Source: Loxodes magnus (Eukaryota > Ciliophora > Karyorelictea > Loxodida > Loxodidae). From it: a DNA stretch of 64,000 bases. Position 1 is the stretch's first letter, and every line of letters begins with the position of its first letter. The notes below the pieces were generated by a model that was given only the letters and a program-made list of their open reading frames with translations, did no database searches and was not told where the DNA came from. The DNA lies in the NCBI GenBank assembly GCA_946699065.1, contig CAMPDV010001798.1, positions 1 to 64,000 of the forward strand, read 5' to 3'. The translations under genes and the position numbers were made by a program. Positions 1-64,000 of this stretch are shown here, in pieces.

Positions 1-779
1 TTGCTTAAAACTTAATTTTTATCTCTTATATATTTTTTAAATCAAGTAAACTATTAAGAAAAGCTGTTTAAAATTTTATGAAAGTTATTATTTTAAAGTA
101 GGTATTCTAAAAACAAAAGTCAATCTAGATATTCATTTAAAAGTGTTATAAAGATTTAAGTTTTAGACTAAAAAGTATTAATATAACCTAAATCATAAGA
201 CACATTTCATCAAAATAATTTTATAAATATATCTTCTTTATTTTATCACTTATCTTGGAATTCCACTATTGCTTATTCATCCTTTTTGTTTTAAATTAGC
301 AATATACACTTCATTTAATTTTCTTGTTCATAAGTCTCAAATAATGAGTATATAGTAGTATAATTGATTTATACCTTTTGTATAGAAAATAATTTATAAC
401 TATAAGGTAATTTGACTTTATATTATTTGAAAATAAATAGAGATTTAAATAACTATAAAACTAGAGATATATTAATTTGCTTATAGATACTCTAATCATT
501 TATCTTTTTATTTTTATTTATATACTCAACATTTTAAAGTAAATCTTATGCTTCTGAAATATTTATTTATAGCTATTGCTTTGGCATAATCAACACTTTA
601 TCCTTTATTATGAAAAAGATCCTTAGCTTTAAAGTGTAAAGTAAGTTGCTAAGATAACTCTAATCCCTTTTTAAACAGTATCCAGTTAAAGTTTAATAGT
701 TATAGGTACTTTAGTTCATATACAAACTTTAATTATTATAAGCATACCTATAGCATACATGAACATTCCTTTGTTTATG
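1..779. repeat. left arm of ~780-bp inverted repeat
   Basis: This segment is the reverse complement of 4623-5401 with only scattered mismatches; base p pairs with about 5402-p. Similarity stops abruptly after about position 779. The outermost base matches the first base of the window, so the arm may extend further left. It carries no gene of its own. It does contain, inverted, a copy of the sequence that encodes the last ~20 residues of the kelch gene in the right arm. It could be a terminal inverted repeat of a large DNA element or an arm of a local inverted duplication. Confidence 0.9.
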
Positions 780-1716
780 AGTCAGTTAAATCAAACTTGA
801 CAATTTAATTTCCAACTAAGATTATAATAAAAATAATAGGAAGGAGAGTTGGTTAATAATAGAGTGTTAGGTAAAACTTAATTAAGCATTTAAGTTAAAT
901 TTTATTTAGCTAATTTAAATTTAAAAATAAATTATGAAGCATTCATATAACAAACTACTTCGGTTTATTTTTTAAATTTAGAACCATTAATCTAGTTGTT
1001 CATTTATCCTTACCTTTTCCAAAATTTAAATGCTAGCTAAGAGCTAACTATAAGAAAACTTGTTGAATAGCTTATGATTTTAAGCTTCCATCATCTATAG
1101 CTTAGTATATTTAGCAATCAATCAATTTCTTTTTTTATTTTCCACTTTTTGGACTTAATAAGAAGCTTGTTTATCACAAAGCTTTCAAAACAAAATATTA
1201 GTCATCTAAATATTTCTTAGGTATATTAAAGCCTTTTTAATTAATTTTCAGAAACCCTTAAGATTTATGAATTTTAGACATTAATTAAATAACTAAGCAC
1301 TTTGATAGCTTTTAAAATAAAATCTAATTCAGAATTTTATTTAATAGCTATAAAATCTTTATTGATCTGCTTTAAAAGAATAATCTTCAGAAGTATTTAG
1401 ATAAATAAATATAAATAGGATATCTTTTATTTAAATTACTTACATGCTTAGTAAACTCAAAACAGTATATTAAATCAAATACACGCTATAAATAAAAATT
1501 TAGTTTTATTGGTGCTTAATCCAAGCAAAAAACTCGCTAGAATGTATTCATAAATAGATTATCAAAAGACTAAGTATTTTCTAATTAATTGTGATGCTTG
1601 TATAGTTCTAGTTTATTGTCATTTCATTTATTTAAAATGAAGGCTTCTTTTAAAGAGAATTTCAGCTTTAGCTTTAAGAGGCTATCGTTAACTTTAATTT
1701 AATTATTTAGTTTCTT
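780..1716. other. AT-rich 5' flank of kelch gene
   Basis: About 0.9 kb lies between the left inverted-repeat arm and the kelch gene start. It is AT-rich with many stops in Tetrahymena-type reading and no recognisable protein. It presumably holds the promoter of the kelch gene, but I see no defined motif. No RNA gene or repeat was recognised. Confidence 0.4.
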
Positions 1717-4686
1717 ATGCAACCAAAAATGTCGATTCTTATTATTTGGCTGTTGCTTTCACTTTCTTAAGCTTAATGAAGATTATTCCCTGAGAGTTCT
1801 ACTCCTCCGACAAGACGCTTCTTATTCTATGGAGCATATAGTTAGAAGTAAAACTTTATTTTAATTTCTATGGGAAAGGGGGATAAAAGTGTAATTTTCA
1901 ATGATGTTTGAATGTTTGATTTAGCATCAAGCAAATGAAGTTAAATGCCTGTATCAAGTTAAGTAAATCCTGAGCCTAGATTTTAAGGTACTTCATAATG
2001 AGTAGAAGATTAAGAAATAATGATTATATTTGGAGGATAATCAGCATATGGCATTCATAACGATTTATGATCCTTCTCTACGCAAAATTATGAATGATAG
2101 CAAATTATTACTTACGGTAAAAAACCTTTACCCAGATCAGGGCATACTTCAGATTTAGTATAGCAGGAAGATGGAAGCTATCTCCTATATATCTTTGGAG
2201 GAAGCATATGAGATTTATATGTTAACGATGTTTGAGTCTATAATTCTAGGCTGAATGAATGAATAGAAGTAAATACCTCTGGAAGCCCTCCAATAGAATA
2301 AAATGAAGCTCCAATTTTTTATGATGATAACTAACTGATTGTCTTAGGTTCAGGAGCGTGAAATGATGAAAATATTTACTTTTTAAATTTAACAACCTTA
2401 GTTTGAAGAAAAATAGAATTGAATTAATTGCCTCAATTACAATACTTAACTTCTAAATGTTTAAATTAAAAAAAAAAAAAGATATACAGAGTTTCAGGAT
2501 GATCTGATACTTTATTGGATGATGTCGGAGAACTGTGAGAACTTGACTACTCGAATCACGACAGTCTTATCTGAAAGCTATTAGATGTTTAAAATTGAGA
2601 TTATTTCAGAAGAGATTCATCTTTCACAGAATGCAGCAATAATAAAATATGAATGATAGGAGGCTGATCTTTTGCAGGCATAAAAAATGATGTAGTTTAT
2701 TTAGACTTGTAAAAACCAAAATTAGAGTGAGAAATAATCTAAAGTAGTTTCGATTTTCCCGAACCTGTGCACTTTCACACAATGAATGTAATCTCTGGAA
2801 GTGCCTATGTGTTTGGAGGTATAAACTCAGAATAATAGTTACTTAACAATATTTGGAAGCTAGATTTAGAAAATTGGATGTGGTAGTAAGTCCAAGTGTT
2901 TGGATCCTTACCGCAGGCAAGATTCGGGCATATCGCTACTCAGAATGGAAACTTTTTGACAATATGAGGGGGTTAAGGATAGTCAGCAATGTTAAATGAT
3001 ATGTACAAGTACGACACAATTAGTAGAACGTGAGAATTAGTCTCATAAAAAAACCCTCCAACTCCAAGAAAATTTGCCTGTGGTACAATGGTTGGAAAAT
3101 ATTTCTACATGTTTGGTGGATAAACCTTTTCAGGAGAAATCAACCAACTATGACAATTGGACTTAGGATCCAATATATGACTGCATCTCAACAAAGATTA
3201 AGATTATCCTAGAAAAATAATACATTGCAGCCTTTATGAGTTTGAAAATGTTCTATACATTTCACTAGGCACTAATTTACAGGATTCTGATAATCCATAT
3301 ATTTATACTTACGATCTCTAAACATTCCAATTTCGAGAAGATTGAGTAGTATCAGAGAATCGTGGAATAAATGCATTTAGTGCAGTTGATAATTTTATGG
3401 CCATTTATGGAGGATTACACCGAGGATTATAATCTTTAAATGATATGATCCTAATAGATTTAAAACAGCGAAAAGAAAATTAAGTAATCGAAGCTAGTGA
3501 TAAAATGAATCCAGTTTGGGGTCATGCCATGATTTATTATAAGAGAATGCTAATGTACTTTGGCGGAGTTTTTGTCCGAGGAGGTTATAGTATAACCAAA
3601 AAATCCATAAACTAATTTTGAATTTACAGTATTCCTCGAAACTGTAGTCCTAACTTAACTTTATGTGGATGGCCTTGTAGCTATGGAACTTATGAAGATT
3701 AAAATGGAGAATGTTAGCTTTGTCCTCGTGGTACTTATACAAAATAAAGTAATAAATGCAATAAATGTCCTAAAGGAATGGAGTAACCTATTCTAGGAGC
3801 TTCTTCTGAAAGATAGTGCTAACCTTGTGCAAATGGATTCTATAATGATAAAGAAGGAGCTGAATTTTGTATAGAATGTCCAAACTATTTAGAGTGTCCT
3901 ATTGGATCTACTCTTCCAATCAATAGCTAGAAATAAAAAGAGGAATAATCAAAATAACCTTAAAGTTATTAAGGTAAAGCTGATGAAGTTTAGCATTATA
4001 ACTACTATATAATTATAGTACTAGTCCTAATAATTATCTTCATAAATTTTCTGTTTTTAATCAAGAAAGAGTCTCGAAAAAAAATAAAAGTGATTGATAT
4101 GTATGATAAAAGTCACAACTATGTTTTTGGGTAGTTTATGAAGCTAAAAAAGACTTCTATAGGTGGACTCTTTTCGACCTTCTTTGGTGTGTTAGCAATT
4201 GCATTTGTATTAAATAACTTAATAAGTTTTACTCTTGATAATATTGTAGAAAGTAAAGCTCTCATTCCCTATCTTATTTTAAAAGAAAGTTACCCTACAA
4301 TTAAGTCAAATCTATAATTTATAGTAAAATTCGAATCTTATAGTGGATAGTGCTAAACTGAGAAACAATAAGAATACTCAGAATGCCATAAAGACATCAG
4401 TTTCGAGTGAAGTGGAATAACATCAGTTAGTGACGATATGGAAGGAGCTTAGTTTCAATGCTAAATGGTAAATAGAAACTGCTATGTAAAAAAAACATGC
4501 AAGAAGTGTGAAATAAATGAACTTTCATACATCTAATTCAATCTAAAGGAAGAAAGATCTTATGCCTCATCTGTTTAGTTTAATGTTACTACAACTTCCT
4601 CTATTCCTAAAGAAGTTTCAAGCATAAATAAAGGAATGTTCATGTATGCTATAGGTATGCTTATAATAATTAAAGTTTGTATATGA
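1717..4686 (+). CDS. kelch-repeat, Cys-rich membrane protein (UGA=Trp code)
   Basis: Read with UAA/UAG=Gln and UGA=Trp this is one open frame of 989 codons. It starts at ATG 1717 (a second in-frame ATG lies at 1729), and the UGA at 4684-4686 is taken as stop. Residues ~5-18 (SILIIWLLLSLSQA) form a signal peptide. Kelch blades follow to about residue 640, with repeated FGG motifs, NDVW/NDLW and later Trp residues. Next comes a Cys-rich segment (CxxCPRGTY, CNKCPKG, CQPCANGFY), like the GCC2/GCC3 or furin-like repeats common in ciliate surface proteins. Two hydrophobic segments follow, at ~765-785 and ~810-835. Twenty-five in-frame UGA codons fall at Trp-like positions, against six UGG. No frameshift is needed over 2,967 nt, so the gene looks functional. 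Its 3' end lies inside the right inverted-repeat arm, and the true stop could be a later UGA. I infer a secreted or plasma-membrane location. The ligand is unknown. Confidence 0.88.
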
Positions 4687-5401
4687 ACTAAAGTACCTAT
4701 AACTATTAAACTTTAACTGGATACTGTTTAAAAAGGAATTAGAGTTATCTTAGCAACTTAATTTACACTTTAAAGCTGTGGATCTTTTTCATAATAAATG
4801 ATAAAGTGTTGATTATGCTAAAGCAATAGCTATAAATAAATATTTCAGAAGCATAAGATTTACTTTAAAATGTTGAGTATATAAATAAAAATAAAAAGAT
4901 AAATGATTAGAGTATCTATAAGCAAATTAATATATCTCTAGTTTTATAGTTATTTAAATCTCTATTTATTTTCAAATAATATAAAGTCAAATTACCTTAT
5001 AGTTATAAATTATTTTCTATACAAAAGGTATAAATCAATTATACTACTATATACTCATTATTTGAGACTTATGAACAAGAAAATTAAATGAAGTGTATAT
5101 TGCTAATTTAAAACAAAAAGGATGAATAAGCAATAGTGGAATTCCAAGATAAGTGATAAAATAAAGAAGATATATTTATAAAATTATTTTGATGAAATGT
5201 GTCTTATGATTTAGGTTATATTAATACTTTTTAGTCTAAAACTTAAATCTTTATAACACTTTTAAATGAATATCTAGATTGACTTTTGTTTTTAGAATAC
5301 CTACTTTAAAATAATAACTTTCATAAAATTTTAAACAGCTTTTCTTAATAGTTTACTTGATTTAAAAAATATATAAGAGATAAAAATTAAGTTTTAAGCA
5401 A
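4623..5401. repeat. right arm of ~780-bp inverted repeat
   Basis: Reverse complement of 1-779. The inner edge lies at about 4623, inside the end of the kelch reading frame, so the last ~20 codons are duplicated (inverted) in the left arm. The outer end at 5401 is followed by unrelated AT-rich DNA. I saw no target-site duplication, because the left outer edge is at or beyond the window start. Confidence 0.9.
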
Positions 5402-6640
5402 TGACTAATAATTGGGTGTTAGATAGACATAATTTAGTTTTAAGAAAGATACTAAAATTTATTTGTTTAAAGAATAGAAATAAAAACTTTTATCTAAATG
5501 CTTCTCTTTATTTATCATATTAAATGTCTTTTTAGTTATAATTAAATCAGAAACTTCATACAATAAATCTTTTTTTAAGTTAATTATAGTAATTTTAACT
5601 AAGATTTATTTTCATTAATATATCTAAATCACATTTCATATTTATGGAAAATGCTAATAATAATAATAATAACAAAAATCTCTTTTAAATTATATTAAAA
5701 AGAAATATAGCATCTTTAGTTTTTAATTATAATGAAAGTCTCTATTTATATACTAAATCATTTACAGCCCCTTATATTTATCTTTAGTTAATTAATAATT
5801 TTCATAAAAAGCTATAAATAAACAAAAATACCTATTTGATTATGAAGAATTACATGACTAAATACAATTAAAGTAATTATCAACACTAATCCTTTCTATT
5901 ACTTCATAAAGTATAAGAACTATTAATTTTTAATAAGGTATTTATATATCTTAACTAAGCTTATATAATTAAGAAACATTTTTATATTGTTAACCGATAA
6001 AGGTAAGGATGTCTGAATACCTTACTAGCTATTTACTTTGATTTAAAAAACTTATTTCTAGGTAAAATTATTTAAGTTTAGTAATTTGAATCTGCTCATA
6101 TAATGAATAAACAAATCTTATGATATTTTTATTTTTAAATTTTTCTTTAATAAATAAATATAACTACGCTAATTATTTAATTAATCTAGTTAATAAGCAA
6201 CAATAAATTATTATAACACTATTTAAAATATAAGTATATCATTAAAATTAGATATATAAGCTTATAAATAATTGCCTTATAGACTGAATTTAATCTAATG
6301 TTTTATGATATAAATCAATAAATAATGCATAAAGCAATTTATTTTATTTCGTATTTCAACATTATCTAAGATATTTTAGTTGTTTAAGATTTAAGATATT
6401 ATGTTTTAAAATATTTGAAGAAATTAATTTAGCTTAGGAAAATTTTAGTAATCAAAGTTGGAATATATAAAAATTAAATTAAGAGCTTATTATTTGATAG
6501 AGTTTATTACTGTTAATTTATTAAAGATAAATAAGACAGCTTCTACTATCTTATTGATTACTTAATAAGTAATAAATCTTAATAAAATAAGCAGAGGAAA
6601 TAGCTAATTAATTATATATGTATATGTAAACTAAAAATTA
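5402..6640. other. AT-rich spacer, no gene seen
   Basis: Very AT-rich DNA with short (AAT)n runs near 5,655. I found no convincing protein in any frame under the Q/Q/W code, and no RNA-like GC island. Confidence 0.5.
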
Positions 6641-6644
6641 TTAA

Positions 6645-7500
6645 TGTTTTGCTCTTCCCTTAGTTTTTAACCAGGTTCTCTACCTTTTTTACATGGATAG
6701 ATACTACAACCAAGATTTTAACGTGGGAAGTAGCCACAAAGAATTTTCTGCTCTTTCTGAGAATATTTCCTCTTATCAGCTCCGTTTTAAGTAATCAAAA
6801 ATTATTGATCATTCTTCAAGTTCTTTATTACTCTCTAACTTAAATCTTATTTCAGTCATAACATTGTTTAATAAATGTCATTTTGATTTGCAGTACAAGC
6901 AGTATCTAGTTAAATTTTTCTAAAATTTCTTTTGAAATACTTTTTATTCAAGTTAATTAATTATTTTTAGTAAATCTCAGTCAATATTTTCATCGTTCTG
7001 TTATTCTTGATCATTTGCTTAATTAAAATCCTTTTCAATAATCGTATCTTGGTTTTACTTAGAATTAGTTTAAGAATATTCGTATATTTGCTATTCCGTG
7101 ACTAAATTATTTCAGATTAGCTGACATATTATTATTAATAATTTATTATTTTAGTCTTCTATTAAATTCATCAATTCTCTTATTTTTCTCCTTTATTGTA
7201 TATTGTTTCTTGGTATTCTTTGATTGTTCTTTTCATTTAATTGAGTTAAAATTATAGTTCTGGTTTTTCCTCAATCTTAATTGGATTCTTCTCTATTGTT
7301 CCGACTATAATTTTCCTTCTGAAGGGGAACTTGAATTTTCTTCTATCTATTATTTATTATACAATTGTTTCATCGCTAGATAAAATAATCTTCTTCAGTA
7401 TCCTTTTTTTTTGCTTTTAAACATAGCTAACCCTTAGATTCATAGTTAGCAAGTATTTTTGGGTTGCTAGAATTTTGATATTTTCCATTTTATTTAGCTT
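6645..7500 (-). pseudogene. retroelement ORF1 remnant (coiled coil)
   Basis: On the minus strand, Gln/Glu/Lys-rich coding-like sequence contains a segment (RELMNLIEDQNNKLLI) that closely matches the coiled coil of the intact ORF1 at 41.6-42.4 kb (RGLMNSIEDQNNELLI). The matching pieces lie in different frames, so at least one frameshift is present. The terminal part, around 6,720, resembles the 3' part of that ORF1 at 41,690 (GTAGCCACAAAGAATTTTC against GGCTACCACAATGAATTTTC). I read this as a decayed copy of the same element family. Confidence 0.55.
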
Positions 7501-7929
7501 GGTTGATTTCTAACAAAAACGAAAGCAAAAGGATTAAATAAGTAAAATAGCAACTTACTTAATCATAAAGTGGTAAATATATAAGGTAACTAGAATTTAT
7601 AACAAGTAGTCTAAAGTTTATTTTATATCTTTAATAGTTGAGAGACATTACATTTCTTTTCCATTTGCTCATACTAGCATTTATAGTTTATATTTATAAT
7701 AAGATAAAAATGATTTCTCAATATAAGGTATAATCATAACTAGATCTATAACCTTCTATAGCTTAGACTAACTATATAGTAATAAGTACTTTACTTAATT
7801 AAAGAGACTTTAATTAATTCTAAAATAAATAAATTTAAATTTTTTAATAAATATAATTAAAATAATTATAAAGGAATATTTACATTAAAATAGGCTAAAT
7901 GTAAGAAGTTTACTCATTTTCTGGGATTT

Positions 7930-8470
7930 ATAACCCATTTCCAAGTAGTCAATTTTTATCAGTGATAGAACTACTCTACTCTCCAATCTACTCTTCTCTA
8001 CTGTTCTAATTCCCGATTAAGTGTCAATTACTTCTTTTATATAATTCTCTAGGGATAGCTGGACATCTTCCTAAAATATTATGATATTTTCTTTTCTAAT
8101 CACTATCTCTCTTCTCAATAAGCTCTACCTTTTATAGAAAAATTAGTACTGTTGATAAAGGTGTTTTCGCTTCTGCAAGAAATAGCATTTCTTCATAATT
8201 AACTAAGATAATTTCTTGAGTGTGCAGGACCATTATCTTGTTCCAGATCTATTTATCCTCTATTTCCTGCTTTTATGCTTGTCATTTTTTGATTTTCAAT
8301 TGCCTTTTTGCCAATTTTCTTATGCTTTTTCATTCCTTTCTCCCAGTTCTATTAGCTTTTATTGCTAAATTTTAGATTGTTTGCGCTTTTTTTGTGATAT
8401 GCTTTAAATGAGTATAGATCTCACTTTTAGACAGATATCTTGTTTTTTTCTACTGTTATATTTAGTCTCT
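7930..8470 (-). pseudogene. Tc1/mariner-like DDE transposase fossil
   Basis: Minus-strand translation gives LEQDNGPAHSRNYL near 8,240, matching the second catalytic Asp motif of IS630/Tc1/mariner transposases (QDNAPCHT type). In another frame it is followed by KVELIEKRDSDQKRKYHNIL and IPRELYKRS, like the C-terminal part (WxxIPxELxxxL) of this family. The frame change between these blocks and the missing N-terminal helix-turn-helix mark it as broken. I recognised no terminal inverted repeats. The family call rests on motifs read by eye. Confidence 0.5.
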
Positions 8471-8590
8471 TCATTAAATTATATGATAAATAGCTTTTTA
8501 CTGTTTTTATCTTTTTTGTATCAACTTCTTCTTTATTAATTCAAATGTCAGTTTTAATATTTTTACGTATTTATTATATATATTATATAA

Positions 8591-8998
8591 AATGGATGTC
8601 GGCCGCGTCAGATAAATTAGTAGGTAATCTGATGCAGTGTATACTGCATTGCGAGTAATCTCGCACTAGATGCCATCTCGGGGAAGGGTGGATAAGCTCC
8701 GTTGAGACATACCTAACTTACCCCGAGAGTTCTCTCTAGCAGTATGAAATTTTGACTGACGGGCCTTCTAATTACCGACTTAATAACTAATTCTTATTTG
8801 GACCTTATTCAAGAAGACTGAAACATTTGACTCAAGATTTAAGAATATATTTCGAAAAGAAGATTCCCCATTTGGAGAAGCTGACATGACTCATCGGGCC
8901 TCTAGAATTTTAGCAAGAAACATGAGAACATTTTCTTAATATTAAATATTAATATTGAAAGAGCTGCGCGCCAATGAGGTGCTACGCGCTCTATAATA
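8591..8998. repeat. GC-rich structured ~400-bp repeat, copy A
   Basis: This is a GC-rich block in an AT-rich region, starting AATGGATGTCGGCC. It contains several perfect short stems: GCAGT/ACTGC, GCGAG/CTCGC and a CTCGGGG/CCCCGAG pair about 40 nt apart. It ends in a terminal hairpin (AGAGCTGCGCGC to GCGCTCT). A diverged copy lies at 20,141-20,546. The terminal hairpin recurs in inverse orientation in each 2.9-kb tandem repeat (43,983-44,017 in the first). Copy A sits immediately upstream of an ORF1 remnant. It is probably a structured untranslated part of a retroelement or a SINE-like RNA. Confidence 0.7.
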
Positions 8999-9009
8999 AT
9001 TTTTATTTA

Positions 9010-9885
9010 TTTATTTATGAGTATAAATAATTAAATGCTTGAGCTTTGAAAAGTTAATTATAGGTATTAAGAAAACAGGAGTTAACAACATCTTAGAAAA
9101 ACTAGGACCAGGGAAAGGGTTCCTAAAAGGTTGCCCATAAATCAAAAGTTCCATCACTGAAGAAAACCTAGAAAATAGGCTAAAAATATTATACACTTGG
9201 GAGATTCAAATTTCACCACAGAGTAGTAAATAAGCTATGGCTAGCTGATAAAAATGGAACTGAATCTCCAGAAAAAGTTTAAAAAATGAAGAAAAAAAGA
9301 AATAAGAGATTTTTGAAAAACTTGAAATAGTAGAGGAGAAAGAATCGAGATTCATGACTTAAGAAAGAGATCTTAAGTCTCCTGAAATATTTCACAAGAA
9401 CAGAACAACCAAGTATAGAACTAGCAATAGAAGTAGAAAGAACTGAGCAAAAAGATAGAAAAAATAGAATAAATCAACAAAAATTGCAGCATGAAATGAA
9501 ACTAAAGGAATAGTGAAATAAACCAATGATAATAGAAGGTTAAAAACTACAGGTTTAAGCCTAAACGAGAAATGAAAAGGTATTATTACAGTATCTCTAA
9601 AACGCTACTATAGAAAAGAAGCTAGAAATTTTACTTTAAATAAGAGTTCTAAACTGCTAGAAGAAGCTGTAGAACAAAAAGAAAATAATTTATCAGATAA
9701 AAATAAAAAGAGAAATATATAATACAACAAATTCTGGAAAATGCACAAGAAAATAGATACCAATCACTATCTAGGCAAAAGATACATCAAGGATAAAATA
9801 CATATCAAGGAGAAGAGTTTGAGAGATTTTCAAAATTTAGAATTTAACCTCTAGGACAATCCAGAGGATGGCGGAAAAGAGGTTA
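9010..9885 (+). pseudogene. retroelement ORF1 remnant (plus strand)
   Basis: Plus-strand Q/Q/W translation gives a Lys/Glu/Gln-rich protein with ESRFMTQERDL and, after a frame change, SWNISQEQNNQVQNQQQKQ. These match ESRLMSQERELSAFWNISQD in the minus-strand ORF1 remnant at 22.0-22.9 kb. The 3' end near 9,865-9,895 (AGAGGTTAAAATACCTCC) resembles the 3' ends of that remnant and of the one at 13.6 kb, suggesting a shared element terminus. Frameshifts mean it is not functional. An apparent 61-residue minus-strand frame here is only a shadow. Confidence 0.6.
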
Positions 9886-9899
9886 AAATACCTCCAAAA

Positions 9900-11690
9900 A
9901 TTCAAGCCATAAATTTTGTATTTATATTTGTAAGATAATTAAATTTTAAATTTCCTTTCATTAAATTTATGCTTAATGATTTTTATATTGTAATTTTCTT
10001 TTTAGAGTTAAAAATTCAAATAGTAAAGACAAAAATTCAGGAATTTAAAAATGATTTAAAAAAAAGTATAAATACTATTAAAAATATAGATGAAACAAAT
10101 AAAAATTAAATAAAATATAAGATTAAAAAATTTTTAATTTAAAAAATTAAAACTTAAAGGAAAAAATAAAAAAATTTCAATATAAAAAATATTAAAAATA
10201 AGTTTTAAAGAAAAAAACGTTTAATTTAAATTAACAAAAAAGTTTACTTTCAATTATAAAATTTTAACAAAATTACTGAAAGAAAAATAACATAAAATAA
10301 AAGAAGATAAAATATTTTAAATCATAAAAATATTAAATTTTCTTTCGATAAGATTTTTATTTAATAAGAACATTTTTTGAAAAATTAATTGGCCTATTTA
10401 TAAAAGAATTCAAAATAATTAAAAGTATTAAATAATAGTAGAAAAATACGTTTACAATAAAGTGAATTTATTTATATTTCTTCTCTGAACTTTACATTAA
10501 ATTATAAAGCAAGGGTATATAATTTTGCTATTTTTTTAATAAAATACTTAAAACTAAAGTTTTGAGATATGAAAATGTAAAATAAGAATATTAAATCATT
10601 TGGAAATTATTCTAAAGTTATTTATTTAGATTTATGTATATATGTAACCATTAATCACAGTAAATAAGATTAAAAACCTTAAGAAAAAAATGGATTATTC
10701 GTAAAAACAAAATAGAATGATATGAAAGAAATAGATGACGGGCAGGTGTATTTTAAATATTAAACTTTTCTATTCTCTTAACTATAGTTATTAAACAAAA
10801 ATTAATTAGCAGCTAATATTTAATATTCTTACTTTTCCATCAATTAATAGGAACATTATACTTTACTAAGTACTTGTTAAGGAAAATCTAATTGTAAGAA
10901 TTTATTACTGTTTTATTATGCATTATTATTAAAAGAGACATAAAATACTATAAAGGTAGCATATATCTATGACAGTAAATACTTATATATTAAATATAAG
11001 GATTTTAAATAAAATATAGGAAAGCTTATAAATGAGACATAGAGAATTAACAACTAAATTAGTTTGTGTCTAAACAATAAAAGGATATTAACTTCTATTT
11101 TTAAATTTATAGTCTGATAAAAGAAACTTTGATAATCTGCTATTAATATAAAAACAATACTTAATATAAATTTTATAACTAATTTAGGAATTTAAATAAT
11201 ATATAAATTTAGTATTCTTAGTAAAAGAATATTACTAGAATATACAAGTACTTAATCATAAAATATTATTACTATTACTTAAAGTCAATAAATTAAAAGT
11301 AGAATATGTTTATTTAAAGCATTATAAGATAAATAAGCAAAATTAGAAAATAAGAAAGTTTAAACTAAAATTATTATAAAAGCTTACTAAATGTAACCCC
11401 TAACATTTAGTATTCAAAGAAGAAAAAGTTTTAAGTATGTAACTTAATTAAAATAAATTGAAGAAAGTAACACAAGAACAATAAATTAGGAATCAAATTA
11501 AAAATAATCTAATTATTTGAAGAATGGATTGAAAAGCTAACAAAATTAATAAAAGATAGAAAGAAAATAGAAATATAACAATTAAACATTTATTTTGTAA
11601 ATGCTATCATTTATTAAATTAATTATATCTCTTCTGACTACTTAAAAGTAGATTTAGCAGCTGTTCTTGGATAATAAATCCTAATAAAAC
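9900..11690. other. AT-rich spacer, no gene seen
   Basis: Long runs of A and T with no sustained amino-acid pattern on either strand and no GC island. I see no supported gene. Confidence 0.5.
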
Positions 11691-11694
11691 TAAA

Positions 11695-12105
11695 TAAATG
11701 AAGACTCTATGGATATTAAGAAAGAGCAAAAGTTAGTTTACATTTATAATTAGAGACTTATATTAAGATGTTGATTCTGTAAAAGGTTAGTATACGTGGC
11801 AAAGCAGTGCCGATAAATAAAAATTTCGATAATAGAAGAAAAAAGACTAGGGACAAGCAGTGTTAAATATAGCTCACGAGAAAGTTAAATTTAAAGAAGA
11901 AAATTTCACTATGAAATAGAATTACATGAATCAAAAAGGAAAAAAATAAGATACCAATGAAAGAAAACGATAAATAGAGTTACAAGTAGAATATTCTTAA
12001 AAAGAGCTAGAAGAGAACTGAGCTAAAAAGAAAGAATAAAAAAATCTATCAACAATTTAGGAATCAACAAGATACATTTCATAAAAAACTAATTAATAAA
12101 ACTTT
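11695..12105 (+). pseudogene. zinc-knuckle ORF1 remnant (His to Tyr)
   Basis: The plus-strand frame starting with ATG near 11,700 carries RCWFCKRLVYVAKQC. This has CX2CX4HX4C zinc-knuckle spacing, but the His is Tyr. A basic Lys/Arg-rich tail follows. It abuts the minus-strand ORF1 copy at 12.15-12.92 kb, so two ORF1 remnants meet tail to tail. Probably a truncated retroelement. Confidence 0.45.
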
Positions 12106-12149
12106 TATACTTAATTAATTAATAAAATTTAACCTCTGATTTTATGTTA

Positions 12150-12920
12150 AAAAGCTGGGAGGGATCTGTCTACATTATTGTTAAAGGCAAAGTTCCTCTT
12201 GGAGTTGCCCGTTTCTTGAATATCTTTTCCCTGTAGAATTATCTATTCGAGTAATATATCTTGGTTAGTCTCTTCCATAATTCTCTTGATTTTTTATTTG
12301 CACTTTTTGAACTCTAAACATTGTCTTATTAGGTGATTCGTCTACATACAGTAATAACATCTTTTGAGCACTCTTTTTTGTCTTGGCTGTTGTTCTTTAG
12401 GTTTATTTTTATAGCAAGGATGGAAAATATTGCGATAGGTTTCACGTTCATCTTGTCCAGCTGAATCTAAGCTTGAAGTTGGAGTTGAGGTTGGAAATTA
12501 GCTGTCACTCCAGGAAACTCCACTTAGGATTCTTTCATCTTGGTGATTTCTTCCTTAAGTTAATAGATAACAGTTTACATTTATTGGAACTCTAATGGTT
12601 CTTGCGAGATTTTTTCAAGCCTCCCCCGCATTTGTACATTCTCAAACCTGAGAGCTCCCACTAGCTTACGTAGTTTTTCGACGACGTAAGGGACATCCCA
12701 TTCTTCGTAGTCAACTTGGTAATAATCTTCCTCTTGTGCTTGAAAGGTCTGATTTTTTAAGTTAATTAGGTTTGGTTAAGTTTCTATTTCTTCAGGACTT
12801 TGTTTTAGGTTAATCCTGCTTCATAGTCGTGTTTCTAAGGCTTGTGCGGAGGAGTTACTTAATGAGTCCCACCGAATCTTGGCTTCTTTAACTCCTGGCA
12901 TCTAGAAAGTATTTTCTTAT
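12150..12920 (-). pseudogene. retroelement ORF1 with CCHC zinc knuckle
   Basis: The minus-strand protein begins MPGVKEAKIRWDSLSNSSAQ at ATG 12,901. It has an acidic coiled-coil middle (LVGALRFENVQMRGRLEKIS) and a perfect CX2CX4HX4C knuckle near 12,320-12,360 (CYYCMQTNHLIRQC). The knuckle is out of frame with the N-terminal part, so there is at least one frameshift. The knuckle suggests nucleic-acid binding by a Gag-like ORF1 product. No reverse transcriptase follows. Confidence 0.65.
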
Positions 12921-12924
12921 TGCT

Positions 12925-13615
12925 ACCATTTTTAACTGTATATTATTATTAATAAAAGTTAACTAAAACTTTGATGATCCTATTAAAGGGGAAATCCGAT
13001 AATTGATTATGATTATAATTGATTAAATATTATATTAAGAATTACTTTACAATTAATAGCAACAAGTTTGCTTTTGTAGAAATAAAAATTAAATAAATAG
13101 CATTTCCAAATCTTAAATAATACCAAATTAAAAAACATAAGAAAATAAAAAAGGAAAATTCTTTTACAAATAGATCAATTATAATATTTATTCTAGCTAA
13201 AATTTTAATACATTTAGAAATAAGATTAAATAAATTGAAAATTATGAATATTATTTATTTATAAATATAAATAAAGTAACTGTTTAACTAATACTTTATT
13301 ACCTCAACATACATACAAAATTTAAATTATTCAAATATAACAATTTCTTAATTCCTTAAGAATAAAAATCTTCCTTAACTTTACACTTTAATCATTCTTG
13401 ACCTTTAATTTTTTAATTATTTTAAACTATAATAAATATTTATTAATTATAGATAAATTTAATAGATAACTATTATAAATTTTTAAATAAACGTATGTTG
13501 CCTGGTGAACAAAAAATTAGCAATTTAACATATTTTTTTTAAAAGTCTTGTAAAATGTATTAATAATGAGATTTTCTACTTTCTAAAAATAATAATAATA
13601 ATAGATGAAGTAAAA
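12925..13615. other. AT-rich spacer between ORF1 remnants
   Basis: AT-rich DNA without a recognisable protein. An (AAT)n run at about 13,588-13,602 directly borders the 3' end of the minus-strand ORF1 remnant on its right, like a retroelement tail. Confidence 0.45.
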
Positions 13616-13619
13616 GTCA

Positions 13620-14545
13620 AGAAATATTTTTTCCGGTATTTCACCTCTTATCGATTAACGCCTTTTCCTGCTAAAAGACAAGAGGATTTTGCTGGTACTC
13701 CAACCAGGAGGTAGGTCATCAAAATCAAGAGGATTAGGATCTTCATAGAATAAATTTCTTATTCAAACTTATGGTTCTTGATTCTGTCTGGACGGCTTTT
13801 TTATAGAATCTCCCTTAAGCGTGAAATATGTCTTATCGCTTTAATATTTTTACTTTCTTTCCCGTTTCTCTTGCTAGTAGAATCTAGCCCAATTCTATTT
13901 CTACCTCCTTAGAAATTCCGGATAATTGAGATAGAAGTACCCAGTTGAGCAATATGTGTAACATTTCATTTTCTTCTTAGTCTATGTCTTTTTGAGCTGG
14001 GGAGTTGAGTTTCAAATTTTTGGAGCGATGAGAGTTTTCCAGCTCCATTAGGTCTATTTCAACTATGGAAGTTTAAGGAAAAGATTGCTACTTTGGCTTT
14101 GTTGCCATTTCATGCATCATATCCAGTTTTTTTTTTTCGGAAATAGTTTGCTTGGTTGTCGCCAACTCTATTTTCAGAGTTGCAAGCTCATCTCGAAGTA
14201 ACTGGATCTCCCGTTCAAATTGAAGCTCTATTCTTGCGGAATTTTGCATGTTTTTACCTAATAATTGCTTTTTCATATTTTTTTCCACCTTGAGATTCTG
14301 CGCCATCTCGGTTAACTATATCACTACTATTAGCTAGTCTTTCTCTTGTGATTGCGGGATCTTGAATTGACTAAACGACTTTTATTATATTAGATTTTGT
14401 TTTTTTTTTACTTTTCGGCGATCGGGGGAGTATCTTGCTAGATGTAAGGGTGCTTATTGAAAGGTCTGAAGGTTTTTTGCTACTAGGGTTGGTTATAGCA
14501 TGCTAGGCTCCTTCAATTTTCTTCTCCTCCTTAGGAAATTTTTTG
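13620..14545 (-). pseudogene. retroelement ORF1 remnant, coiled coil
   Basis: The minus-strand sequence starts MTHKKFPKEEKKIEGAQH at about 14,543. It has a Ser/Lys-rich head, and after an A-run near 14,405 the frame shifts by one. It continues through MAQNLKVEKNMKKQLLGKNM and a regular heptad coiled coil (IQLLRDELATLKIELATTKQ), then an acidic Leu-rich stretch. The end near 13,640 resembles the ends of the copies at 9.9 and 22.0 kb. One frameshift in the A-run is the only obvious lesion in the first part. Likely an ORF1 of the same kind of element. Confidence 0.6.
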
Positions 14546-14574
14546 TGTGTCATTCTTTATCCTTCCATTTTTTC

Positions 14575-16850
14575 TATTTAAATAATGATAATAATATTAA
14601 TTTTAATTATATTTGCTAGCCTTAGTTTCTATCTTAAAAATTTATGAATATCTTCGTCTTATATTATTTTTCACAGTAATATGAATCTTTCAAAATAATA
14701 TAAATGCTTCTAATTAAATTTATTTTTATCAATAAGTTTTTTTAGTTATTATTAATAAATATTATAGATTAACTATTTAAAAATGGAATTAATTTCCAAA
14801 TATTTCTACTAGAAAACTTTAAAATGATAAAATTACTTTTCAAATTGTCTTTAAGATGTGTGTTTTCTTATTCATCTTTTGTAAAAAAGAATATTATTTC
14901 TGTAAAGAGAAACTAAACTTTATGGGATTTTGAACTGTATTTTAATTTTTGCAATTTGGTAAAAAAGAAAATCAAAATTATTAAAAAATTAATCTTCACT
15001 TTGATGCATTTTATTCTTAATTTTAAGATTAAAAATGTATTAAATTATATTAAGTGTGAAGATCTTTTTTAAGTTAATTTACACAAAAATGAGAAATTAA
15101 TATTCTTATTAGTCAAAATTTTAGAGATTACAAAATTTATTGAAATGCTATTTATCTTCAACTGCTAATAAAAAGAAATATTTAAAATACCGTTCTAACT
15201 AAATTTTTACTCAATGGTGAACTTTAAAAAGTTTCTTCATTCTTATACTTCATAGAAAAGTCCTAAATAATGAAGCTATATAAGAAATAAGTCATAAAGC
15301 TAAGAATTTGTAATGTCTTTCTTTCAATTGCTGAATTATTACTTACTCTAAGTTCGTTATTTAACTTTTTCATATTTGATTGTAAACTTAAAAAAGACAT
15401 TTAGAAAATTATTTTATTTTAATGCATTGAAAATTATTTTTATTTTTAAACCTTTAATAAATTTAATATTTATTTAATAGTAACTAATATAATAAAGTTT
15501 CTATTAATTTGAAGTTGTAAAAATAAAAATGATCAACTATAAGTTTTCAATTTATATTTTTGTATAATTTTAAAATAATTAAAAAATGATTTTTATTATA
15601 AATATCAAAAAAACTTTTTATTATTTTGACATTTTTTAACCCTGCGTCCATAAATCTTTATTGCTTGAATTTTATTAAAAAAATTTTATCTTTTTTTCCA
15701 AAATTTAAGGGTTTGCCTAGTTATTTTTATAATTAATTTTCATTTGTATATATTCCTTTTTTTCTATTATCTTTTTAGGCCATTACATTAAAGCTTTTTA
15801 TTTTCCTTATACTTTTTTCAAATTGCATTATTATTTTTATCACTTTTTTAATTATAATTTTTTAAGGATAAAAGCTTACAGAATTTTATGTATATATTTT
15901 TCATCGAAAGCTCTAAATTAATTTTTTCTTTTTTTTTATTATTATAATTAATATTTTCTATTTGCTTTCATCCATATATTTAACTTTGACTGTAAAATAA
16001 TAAGTTATTCTTTTTACAGATTAACTATTTTGTCTATTTATGCATTTCGATATTCGCTTTTCTTAAACTAGATTTTAGATTGGTTAGTTTAATTTTATTG
16101 TTAGTTTAATTATTTATTTAAGTATCTTTTTAAGTTATAAATCTTGAGTCTGTTTCTTCCTATTTGCAAAATATTTCATAATTATTTCTTATTGACCTAC
16201 TGATAGTTCTAGCTAAAATTTTCTTACTTGTATTGAATTAATAGCTTCAAAAAGCTACTATAAAATTTGTATACAGGAAAGCAAAGAGTAATTTTTGTGG
16301 CACTTGAGTTAGATATCTAAATTAAATTAGAAAATTTAAATTTTTTATCCTTGCCATTTTTTAATCCTTTTATATAAAACTTTATTTCTTAAAGAATAAA
16401 ACTAATTTTAAATATTAAAATTTACAGAAAGTTAGTTCTTTAATGATCATATAATGTTTATTTTAATTTATTATATATTTTTATTAATTTTTAAATAAAT
16501 TTACTATATTGCAGTTTAATTTATTTTTACTTAAGTACTTTAGTTATATATACAAATATCTTAATTACTCTCAATCTTAAATTATCTTTAATTTTCTTCT
16601 TTTCAGTTTGAGTTATATTATATAATTATAGTCTGACTTTATAATTTTTAATTAAATTTAAAATATTTGCCTCTGAATTTATTTATTATTTATATAATTT
16701 AATTGCTAATTTATTTCCTTATTAATATATTTATTATGTAATTTTTATTATTCTTTTTAATCTAATTTGCATATTTTTTTACTATATATTATATCTTTTT
16801 CTACTTTTAACTAATTTTTATTATAAAATAGCTTATTTAAATTTTTAATT
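14575..16850. other. AT-rich spacer, no gene seen
   Basis: About 2.3 kb of AT-rich sequence with no convincing protein on either strand. Its right edge carries an AATTA repeat (about 16,850-16,868), like the tails seen at 62,165-62,195 and 58,820, and borders the LINE that follows. Confidence 0.45.
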
Positions 16851-16869
16851 TAATTAAATTAAATTAAAC

Positions 16870-19800
16870 TGAAGGGAGATTTTTTGCTAAAAGGTGTTTC
16901 ACGTCTATCTATCTTTCGAAGGGCTTTTGTTCAGTTTGCTTTTCTGTGCAATACTCTTAAAGACTGTATGTTTTTTTAACTCTCCGCTAGGGCGCAGAAT
17001 GACCTGTACTATCTCATTTTTTACGTTAATTTCCATCAATTTTATAAAAATGCCAACCACTTCCCAAGAAATAAAATAACTTGGGTAGGCCCTATAGTTA
17101 ATACATTCCTTCAAAGAGCTAATCATTAATATTACTGTAATGACTATATATTGGAAACTAAACACTTTATATTTATTAATTTAATAATTTCTAGGCCCAC
17201 TATGATCAACTAATCACGGATCATATTCCTATATCTTTGATTCTAGCTTATAATGCAGCCACAAATATTCCAAAATAGCAGCCATTACTCAATAAGATAG
17301 ATAAGCTACTTGATCCAATGAACAGATAAAATTACTAAAATCAGTTTTAAGCAAATTTTTCTTGATTTTTTACTGTAGATTAAGACATCTTAGACTCATA
17401 ATGTAGTTTCATCACAACTTACTTTAGAATAATACAATGAACACTATAGGAAGTCATATTAAATAATAATTACAATAAATTCCCTTAGGATATCATTATG
17501 AAATATATAGCTGCTAAAAGAGTAAATTAGGAGTGCAAGAGATTGCTATTTATGTAAGAAAGAATCAATAAGTGGTAATAGAAGCTTATTCTATATCTAG
17601 AAAACTTAGGAACAAATGTATGCAATCTTATTGGAAGTGGAAAAAGCTTCAGGCTAAAGGCAAATTCTCAAACGCAATAAAAACAACTAAACAATTTCCT
17701 GTTATGCAAAAAAGATTATCAACCCTAAAGTAAGGAACTAAATGTTTTTTAACAAGAAATATAGGACTCATTTATTGAAATTGAGAAGCTTTTGTGCTAA
17801 AAACATAAAAAAATTACAAGAAATAATTTAGCTCAGTAAGCGATAAATAGAGCTCATTTATAGAGATTCTTAACTTATCAATTACCCATTTTCTAACTTA
17901 TAAAATATTTAACTTTTTCAAATTTAAGAAATTCAAAAAATCATTGAGTATATTCCAAACGATAAGGCAGCATGGCCAGATGAAATAAAGAGTGAATTCA
18001 TCAAGTGTGCTGAAGAAGAGATATAATTAATAATGCACTGTTTTATCAATAATATGTTAAAACTCTAAAGAATTCCATAAAAGTTGAAAACTTCCATCAT
18101 CATCCCTATCTTCAAAGAAGGTAGTAAGAGTGTTTGAAAAAACTGAGGACCAATTTCGTCTATTAATACTATACTGAAGATCTTCTACAAGGCTTTAACA
18201 GAAAGGATTTACAAAATTCTTTAGAACGTAACCTCATACTTCCAGTTTAACTGGGATTCCTCAAAATGAAACAGCAGCCTCTAAATATGATCATTGTAGC
18301 AGATTATTGACCTCTATTATAGAGGAGGAAAGGCTCAACAAAGATGTTTGACACTTTTATTTATGTCGAAAAGATGCTTGACAGCATTGAGAGAAGGGCA
18401 CTTTTTCAACATCTTAGGAGATTAAAACTACAGCTGGGATTGATACTGGCACTAGAGTCTTTCACAATAGCATTAATTCCTCTTTTCTCATAGATTACCA
18501 AGATTCTCGCAGACTTCATTACAAAAATGGATTTATGCAAGGAAGACACATGGTCCTGTATTCTCACTCCTATTTTATGATATAGTAATCAAACATTTGC
18601 AGAAAAAAACACACAACAAGGCAACAATCTGCATAATATAAACTTCGTATGCAGAGCATGGGTAGATGACCTTACACTTCATTCTTGTTCTGCTTAGAGG
18701 ATGTAATAACTTATAGATTAATGCATCTTAACTTTTCGATGGATTTTTCTATGAATAAACACTAGTAAATGTGAAATACTCCAATTTGTTCAAAAAATAA
18801 GAGCTAAAAAATTGAATTTAATTTGAAACTGGAAGGTTAGTGCATCAAATAGAAGAACCAAATGATTTACCTTGGAGTCCTAATACAAGAAGATGGGTAT
18901 TTGATCTGCCACTGTAAATAAAGGACTTAAAATTGTTTAGAATCGGTAAGAAAATGCATTTATATTTCAGTAGATACGAGAATATTACTCTCTAACACTT
19001 CAAAATACTCTGTCGCATACTTTCACTGCCTAAGGCTATGCATAGTGGGGAAATGGTTCCTTGAACTGTAACGAGAGGTTTATAGAGTATGAAAGAGAAG
19101 AAAAAACGCATATAATGACGAGGAAGGCTTTAAGTCCCCTATTATTATCTTTATTAAGGTTTGTTACATAAACTTTAACCGACTACCATTTGAACATATA
19201 ATGGCTAAACACTTTTTCCAATTCTACTTTAAAATACGAAACGAAGCTAGGACTTATCTAGAATCCGATATATGTAGACTCTTTGAATGCAATTTAAACT
19301 AAAATCTTAGTACTTTTACTAAGTATAAAAGATAATTTAGTTTTATGGAATTAATAATGACGATTAAATTATGTTTTCTAACTAGCTTTCAATTGAGAAA
19401 CTTTTCAAAGATATTATAAGAAATTAATCCCATTAAGAATCAATTATAAGCTATAGAGACATACCAACTGCATAGATATTCAGAGAGCAACTTGAAAGAA
19501 TTTAGAAATTTTTGGCTATAAATTACACTAAAATTAACAAGGAATACATGAAAGAAATAATTTAAATCTTTAAGTTGCGCAGTATGATTCATGTACGCAA
19601 TTTTATCCAGTGAAATACATGCTCTATCCATGCAGAAGTAAAGATTCGTTTAAGCATATATTCGAATGTGTCTACTATTTGGACTTATTTATAAGATTTT
19701 CTGATAAATTTCCTGGAAAAAAATTGAAAAAACTAATAACTTATGATCAACTCTACATAAACTAACAATTCATTTCTCAAAAACAAATGGATGCAGATCC

Positions 19801-20140
19801 TAAAATTAGAAATTTCCACAGGAATCTTAAAAATAATGTAAATTGAAGGACAAATTACAAATAAATATTTGGAGTTTAAAAAAGAACAATAAGAAAGTTC
19901 AAGAAGCAATGGAGATAAGTTGGAAGATAAAAAGAACGATACTTGAACTTTATGAACATAATTAAAATCAAGTAACCGATTTATATCAATAACTTCATTT
20001 CATTAACATTTGTATTTAAGTGATTTCTTCTTCACTCCAATTTATACATATACTACTGATAAGAAAAAACTTCTTACAGCTCTAGTTTTGTGAATAGCCA
20101 AATAAAGGTGAGGAAACTTTAATTCTATATTCAATTAAAA
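16870..20140 (+). pseudogene. LINE ORF2 (endonuclease C-part plus RT), degraded
   Basis: The plus strand under the Q/Q/W code shows the end of an APE endonuclease near 17,200 (LITDHIPISL, the SDHxP-type motif). A Gln/Lys-rich linker follows, then a reverse transcriptase: KAAWPDEIKSEFIK near 17,970, IIPIFKEGS near 18,105, NWGPISS near 18,150 (its Trp is UGA), EKMLDSIERRALFQHL near 18,380 (motif A Asp) and AWVDDLTL near 18,660 (motif C, YxDD type). Some motifs lie in different frames, so the copy is broken. The N-terminal half of the endonuclease is not recognisable. The GC-rich structured repeat at 20,141 directly follows and may be its 3' part. Confidence 0.75.
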
Positions 20141-20546
20141 AATGGATGTCGGCCACGGTCAGGAAAACTAGTAGTCAATCGGTAAGTTTATACTATATTG
20201 GAGTAATCTAGGACAGATGCCACAGAGGGAAGGGCGAACTAGCTCAGAAGAGACAAATCCAATTTGCCCGAGGGTTCTCCCTAGCAGTATGAAAGTTTGA
20301 CTGACGGGCATGCTAATGACAAATTACTAATTCTTATTGGACTTTATTCAAGAAGATTGGAGCAATTTATTCAAGATTTAAGAATAATTTTTAATAAGAA
20401 TATTCCCCATTTGAGAAGCTGAAATGAATCATTGAACGAATAGAATGAAAACAAGAATCATGAGAATACTTTTTTTAATATTTAATATTAATATTAATAC
20501 TGAAAGAGCTACGCCCAAATGAGGTGCTACATGTTCAATAATTATC
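20141..20546. repeat. GC-rich structured ~400-bp repeat, copy B
   Basis: A diverged copy of 8,591-8,998 in the same orientation, sharing AATGGATGTCGGCC, TAGCAGTATGAA, TTTGACTGACGGGC and the terminal AGAGCT hairpin. Several stems are decayed. It follows the LINE RT region and is followed immediately by a kinase-like fragment, so it probably marks the 3' end of the LINE insertion. Confidence 0.7.
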
Positions 20547-20599
20547 TTAATTTATTTTATTTATGTTATGAAATACTTGAGCACTAAAAAATAGGTTGG

Positions 20600-20945
20600 A
20601 AAAATAAGATGGATGGCTTCTTAGTTATTTAGAATGAAGCCGAGATATAGTATCTATTCTGACATATATGCTTATGGAATTTTTTTATGGGAGGTAGTGA
20701 CAAGAAAAATACCTTTGAGGAAGTAGAGGAAATAGAGGAAGGAGAGTTACGTGAAGGGATAAAGAGAGGAAATACCAGAGAATTGTGTAATAGAGGAAAT
20801 AATAAGGGAGAGTTGAAAATAAGTGGTTGACTAGAGAATGAGTTTAGAAACGTTATTATAGAAGTTAGAGATGATAAAGCAAGACATGGGAGATTAGGAG
20901 ATAATATAACAAGAAATGAGAGCTTTTGAGGTTTCTAAATAGCAA
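20600..20945 (+). pseudogene. TKL-type protein kinase C-lobe fragment
   Basis: Plus-strand translation gives WMASQLFRMKPRYSIYSDIY followed by AYGIFLWEVVTRKIP, matching subdomains VIII-IX of tyrosine-kinase-like kinases (WMAPE...SDVYSFGIVLWE...). After one missing base the frame continues EEVEEIEEGELREGIKRGN. After another shift it reads PENCVIEEIIRESWKQVVDQ with RMSLETLLQKLEMI (subdomain XI; the Trp is UGA). The N-lobe and catalytic loop are absent, cut off where the structured repeat ends. A kinase gene fragment with two frameshifts, most likely dead. Confidence 0.7.
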
Positions 20946-20959
20946 TATATTAGATTGAT

Positions 20960-21970
20960 TGAGATTTACTCGCTACATGCTAAGATTTAACTAGCTAATA
21001 TAAATTTTAATCAAATATAAAAAATTTAGATAATTAGTCAAGTAATAAAAAGGAAATAAATGATGTGATGATTCCTTAGAGGATAGGGTACACAGAAAAT
21101 AATTTTTTGTTATCCAAAAATTAAAAATAAATTTTAATTTTTCGATAAAATCTAACCAAATTTTTAATATATGATTGAGGATGACCTCTACTGAAAAAAT
21201 AATTAGGTGAAATTAATTAATTTAATAAAACTAATTTGCTTCAAAAAAGAATCAAATAAATGTTTGGAAATGACTTATATTAAAGGCAATATCAAAGGTA
21301 AAAAATGGATTAAACAAACATCGATATTTATTCCAAAATCTGTACCAGAAGAAGAAATGAGCGATTTCAATTAATTTGACAATACTTCAAGAGATTTTTT
21401 ATAAACTAACACGTGACATGCCAAATAAAAAAAGTAAAGGAGATTTCATATTAATAAGATAGTTATAAATTAATTATATTTATGTTATGCTTATGAATTA
21501 ATTATTAAAATAATTTTAAGTTTAAGAAGCTACTTATAAATATTTATATAGATTAATTAAAAGTAAAATATATTTTTCTTATATTTTTTATTTAATTTTA
21601 TTTATAAGATTTTATAATTTAAAAGTTACTAAAAGAATTTAATTCTCCTATTTAAAATATATTTAATAGAACTATTTTATATATAGTAATTTAAAATAAT
21701 TGTAGAAATTAAACTTTATTACTAGTAATTAATTCAAATTTGCTAATACTTCGCTAGTAGAAAAAATATATTAATGGCAATGCTAATTTTTAATATTAAA
21801 GATAGGTAAAATATTGAATTAAAAAATTATTGTTTGATATTAAATAACTTATAAAATAGTTTAGTTTAAGAACGCTAATAAACAAGATTGAAAATGCAAA
21901 AATTTAAAGCTAGAAATTATTTAGAAAAATAAAAAATTAAATATTTTAAATAATAATAATAATAATAATA
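20960..21970. other. AT-rich spacer with (AAT)n at right edge
   Basis: No gene seen. An (AAT)n tract of about eight units at 21,949-21,973 borders the 3' end of the minus-strand ORF1 remnant to the right, consistent with a retroelement 3' tail. Confidence 0.5.
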
Positions 21971-21979
21971 ATAAAATTA

Positions 21980-22920
21980 AGTTTGGCAATTTGGAGGAAT
22001 TTCACCTCTTCCTGCCGATTGCCGGATTGCTCCGGGATTATATAAAAATGTTTAAAAATTTGATATCCTCTCTCTCACTTGGTCATATTGTCTTCAGTTT
22101 CGTCTTTCATTCTGTTCTGATTTCTTTCTGTAGATCTTGCCAAGCTCATTCATATAAAGTCTTTCTCTATCTCTTCTCTAATGCAGTTGATGTTTTTTCC
22201 TTTATTGCGCTTGTAGTTTTCTTAGCTTTGTTCAGTATTAATTCTTGAAACTTAGGAATTTCTTGCATCTTCTTCATAAATATACTCCCGAATTACAATA
22301 ATAACATCTTTTCTGAATTCTTTTAGGTTTTCTTGTTTCTTCCTTCTCAATCACCATTGGGTCACTTCTTTGCTCATTTTAATCTATTTGTCGTTGCAGT
22401 TTCTCTTCTATTTTTCAAGTCTATTGTCCAGTTCTGTCTGTTTCTGAAGCTAATTTTGGGATTAGCTACTCTGATCTTGTGATATGTTCCAAAAAGCGCT
22501 TAGTTCTCTTTCCTAGGACATGAGTCTTGATTCTATTCCTTCTGCTAGGTTAAACTGTTTCATTAGCTTCTCATTGTCCTTCTTTAGCTACTTGATCTCT
22601 TCCTGGAGATTTAGTACTACTTTGATGAGCTATTCCATGCTCATCTGGCCAGAAGGATTAAATTCTGATACCTCCTGATGCAAAGCAGACTTCGCCTGCT
22701 TTCTGTGCTTCTCCTGAGACGTTGGGGTGAATGCATGGATGATTTTCTTAGATTACTTCTGTTCTTCTTGAACATATTTTCCGGATTATTAAGAAAAAGG
22801 TTAGGGTTAAGTAAAAGAAGACTGGCTGAGAGTGGCTTCTGGTTTCCTCTCCTTCTTAGAGGTGGTGTAAAAACCTTTTTTGAAGCCTTCCATTTTTTAA
22901 TATTTATTAAATATGTTAAA
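21980..22920 (-). pseudogene. retroelement ORF1 remnant with degenerate zinc knuckle
   Basis: The minus-strand protein starts MEGFKKGFYTTSKKERKPEA near 22,890. It contains EVSEFNPSGQMSMEQLIKVV, nearly identical to the ORF1 pseudogene in the 2.9-kb tandem repeats, then a long coiled coil (LQEEIKQLKKDNEKLMKQFN). After a frame change it has CYYCNSGVYLWRRC, a knuckle with Tyr in place of His. The end at 21,985-22,010 matches the family terminus at 9.88 kb. Three plus-strand frames of 85-91 codons in this interval are shadows. Confidence 0.7.
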
Positions 22921-22929
22921 AAAACTAAA

Positions 22930-23630
22930 TTTGAACACTCTGTTAAGATATAATATGCATGTAGTTATATATCTATATATTTTTATTTTATAACTTACTT
23001 ATTAGCTAGTGTATATGTTTTTTATCAGTAGCAAGAAATTTTGATTTCATACAAAAAACGATATGTTTTATATTTTATTTTATGATACATAAGAAATAAA
23101 AGAATTTTCAATAAAGTCTAATAAGTATTAGCAGGATGTAGCCAACGATTTTTATCGTATATTGATGGAAAAAATTAATAAGACAATTAGTGAGCTTTAT
23201 CAAAGAGCTATGATTTTATTAACACTATGAAATTTTAAAATCTTAACATTTAATTTTAAGAAAGGAGTTATATTAAACCTGTCTTTATAGCAAATTTAAG
23301 GAAAAATTTCATAAACTGACTAAAAATTAGGGTAAATTTAAAATTCTAGAAACTTTAAGCCAGAACAAATCTTTGAAAAATTAAATTAAATAGAAAATAA
23401 ACCTCCAACATAAGAGTTTAAAATATGATAGCGATATAATATTAACAAAAGTGGTCAGTTTTTATTCTTGATCTATTGATATTGGCAGATAAAAAATGCA
23501 TTCATTTATCAATCATAATTGTATATTATAAATTAGACGTCTTAATTTTTTTTCTTCAACATTTAGCATTAAATTATATTTCAAACACTTTAAATTTAAA
23601 TTTTTTTTTCTAAATGTTCACCTCCATCAA
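22930..23630. other. AT-rich spacer, no gene seen
   Basis: No supported coding sequence or RNA gene. Confidence 0.45.
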
Positions 23631-23631
23631 T

Positions 23632-23840
23632 GTAAGTTATTTCATTAACTTGATATGAGGAAAGTAAAGGATCGTACCTATCCATGTAATATGATCTCTT
23701 GCTGCTTATGAGGACTATCTTCAGTGCTTTTGGCTTAATGAGTTTGTTTCAGCTGCTTTCTCAGAATTGAAATTTATTAAGTCTAAGATTTTAAGTCTGA
23801 GGTCAAAAGTTTGAACTGCTTTAACTAAAATAAGTTTTTT
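23632..23840 (-). pseudogene. unidentified coding fragment
   Basis: On the minus strand two adjoining frames give well-formed peptides: VQTFDLRLKILDLINFNSEK, then after a one-base shift LKIVLISSKRSYYMDRYDPL and SSYQVNEITYIDGGEH. GC content is higher than in the surroundings. I do not recognise the family. It looks like a short frameshifted remnant of a host or transposon gene. Confidence 0.4.
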
Positions 23841-23849
23841 GGAAAAATA

Positions 23850-24185
23850 GAAACTAAATAATAGAATACTTTTTTGAAAAAAGAAGAAATATAAAATAGG
23901 CTAAATTTTTTGGTTAATGCGTTAATCGTGAAAAAGCAGATTTATTTTAGAAGAAATATTATTATAAAAAACTCATTCTTTTAAAAACTTAAATGTTTTT
24001 AACAAAAAATATTAAGATTTCACTTTAAAAAAATCCAAATTTGATTTTTTTGAACGTATTTGAACTTTGCAATTTTTTTAAAGAAAAAAATTGCGATTAA
24101 CATAAAAAGTTGAAAGATTAATTAAATAAAATGTTTCTAAATTTTTTTAGAGGATCAATCAGAATAAAAAAATCTTTAGAACCAC
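23850..24185. other. AT-rich spacer, no gene seen
   Basis: AT-rich with poly-A and poly-T runs. Nothing recognisable. Confidence 0.4.
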
Positions 24186-24187
24186 AG

Positions 24188-24262
24188 CTTGGAAGTATAC
24201 AGCTTGGAAGTATACAGCTTGGAAGTATACAGCTTGGAAGTATACAGCTTGGAAGTATACAG
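24188..24262. repeat. 15-bp minisatellite, 5 units
   Basis: Five perfect head-to-tail copies of CTTGGAAGTATACAG, directly followed by the 14-bp array. Overlapping plus-strand frames of 115 and 133 codons exist only because the repeats lack stops, so I do not call a gene. Confidence 0.95.
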
Positions 24263-24263
24263 C

Positions 24264-24525
24264 TATACCCGCCGGATTATACCCGCCGGATTATACCCGC
24301 CGGATTATACCCGCCGGATTATACCCGCCGGATTATACCCGCCGGATTATACCCGCCGGATTATACCCGCCGGATTATACCCGCCGGATTATACCCGCCG
24401 GATTATACCCGCCGGATTATACCCGCCGGATTATACCCGCCGGATTATACCCGCCGGATTATACCCGCCGGATTATACCCGCCGGATTATACCCGCCGGA
24501 TTATACCCGCCGGATTATACCCGTC
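24264..24525. repeat. 14-bp GC-rich minisatellite, ~18.5 units
   Basis: Essentially perfect tandem copies of TATACCCGCCGGAT in an otherwise AT-rich region. The unit is not a multiple of three, so all three frames cycle and a coding role is unlikely. A run of 14 C follows at 24,547-24,560. Near-perfect identity implies recent expansion. Confidence 0.95.
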
Positions 24526-24714
24526 TTTTTAAATAATAGCTCTCCACCCCCCCCCCCCCCGCTCGCTTGTCTGAAAAAAAACGTAAATATTATAAAAAAA
24601 TTTTTAAAATCTTGATATTTTATTTAACAAAAAAATCTTTAAAATAATACCATTATAAAATTATTATTAATTATAGTGAACCCATCTATCAATAAGACTC
24701 GTCACTTTTAAAAA

Positions 24715-25240
24715 AAAATGTAATGCTTCAATTAATCTTCATTCCAGGCATTTGTTCTTTTCTTCTTTGTTAGGCTATAATCACTTCTTCTATAATTTCA
24801 TGCCTTGCGTACGTATTTCTTCTATAAATCTTTACTTCCGCAGTGTAATATAGTTTACTTATGGTTCTTAGTAGCTTTACATTTTCTACTTTCTGTTTTT
24901 ATTTGAATTGGAAGTAGTTTCTAACTTTGTGTCCTGGTCTCTTGCAGTCTCATCATCGCAGTATTTTCCTATATTGAATTTTTTTTCAGGCTGTTTATCC
25001 ACATCCATAGAATCATTCCCCTGTATATTTTGCAAAAATATGCTTTCAGTTAGTTCTGCAAATTAGTCGCATTTTTTCTCAGACTCTTCTATCTTGTTGT
25101 TTTCTGTCTATTAATTTTCAATTTTTTTTCACTTATTAATTATACATCATGTACTCTGTTTTTTTTTAGTTCTTGAAATGTTCTTAGTAGGTTGAAATTT
25201 TCTTATTACAGCAATTGAAGTGTTTAAAATATATTTTATT
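24715..25240 (-). pseudogene. ORF1-like fragment with partial zinc knuckle
   Basis: Minus-strand translation shows a Lys/Arg-rich peptide with WDCKRPGHKVRNY near 24,950. This is a CX4HX4 half-knuckle lacking the first and last Cys. RRNTYARHEIIEEVIIAQQR and a basic tail follow. It resembles the region after the knuckle in other ORF1 copies here. Upstream is AT-rich. A decayed retroelement piece. Confidence 0.4.
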
Positions 25241-25249
25241 GCTCGTAAT

Positions 25250-26170
25250 ATGGATCCTTTTGAGAATAAGTTTTTTACAAAAAATTTTCCATTTTTTTTT
25301 CTAATTAGTAATAGTTCATAGGCAAAAAAATAGAATTTATTACATTAAACTTTAAAAAAAAACTTGAATTTAAATAGAATTATTCAAGTAAAAAATAATT
25401 AAAACAATTATGAAAAAAAAAATAAAAAATATGTTAAAATATTTTACAAAAAACTGCTTAAATTCAAATTTTTGAATTAAAATTATATTTAAAAAAATAA
25501 ATTGCATATACAATATTTAACTATAAAAATGATAAATATAAAACTCTTCAATACATTTATAAATATATGTTTTGTTTAACTTAAAGATTGCATTTACTTT
25601 TTTTAAAATTAAAAAAAAATAATAATATAAATAAATTTCATTAAACTAAAAATTGCAAAATATAATCTTATACTTCTACTTAAATTAAAAAAACACATAC
25701 TTTTTATTTACTAAAGCTAAAGCCTTAAATAATAAATTTAAATTTTAAATTAAAATATTTACCTTCTATAACTATGCTTAATACAACCTTTATTTCCAAA
25801 AGAAACTTACCTATTTCACATTGATCATTAACATAACTATCTTATAACTTTACTTTAATAATTTCTTTTTAATTCAACTTATTATAGAGATTAAATTTCC
25901 TACTCGATTATAGACAAAATACAATAAAATTATATTCTAAGTGTATACTTATAAATTATAGATCTAAAAAAAAACTTATCTGACTTATTGCATATAAAAA
26001 CAGAAATATTTATTAAGTAATCTTATAAATACATACATACTTGTCTTTTTTTATATAATTCAATATTGAAGCTTCCCCATTAAATTTTTAAAAAATAATA
26101 AAGATAAATAAGATATTTGATTTTTAAATTTCTAAGTTAAATAGAGTTTTAAAAATTTTTGAAGTTCTTT
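25250..26170. other. AT-rich DNA downstream of the RING-UBL gene
   Basis: No gene recognised. It would hold the 3' untranslated region and transcript end of the minus-strand gene whose last exon ends near 26,178. Confidence 0.4.
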
Positions 26171-26177
26171 CTCTCGC

Positions 26178-29100
26178 TCAAATCATCACTGCAATAACAA
26201 AATGAAACTTACGTCCTAAGTTATATTAATATTTATTACCCCCTAATAATAATTTAAAATAGACATACATTCTGAATTACTAATAACATAAATCATACTT
26301 CCTAAATAATATAAACCAGTACGATCTGAAAATAAAAAAACCTAAAAATCAACTTACAAGCTTTTTTTTAATCTAACAATCAACTTACCATCTTTTTTTT
26401 AATCTAACAATCAACTTACTTCTTTTTTTTAATCTAACAATCAACTTACGTTCTTTTTTTTAATCTAACAATCAACTTACGTTCTTTTTTTTAATCTAAC
26501 AATCAACTTACTCATCTTTTTTTTAATCTAACAATCAACTTACAATCTTTTTTTTAATCTAACAATCAACTTACAAGCTTTTTTTTAATCTAACAATCAA
26601 CTTACAAGCTTTTTTTTAATCTAACAATCAACTTACCATCTTTTTTTTAATCTAACAATCAACTTACAATCTTTTTTTTAATCTAACAATCAACTTACTC
26701 ATCTTTTTTTAAATCTAACAATCAACTTACTCACTTTTTTTTAATCTAACAATCAACTTACCATCTTTTTTTTAATCTAACAATCAACTTACTCACTTTT
26801 TTTTAATCTAACAATCAACTTACTCCCTTTTTTTAATCTAACAATCAACTTACGTTCTTTTTTTTAATCTAACAATCAACTTACGTTCTTTTTTTAAATC
26901 TAACAATCAACTTACTCTTTTTTTTAATCTAACAATCAACTTACAAGCTTTTTTTTAATCTAACAATCAACTTACGTTCTTTTTTTTAATCTAACAATCA
27001 ACTTACGTTCTTTTTTTTAATCTAACAATCAACTTACGTTTTTTTAAATCTAATCTAACAATCAACTTACTCATCTTTTTTTTAATCTAACAATCAACTT
27101 ACAATCTTTTTTTTAATCTAACAATCAACTTACTCACTTTTTTTTAATCTAACAATCAACTTACGTTCTTTTTTTTAATCTAACAATCAACTTACAAGCT
27201 TTTTTTTAATCTAACAATCAACTTACAATCTTTTTTTTAATCTAACAATCAACTTACGTTCTTTTTTTTAATCTAACAATCTTACCAACTTTTTTTTAAT
27301 CTAACAATCAACTTACTCACTTTTTTTTAATCTAACAATCAACTTACAATCTTTTTTTTAATCTAACAATCAACTTACAAGCTTTTTTTTAATCTAACAA
27401 TCAACTTACGTTCTTTTTTTTAATCTAACAATCAACTTACCAACGTTCTTTTTTTTAATCTAACAATCAACTTACAAGCTTTTTTTTAATCTAACAATCA
27501 ACTTACAATCTTTTTTTTAATCTAACAATCAACTTACGTTCTTTTTTTTAATCTAACAATCAACTTACGTTCTTTTTTTTAATCTAATCAACTTACGTTC
27601 AATCTAACAATCAACGTTCTTTTTTTTAATCTAACAATCAACTTACGTTCTTTTTTTTAATCTAACAATCAACTTACCATCTTTTTTTTAATCTAACAAT
27701 CAACTTACAATCTTTTTTTTAATCTAACAATCAACTTACAAGCTTTTTTTTAATCTAACAATCAACTTACGTTCTTTTTTTTAATCTAACAATCAACTTA
27801 CCAACTTTTTTTTAATCTAACAATCAACTTACTCTTTTTTTTAATCTAACAATCAACTTACAATCTTTTTTTTAATCTAACAATCAACTTACAAGCTTTT
27901 TTTTAATCTAACAATCAACTTACGTTCTTTTTTTTAATCTAACAATCAACTTACAATCTTTTTTTTAATCTAACAATCAACTTACAAGCTTTTTTTTAAT
28001 CTAACAATCAACTTACGTTCTTTTTTTTAATCTAACAATCAACTTACCAACTTTTTTTTAATCTAACAATCAACTTACGTTCTTTTTTTTAATCTAACAA
28101 TCAACTTACGTTCTTTTTTTTAATCTAACAATCAACTTACCATCTTTTTTTTAATCTAACAATCAACTTACGTTCTTTTTTTTAATCTAACAATCAACTT
28201 ACGTTCTTTTTTTTAATCTAACAATCAACTTACGTTCTTTTTTTTAATCTAACAATCAACTTACGTTCTTTTTTTTAATCTAACAATCAACTTACAAGCT
28301 TTTTTTTAATCTAACAATCAACTTACGTTCTTTTTTTTAATCTAACAATCAACTTACCGTTCTTTTTTTTAATCTAACAATCAACTTACGTTCTTTTTTT
28401 TAATCTAACAATCAACTTACAATCTTTTTTTTAATCTAACAATCAACTTACGTCATCTTTTTTTTAATCTAACAATCAACTTACGTTCTTTTTTTTAATC
28501 TAACAATCAACTTACAAGCTTTTTTTTAATCTAACAATCAACTTACGTTCTTTTTTTTAATCTAACAATCAACTTACCAACTTTTTTTTAATCTAACAAT
28601 CAACTTACTCACTTTTTTTTAATCTAACAATCAACTTACAATCTTTTTTTTAATCTAACAATCAACTTACAAGCTTTTTTTTAATCTAACAATCAACTTA
28701 CGTTCTTTTTTTTAATCTAACAATCAACTTACAAGCTTTTTTTTAATCTAACAATCAACTTACGTTCTTTTTTTTAATCTAACAATCAACTTACAATCTT
28801 TTTTTTAATCTAACAATCAACTTACGTTCTTTTTTTTAATCTAACAATCAACTTACAACTTACGTTCTTTTTTTTAATCTAACAATCAACTTACGTTCAA
28901 CTTACAATCTTTTTTTTAATCTAACAATCAACTTACGTTCTTTTTTTTAATCTAACAATCAACTTACGTTCTTTTTTTTAATCTAACAATCAACTTACGT
29001 TCTTTTTTTTAATCTAACAATCAACTTACGTTCTTTTTTTTAATCTAACAATCAACTTACGTTCTTTTTTTTAATCTAACAATCAACTTACCATCTTTTT

Positions 29101-32100
29101 TTTAATCTAACAATCAACTTTCTTTTTTTTAATCTAACAATCAACTTACAATCTTTTTTTTAATCTAACAATCAACTTACAAGTTCTTTTTTTTAATCTA
29201 ACAATCAACTTACGTTCTTTTTTTTAATCTAACAATCAACTTACAAGCTTTTTTTTAATCTAACAATCAACTTACGTTCTTTTTTTTAATCTAACAATCA
29301 ACTTACCAACAATCTAACAATCAACTTTCTTTTTTTTAATCTAACAATCAACTTACAATCTTTTTTTTAATCTAACAATCAACTTACAAGCTTTTTTTTA
29401 ATCTAACAATCAACTTACGTTCTTTTTTTTAATCTAACAATCAACTTACGTTCTTTTTTTTAATCTAACAATCAACTTACGTTCTTTTTTTTAATCTAAC
29501 AATCAACTTACGTTCTTTTTTTTAATCTAACAATCAACTTACGTTCTTTTTTTTAATCTAACAATCAACTTACGTTCTTTTTTTTAATCTAACAATCAAC
29601 TTACAAGCTTTTTTTTAATCTAACAATCAACTTACGTTCTTTTTTTTAATCTAACAATCAACTTACAATCTTTTTTTTAATCTAACAATCAACTTACAAG
29701 CTTTTTTTTAATCTAACAATCAACTTACGTTCTTTTTTTTAATCTAACAATCAACTTACGTTCTTTTTTTTAATCTAACAATCAACTTACAATCTTTTTT
29801 TTAATCTAACAATCAACTTACGTTCTTTTTTTTAATCTAACAATCAACTTACGTTCTTTTTTTTAATCTAACAATCAACTTACAATCTTTTTTTTAATCT
29901 AACAATCAACTTACGTTCTTTTTTTTAATCTAACAATCAACTTACGTTCTTTTTTTTAATCTAACAATCAACTTACAACTTACTTTTTTTTAATCTAACA
30001 ATCAACTTACGTTCTTTTTTTTAATCTAACAATCAACTTAACTTTTTTTTAATCTAACAATCAACTTACGTTCTCTTTTTTTTAATCTAACAATCAACTT
30101 ACGTTCTTTTTTTTAATCTAACAATCAACTTACAAGCTTTTTTTTAATCTAACAATCAACTTACGTTCTTTTTTTTAATCTAACAATCAACTTACCATCT
30201 TTTTTTTAATCTAACAATCAACTTACTCATCTTTTTTTTAATCTAACAATCAACTTACAATCTTTTTTTTAATCTAACAATCAACTTACAAGTTCTTTTT
30301 TTTAATCTAACAATCAACTTACGTTCTTTTTTTTAATCTAACAATCAACTTACGTTCTTTTTTTTAATCTAACAATCAACTTACGTTCTTTTTTTTAATC
30401 TAACAATCAACTTACAATCTTTTTTTTAATCTAACAATCAACTTACGTTCTTTTTTTTAATCTAACAATCAACTTACGTTCTTTTTTTTAATCTAACAAT
30501 CAACTTACGTTCTTTTTTTTAATCTAACAATCAACTTACGTTCTTTTTTTTAATCTAACAATCAACTTACGTTCTTTTTTTTAATCTAACAATCAACTTA
30601 CGTTCTTTTTTTTAATCTAACAATCAACTTACGTTCTTTTTTTTAATCTAACAATCAACTTACAAGTTCTTTAATCTAACAATCAACTTACTCATCTTTT
30701 TTTTAATCTAACAATCAACTTACCATCTTTTTTTTAATCTAACAATCAACTTACAAGCTTTTTTTTAATCTAACAATCAACTTACGTTCTTTTTTTTAAT
30801 CTAACAATCAACTTACCGTTCTTTTTTTTAATCTAACAATCAACTTACGTTCTTTTTTTTAATCTAACAATCAACTTACGTTCTTTTTTTTAATCTAACA
30901 ATCAACTTACGTTCTTTTTTTTAATCTAACAATCAACTTACGTTCTTTTTTTTAATCTAACAATCAACTTACGTTCTTTTTTTTAATCTAACAATCAACT
31001 TACGTTCTTTTTTTTAATCTAACAATCAACTTACGTTCTTTTTTTTAATCTAACAATCAACTTACAACTTACGTTCTTTTTTTTAATCTAACAATCAACT
31101 TACGTTCTTTTTTTTAATCTAACAATCAACTTACCAACGTTCTTTTTTTTAATCTAACAATCAACTTACAATCTTTTTTTTAATCTAACAATCAACTTAC
31201 GTTCTTTTTTTTAATCTAACAATCAACTTACGTTCTTTTTTTTAATCTAACAATCAACTTACGTTCTTTTTTTTAATCTAACAATCAACTTACGTTCTTT
31301 TTTTTAATCTAACAATCAACTTACGTTCTTTTTTTTAATCTAACAATCAACTTACGTTCTTTTTTTTAATCTAACAATCAACTTACAAGCTTTTTTTTAA
31401 TCTAACAATCAACTTACGTTCTTTTTTTTAATCTAACAATCAACTTACGTTCTTTTTTTTAATCTAACAATCAACTTACGTTCTTTTTTTTAATCTAACA
31501 ATCAACTTACGTTCTTTTTTTTAATCTAACAATCAACTTACGTTCTTTTTTTTAATCTAACAATCAACTTACGTTCTTTTTTTTAATCTAACAATCAACT
31601 TACAAGTTCTTTTTTTTAATCTAACAATCAACTTACGTTCTTTTTTTTAATCTAACAATCAACTTACGTTCTTTTTTTTAATCTAACAATCAACTTACGT
31701 CATCTTTTTTTTAATCTAACAATCAACTTACCATCTTTTTTTTAATCTAACAATCAACTTACGTTCTTTTTTTTAATCTAACAATCAACTTACGTTCTTT
31801 TTTTTAATCTAACAATCACTTTTTTTTAATCTAACAATCAACTTACGTTCTTTTTTTTAATCTAACAATCAACTTACGTTCTTTTTTTTAATCTAACAAT
31901 CAACTTACGTTCTTTTTTTTAATCTAACAATCAACTTACGTTCTTTTTTTTAATCTAACAATCAACTTACAATCTTTTTTTTAATCTAACAATCAACTTA
32001 CGTTCTTTTTTTTAATCTAACAATCAACTTACGTTCTTTTTTTTAATCTAACAATCAACTTACGTTCTTTTTTTTAATCTAACAATCAACTTACGTTCTT

Positions 32101-35100
32101 TTTTTTAATCTAACAATCAACTTACAATCTTTTTTTTAATCTAACAATCAACTTACGTTCTTTTTTTTAATCTAACAATCAACTTACGTTCTTTTTTTTA
32201 ATCTAACAATCAACTTACGTTCTTTTTTTTAATCTAACAATCAACTTACGTTCTTTTTTTTAATCTAACAATCAACTTATCTTTTTTTTAATCTAACAAT
32301 CAACTTACCATCTTTTTTTTAATCTAACAATCAACTTACGTTCTTTTTTTTAATCTAACAATCAACTTACGTTCTTTTTTTTAATCTAACAATCAACTTA
32401 CGTTCTTTTTTTTAATCTAACAATCAACTTACCATCTTTTTTTTAATCTAACAATCAACTTACTCACTTTTTTTTAATCTAACAATCAACTTACGTTCTT
32501 TTTTTTAATCTAACAATCAACTTACGTTCTTTTTTTTAATCTAACAATCAACTTACAAGCTTTTTTTTAATCTAACAATCAACTTACCATCTTTTTTTTA
32601 ATCTAACAATCAACTTACGTTCTTTTTTTTAATCTAACAATCAACTTACCATCTTTTTTTTAATCTAACAATCAACTTACTTCATCTTTTTTTTAATCTA
32701 ACAATCAACTTACGTTCTTTTTTTTAATCTAACAATCAACTTACGTTCTTTTTTTTAATCTAACAATCAACTTACGTTCTTTTTTTTAATCTAACAATCA
32801 ACTTACGTTCTTTTTTTTAATCTAACAATCAACTTACGTTCTTTTTTTTAATCTAACAATCAACTTACGTTCTTTTTTTTAATCTAACAATCAACTTACA
32901 ATCTTTTTTTTAATCTAACAATCAACTTACGTTCTTTTTTTTAATCTAACAATCAACTTACGTTCTTTTTTTTAATCTAACAATCAACTTACGTTCTTTT
33001 TTTTAATCTAACAATCAACTTACGTTCTTTTTTTTAATCTAACAATCAACTTACGTTCTTTTTTTTAATCTAACAATCAACTTACGTTCTTTTTTTTAAT
33101 CTAACAATCAACTTACTTTTTTTTAATCTAACAATCAACTTACCATCTTTTTTTTAATCTAACAATCAACTTACAATCTTTTTTTTAATCTAACAATCAA
33201 CTTACGTTCTTTTTTTTAATCTAACAATCAACTTACGTTCTTTTTTTTAATCTAACAATCAACTTACCAACTTTTTTTTAATCTAACAATCAACTTACTT
33301 CTTTTTTTTAATCTAACAATCAACTTACCCTTTTTTTTAATCTAACAATCAACTTACGTTCTTTTTTTTAATCTAACAATCAACTTACCAACTTTTTTTT
33401 AAATCTAACAATCAACTTACAAGCTTTTTTTTAATCTAACAATCAACTTACAATCTTTTTTTTAATCTAACAATCAACTTACAAGCTTTTTTTTAATCTA
33501 ACAATCAACTTACGTTCTTTTTTTTAATCTAACAATCAACTTACCAACTTTTTTTTTTTTTAAATCTAACAATCAACTTACGTTCTTTTTTTTAATCTAA
33601 CAATCAACTTACAATCTTTTTTTTAATCTAACAATCAACTTACTTCTTTTTTTTAATCTAACAATCAACTTACGTTCTTTTTTTTAATCTAACAATCAAC
33701 TTACAAGCTTTTTTTTAATCTAACAATCAACTTACGTTCTTTTTTTTAATCTAACAATCAACTTACGTTCTTTTTTTAAATCTAACAATCAACTTACTCA
33801 CTTTTTTTTAATCTAACAATCAACGTTCAATTTTTTTTAATCTAACAATCAACTTACAAGCTTTTTTTTAATCTAACAATCAACTTACGTTCTTTTTTTT
33901 AATCTAACAATCAACTTACGTTCTTTTTTTAAATCTAACAATCAACTTACTCACTTTTTTTTAATCTAACAATCAACTTACAATCTTTTTTTTAATCTAA
34001 CAATCAACTTACTCACTTTTTTTTAATCTAACAATCAACTTACGTTCTTTTTTTTAATCTAACAATCAACTTACCATCTTTTTTTTAATCTAACAATCAA
34101 CTTACCATCTTTTTTTTAATCTAACAATCAACTTACAATCTTTTTTTTAATCTAACAATCAACTTACTCACTTTTTTTTAATCTAACAATCAACTTACGT
34201 TCTTTTTTTTAATCTAACAATCAACTTACAAGCTTTTTTTTAATCTAACAATCAACTTACCATCTTTTTTTTTCTAACAATCTAATCTTTTTTTTAATCT
34301 CAACTTACGTTCTTTTTTTTAATCTAACAATCAACTTACGTTCTTTTTTTTAATTCTTTTTTTTAATCTAACAATCAACTTACGTAACAATCAACTTACT
34401 TTTTTTTAATCTAACAATCAACTTACGTTCTTTTTTTTAATCTAACAATCAACTTACAATCTTTTTTTTAATCTAACAATCAACTTACTCACTTTTTTTA
34501 AATCTAACAATCAACTTACCAACTTTTTTTAAATCTAACAATCAACTTACTCACTTTTTTTTAATCTAACAATCAACTTACAATCTTTTTTTTAATCTAA
34601 CAATCAACTTACAATCTTTTTTTTAATCTAACAATCAACTTACAAGCTTTTTTTTAATCTAACAATCAACTTACGTTCTTTTTTTTAATCTAACAATCAA
34701 CTTACGTTCTTTTTTTTAATCTAACAATCAACTTACAAGCTTTTTTTTAATCTAACAATCAACTTACCATCTTTTTTTTAATCTAACAATCAACTTACAA
34801 TCTTTTTTTTAATCTAACAATCAACTTACAAGCTTTTTTTTAATCTAACAATCAACTTACAATCTTTTTTTTAATCTAACAATCAACTTACTCACTTTTT
34901 TTAAATCTAACAATCAACTTACGCCCTTTAATCATATATTTGTTGAAACCAATACTTACAATCTGATCGAAACGATGAAAATTTATTTTACAGTCTAAAA
35001 AAGTATATAAACACTATTTTACTATCTAAAATATTATTTTTTATTCTTACTTCCTGGAATAATATAATTAAGGCTTACATCCTTTAAGAAAAAAAACGTA

Positions 35101-36229
35101 GTAAATCTTATACTTACCTTGTTCTTTATTTAGATTAAAAAATGTTTACCATCTATATTATTTATAAACGGTGAACGTTAAATTTGAACTTACTGAATTT
35201 CATTTGCAACTTCTCACCATTCAAAAAATTATAACTATCTACTGTTTAACTGTCATCCAAAACAACCTTATTCTTAACGATATTCAAACCGTTAGGTAAT
35301 AAATAAGTTTTTTATTTAATCTATTCCTTTATCTATTCGATGGTAGTCTCTTGTTTTACTTATAAAGATACTGTTTTACCATTAGGCGATATAATAGTTA
35401 TCTAGATGTTCGATGGTTTATTTTACTAAAGAATATTTTGAGTTTCTTGAGTTTGTTAAGGCTGATCTACTGGTGATATTTTTTACATTGAGATCAACTG
35501 CGCTTGTAGAGAAGATAACTACTATTACTAAATTTTTACTTAATCACTTAGGTTTTGTATTTCTTTCTTCAATAAGTTATTTTCCTATGTTACTTTAGTA
35601 AGATTAAACTTGCAAGAGTCTAACTCCTCAAAAACTTTAACCGATACCTGATTGTTCTACTGGATGGTCTTTTAGGCATCAGCTACTAATTTTGTTACTT
35701 ATTGCTCACTCTGATGAGATAATTATCCTTACTAAACAAACTACTACTAGTTGTTCCCTTATTTATCCATAAGCTACTTTTAAATTTTGAAAATCCTTAA
35801 CTATCCTTGGATTTATTTATCCTGCTAAATTAACTATCTTTGTAGGTTGATATTTTCCTTTAACAAATAAGTGTTTACGTGCTTAATCAACTACTATATG
35901 AATTTATTTTAGACATTAGCCAATAGTGCCTACGCTTGTCGTACTCTTAAAGATTGATTCTCTAACGTCGTTCGACTTTCTACGAGGTTCTTTTGTTCAA
36001 GATGCTTGAGTAACTAAGCGTCTTTTTGTAAATTTACTGGATGAACATTATGAACTTTTTAGCAATTTTAAATAACACATTTGATTGCCTAACTTTTATA
36101 ATACTAATCATTGACGCAGGTATAGCATATGTTATGCTTACATGGTAGCAACATTGGGATTTTCATCTACCCATCAAAATCTCCTTGACACTAAAGACAT
36201 TTAGCAATCTAGGACATTTCAGATTACAT
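26178..36229 (-). CDS. RING / coiled-coil / ubiquitin-like protein gene with ~290 micro-introns
   Basis: Minus strand. The first exon (36,229-35,194, 345 codons plus one base, no internal UGA) encodes a RING finger (KCLQC...LPCKHNICYTC...KC...C, residues ~8-60). A long Gln-rich coiled coil follows to ~250, then a ubiquitin-like domain (~265-345) with NGKTVSLQVKQETTIEQIKE and LLPNGLNIVKNKVVLDDSQT. Together these suggest a ubiquitin-pathway E3. After A|GTAAG at 35,193 the gene becomes a chain of GT-AG introns of 21-41 nt separated by exons of 3 nt (one of 6 nt). The same pattern continues through the 276-unit array and six more unique introns to a final exon from 26,188. If phase 1 persists the end reads YRKWGLMI then UGA (26,180-26,178). 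If odd-sized exons shift the phase to 0, it reads LIENGD then UGA UGA. In phase 1 the array encodes a Gln-rich tract. Total spliced length would be ~630 codons. Splicing is inferred from sequence only. Confidence 0.7.
26189..26357 (-). other. six unique micro-introns with 3-nt exons (3' flank)
   Basis: On the minus strand, introns occupy 26,326-26,357 (32 nt), 26,302-26,322 (21), 26,272-26,298 (27), 26,243-26,268 (26), 26,216-26,239 (24) and 26,189-26,212 (24). Each starts GTA and ends AG. The exons between them are exactly three bases: ATC, GAA, AAT, GGG and GAC. The intron sequences are unlike each other, so this regularity is not a by-product of tandem duplication. It shows that the micro-exon design existed outside the array. 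Confidence 0.75.
26361..34922 (-). repeat. 31-bp tandem array, ~276 units: 28-nt intron plus 3-nt exon
   Basis: On the plus strand each unit is C, eight T, AATCTAACAATCAACTTAC, then a variable triplet. On the minus strand this is a GTAAGTTGATTGTTAG start, then ATT, eight A and a final G (28 nt, GT-AG), followed by a 3-nt exon. The intron part is almost invariant. Variation is concentrated in the triplet, mostly AAC, ATT, CTT, ATG, TGA or TTG (minus strand). Some units have 1-, 2-, 4-, 5- or 7-nt spacers. A scrambled patch lies at about 34,260-34,400. AAC (GTT on plus) dominates the centre and the edges are more mixed. In phase 1 no pair of these six triplets forms UGA across a junction. It is not a CRISPR array: the spacers are 3 nt and the context is eukaryotic. 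Confidence 0.95.
34923..35193 (-). other. eight unique micro-introns with 3- or 6-nt exons (5' flank)
   Basis: Reading the minus strand from the ubiquitin-like exon, introns lie at 35,153-35,193 (41 nt), 35,124-35,149 (26), 35,082-35,117 (36), 35,054-35,078 (25), 35,026-35,050 (25), 34,995-35,022 (28), 34,963-34,991 (29) and 34,926-34,959 (34). All are GTAA...AG. The exons are ATG, AACAAG, GAT, GAA, ATA, ACT, ATT and GGC, all multiples of three. In phase 1 they read N-E-Q-G-W-N-N-Y-W, using one UGA as Trp. The introns do not resemble one another, apart from the shared GTAAG start. Confidence 0.78.
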
Positions 36230-36239
36230 TATTAATTTT

Positions 36240-36500
36240 AAAAAAACTTTTCCTTATAAGCAAAATACACGTATGTATACGTTAAATAATAATAATAATA
36301 AATAAAAAATATATATAATAAAAAAGTAATTTATTATAATTAAATTATTTTAATTAGAAATATTTTAAATTAATTAATATTTATAATTTAATTTAATAAA
36401 AAGAAAAAAATTAATGTGATTTTATCTGCAAACTATATAAAGAATTAATAAAGTATAAACCTTTTATATAAAAATAATTAATTAATTTTAAACTTAAAGA
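36240..36500. other. AT-rich 5' flank of RING-UBL gene
   Basis: A short spacer with an (AAT)n tract at ~36,284-36,300. It is presumably the promoter region of the minus-strand gene starting at 36,229. No defined motif is seen. Confidence 0.4.
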
Positions 36501-36504
36501 GTTT

Positions 36505-36790
36505 TGGACTGTAACTTCTTGCAGTTTAACGACCCCAACACTCCCTTCATGGGATAACGGGGATATCCTTCCTGTTGCTTTCGAAAAGCAGCTGCCAGGG
36601 AGCTCCGTCGCTATGTGCAGCTAGGCTTCAAGCCCCTACCAGGAGTGGATAATTAAAAGGAAGGTGTTCCCTTGCAAAGGTTGACTTTGACCAGGGATTT
36701 TCTCAGCGACAGGAATGGAACTTGTTCATAGCCATAAAACCAGAAAGTATGATTCAAAAGGTCAATCTCAGCTCCCACCATCTTTTTAAT
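36505..36790. ncRNA. isolated GC-rich island, candidate structured RNA gene
   Basis: About 285 bp at near 50% GC is set sharply into DNA of under 20% GC on both sides. It contains short complementary stems (GCTTTTCGAAAGC, GGTCAAAGTCAACC-like pairs) and no convincing protein in six frames. On the plus strand it ends in T5 at 36,783-36,787, which would suit an RNA polymerase III terminator. I compared it by eye with SRP RNA, RNase P RNA and spliceosomal snRNAs and could not assign it. Strand and identity are open; it may be a species-diverged housekeeping RNA or a retroelement fragment. Confidence 0.5.
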
Positions 36791-36794
36791 TATT

Positions 36795-37980
36795 TTATAT
36801 AAAAAAATGAATATTTAAAAATAATTAATAAAAATATATAAATATCTCATAAAAATATATTAAAAAACATTAAAAAAATTCATAATAAAAAAATTTAACA
36901 AATACATTTAATTAAAAATGAAAAAAATGATTTTTTTAAATATATAAATAATTCTACTTCTAAAATATATATTAAAAAGATTACAAAAAAAATTAAAAAT
37001 AATCAATATTAAAGATATAAAAAATATAATCAAATTCTTTAAATAAACCAAATTACTTAACTAAAAAATTAATAAAAAATATAATCTAACTAAATAAAAT
37101 AAAATTCCTTTATAAGCATAATACAAAAAGATAAAAAAGCTATTTTTTTTATTTTTATTCAAAACTCATAAATGAAAAAAAAAATTTGAATTAAAAATAA
37201 ATTTAAAAATATCTCGAGAAAAGCAAAATAAACAACATATTAGAATAAAATAAAATCTAATATTAAAGATATTTGTTAGAATTACATAATAATTATCTGA
37301 ATCTAGCAATAGACAAATTTTATACTTTAATTTACCCTTTGGTAAAATATTCGTAGAAAGTTGTAAATCGCTTTAAATACATTTTATGACTAAAAATTAA
37401 GAAAAATAAGTATTATCATGAATTTTTCTACTCAAACAAATTCCGAATTATTTTATAACTTCTCATGTTAAAATATCATAATAAAATTTTTAGAATATAA
37501 AATATGTAGATTTCTCAATTTATTCTTAAAAATATTTTAATTCTTCCTTTTTTAAATCTGAATTAACAAATGAACTCTCAAGCTTTTAAAAACTAAATTT
37601 TATACAATAAAAATGAGAAAGCAATATTTTGCTTTTTTTTAAGATGTTCAAAAATTAAAAAATATTAAAAATAATCATTTCTTATTTAACTTAAGAATTT
37701 TTAAGCTTCGAATGAAATTTTAAAATCTAAAAACTTAATGGTAAGATAAAATATATATATAAACCGTCATTATAGTAAATTTAAGGGATAATTTTATAGA
37801 CATAAAATATCGTAAGAAAAAAATTAAAAAATTAGAAACTTTAAGAAAGAAACAATCCTTAATACCGAACAATTTACAGGAATTAGAACTAAAACTATAC
37901 AAATTATATTCATTAACAAAGAAAAATCATTTACTATCTATATGAAAAATATTTGTTCATATAAAAACTTAATAAGCTTG
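36795..37980. other. AT-rich spacer, no gene seen
   Basis: No coding pattern or RNA-like island. It is the upstream region of the membrane-protein gene starting at 37,988. Confidence 0.45.
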
Positions 37981-37987
37981 TTGAAAG

Positions 37988-38848
37988 ATGTTGAAGAAGG
38001 ACCTTATCAGTAGCAAATTTAAACAGATGAAAGAGTTTGGGAACGAAACAAACTTAAAACGAAAATAAATCTTAATCTTCTCCTAATTAATGGTCACATT
38101 CGATATCTGGATGGGTTGACATTGTTCGGAAGGCACGTTTGAAAGAGAAGTTTCACCTTCCATTTCAGATGAAATTACATCTAGCAGAATCTACCATCCT
38201 ATATTAACACTATAAAGAGCTAGAGGCAGAACTGGAGTAAGAGCTGATATATGTGCTGGGCCACAGTCTCAGTACGCCCTCAGGAATTAAGGGATACATA
38301 TCGTAAGATAGGAAAATAGAATATCCAGGTCTTAGCAAAAGTGAGCTTTTCAACTAAAACCAGAACGAATGATTATTGGTCAAGTCATTGTGCTCTTTCT
38401 GCTCCTGGCCGCCTTCTTTTCACTAGTCAACATGATCATCACCTGAATTAGAACTGAAGTTAGAGGATGACACTACCGTTCAAATGTAAATATTGGATAA
38501 ATCGAGAGAAGTTTGACGTTTATTGAGCTAACATAGAGGAATTTGATCGCTCTATTTGACAGAATCTATTAAGGGAATAAACTTCCTTTTTTATGTCAAG
38601 AACTTATACATGAACTGTAAGTTAACGAGAATGAGTACAGGACTGAAGGAAATCAGAAGAAGAGAAACCCGCCAAAATTTATAAAAAGTAAAACGTACTC
38701 TATAGCGAATTATCTAACTCTCTGCATCATAAATAATAACATAACATCTATTTGCTTTTTTTATCTAAATAAAGTTTTTCTAGTTCTAGCGGAAAAATTA
38801 AAACATTTTAAAATATAGATAAAGCTAAGAAATATATTCAGTAATTGA
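37988..38848 (+). CDS. predicted single-pass membrane protein, function unknown
   Basis: ATG 37,988 opens a Q/Q/W frame of 286 codons ending at UGA 38,846-38,848, with no frameshift. The composition is clearly richer in G+C than the flanks. It has a basic N-terminus (MLKKDLISSKFKQMKEFGNE), a polar region, one strong hydrophobic helix at ~125-150 (IIGQVIVLFLLLAAFFSLVN), then an amphipathic C-terminal half (LTFIELTQRNLIALFDRIYQ). UGA appears at four internal Trp positions, for example FDIWMGW. A second frame also gives a protein-like reading, so the frame choice rests on the hydrophobic helix and codon pattern. The family is not recognised. The last ~45 codons are AT-rich and may lie beyond the real stop. 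Confidence 0.55.
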
Positions 38849-38859
38849 AACTTTATATT

Positions 38860-39440
38860 TTTTTTAAATCCAAAATAGTTTTGAAAGATTTAATTTTTAA
38901 ATAATAATTAATTAGAGTAAATATGAAAAAATAAAATAATGTATTAATTAAAAATAACAATCTATTAGAAATAAATTAAACTTATAAATTAAAAATATTT
39001 AAATTATTTTTAAGCTTATTTAATACTATGTAATTTTTTAATTATGAGATTAAAAATTTTATAAATTAAAAATTATTTTCTAAATATTAAAAAAGTATTA
39101 TATGGTTTATAAAGTAAAAATATTAGAAAAAATAATATAAAAATCAGATTAAATTTTAATAAAAAAAGAAATGCTAAGTTAAACAATTTTAAAGCTAAAA
39201 GTTTATTTTAAACATAAAGTTTTAGCTTATTTTTAAATTCTGATTTTATGACTATTTAAATTTGAAATTTTTTAGTAGAATATAAGTATTAAAAAATAAA
39301 TAAATGTATTATATTTAAGATTGAAAATCAATATTCTTAACTATTAAAATACTAAAAATAAAACTTTATTAATATGAAATTGGTTTGATTTTATGCCAAA
39401 ATAAGAAAAAATATTAAATAAAATTTATTTAAAACTATAA
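38860..39440. other. AT-rich spacer, no gene seen
   Basis: It lies between two convergent frames (the membrane protein on plus, element ORF2 on minus). No gene is supported. Confidence 0.4.
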
Positions 39441-39441
39441 G

Positions 39442-41556
39442 TCATAAAATACTTTTAGTTTATGTAAATAGCAAGCAACAAAAATAAATATTATTTATAT
39501 CTTAAAATTAAAAATTATTTTCACTATTTCTAAAATATCAGCTAGGATTTTTAATTAAGTAATTTTTCTCTCTTTGTATATGTATCTATATTATTTTTAT
39601 TTATTTTGTCTTTAGTTAGAGATAAATAATTTAAAATTATTATTCTAAAAGATAGATATATAATATATTAACTATCTTATTTCTTTCTTTATTTTTCTCT
39701 TTTTCAGCTTTGTTTATTTTACCTACTTAGAATTAGGTTTAATATTTTCTAATATTATCTTTGTTTAATTTATGATTTAATATTTGATTAAGCTAATATG
39801 AGTTTACGTCTTAAAATGAATGAGTTTTATATAAAATGCTTTTATCTTCTCTATTCATGTTAATTGACCCTAAAATTTCTTTTCATCCTTAACTTTTCCA
39901 AAATTAAATTTCTAGATTTTTATTTAAGTTTTTTTAGACTTAATTCTTTTACTCTTATTATTGCTTTCCTATAACTTTAAAATGCTTCAGCATCCTCTGC
40001 CTTGTATATTATGTAAATGTATTTGATTTGCCATATGACAGATCTATACGCTACTTTCTATAAAATTTTAGCTTCTTAATGTTGTCTATCTCCTCCTCTA
40101 CACTCTTGTACAACTCATTATAACAGTAATCTCTGAATCTTTATTAATTTTTTGCTTCGCTGCTTTAAGTACTCTATTATTCCAAATTTTAAAGTGCTAT
40201 CCTTCATAAAACACTCTAAATAATTTATCAGATAAATATTAAATTTTCATTAATAAATTAGTCTTTAATTCATCTACAAAGCTTTCAGATTGAAATGTGT
40301 TTGGATCATCTAAAAAATAATTAGAGAGTAGCTTCTTTGAGATATTTTATTATTAAGAAAGAGACTTCAGAATTTAGTTCTTAAATCTTTTCTAAAGTCA
40401 TTTACTCTATCACTAATAAGTTATTCTCTTGCATAGAATTGTCTTACCTACATTCATAAGTAAGACCTGATTAGTCTTATTTACTATTAACAGTTGAAAA
40501 ACGCAAAAGCTTCTAAAGCCAACTTCAGGGAAGGAAAAGAAAGTTTCAAAAATCTCTTTAAATAATGTTTATCCAATTAGTTTTTATATCCATTATAATC
40601 GTTAAATTATATTTAAAACCTATAGCAAGTGCATTTGGTTATAGGAATAATTTATATTTATATGATTTATTTGTTTATCCGCTAGTTAATTTGATATTTC
40701 TTAATTACATTTATGTAATAAGACTTCATATACATTTTTTCTCCTGCCTGCATATTAAATAGTAATCTGAGATGAATAAGGTCAATTAATTATAGTGGAC
40801 GAATATAATTGTTTTTCTTCCCTAAACTCTGATTTATTCTTTTGTCTCTGCTTCCAAGTTACTGCTTTTGACTATTATTTTACTTTTTATTTCTATATCT
40901 TCTTTAAAACTTCATTTTCTCCTTTTCTTCTAATTATTGAGACTGAAAATTTTATATTTTCACCATTTATATTAAAATGTTGAATTTTTCTTAAAGTGTA
41001 AGATTTCTTTTTCTCGGTTATATTCTTCCTACTAATCTTAATTCTAAAAATTGCTTATATCTTGCTGATAGCTATATTAACCTTTAGCAAAGACGAAATC
41101 CACTCTTAAAAAATAACTTTATACATTCTTATTTAGCTAGTTTTTTTGTATAATTAGATAGTTGTATTTGGATTTGTTTAATGCTTTATTTCCTGTTTTA
41201 TTTAACCATCAGATTAGTTTTAAAGTATCACATTCCTCTTGTTTAGCTGTGAGTATAAAGCTTGATTTATTGAATTTAGATATACATGCTTTTAAGTAAA
41301 TTCTACTAAAGCTAAAAAGGATTAGATACTAATCTTAGTAATTTACGTTCTGAATTATAGATATTTCAAGTTCTTCCCAAAAGTTCTTGCTGTTAATTAA
41401 TATTTTTACATTATTAGTTTTCTTTATTTTGCAAGTTAATGCTCAGATTTCATGACAAATTTGTATTCTTAAATTATGGAATTTTGGTACAAGATAGTTG
41501 CTTCTATTACTACCAAATACTGACCTTTTTTTCTATTTTTCGGATTTAAACTCACT
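39442..41556 (-). CDS. element ORF2, unidentified ~700-residue protein
   Basis: The minus-strand Q/Q/W frame runs without frameshift from about 41,556, overlapping the ORF1 stop in cAGTGAg, to a UGA at 39,444-39,442 (~704 codons). The N-terminal part reads SVFGSNRSNYLVPKFHNLRI; further on are NFWEELEISIIQNVN and KLIWWLNKTGNKALNKSKYN. The C-terminal part is a charged coiled coil (YNELYKSVEEEIDNIKKLKF). UGA is used repeatedly as Trp. I do not recognise an endonuclease or reverse transcriptase signature, and the last ~200 codons are AT-rich, so the true end may be earlier. The ORF1/ORF2 arrangement is that of a LINE. Its first ~45 codons recur at the end of every 2.9-kb tandem unit. Confidence 0.55.
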
Positions 41557-42379
41557 GATATTTATTAATAATAATAATGTAAACTAAATGTTAAGATTTT
41601 TGGAGTTCTTCGGGATTCCAACCGATTTCGCTCCGCCTTTTTTTTAACGTGGATGTATACCACGGCCTTTTTTTGAATGTGGGTGGCTACCACAATGAAT
41701 TTTCCATGTTACCACTAAATAATTTCTATTTATAAATTCCTGAGTCGGTTATTCAAAGTTTGTTTAACATCCTTCATGTTTTTATTTCTTCTCTTTTTTT
41801 CAATTTTTATCATTTTTAACAATTTTTTAATAAGTGATATTTCGACCTACAACATCAACAATTTTTTGTCTATTTTTTTTTATTCAACTAAGGCAAAACT
41901 AATTTTTTTATTTGTTCTATTCTTTTAATTAAACTTTTATCAACATTTTATTCTATATTTATTTCTTAATCTTTTGCTTAAGAAGGGAGGACTTCAATAC
42001 TCATATTTACCCCTTGTTTGAAATTATTTTAAGACTGAGTATAGAGCTATTGTTCTGTCACAATATTGTTTTATATAAGCTATTTCCTAAGAATTAATAG
42101 TTCGTTATTTTGATCCTCAATGCTATTCATAAGCCCTCTAATTCTTTCTCCTTGATTATATGTTTCTTCTTCATATTTAGAAATTAATTTTTTCATCTTT
42201 TCCATTTCAATTGAAAGCGAAGTGCTCTCATTAACTTGTCCAACCATTACTTTGCCTTCTGAAGAGGAGCTTGATAAGTGTTCCATTTATTTCTACTTCT
42301 TCTCTAGTACATTGTTAGCTCTTCTTCTTGCGTTCCTTGCCTAATTTTTAGATAGTCGAATATTCTATTCCATTTCCAT
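41552..42379 (-). CDS. retroelement ORF1: coiled coil plus CCHC zinc knuckle, intact
   Basis: The minus-strand frame from ATG 42,379 to UGA 41,554-41,552 has 275 codons and no frameshift. It has an Arg-rich head and a heptad coiled coil at ~60-95 (RIRGLMNSIEDQNNELLILR). Its perfect CX2CX4HX4C zinc knuckle, CWCCRSKYHLLKNC, carries a Trp inside encoded by UGA. A Trp/Lys-rich basic tail ends the protein (GWNPEELQKSQH). A Gag-like nucleic-acid-binding ORF1 protein is inferred. Its UGA stop overlaps the ORF2 frame (CAGTGAG), a tight coupling typical of LINE ORF pairs. Within a UGA=Trp code this UGA must act as a context-dependent stop, or be read through to make an ORF1 extension. Confidence 0.75.
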
Positions 42380-42690
42380 TTTTTTTTCCCATGATATTTA
42401 TTTTGATATTTATACTAATAGTAAAAAGTATTAGATGCCTATATGAAGGATAATATTTTGAAAAACTGAAATAAGATCCCTTATACTTGCATAATTAGAA
42501 TTAAATTGATACTAATTATCTTATTTTTAATAATCCAGATTATTTCTTTATTCTCAACTTTTTTATCTTAAAAAGACAGAAAAATAAAAATGTAAACTAA
42601 AATAAATTTAAGCTAAGAATAAGACTTAAAGAACTTACAAAGTAATTGAATCTAAAAAGCTTTACGTTTTAAGTTTTTTGCAAGATTAAG

Positions 42691-42808
42691 TGTTTAAGGT
42701 ATGTTTAAAGCATGTTTAAGATATTTAAAGAGTATATTTAAGGTATGCTTAAATTATGTTTAAGATATGTTTAAGATATGTTTAAGATATGTTTAAGGTA
42801 TGTTTAAG
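42691..42808. repeat. 10-bp minisatellite inside each unit
   Basis: About eleven imperfect copies of TATGTTTAAG with GG/GA and internal variants. The same block recurs at matching offsets in all six units (for example 45,565-45,682). Confidence 0.85.
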
Positions 42809-43230
42809 AGTTTTAGAATTATTTAAAATAAAAAAATATAAAAATAGAATTTTTAATAATAAAATTGAAAAAATAAAAGTAAAAAATTAATTATTATATT
42901 TTAACAAAATTAAAATATGATAAACATTTAATTAAAATATTAAGTTTATTAAAAAATTTTATTTACTTAAAAATTAAAAAAACACACCCAACATAAAAAA
43001 CTATGACTCAGAAATTATAAGATTAAATAAACATAAATAATTAGAATTACTAAAAATATTATAAAAATAATTAAAATAAAAAAAGAAATTAAAATTAAAT
43101 TTATAGTGGATTAAATTGCTTGTAATAAAAAGAAAATTAGTAAAAGTCAAATAATTATTTATAAAAATGAGAAAATATAATAAAAAAATGGCGGACTTAA
43201 AGGAATTTTTTCCTATTCTTAGGAGCCCGG

Positions 43231-43925
43231 TATGTAGCAAAATTACAAGGAAAATAAATATCCAGAAAGTGACTCAAACACAAACATCACAAGAGAAATC
43301 TTGAAAGTCCGTACCTAAGAGGTTTCAGAGTTTAATCCTTCCGGTCAGATGTATATGTAGCAGTTTATTAAAGTAGCGCTAAACCTTCCGGAAGTGATTA
43401 AGAAGCTACCGATAAAGAACTCGAAGCTATCGGAACAGATTCAACATGGACTTCTCTTTAGACCTCAGAAGAGATAATCGGAGTAGCTCGATACATTATG
43501 GAAATACTAGTCAGAACAGTTTAGCTAAACGAACTTCAAAGTACAAAAGATTTAGGACTAAAATGAATAGATTTAAAACTACTTACAAAGCTAAAAGAAA
43601 CTCCAAAGTTAAAAAAGCTAATCCAATCAACGAAAATTAATAGATATAATAGAAATTAAAGAAAAAGGGTCACAGAAAATTTATCCCTGAGGAAAAAGAA
43701 TAAATAAAATGCTATTACTGCAATAGCGAAAGACACTTGCATCTGAACTTGTCTGAAATTCCGAAATTTTTAAAGATAATATTGAATCTAATAACAAAAG
43801 AAGAGGAAACAATTTTATTGTAGCAAGAATGAATATATTTACAGAAAACCTACGATTACAAAAGTAATTGGACCAAAGAGAAGACAATAAGACCTTTGCA
43901 ATCAAGAAATTTTAAACTTTCAAAC
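43231..43925 (+). pseudogene. ORF1 zinc-knuckle pseudogene, unit 1
   Basis: The plus frame starts MQQNYKENKYPESDSNTNIT at 43,235. It contains EVSEFNPSGQMCMQQFIKVA, homologous to the ORF1 at 22.0-22.9 kb, then shifts frame into a Gln-rich coiled coil (VQKIQDQNEQIQNYLQSQKK). It shifts again into a segment with CYYCNSERHLHLN, a zinc knuckle whose last Cys is lost. At least two frameshifts make the copy non-functional. Because three frames all look protein-like in this purine-rich sequence, exact boundaries are uncertain. Downstream, the hairpin at 43,983-44,017 marks the family's GC-rich element in inverse orientation. Confidence 0.6.
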
Positions 43926-43982
43926 TTATTTTAAACGGCAGTGATCTACTGCTTTTGGACAATTTTAAATTAAAATTAATTT

Positions 43983-44017
43983 AGAGAGCGCGGAGCACTT
44001 CGATAGTGCGCAACTCT
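43983..44017. other. GC-rich hairpin shared with the 400-bp repeat
   Basis: AGAGCGCGGAGCACTTCGAT continuing to AGTGCGCAACTCT folds as GCACT/AGTGC plus outer pairs. Its reverse complement matches the terminal hairpin of the structured repeats at ~8,960-8,995 and ~20,505-20,540. It is present once per tandem unit. Possibly an RNA recognition stem of the retroelement. Confidence 0.65.
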
Positions 44018-44029
44018 TTTCAATATTGA

Positions 44030-45160
44030 TAAAAATGAATATTACTTGAGATTTTCAGGTCAATTACATATTGCATCGTAGAGTAAAACATAAGTAGAGG
44101 GAGACAAAAATCTATTATAGGTGTTATGCAACCTCTGATGAAAAATACCTCGAAAGAAAAAACACCTTGAGTCAAGTTATTGAAAGGAATAGCACCATTA
44201 CCGAGGACTAATAAACCGACAGTAGATTATGTGTACTACCTTTCTCCATTCTATGATGAAGATGTCCCTTTCCTCTTCACCCTCAAATTTAGTATGACTT
44301 CCAAATTTAATTATATATAATAAAAATGAGGAAAAAGAAAGAATTGAAAAATTGTTTATTTAGAAAATAGATAGATTGATAAATATAATTAATGATTAAA
44401 AAGATGGCAGGAGCTTAGGCTGATCGTCTGATCAAACTTTTTAGCTTTATGAATAAGGTCAAACTCCGATCCAGTCAATGAGAATGTCTTTGGTTAGAGT
44501 AAATTCCTACATGCGAATAAAAAATTTTGGCTATCACCTCTTGCGAAGACTTGAAGTCTGTTGGCTCATAGTTATGGAACTCCTTACCAAAGTTTATTGG
44601 ATTAAGCAAAAGGATATCCATATCATGTGCCTAAAGAGAGTGCTATGTATTGTTGATCTGAAAGAAGTTTTCATTCACTAGATACATATTAAGTTAATCT
44701 AATTAAAATTGATATTTAAACGTTTGCTTGGATGATTTTCAAAATCTTTCCTGATATCTCCCGTGTTGCTTTTTATATAAAAAATAAACTTAAGAGTTCT
44801 ATGCTTTCACTCATTGTTTTGCATGCAAATCTTGAAATCTCCCGTTCTTCTATCTGTACTTATCTTATTTTTTCTTGTAAATTTATTTAGAATAGCACAT
44901 AATTATTTTTCTATCTTTTTAATTTCATTATCTGCTATGTCTTGTTTTTTCTTGTTTCTATCTTTGTTATTTCCAGCATATTTGAAGTTAATAAATTACT
45001 TACATCTTCTTCATAATTTTTTGTAATTAAAATAATAGTTTTTCTTATTTATTCTTTTTGAATTTGATGATTTTATTTTCCTTTAATATCATCATATGGC
45101 TTCTTTTTTCTTTATGATCATTTTAATGTTGCATTTTAATTTTCTATTATGTCCTTTAAA
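44030..45160. other. rest of unit 1: coding-like mosaic
   Basis: About 44,030-44,330 has a plus frame (NYILHRRVKHKQRETKIYYR, NTLSQVIERNSTITEDQQ) interrupted by the length-variable site. About 44,400-44,690 has another plus frame starting MAGAQADRLIKLFSFMNKVK. About 44,700-45,160 gives a Lys/Asn/Gln-rich minus-strand reading. None matches a family I know, and each is repeated in the other units. Confidence 0.4.
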
Positions 45161-45265
45161 TTCAACGAATTTGTATTCTTAAATTATGGAATTTTGGTAC
45201 AAGATAGTTGCTTCTATTACTACCAAATACTGACCTTTTTTTCTATTTTTGGGATTTAAACTCAC

Positions 45266-48170
45266 TGATATTTATTTTGATATTTATACTAATAGTAAAA
45301 AGTATTAGATGCCTATATGAAGGATAATATTTTGAAAAAGTGAAATAAGATCCCTTATACTTGCATAATTAGAATTAAATTGATACTAATTATCTTATTT
45401 TTAATAATCCAGATTATTTCTTTATTCTCAACTTTTTTATCTTAAAAAGACAGAAAAATAAAAATGTAAACTAAAATAAATTTAAGCTAAGAATAAGACT
45501 TAAAGAACTTACAAAGTAATTGAATCTAAAAAGCTTTACGTTTTAAGTTTTTTGCAAGATTAAGTGTTTAAGGTATGTTTAAAGCATGTTTAAGATATTT
45601 AAAGAGTATATTTAAGGTATGCTTAAATTATGTTTAAGATATGTTTAAGATATGTTTAAGATATGTTTAAGGTATGTTTAAGAGTTTTAGAATTATTTAA
45701 AATAAAAAAATATAAAAATAGAATTTTTAATAATAAAATTGAAAAAATAAAAGTAAAAAATTAATTATTATATTTTAACAAAATTAAAATATGATAAACA
45801 TTTAATTAAAATATTAAGTTTATTAAAAAATTTTATTTACTTAAAAATTAAAAAAACACACCCAACATAAAAAACTATGACTCAGAAATTATAAGATTAA
45901 ATAAACATAAATAATTAGAATTACTAAAAATATTATAAAAATAATTAAAATAAAAAAAGAAATTAAAATTAAATTTATAGTGGATTAAATTGCTTGTAAT
46001 AAAAAGAAAATTAGTAAAAGTCAAATAATTATTTATAAAAATGAGAAAATATAATAAAAAAATGGCGGACTTAAAGGAATTTTTTCCTATTCTTAGGAGC
46101 CCGGTATGTAGCAAAATTACAAGGAAAATAAATATCCAGAAAGTGACTCAAACACAAACATCACAAGAGAAATCTTGAAAGTCCGTACCTAAGAGGTTTC
46201 AGAGTTTAATCCTTCCGGTCAGATGTGTATGTAGCAGTTTATTAAAGTAGCGCTAAACCTTCCGGAAGTGATTAAGAAGCTACCGATAAAGAACTCGAAG
46301 CTATCGGAACAGATTCAACATGGACTTCTCTTTAGACCTCAGAAGGGATAATCAGGAGTAGCTCGATACATTATGGAAATACTAGTCAGAACAGTTTAGC
46401 TAAACGAACTTCAAAGTACAAAAGATTTAGGACTAAAATGAATAGATTTAAAACTACTTACAAAGCTAAAAGAAACTCCAAAGTTAAAAAAGCTAATCCA
46501 ATCAACGAAAATTAATAGATATAATAGAAATTAAAGAAAAAGGGTCACAGAAAATTTATCCCTGAGGAAAAAGAATAAATAAAATGCTATTACTGCAATA
46601 GCGAAAGACACTTGCATCTGAACTTGTCTGAAATTCCGAAATTTTTAAAGATAATATTGAATCTAATAACAAAAGAAGAGGAAACAATTTTATTGTAGCA
46701 AGAATGAATATATTTACAGAAAACCTACGATTACAAAAGTAATTGGACCAAAGAGAAGACAATAAGACCTTTGCAATCAAGAAATTTTAAACTTTCAAAC
46801 TTATTTTAAACGGCAGTGATTTACTGCTTTTGGACAATTTTAAATTAAAATTAATTTAGAGAGCGCGGAGCACTTCGATAGTGCGCAACTCTTTTCAATA
46901 TTGATAAAAATGAATACTACTTGAGATCTTCAGGTCAATTACATATTGCATCGTAGAGTAAAACATAAGTAGAGGGAGACAAAAATCTATTATAGGTGTT
47001 ATGCAACCTCTGATGAAAAATACCTCGAAAGAAAAAACACCTTGAGTCAAGTTATTGAAAGGAATAGCACCATTACCGAGGACTAATAAACCATGTTTCC
47101 AAAGTCCAACCCAATCAGAGGAAGACAACAGTAGATTATGTGTACTACCTTTCTCCATTCTATGATGAAGATGTCCCTTTCCTCTTCACCCTCAAATTTA
47201 GTATGACTTCCAAATTTAATTATATATAATAAAAATGAGGAAAAAGAAAGAATTGAAAAATTGTTTATTTAGAAAATAGATAGATTGATAAATATAATTA
47301 ATGATTAAAAAGATGGCAGGAGCTTAGGCTGATCGTCTGATCAAACTTTTTAGCTTTATGAATAAGGTCAAACTCCGATCCAGTCAATGAGAATGTCTTT
47401 GGTTAGAGTAAATTCCTACATGCGAATAAAAAATTTTGGCTATCACCTCTTGCGAAGACTTGAAGTCTGTTGGCTCATAGTTATGGAACTCCTTACCAAA
47501 GTTTATTGGATTAAGCAAAAGGATATCCATATCATGTGCCTAAAGAGAGTGCTATGTATTGTTGATCTGAAAGAAGTTTTCATTCACTAGATATTAAGTT
47601 AATCTAATTAAAATTGATATTTAAACGTTTGCTTGGATGATTTTCAAAATCTTTCCTGATATCTCCCGTGTTGCTTTTTATATAAAAAATAAACTTAAGA
47701 GTTCTATGCTTTCACTCATTGTTTTGCATGCAAATCTTGAAATCTCCCGTTCTTCTATCTGTACTTATCTTATTTTTTCTTGTAAATTTATTTAGAATAG
47801 CACATAATTATTTTTCTATCTTTTTAATTTCATTATCTGCTATGTCTTCTTTTTTCTTGTTTCTATCTTTGTTATTTCCAGCATATTTGAAGTTAATAAA
47901 TTACTTACATCTTCTTCATAATTTTTTGTAATTAAAATAATAGTTTTTCTTATTTATTCTTTTTGAATTTGATGATTTTATTTTCCTTTAATATCATCAT
48001 ATGGCTTCTTTTTTCTTTATGATCATTTTAATGTTGCATTTTAATTTTCTATTATGTCCTTTAAATTCAACGAATTTGTATTCTTAAATTATGGAATTTT
48101 GGTACAAGATAGTTGCTTCTATTACTACCAAATACTGACCTTTTTTTCTATTTTTGGGATTTAAACTCAC
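45266..48170. repeat. tandem unit 2
   Basis: Full unit with the ORF1 pseudogene at ~46,105-46,800. The variable site (47,081-47,132) has the longest allele, 46 nt between ACCGAGGAC and AGTAGATT. It also lacks one CATA in the TACATATTAAG present at 44,682 of unit 1 (here at ~47,590). Confidence 0.95.
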
Positions 48171-51063
48171 TGATATTTATTTTGATATTTATACTAATAG
48201 TAAAAAGTATTAGATGCCTATATGAAGGATAATATTTTGAAAAACTGAAATAAGATCCCTTATACTTGCATAATTAGAATTAAATTGATACTAATTATCT
48301 TATTTTTAATAATCCAGATTATTTCTTTATTCTCAACTTTTTTATCTTAAAAAGACAGAAAAATAAAAATGTAAACTAAAATAAATTTAAGCTAAGAATA
48401 AGACTTAAAGAACTTACAAAGTAATTGAATCTAAAAAGCTTTACGTTTTAAGTTTTTTGCAAGATTAAGTGTTTAAGGTATGTTTAAAGCATGTTTAAGA
48501 TATTTAAAGAGTATATTTAAGGTATGCTTAAATTATGTTTAAGATATGTTTAAGATATGTTTAAGATATGTTTAAGGTATGTTTAAGAGTTTTAGAATTA
48601 TTTAAAATAAAAAAATATAAAAATAGAATTTTTAATAATAAAATTGAAAAAATAAAAGTAAAAAATTAATTATTATATTTTAACAAAATTAAAATATGAT
48701 AAACATTTAATTAAAATATTAAGTTTATTAAAAAATTTTATTTACTTAAAAATTAAAAAAACACACCCAACATAAAAAACTATGACTCAGAAATTATAAG
48801 ATTAAATAAACATAAATAATTAGAATTACTAAAAATATTATAAAAATAATTAAAATAAAAAAAGAAATTAAAATTAAATTTATAGTGGATTAAATTGCTT
48901 GTAATAAAAAGAAAATTAGTAAAAGTCAAATAATTATTTATAAAAATGAGAAAATATAATAAAAAAATGGCGGACTTAAAGGAATTTTTTCCTATTCTTA
49001 GGAGCCCGGTATGTAGCAAAATTACAAGGAAAATAAATATCCAGAAAGTGACTCAAACACAAACATCACAAGAGAAATCTTGAAAGTCCGTACCTAAGAG
49101 GTTTCAGAGTTTAATCCTTCCGGTCAGATGTGTATGTAGCAGTTTATTAAAGTAGCGCTAAACCTTCCGGAAGTGATTAAGAAGCTACCGATAAAGAACT
49201 CGAAGCTATCGGAACAGATTCAACATGGACTTCTCTTTAGACCTCAGAAGGGATAATCAGGAGTAGCTCGATACATTATGGAAATACTAGTCAGAACAGT
49301 TTAGCTAAACGAACTTCAAAGTACAAAAGATTTAGGACTAAAATGAATAGATTTAAAACTACTTACAAAGCTAAAAGAAACTCCAAAGTTAAAAAAGCTA
49401 ATCCAATCAACGAAAATTAATAGATATAATAGAAATTAAAGAAAAAGGGTCACAGAAAATTTATCCCTGAGGAAAAAGAATAAATAAAATGCTATTACTG
49501 CAATAGCGAAAGACACTTGCATCTGAACTTGTCTGAAATTCCGAAATTTTTAAAGATAATATTGAATCTAATAACAAAAGAAGAGGAAACAATTTTATTG
49601 TAGCAAGAATGAATATATTTACAGAAAACCTACGATTACAAAAGTAATTGGACCAAAGAGAAGACAATAAGACCTTTGCAATCAAGAAATTTTAAACTTT
49701 CAAACTTATTTTAAACGGCAGTGATTTACTGCTTTTGGACAATTTTAAATTAAAATTAATTTAGAGAGCGCGGAGCACTTCGATAGTGCGCAACTCTTTT
49801 CAATATTGATAAAAATGAATACTACTTGAGATTTTCAGGTCAATTACATATTGCATCGTAGAGTAAAACATAAGTAGAGGGAGACAAAAATCTATTATAG
49901 GTGTTATGCAACCTCTGATGAAAAATACCTCGAAAGAAAAAACACCTTGAGTCAAGTTATTGAAAGGAATAGCACCATTACCGAGGACTAATAGCATGTT
50001 TCCAAAAACCCAATCGACAGTAGATTATGTGTACTACCTTTCTCCATTCTATGATGAAGATGTCCCTTTCCTCTTCACCCTCAAATTTAGTATGACTTCC
50101 AAATTTAATTATATATAATAAAAATGAGGAAAAAGAAAGAATTGAAAAATTGTTTATTTAGAAAATAGATAGATTGATAAATATAATTAATGATTAAAAA
50201 GATGGCAGGAGCTTAGGCTGATCGTCTGATCAAACTTTTTAGCTTTATGAATAAGGTCAAACTCCGATCCAGTCAATGAGAATGTCTTTGGTTAGAGTAA
50301 ATTCCTACATGCGAATAAAAAATTTTGGCTATCACCTCTTGCGAAGACTTGAAGTCTGTTGGCTCATAGTTATGGAACTCCTTACCAAAGTTTATTGGAT
50401 TAAGCAAAAGGATATCCATATCATGTGCCTAAAGAGAGTGCTATGTATTGTTGATCTGAAAGAAGTTTTCATTCACTAGATACATATTAAGTTAATCTAA
50501 TTAAAATTGATATTTAAACGTTTGCTTGGATGATTTTCAAAATCTTTCCTGATATCTCCCGTGTTGCTTTTTATATAAAAAATAAACTTAAGAGTTCTAT
50601 GCTTTCACTCATTGTTTTGCATGCAAATCTTGAAATCTCCCGTTCTTCTATCTGTACTTATCTTATTTTTTCTTGTAAATTTATTTAGAATAGCACATAA
50701 TTATTTTTCTATCTTTTTAATTTCATTATCTGCTATGTCTTGTTTTTTCTTGTTTCTATCTTTGTTATTTCCAGCATATTTGAAGTTAATAAATTACTTA
50801 CATCTTCTTCATAATTTTTTGTAATTAAAATAATAGTTTTTCTTATTTATTCTTTTTGAATTTGATGATTTTATTTTCCTTTAATATCATCATATGGCTT
50901 CTTTTTTCTTTATGATCATTTTAATGTTGCATTTTAATTTTCTATTATGTCCTTTAAATTCAACGAATTTGTATTCTTAAATTATGGAATTTTGGTACAA
51001 GATAGTTGCTTCTATTACTACCAAATACTGACCTTTTTTTCTATTTTTGGGATTTAAACTCAC
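48171..51063. repeat. tandem unit 3
   Basis: Full unit with the ORF1 pseudogene at ~49,010-49,705. The variable site (49,981-50,020) has a unique 30-nt allele missing both an inner and a right-hand block relative to unit 2. Confidence 0.95.
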
Positions 51064-53957
51064 TGATATTTATTTTGATATTTATACTAATAGTAAAAAG
51101 TATTAGATGCCTATATGAAGGATAATATTTTGAAAAACTGAAATAAGATCCCTTATACTTGCATAATTAGAATTAAATTGATACTAATTATCTTATTTTT
51201 AATAATCCAGATTATTTCTTTATTCTCAACTTTTTTATCTTAAAAAGACAGAAAAATAAAAATGTAAACTAAAATAAATTTAAGCTAAGAATAAGACTTA
51301 AAGAACTTACAAAGTAATTGAATCTAAAAAGCTTTACGTTTTAAGTTTTTTGCAAGATTAAGTGTTTAAGGTATGTTTAAAGCATGTTTAAGATATTTAA
51401 AGAGTATATTTAAGGTATGCTTAAATTATGTTTAAGATATGTTTAAGATATGTTTAAGATATGTTTAAGGTATGTTTAAGAGTTTTAGAATTATTTAAAA
51501 TAAAAAAATATAAAAATAGAATTTTTAATAATAAAATTGAAAAAATAAAAGTAAAAAATTAATTATTATATTTTAACAAAATTAAAATATGATAAACATT
51601 TAATTAAAATATTAAGTTTATTAAAAAATTTTATTTACTTAAAAATTAAAAAAACACACCCAACATAAAAAACTATGACTCAGAAATTATAAGATTAAAT
51701 AAACATAAATAATTAGAATTACTAAAAATATTATAAAAATAATTAAAATAAAAAAAGAAATTAAAATTAAATTTATAGTGGATTAAATTGCTTGTAATAA
51801 AAAGAAAATTAGTAAAAGTCAAATAATTATTTATAAAAATGAGAAAATATAATAAAAAAATGGCGGACTTAAAGGAATTTTTTCCTATTCTTAGGAGCCC
51901 GGTATGTAGCAAAATTACAAGGAAAATAAATATCCAGAAAGTGACTCAAACACAAACATCACAAGAGAAATCTTGAAAGTCCGTACCTAAGAGGTTTCAG
52001 AGTTTAATCCTTCCGGTCAGATGTGTATGTAGCAGTTTATTAAAGTAGCGCTAAACCTTCCGGAAGTGATTAAGAAGCTACCGATAAAGAACTCGAAGCT
52101 ATCGGAACAGATTCAACATGGACTTCTCTTTAGACCTCAGAAGGGATAATCAGGAGTAGCTCGATACATTATGGAAATACTAGTCAGAACAGTTTAGCTA
52201 AACGAACTTCAAAGTACAAAAGATTTAGGACTAAAATGAATAGATTTAAAACTACTTACAAAGCTAAAAGAAACTCCAAAGTTAAAAAAGCTAATCCAAT
52301 CAACGAAAATTAATAGATATAATAGAAATTAAAGAAAAAGGGTCACAGAAAATTTATCCCTGAGGAAAAAGAATAAATAAAATGCTATTACTGCAATAGC
52401 GAAAGACACTTGCATCTGAACTTGTCTGAAATTCCGAAATTTTTAAAGATAATATTGAATCTAATAACAAAAGAAGAGGAAACAATTTTATTGTAGCAAG
52501 AATGAATATATTTACAGAAAACCTACGATTACAAAAGTAATTGGACCAAAGAGAAGACAATAAGACCTTTGCAATCAAGAAATTTTAAACTTTCAAACTT
52601 ATTTTAAACGGCAGTGATTTACTGCTTTTGGACAATTTTAAATTAAAATTAATTTAGAGAGCGCGGAGCACTTCGATAGTGCGCAACTCTTTTCAATATT
52701 GATAAAAATGAATACTACTTGAGATTTTCAGGTCAATTACATATTGCATCGTAGAGTAAAACATAAGTAGAGGGAGACAAAAATCTATTATAGGTGTTAT
52801 GCAACCTCTGATGAAAAATACCTCGAAAGAAAAAACACCTTGAGTCAAGTTATTGAAAGGAATAGCACCATTACCGAGGACTAATAATCCAAAAACCCAA
52901 TCAGAGGAAGACAGTAGATTATGTGTACTACCTTTCTCCATTCTATGATGAAGATGTCCCTTTCCTCTTCACCCTCAAATTTAGTATGACTTCCAAATTT
53001 AATTATATATAATAAAAATGAGGAAAAAGAAAGAATTGAAAAATTGTTTATTTAGAAAATAGATAGATTGATAAATATAATTAATGATTAAAAAGATGGC
53101 AGGAGCTTAGGCTGATCGTCTGATCAAACTTTTTAGCTTTATGAATAAGGTCAAACTCCGATCCAGTCAATGAGAATGTCTTTGGTTAGAGTAAATTCCT
53201 ACATGCGAATAAAAAATTTTGGCTATCACCTCTTGCGAAGACTTGAAGTCTGTTGGCTCATAGTTATGGAACTCCTTACCAAAGTTTATTGGATTAAGCA
53301 AAAGGATATCCATATCATGTGCCTAAAGAGAGTGCTATGTATTGTTGATCTGAAAGAAGTTTTCATTCACTAGATACATATTAAGTTAATCTAATTAAAA
53401 TTGATATTTAAACGTTTGCTTGGATGATTTTCAAAATCTTTCCTGATATCTCCCGTGTTGCTTTTTATATAAAAAATAAACTTAAGAGTTCTATGCTTTC
53501 ACTCATTGTTTTGCATGCAAATCTTGAAATCTCCCGTTCTTCTATCTGTACTTATCTTATTTTTTCTTGTAAATTTATTTAGAATAGCACATAATTATTT
53601 TTCTATCTTTTTAATTTCATTATCTGCTATGTCTTGTTTTTTCTTGTTTCTATCTTTGTTATTTCCAGCATATTTGAAGTTAATAAATTACTTACATCTT
53701 CTTCATAATTTTTTGTAATTAAAATAATAGTTTTTCTTATTTATTCTTTTTGAATTTGATGATTTTATTTTCCTTTAATATCATCATATGGCTTCTTTTT
53801 TCTTTATGATCATTTTAATGTTGCATTTTAATTTTCTATTATGTCCTTTAAATTCAACGAATTTGTATTGTTAAATTATGGAATTTTGGTACAAGATAGT
53901 TGCTTCTATTACTACCAAATACTGACCTTTTTTTCTATTTTTGGGATTTAAACTCAC
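51064..53957. repeat. tandem unit 4
   Basis: Full unit with the ORF1 pseudogene at ~51,903-52,600. The variable site (52,872-52,918) has a unique 31-nt allele that keeps the right-hand block but lacks part of the left one. Confidence 0.95.
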
Positions 53958-56853
53958 TGATATTTATTTTGATATTTATACTAATAGTAAAAAGTATTAG
54001 ATGCCTATATGAAGGATAATATTTTGAAAAACTGAAATAAGATCCCTTATACTTGCATAATTAGAATTAAATTGATACTAATTATCTTATTTTTAATAAT
54101 CCAGATTATTTCTTTATTCTCAACTTTTTTATCTTAAAAAGACAGAAAAATAAAAATGTAAACTAAAATAAATTTAAGCTAAGAATAAGACTTAAAGAAC
54201 TTACAAAGTAATTGAATCTAAAAAGCTTTACGTTTTAAGTTTTTTGCAAGATTAAGTGTTTAAGGTATGTTTAAAGCATGTTTAAGATATTTAAAGAGTA
54301 TATTTAAGGTATGCTTAAATTATGTTTAAGATATGTTTAAGATATGTTTAAGATATGTTTAAGGTATGTTTAAGAGTTTTAGAATTATTTAAAATAAAAA
54401 AATATAAAAATAGAATTTTTAATAATAAAATTGAAAAAATAAAAGTAAAAAATTAATTATTATATTTTAACAAAATTAAAATATGATAAACATTTAATTA
54501 AAATATTAAGTTTATTAAAAAATTTTATTTACTTAAAAATTAAAAAAACACACCCAACATAAAAAACTATGACTCAGAAATTATAAGATTAAATAAACAT
54601 AAATAATTAGAATTACTAAAAATATTATAAAAATAATTAAAATAAAAAAAGAAATTAAAATTAAATTTATAGTGGATTAAATTGCTTGTAATAAAAAGAA
54701 AATTAGTAAAAGTCAAATAATTATTTATAAAAATGAGAAAATATAATAAAAAAATGGCGGACTTAAAGGAATTTTTTCCTATTCTTAGGAGCCCGGTATG
54801 TAGCAAAATTACAAGGAAAATAAATATCCAGAAAGTGACTCAAACACAAACATCACAAGAGAAATCTTGAAAGTCCGTACCTAAGAGGTTTCAGAGTTTA
54901 ATCCTTCCGGTCAGATGTGTATGTAGCAGTTTATTAAAGTAGCGCTAAACCTTCCGGAAGTGATTAAGAAGCTACCGATAAAGAACTCGAAGCTATCGGA
55001 ACAGATTCAACATGGACTTCTCTTTAGACCTCAGAAGGGATAATCAGGAGTAGCTCGATACATTATGGAAATACTAGTCAGAACAGTTTAGCTAAACGAA
55101 CTTCAAAGTACAAAAGATTTAGGACTAAAATGAATAGATTTAAAACTACTTACAAAGCTAAAAGAAACTCCAAAGTTAAAAAAGCTAATCCAATCAACGA
55201 AAATTAATAGATATAATAGAAATTAAAGAAAAAGGGTCACAGAAAATTTATCCCTGAGGAAAAAGAATAAATAAAATGCTATTACTGCAATAGCGAAAGA
55301 CACTTGCATCTGAACTTGTCTGAAATTCCGAAATTTTTAAAGATAATATTGAATCTAATAACAAAAGAAGAGGAAACAATTTTATTGTAGCAAGAATGAA
55401 TATATTTACAGAAAACCTACGATTACAAAAGTAATTGGACCAAAGAGAAGACAATAAGACCTTTGCAATCAAGAAATTTTAAACTTTCAAACTTATTTTA
55501 AACGGCAGTGATTTACTGCTTTTGGACAATTTTAAATTAAAATTAATTTAGAGAGCGCGGAGCACTTCGATAGTGCGCAACTCTTTTCAATATTGATAAA
55601 AATGAATACTACTTGAGATCTTCAGGTCAATTACATATTGCATCGTAGAGTAAAACATAAGTAGAGGGAGACAAAAATCTATTATAGGTGTTATGCAACC
55701 TCTGATGAAAAATACCTCGAAAGAAAAAACACCTTGAGTCAAGTTATTGAAAGGAATAGCACCATTACCGAGGACATGTTTCCAAAGTCCAACCCAATCA
55801 GAGGAAGACAACAGTAGATTATGTGTACTACCTTTCTCCATTCTATGATGAAGATGTCCCTTTCCTCTTCACCCTCAAATTTAGTATGACTTCCAAATTT
55901 AATTATATATAATAAAAATGAGGAAAAAGAAAGAATTGAAAAATTGTTTATTTAGAAAATAGATAGATTGATAAATATAATTAATGATTAAAAAGATGGC
56001 AGGAGCTTAGGCTGATCGTCTGATCAAACTTTTTAGCTTTATGAATAAGGTCAAACTCCGATCCAGTCAATGAGAATGTCTTTGGTTAGAGTAAATTCCT
56101 ACATGCGAATAAAAAATTTTGGCTATCACCTCTTGCGAAGACTTGAAGTCTGTTGGCTCATAGTTATGGAACTCCTTACCAAAGTTTATTGGATTAAGCA
56201 AAAGGATATCCATATCATGTGCCTAAAGAGAGTGCTATGTATTGTTGATCTGAAAGAAGTTTTCATTCACTAGATATTAAGTTAATCTAATTAAAATTGA
56301 TATTTAAACGTTTGCTTGGATGATTTTCAAAATCTTTCCTGATATCTCCCGTGTTGCTTTTTATATAAAAAATAAACTTAAGAGTTCTATGCTTTCACTC
56401 ATTGTTTTGCATGCAAATCTTGAAATCTCCCGTTCTTCTATCTGTACTTATCTTATTTTTTCTTGTAAATTTATTTAGAATAGCACATAATTATTTTTCT
56501 ATCTTTTTAATTTCATTATCTGCTATGTCTTCTTTTTTCTTGTTTCTATCTTTGTTATTTCCAGCATATTTGAAGTTAATAAATTACTTACATCTTCTTC
56601 ATAATTTTTTGTAATTAAAATAATAGTTTTTCTTATTTATTCTTTTTGAATTTGATGATTTTATTTTCCTTTAATATCATCATATGGCTTCTTTTTTCTT
56701 TATGATCATTTTAATGTTGCATTTTAATTTTCTATTATGTCCTTTAAATTCAACGAATTTGTATTGTTAAATTATGGAATTTTGGTACAAGATAGTTGCT
56801 TCTATTACTACCAAATACTGACCTTTTTTTCTATTTTTGGGATTTAAACTCAC
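53958..56853. repeat. tandem unit 5
   Basis: Full unit with the ORF1 pseudogene at ~54,797-55,490. The variable site (55,768-55,815) has a unique 37-nt allele lacking only the left 9 nt of the longest allele. Confidence 0.95.
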
Positions 56854-58814
56854 TGATATTTATTTTGATATTTATACTAATAGTAAAAAGTATTAGATGC
56901 CTATATGAAGGATAATATTTTGAAAAACTGAAATAAGATCCCTTATACTTGCATAATTAGAATTAAATTGATACTAATTATCTTATTTTTAATAATCCAG
57001 ATTATTTCTTTATTCTCAACTTTTTTATCTTAAAAAGACAGAAAAATAAAAATGTAAACTAAAATAAATTTAAGCTAAGAATAAGACTTAAAGAACTTAC
57101 AAAGTAATTGAATCTAAAAAGCTTTACGTTTTAAGTTTTTTGCAAGATTAAGTGTTTAAGGTATGTTTAAAGCATGTTTAAGATATTTAAAGAGTATATT
57201 TAAGGTATGCTTAAATTATGTTTAAGATATGTTTAAGATATGTTTAAGATATGTTTAAGGTATGTTTAAGAGTTTTAGAATTATTTAAAATAAAAAAATA
57301 TAAAAATAGAATTTTTAATAATAAAATTGAAAAAATAAAAGTAAAAAATTAATTATTATATTTTAACAAAATTAAAATATGATAAACATTTAATTAAAAT
57401 ATTAAGTTTATTAAAAAATTTTATTTACTTAAAAATTAAAAAAACACACCCAACATAAAAAACTATGACTCAGAAATTATAAGATTAAATAAACATAAAT
57501 AATTAGAATTACTAAAAATATTATAAAAATAATTAAAATAAAAAAAGAAATTAAAATTAAATTTATAGTGGATTAAATTGCTTGTAATAAAAAGAAAATT
57601 AGTAAAAGTCAAATAATTATTTATAAAAATGAGAAAATATAATAAAAAAATGGCGGACTTAAAGGAATTTTTTCCTATTCTTAGGAGCCCGGTATGTAGC
57701 AAAATTACAAGGAAAATAAATATCCAGAAAGTTACTCAAACACCAACATCACAAGAGAAATCTTGAAAGTCCGTACCTAAGAGGTTTCAGAGTTTAATCC
57801 TTCCGGTCAGATGTGTATGTAGCAGTTTATTAAAGTAGCGCTAAACCTTCCGGAAGTGATTAAGAAGCTACCGATAAAGAACTCGAAGCTATCGGAACAG
57901 ATTCAACATGGACTTCTCTTTAGACCTCAGAAGGGATAATCAGGAGTAGCTAGATACATTATGGAAATACTAGTCAGAACAATTTAGCTAAACGAACTTC
58001 CAAGTACAAAAGATTTAGGACTAAAATGAATAGATTTAAAACTACTTACAAAGCTAAAAGAAACTCCAAAGTTAAAAAAGCTAATCCAATCAACGAAAAT
58101 TAATAGATATAATAGAAATTAAAGAAAAAGGGTCACAGAAAATTTATCCCTGAGGAAAAAGAATAAATAAAATGCTATTACTGCAATAGCGAAAGACACT
58201 TGCATCTGAACTTGTCTGAAATTCCGAAATTTTTAAAGATAATATTGAATCTAATAACAAAAGAAGAGGAAACAATTTTATTGTAGCAAGAATGAATATA
58301 TTTACAGAAAACCTACGATTACAAAAGTAATTGGACCAAAGAGAAGACAATAAGACCTTTGCAATCAAGAAATTTTAAACTTTCAAACTTATTTTAAACG
58401 GCAGTGATTTACTGCTTTTGGACAATTTTAAATTAAAATTAATTTAGAGAGCGCGGAGCACTTCGATAGTGCGCAACTCTTTTCAATATCGATAAAAATG
58501 AATACTACTTGAGATCTTCAGGTCAATTACATATTGCATCGTAGAGTAAAACATAAGTAGAGGGAGACAAAAATCTATTATAGGTGTTATGCAACCTCTG
58601 ATGAAAAATACCTCGAAAGAAAAAACACCTTGAGTCAAGTTATTGAAAGGAATAGCACCATTACCGAGGACTAATAAACCATGTTTCCAAAGTCCAACCC
58701 AATCAGAGGAAGACAACAGTAGATTATGTGTACTACCTTTCTCCATTCTATGATGAAGATGTCCCTTTCCTCTTCACCCTCAAATTTAGTATGACTTCCA
58801 AATTTAATTATATA
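56854..58814. repeat. tandem unit 6, truncated
   Basis: It has 1,961 bp of the unit, with the ORF1 pseudogene at ~57,693-58,390 and the longest 46-nt allele at 58,662-58,722. Identity stops after AATTTAATTATATA at 58,814. The next bases belong to the tail of the minus-strand LINE, so the unit was probably cut by that insertion or by a deletion next to it. Confidence 0.93.
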
Positions 58815-58815
58815 C

Positions 58816-58836
58816 AAATTGATTAATTAATTAATT
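58816..58836. repeat. TTAA tail of minus-strand LINE
   Basis: Four to five TTAA units lie at the junction between tandem unit 6 and the LINE sequence. Non-LTR elements often end in such short tandem tails, and this position fits the 3' end of the minus-strand LINE. Confidence 0.6.
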
Positions 58837-58837
58837 A

Positions 58838-58905
58838 ACGTGGCGCTACCTTAATTGGTTAACGCGAGTCACTGATTTAAATTTCAGTAAAGATTTATAT
58901 TCCCT
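58838..58905 (+). other. weak tRNA-like segment at LINE 3' end
   Basis: GTGGCGCTACCTTAATTGGT, followed by TAACGCGAG and an ACTGA/TCAGT stem, resembles a tRNA D-arm plus anticodon arm (A-box like). The anticodon loop is one base too long and the B-box is poor, so I do not call a tRNA. It may be a tRNA-derived tail that recruits the element's RT. Confidence 0.3.
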
Positions 58906-58909
58906 TCTT

Positions 58910-61900
58910 GCTTTGTTATGTTTTCTTCATTTGCTTCCGCTTGTTCAATTTCTTCTTCCTCGAATCTCATCACTTCTTGACTTGATCATTATGAATCTAT
59001 TTCCATTATTAAATCCTCTTACGACAGTGCTGTTCTGTATTTCAGTTATTCTTTTATTAACTTTCTTTGCTACCTTTCTCAGGCTATGCTGTCTGTCAAT
59101 CTTTTCTTGTTACATCTAATATTCGCCTCAATATTGCTTAAAATTTATTAGCTTCTCTTAACTTAACTTTTATTTTTTCACTCTTGTTAGTTCGTTATAT
59201 ATTCATGTGTGTTCATTTGATCCGGCTCTATAATATTTTCCTATTATTTTTTATTATGGAAGAGTTTATTCTATTTAGCCTTATCTTCTCTTAATCAATA
59301 TTCCTTTTATAAAATCTTTTGTTCTTAAGTCTATTTGATTTCTAAAAATTTCTTTTATCGAACGTAATCATTATTCGAATTTGTGATTTTCTCATATTAT
59401 TTCTTTTAGTTAGAGTTATGGAAGAAATACTATTTCTCAACTGTTTTCTCTGTATAGCTTGTTTATTTATTCCTAAAATTAACTTCTTTCTTCTTTGTAT
59501 TATTCACATATCTCAATGATATGTATTTCATTTTCTTCATACATTTAACAATATCTGTATATGGCGTTTTCAATAAGATGTCTCTCCTTAAATTTTTTAG
59601 CTGATCCATCACATTTTGTGCGTATTCTAAATAAATAGCAAATTTCTTATTTTCTGCGCTTATTATATTTGAGATAATTCGGTGGTCCTCAGATATAGCT
59701 TTCCATCCATTTATTACAGTAGCTAAAGCATGTAATCATATTATTCGTTCTTTCTAACGCTTTTATTCAGTTATGGAATCTTATTTATTATCAGACTATA
59801 TCTTTTATCTTTTTATCTTCTCAGTTATCTTATGTAAGAATTTGATTGTTCAATTATATAGTCTCCATTACTTTTTATGAATATATTTCAAATATAAAAT
59901 TGCTCTTTTAGCTAATTAACACATCCATCCATCTAAAGTAACGTTTTAGATAAGTAGTAACTGTCTCCTAAATAATAGCATACGCTTCCATAGGTAAAAT
60001 TGTAGTTTTGTATAGTACAGTTCATATTCTAGTATTTCATTCTATACGAAAAACGGTGCATATATTAGGGCCCTTAGCGTTCTACTCTGTATGATTTCTA
60101 GTTTATTGAGTATTTCGTATCCTATTATCTCTTTAATAAAAGGAATACATTCGCTTCCGTAACCAAATATTTGATTCATGTACGTTTTTTATATCGTTGA
60201 CGCGTTATAGGGCGTAATACCTTTTTGTATTGTCAGTTTATTCAGAATTCAGACTTAAGATTTTTGACATTCCATTAGTCGTAATTCTAGGTGCACTTGA
60301 TATGATATATTTTCTTGTATTCAATGTTCTAGATACTTAAATTGTTTTACTCTTTCTATTAAAATTTCATTTATTTTTATTATTTGTTTATTCTACATTA
60401 GATTCCCATTTCACAACATTCATTTTGCTTTATCTGCGATTTACATGTTGAATTACTCTGACCATTACAAATGGATTTCATTCATTTCTTACAACTGATC
60501 TATGCTGACCATCATTACTATGTCGTCTACATATGCCAACGCTCCTACATATCTTTTATCATTTCAGAAGTCATTTTCTATATTTATAGTTATTCCTACT
60601 CTCTTTTGTCTTAACTCGCGTAATAATCTGTTTACTACAATTTTAAACATCCTTGGAGAACACGAACTTCCTTGTTTTACTCCTTTTTCTGTTGCAAATC
60701 TCTCTGATAGTAGATCATTTATTTTTAATCTTATATCTTCTTCTTTGTATATATCAGCCATGAGTTTTATTAATTATTCCGTTACTTAAATATCATTTAA
60801 GGCTTTTCATATGTCTTCTCTTACAACAGAATCAAAGAATTTCTTAATGTCGATGAAAATTACTATAGTTTTTAAATTATTTACATGGAGCCAGTCTTAT
60901 GCAGTTCTTAAGTTAAAAATTTATTACGAGCAGGATTTACCTCATTTAAAGCCATATTATAGTTCGTCATCACACCTTATATGGTATGGGCTTAATTGTT
61001 CAAATAATCATATATCTATTATTTTTAGCATATGATTTAGTAGCAATATAGGCCTATAATTTAGAGGCTCTTCTATCTTTCCTTTTTTTATGAATAAGCG
61101 TGATATAACTTTCTTTAATTTTTCTAGGTATGACTCCAGCCTATACTATTCTTTAAACCAGTAAGCTGTCATTTTTATTAGGTTTTCTCTCCAGCTTTTA
61201 TTGCTCCTACTTGAATTTTATCTGGTCCTGCAGCTTTTCATTAAGGTAGTTTTCCTATAATACTTTCAAAGTCTTCCTCTTTCACCTCTATCTTGTTTCT
61301 GTTCTTAAACATTTCTGGTAGTTTATTATTCCCATTTCTGTATAGCACTTATCAACTCTCTTTGAATCTTCCCATATCTTATTTATCAATTAAAGCTCAT
61401 GATTTGTCATTTCTTTATTTTAATTATCTTTTTAGACCTTTTCATGTTTCGTTTGCATTTCCTTGATTGCTTTTATCTTAATATATATTGAATTAGTTTC
61501 GTCTATCTTTTTTTCCTGTCTTCTAAATTTCTTATTTGCTTCCTCTCTCAATTTAATTTCATGATTGAGCTGTTAATGTCCTTGTTTAGTTAGGATTTTG
61601 ACTTTTAGCCTATTTTTAGAATTCTTTCTTGAGTTTTTGTTTCCTCTGTGTATTAATATATCCTTCTTTAGTTAGTTATGAGACGTGTTTTTAGAGCTCC
61701 TTCGTTGATCAGTTTTTATCATTTATCATAGCATTCATCATTGTTCAAGTTACCTAGTTCCTCAAGATCTATATTTTCTACCCATTATTTGAATTTATCT
61801 TGAAATTTTTCTTGCTTTAACTTTTGAAAAAATATTTTTTTTATTAGAAGTTATTTATTTATTAGTCTCTAATTTTTATTGAGATTTTACCTGGTTGATG

Positions 61901-63180
61901 ATCTCCAATTGATCATTTTTAATAAAATTTTGTTGTAATAATATTCGGGGTTATGTATTAATCTGTAAGATAATAATCTATCTTAAATCTTCCTGATCCC
62001 TATGAAGAGATATAAGTTGGATCATGTGTTGAGTCTCTGCATTCTAATTAGTATTCTCTCATTAAGTTTTGTAGACATTTCCCTGCATTTTTCAATTCAC
62101 CAGGTAGAAATTAAGGAATATATGCGTTAAAATCTCCCACTATATGACATACATTCATTTACTTTTTGCTGTTTAATTAAATTAAATTAAATTAAAGTGT
62201 TAAAGAAGGATCGTCTACTTAAAAGCTTCCTACTTCCCTATCCAACCAATAGGAACTTGATCTCTAGGTGGTCTTCTCCTCCCTTCACTGTCAAGTTTTC
62301 GGAATGGTTGTCTATTCATATAGCTTGCTTTCTTCTTATAAATTTCTAGATTCCTGGTTGAGTAAAATTAGGTTAGGTCATTCCATATTTTCTATTAAAT
62401 CTCCTTTCTCTTCTAGCATCGTCTCCATAGGTGGTCTGTTCTCCTGCAGATGTAACATTTTTCCCTAAAATATTTCTCTTTAGTTTGTTCAATTGGCGTA
62501 TTATTTTCTTATTCAGTCTCCATTGGGATAGATCGCATAGCCTATTATTTTACACTTATCTCTAATTTTTCCAATTTGATATGAATATTTTCATTCGATT
62601 CGTATAATATTTCCAGTTGCCTATCGAATTCGTCAATTCTGATATTCATTGCAGCCTTGTTTAAGTTTCTAGGAGCATGTATTTCCTCATCTTCTAAATG
62701 CTCTTGCTGTTCTTAAGCTAGTTCTTCAATCTGTTTTTCCAGATCTTTATTTTTTCCGACTTTTCGCTGTTAATATAAATTATTTTAGACACTCATAGAA
62801 TAAATCTAATTGATTAGAATCTTATGTTAATTGTGCATATACGTTTATGATTGCTATTTTTTATCTATTGTTAGTCCTAATATTCTTCCTCCATAGACCA
62901 ATATATTTTAGTCTATGCCTAATATGTCCATCTTCTTGACACTGCTTAGAATCTCCTCTTTCAGATAAAAAGCTACTCCTTTGCTATGTTTTTTTCCTGG
63001 TTTGAATATAGCTCTATATTCAAAAATATAAGGCATTTCATTGATTTAGTCCATAAATATTTCTTGTATAGCCATGATATCTATTTATTTTTTTGCATAT
63101 ATCTATTAAGTTCTTGTTTGTTTGACTTTATCCCTCTGATGTTTGCAGTACCTATGTTTATTTCTTTTCATATGCAGTTA
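58910..63180 (-). pseudogene. LINE ORF2 (APE endonuclease plus RT), interrupted
   Basis: On the minus strand the endonuclease starts INIGTANIRGIKSNKQELN near 63,150 and continues IDIMAIQE (catalytic Glu) after a one-base slip in an A7 run. IAIINVYAQLT and DLFYECLKQF follow. A ~600-bp ORF1-type insertion interrupts here, then HIVGDFNAYI, FKIDYYLTDQ and IGDHQPGK near 61,900. The RT shows QWKAAGPDKIQ near 61,230 (its Trp is UGA), KGVKQGSSCSPRMF near 60,670 and ALAYVDDIVMM near 60,525 (catalytic YVDD). The thumb region includes VKQFKYLEHW near 60,320. The catalytic motifs are preserved, but the frameshift and nested insertion make this copy inactive. It belongs to the APE-type non-LTR retrotransposons. 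Confidence 0.85.
62165..62796 (-). mobile_element. ORF1-only element nested in the LINE endonuclease
   Basis: An unbroken minus-strand frame runs from ATG 62,796 (MSVQNNLYQQRKVGKNKDLE) through an acidic coiled coil (LEKQIEELAQEQQEHLEDEE) and a perfect CX2CX4HX4C knuckle (CYICRRTDHLWRRC) near 62,445. It ends in a basic tail (GRRRPPRDQVPIGWIG). It lies exactly between LFYECLKQF and VGDFNA of the host endonuclease and ends in a TTTAA-repeat tail (~62,165-62,195). It encodes no RT, so it would be a non-autonomous half-LINE mobilised in trans. The boundaries are estimated from where the endonuclease reading stops and resumes. Confidence 0.65.
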
Positions 63181-63189
63181 TTTTCTTCC

Positions 63190-64000
63190 TATTTTGGTTT
63201 ATCTTTTTCTTCCTCTCTAATTTATTTTTTATTTTCTTTAGTTATTTGAAAACCATATCTTTCTAGTGAGGTCTGATATTTTTAAGTTTGAATGTACTAG
63301 TTTTTAATGTTTGCTTTTTTCTTCCATATCATTTTTCTTTCTTCTGAGTTTAGGGAAATTTTATTATAATGCTCGCTTCTTTCTCAATGCTTTCTTGTTG
63401 TTTCACATTTTTTTTGTCATATTTCCTATTTTAAAGCGGTGTTGATCAATTAGTTTGACTACTTATTTAATTTTTCCTATTACTGACCTTTTATTATATA
63501 AGCTCTAGATTTGAAAAAGTCTCATCTTTGTTTATGTTTTATTTTTTAATTCTAAATTCAGAGTATGTTCTAAGAAAATATTTATGCTTTCACCATGTTT
63601 TCTTCCTTAGCTTCCTCTACTATCTCCAGTTATTCTTCTTAGCATGGCATGTTATTTCTGATTTCTAGCATCATAATGTTTATTTAGATTTATTCAGCTC
63701 TTTTGACAGTTTCCATTATGGCATTCTTTCTCAAGCACTGTTATTTGCTGTGTCCAATTTTATTACACTCTTAGCATTTTCATTTTGCCGGAAGACTCAC
63801 CCATGTTTTTGTTCCTCCTATGTCAATTTATTCCGGGATCTGATCATCCTTTTTAAAGTCATTTAGTTCTAAGTACGTTGTCATTCTTCCATTCACCCAT
63901 GTTTCTCCTTTTATTGTTTCCACTTTTGAGTGTGTGATTCTGCCATATCTCTGTAGTTCAGTTTCTACTTAGTTTCAAACTTGCATTTATGTCTAGCGTT
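63190..64000 (-). pseudogene. LINE ORF1 with CCHC zinc knuckle, partial
   Basis: Minus-strand sequence at the window edge. The knuckle CQECNKIGHSKQQC lies at 63,735-63,776 (both Gln are UAA/UAG). A Glu/Lys-rich region follows toward the endonuclease (VKQLINTALK, KHWERSEHY). The 5' end lies beyond the window. The position upstream of the endonuclease fits ORF1 of this LINE. I could not confirm one unbroken frame. Confidence 0.6.

Follow-up and report, generated by a model that had tools for sequence, protein, structure and literature searches.

Putative single-codon exons between micro-introns in a family of RING genes of Loxodes magnus

Genes with many very short exons, or with many successive introns, have been described in several organisms. 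The accessible text on schistosome micro-exon genes (MEG) lists 35 genes, with 10–20 exons of 6–81 bp (3–81 in the abstract), mostly 15 bp, and introns of 0.1–5 kb (PMC10526429). Aphid bicycle genes have an average of about 17 exons, and megacycle more than 100 micro-exons (PMC9168663). SNHG14, which includes SNORD115/116, has runs of 29 and 48 consecutive introns (PMC11608373). The introns of Loxodes magnus are reported to have a mean of 19.3 nt and a mode of 17, 93% of them with at most 25 nt (PMC11441545).

The Loxodes family described here has many short exons, one phase and variable members, as found in micro-exon genes. It resembles the MEG, which also code for variable proteins and consist largely of very short exons whose lengths are mostly divisible by three. 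On the other hand, unlike the MEG as described in the accessible text (PMC10526429), it comprises at least 155 loci and has consecutive 3 nt exons; its introns, from 30 to more than 250, are mostly of 21–42 nt and nearly identical inside an array. Like bicycle genes, the family evolves fast and has numerous micro-exons, the internal ones almost all sharing one phase; the accessible text on bicycle genes mentions neither single-codon exons nor tandem arrays of identical introns (PMC9168663). Dozens of successive introns are also found in SNHG14, but there the introns carry snoRNA-like RNAs, while here the exons carry variable coding information (PMC11608373). As in L. magnus at large, the introns are tiny and lie in a code where UAA and UAG are glutamine and UGA is tryptophan or stop; the flank introns of this family, with 21–42 nt, differ from the reported sizes (PMC11441545). 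Fish TRIM genes, which have a RING, and fungal NLRs are also large, diversified intracellular families (PMC2657112, PMC4986451, as far as their accessible parts go); this is an analogy of purpose, and we claim no homology beyond the RING. The preliminary description of this locus knew of no gene with such a run of exons. A literature search at the level of titles and abstract starts, with preprints and most subscription papers outside its range, gave no gene with consecutive single-codon exons either, nor one in which such exons alternate with near-identical tiny introns by the dozen or the hundred.

The window, the whole stretch of 64,000 nucleotides that we have analyzed, contains one such gene, with these features:

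35194–36229, minus strand: first exon, with RING, coiled coil and ubiquitin-like domain, open when UAA/UAG are read as Q
about 36062–36199, minus strand: RING, within the first exon
about 35195–35401, minus strand: ubiquitin-like domain (UBL), in the 3' part of the first exon
35153–35193, minus strand: intron 1, 41 nt (35–42 nt among copies)
34923–35152, minus strand: 5' chain, exons ATG, AACAAG, GAT, GAA, ATA, ACT, ATT, GGC, with 7 introns of 25–36 nt
26358–34922, minus strand: array, about 266–277 units, each a 28-nt intron with its triplet, hypervariable segment
26189–26357, minus strand: 3' chain, introns 26357–26326, 26322–26302, 26298–26272, 26268–26243, 26239–26216 and 26212–26189, exons ATC, GAA, AAT, GGG, GAC
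26178–26188, minus strand: terminal exon, TGATGATTTGA, phase 1 (C)TG ATG ATT TGA, L-M-I-stop

The preliminary description had placed a minus-strand RING protein gene with a ubiquitin-like domain before the chain, and a terminal exon ending in UGA; its coordinates and anatomy hold, and the phase-1 reading of the terminal exon is as listed. The predicted spliced form of the joined flank exons is RRMAAGGATGRRATNNNTATT, adjoining the end of the UBL. The 5' chain gives the phase-1 peptide N-E-Q-G-W(UGA)-N-N-Y-W.

The product is a putative RING E3 ligase with a ubiquitin-like domain, since the eight zinc ligands and the UBL are present. The C/H positions of the ligands are invariant (8/8 in 25 family copies), ubiquitin is matched at 7.7e-8 in Pfam, and the RING models remain under their cut-offs. 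In a PDB profile search, the best 60 of 175 matches all fall on the UBL, and are mostly ubiquitin or its variants. The predicted fold has a mean pLDDT of 46.5, too low for use. Among 1523 candidate proteins no outside homologue was found at E 0.001. Most ORFs submitted to Pfam gave no match, and in the window as a whole neither Rfam nor a tRNA scan with the bacterial code found anything. The genetic code of the assembly matches that of L. magnus (UAA/UAG = Q, UGA = W or stop). We have rejected a reading in which UGA ends translation just past the UBL: in a kelch-like gene (1831–4659), UGA occurs in frame at tryptophan-like positions, and one codon of the family is UGG in 36 of 39 copies and UGA in the other 3.

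The first exon ends in phase 1 (...AAA TTC A|GTAAG). Intron 1 has also been tried as coding sequence and rejected: its codon score falls with non-coding DNA, and its length differs (35–42 nt) from copy to copy, so it is not coding. On both sides of the array there are GTA...AG segments of 21–41 nt, 8 upstream and 6 downstream, separated by 3 nt and once by 6 nt. These are the 14 unrelated flanking introns that had been proposed; the count stands, but the 5' half of the first downstream segment is common to it and the array unit, while the rest are mutually unrelated. When the unit was compared as a hybrid of both its neighbours, only the 3' neighbour was clearly similar. Chance does not explain the spacing of the flanks: they contain 12 AG-N3-GTA motifs, with 0.79 expected, and none of 20000 dinucleotide shuffles reached 12. 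Their density is 26.7 per kb, versus 0.66 per kb in the rest of the window (both strands). The G+C content of flank triplets exceeds that of intron bodies, but not that of the AG-N3-GTA triplets in the rest of the window.

Read on the minus strand, the array unit is GTAAGTTGATTGTTAGATTAAAAAAAAG followed by a variable triplet (AAC, ATT, CTT, ATG, TGA or TTG). Tandem Repeats Finder gives a 31-bp unit with 277.5 copies (26342–34923), in agreement with an earlier count of about 276 near-identical introns. The exact 3-nt spacing claimed before is found in the flanks, with its single 6-nt case; in the window's own array it fails, since 222 of 248 gaps between successive recognisable introns have 3 nt and the other 26 have from 1 to 14 nt. 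The window copy is in fact atypical of its subfamily: The strict rule fits other copies better. The exact 28-mer is absent from a set of viral contigs, in which records near the window's genome may be missing.

At least 155 loci of the 705.7-Mb assembly were scored for the RING, coiled-coil and ubiquitin-like ORF. We have compared 41 of 155 scored loci (loci are numbered with L). They were selected by means of the list of scores, and distant relatives are therefore under-represented. Where scores are identical, as for some loci, the copies may be alleles or duplicates in the assembly, and this may apply to L018 and L019. In all 41 copies the ORF runs on, in phase 1, into a chain of GT-AG introns (21–42 nt), with exons of 3 nt, in one instance 6 nt, between them. 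The ORFs, all 41 read through in one frame, have dN/dS values of 0.22–0.64, which indicates purifying selection. A paralogue with 24% identity keeps the position and phase of the first intron, followed by 28 exons of 3 nt. The automatic parse of paralogue L058 also includes exons of 6, 24, 30 and 37 nt.

The copies are scattered through the assembly in both orientations, and homology extends beyond the gene: L013 has 97% identity over 5.9 kb downstream, and L002–L008 have 93–96% over the aligned stretch, to at least 37.7 kb upstream. The genes could then be cargo of a dispersed repeat or mobile element, the variability of the array being a by-product of its spread, with no host function. We consider this rather unlikely: the ORFs are under purifying selection with their frame intact, and the Pfam scans, which cover part of the neighbourhood, name no transposase. 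Spread as cargo would be compatible with the main reading given below.

The comparison of copies bears on the nature of the segments. In the 41-copy alignment of flank introns and exons 1–7, substitutions affect 0.7% of GT and 0.2% of AG positions (574 cells each), while intron bodies are substituted in 15.1% and gapped in 4.9% of 6314 cells. This comparison is free of parse bias, though it depends on the alignment. Exons 1–7 have substitutions and no gaps (0 of 984 cells), and all 149 inserted letters inside the annotated flank fall within intron bodies, which drift in length modulo 3 as well as in sequence. Donors are GTA (297), GTG (16) and GCA (4), n=317; the donor and acceptor counts are partly built into the parse, as only such donors were admitted. 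Peptide identity is highest in phase 1, the UBL frame (0.651 versus 0.605 and 0.570), with conserved N (39/39), G (38/39), W (39/39; UGG 36, UGA 3) and Y (35/39); these counts use 39 of the 41 copies, as the chains of L024 and L040 ended early. Conserved ends and drifting bodies strongly support genuine micro-introns of the spliceosomal GT-AG type.

Satellite DNA downstream of the gene, with the looks of introns and never spliced, is very improbable in view of these results. In the subfamily to which the window copy belongs, the array introns of a single copy are near-identical, which any young satellite would also show, and the accessible text on the Loxodes assembly reports it as rich in tandem repeats (PMC11441545). 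However, the unrelated flank segments have in common only GT, AG and 3-nt spacing, splice sites are held while bodies drift in 41 copies, and the UBL frame goes on with conserved residues.

Thirteen copies (L009–L021) have 30–127 introns each (30–31 in L013, L017 and L021); of their exons, 664 are 3 nt long and 13 are 6 nt long, with no other size. Total frame is 0 in 13/13 and arrives at a conserved tail, read as Y-R-x-W-G-L-M, with UGA at its end. In these 13 copies, which belong to the window's subfamily, all 451 array spacers have exactly 3 nt, independently of the chain parse. We should also note that the homogeneity of an array could by itself make its spacers uniform, even if no selection acted on them. 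Conserved residues are also found beyond the array, where the 3' chain is recognised in 21 of 23 copies; its pattern fixes AT., GGG and GA., and the first residue uses a supplied T, so only the free bases count as evidence. Of the 15 copies, apart from the window's own, that were parsed to a terminal motif, two are irregular: L022 has one 13-nt exon and its frame is shifted, and L027 has one 27-nt exon. In five further copies the script found no terminal motif. Exons thus keep the reading frame, except for irregular ones in the window copy, L022, L027 and L058. A search for spliced retrocopies gave 5 pattern matches, versus 6 in a reversed control, none of them in the RING-UBL family.

The splicing of single-codon exons that had been suggested before is strongly supported by the copy comparison (splice sites kept, no exon gaps, phase-1 frame continued); that it takes place unit by unit in RNA is what we infer. 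It is improbable, somewhat less so than for a satellite, that only the flank micro-exons are spliced and the array is normally removed as one or a few large introns, as a tolerated in-frame minisatellite whose triplets are seldom included in the mRNA. Array donors resemble one another, as do array acceptors; in a regular copy the frame is preserved whichever donor and acceptor are paired, and turnover is so fast that little order survives. But the length of skipped exons would be irrelevant, and all 451 spacers nevertheless have 3 nt while array intron lengths vary; moreover L059, whose intron bodies have diverged, still has 25 AG-N3-GTA within 801 nt.

The array statistics come from 16 parsed copies, with diversities for 14 and 564 array exons from 15. 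Per-site diversity in the 14 subfamily copies is 0.000–0.018 in introns (modal length) versus 0.50–0.69 in exons: Triplets are almost random, while introns are nearly identical. The ORFs of L018 and L019 are 0.1% apart, and six unit-level edits separate their arrays. When ORFs are 0.8–3% apart, shared order is mostly no greater than in shuffled arrays. In their coding phase, the arrays show no shortage of UGA (4 cases, versus 1.0 expected from shuffling). The array behaves like a minisatellite, with tandem units and unit-level gain and loss, under splice and frame constraint. Recombination between introns presumably drives this turnover, and variability may be the purpose of the array.

We suggest, with a probability of about 85%, that this is a large family in which true spliceosomal micro-introns with single-codon exons form a chain behind a conserved RING, coiled-coil and ubiquitin-like ORF, allowing frame-safe diversification codon by codon. 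Each exon of the chain would have 3 nt, in phase 1. In its middle, the chain is expanded to a tandem array with near-identical introns and differing triplets; the latter would be spliced together in frame between a conserved post-UBL peptide and a conserved C-terminal peptide. The segment may be rebuilt by unit gain, loss and exchange between introns; since each unit adds 3 coding bases and introns are near-identical, the frame would not be broken by turnover.

A more tentative proposal, which we regard as possible, goes further: a codon-by-codon protein shuffling system, giving a RING-UBL repertoire with private hypervariable segments. Near-identical 28-nt introns would act as recombination handles between all adjacent codons, each unit exchange would rewrite a split codon (x3|x1x2), and any combination of triplets would be translatable, given a code without dedicated stops. 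The hypervariable segments might be recognition modules steering ubiquitination in a single-celled eukaryote.

The preliminary description had offered an alternative at the DNA level, in which the 28-bp segments are cut out during macronuclear development. Ciliates are known for such removal; here it is the least probable explanation of all. The segments are retained in the 705.7-Mb assembly, while 706 Mbp (MAC) and 848 Mbp (MIC) have been published for L. magnus, and the accessible text reports no canonical IESs in this species (PMC11441545). Ciliate IESs are absent from the macronuclear genome; these segments are present in an assembly that we take to be macronuclear. Their GTA...AG boundaries are also of the intron type.

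If RNA confirms our main reading, this would be an extreme intron-exon architecture: tens to hundreds of micro-introns, about 90% of the post-UBL region, would be removed to join single codons. It raises the question of how the spliceosome defines 3-nt exons between introns of about 25 nt; simultaneous binding of an adjacent acceptor and donor is hardly conceivable, which would imply that the introns are removed stepwise. The family may be hidden in the published annotation, since its accessible text states that repeats from 1 kb upwards were masked (PMC11441545); the arrays are of this type, therefore similar families may have been overlooked elsewhere. The arrangement would be a route to hypervariable protein segments without frameshifts, and it may be tolerated because the code lacks dedicated stop codons.

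The gene lies on the minus strand, and its first exon, an open reading frame (ORF), codes for RING, coiled-coil and ubiquitin-like (UBL) domains. The UBL domain gives a Pfam ubiquitin match (7.7e-8), RING models match weakly, under the cut-off. The main features are:

36229–35194, minus strand: ORF of the RING/UBL gene, open with UAA and UAG read as glutamine
~35189 to 26178, minus strand: chain of GTA...AG segments split by triplets
between the flanks of this chain: tandem array, 277.5 copies of a 31-bp unit (practically invariant 28-nt segment plus a triplet)

The codon-usage signal ends at 35189, adjoining a GTAAG donor. The array triplets are mainly AAC, ATT, CTT, ATG, TGA or TTG. The array agrees with the preliminary description, which had counted about 276 near-identical units. 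The flanking introns had been considered unrelated: The 8 upstream and 6 downstream segments share no sequence with one another (mean pairwise z 0.12), and of the 14 the first downstream one alone is similar to the array unit. The 3-nt spacing claimed for the whole chain is found in both flanks, with 12 AG-N3-GTA against 0.79 expected (a number reached in 0 of 20000 shuffles), but in the array it holds for 222 of 248 gaps between recognisable introns. No other of the 14 subfamily copies compared is as irregular as this one, perhaps because of decay or of the assembly of an 8.6-kb array. Irregular triplets at 26358–34922 (AACTT, ATGA, AACGTTG) resemble joins of two neighbouring units, they may be either real or assembly errors. 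Upstream of the gene, 36500–36790 is a palindrome-like stretch richer in G+C.

An ORF search of the assembly gave 118 scored copies. A second one, with a distant member as query, gave 117, 37 of them new, for a total of 155 scored loci including the window's own. Some of these loci score identically and could represent alleles or duplicates in the assembly. A junction pattern (UBL end and intron 1) has 142 matches, against none in the reversed control; among the matches listed, at least 16 places are near none of the 155 loci. We have read 41 loci, the window's and 40 fetched ones. In all 41 the ORF reads through in one frame, with dN/dS values of 0.22–0.64 across distance bins, and the chain is present, with at least five consecutive introns and exons of 3 or 6 nt. 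In all 20 copies fetched at 10 kb, the ORF is directly followed by a tandem array, whose units (about 30–33 bp) differ from subfamily to subfamily.

The flank containing window introns and exons 1–7 was aligned in the 41 copies. Substitutions are found in 0.7% of GT and 0.2% of AG positions, compared with 15.1% in intron bodies, which also have 4.9% gaps. Exons are 16.3% substituted, with no gap in 984 cells, and the 149 letters inserted within the aligned flank are all inside intron bodies. Intron lengths modulo 3 take every value (121, 103 and 93 of 317), so that only the exons determine the frame. Donors are GTA (297), GTG (16) and GCA (4), the only ones our parse admits. Among the 14 closest copies, variation is higher in exons (4.2%) than in intron bodies (1.3%), the opposite of an ordinary gene.

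The UBL domain ends in phase 1. In this phase, exons 1–7 of 39 copies read N (39/39), E/K/Q/R, Q/K/L, G (38/39), W (39/39), mostly N/D, a variable residue and Y (35/39). Mean pairwise peptide identity is 0.651, modestly above the 0.605 and 0.570 of the other phases: The argument for phase 1 rests on the invariant W, written by two codons (UGG in 36 copies, UGA in 3), and on the agreement with the UBL frame. At the 3' end, a five-exon pattern, which fixes AT., GGG and GA. and whose preceding base was supplied by us, is matched in 21 of 23 copies, all except L012 and L024. Its free positions give R in 17/21, E in 16/21, T before GG (so W) in 21/21 and L in 20/21. The tail Y-R-[EQV]-W-G-L-M-[IS]-UGA is found in 12 of 13 copies of the window's own subfamily (L009–L021); the other one, L012, has one triplet fewer and reads YREWVMS-UGA, with the frame kept. 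The last codons differ in other subfamilies, where two copies (L026 and L056) lack a UGA at this place. At the sequence level, the family shows constraint on splice sites and frame, and conserved residues at both sides of the array.

In these 13 copies the region parses completely into 30–127 introns, which occupy 90–91% of the span. All exons have either 3 nt (664 exons) or 6 nt (13 exons), and their summed length is divisible by three in all 13 copies. Counted independently of the parse, recognisable array introns are 3 nt apart in 451 of 451 cases. Two more copies were parsed, each with an odd exon: 13 nt in L022, which shifts the frame, and 27 nt in L027. Our script did not find the terminal motif in five further copies. 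Unit spacing is variable in L024 (33, 32, 27, 39), where 209 of 236 donors have an AG 3 nt ahead. Within one array, introns of modal length have a diversity of 0.000–0.018 per site, while the triplets are near-random (0.50–0.69; 14 copies); intron diversity is 0.07 in L022 and L027. The 564 array exons of 15 copies, the window's own not included, comprise 27 distinct triplets.

The ORFs of L018 and L019, perhaps alleles, are 0.1% apart. Their arrays (47 and 43 units) differ by six edits, four of which are gains or losses of one to four whole units. For most ORF pairs 0.8–3% apart, the order of units in the two arrays is no more alike than after shuffling, except L009/L010 (0.95 vs. 0.82) and, slightly, L010/L011. 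Repeated blocks reach 36 units (L015). These sequences show unit-level turnover and a hypervariable middle.

A generic pattern (26-nt intron, 3-nt exon, next donor) had 243 matches, against 50 in the reversed control, and led to a paralogue on contig C408. Its RING/coiled-coil/UBL ORF shares 24% identity with that of the window (E 5e-8, single comparison) and has a Pfam ubiquitin match under the cut-off (5.5e-5). The two ORFs agree in the phase and position of their ends (NGxxLxMxx plus one base). In the automatic parse of the paralogue's chain, 28 exons have 3 nt, and four others have 6, 24, 30 and 37 nt. Another locus, L059, known without its gene, has 25 AG-N3-GTA in 801 nt, with diverged intron bodies. 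Because of these two chains the architecture looks old, whereas the window's subfamily seems to have young arrays. In the flanks of some distant copies (L036–L048), units end in AG directly before GTAAG, as if there were zero-length, recursive-splice-like exons.

The window's contig, C1798, belongs to an assembly of 705,730,643 bases. The published Loxodes magnus assemblies have 706 Mbp (MAC) and 848 Mbp (MIC), with UGA as tryptophan or stop (PMC11441545); we infer that ours is macronuclear. At 1831–4659, plus strand, we find a long ORF with no detected intron, a membrane-protein end and repeats which we read as kelch-like; it has no Pfam match, and in-frame UGA is found at tryptophan-like positions. 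About six direct copies of a ~2.9-kb unit occupy ~42000–58300, each of them containing an 11-bp TGTTTAAGGTA array and a fragment of an ORF that has a short motif in common with one at 22066–22896. A LINE-like element lies at ~60400–64000, minus strand (endonuclease/reverse-transcriptase-like match PF14529, 3.4e-5, under the cut-off). No Rfam match was found anywhere in the window. Several copies of the gene have perfect tandem arrays at their 3' side, with different copy numbers:

window 24184–24523; L016:4070–4626; L020:3880–4295 (two copies of the window's subfamily): 14-/15-bp tandem arrays

Standard read mapping needs longer anchors than 3 nt. In the Loxodes annotation, tandem repeats of 1 kb or more were masked, and introns were called from mapped reads under a 40-nt limit (PMC11441545). 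For all these reasons the family could be missed. The nearest architectures are those of schistosome MEG genes (35 genes, exons of 6–81 bp, mostly 15) and of the bicycle genes of aphids (about 17 exons, internal ones nearly all in one phase; megacycle has more than 100 micro-exons). In the available descriptions neither shows, as the Loxodes family does, identical introns in arrays or single-codon exons in succession. Judged by titles and the beginnings of abstracts, in a literature which excludes preprints and most subscription journals, no gene with consecutive single-codon exons was found.

We infer that the chain is spliced; in the array, all triplets may be joined one after another, or some of them may be left out. 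The micro-introns would be removed stepwise and co-transcriptionally, and recombination between near-identical introns would be the source of turnover. The variable segment may have a recognition role. In a code without dedicated stops any array, even as unspliced RNA, would be translatable, which would remove the usual penalty for mis-splicing.
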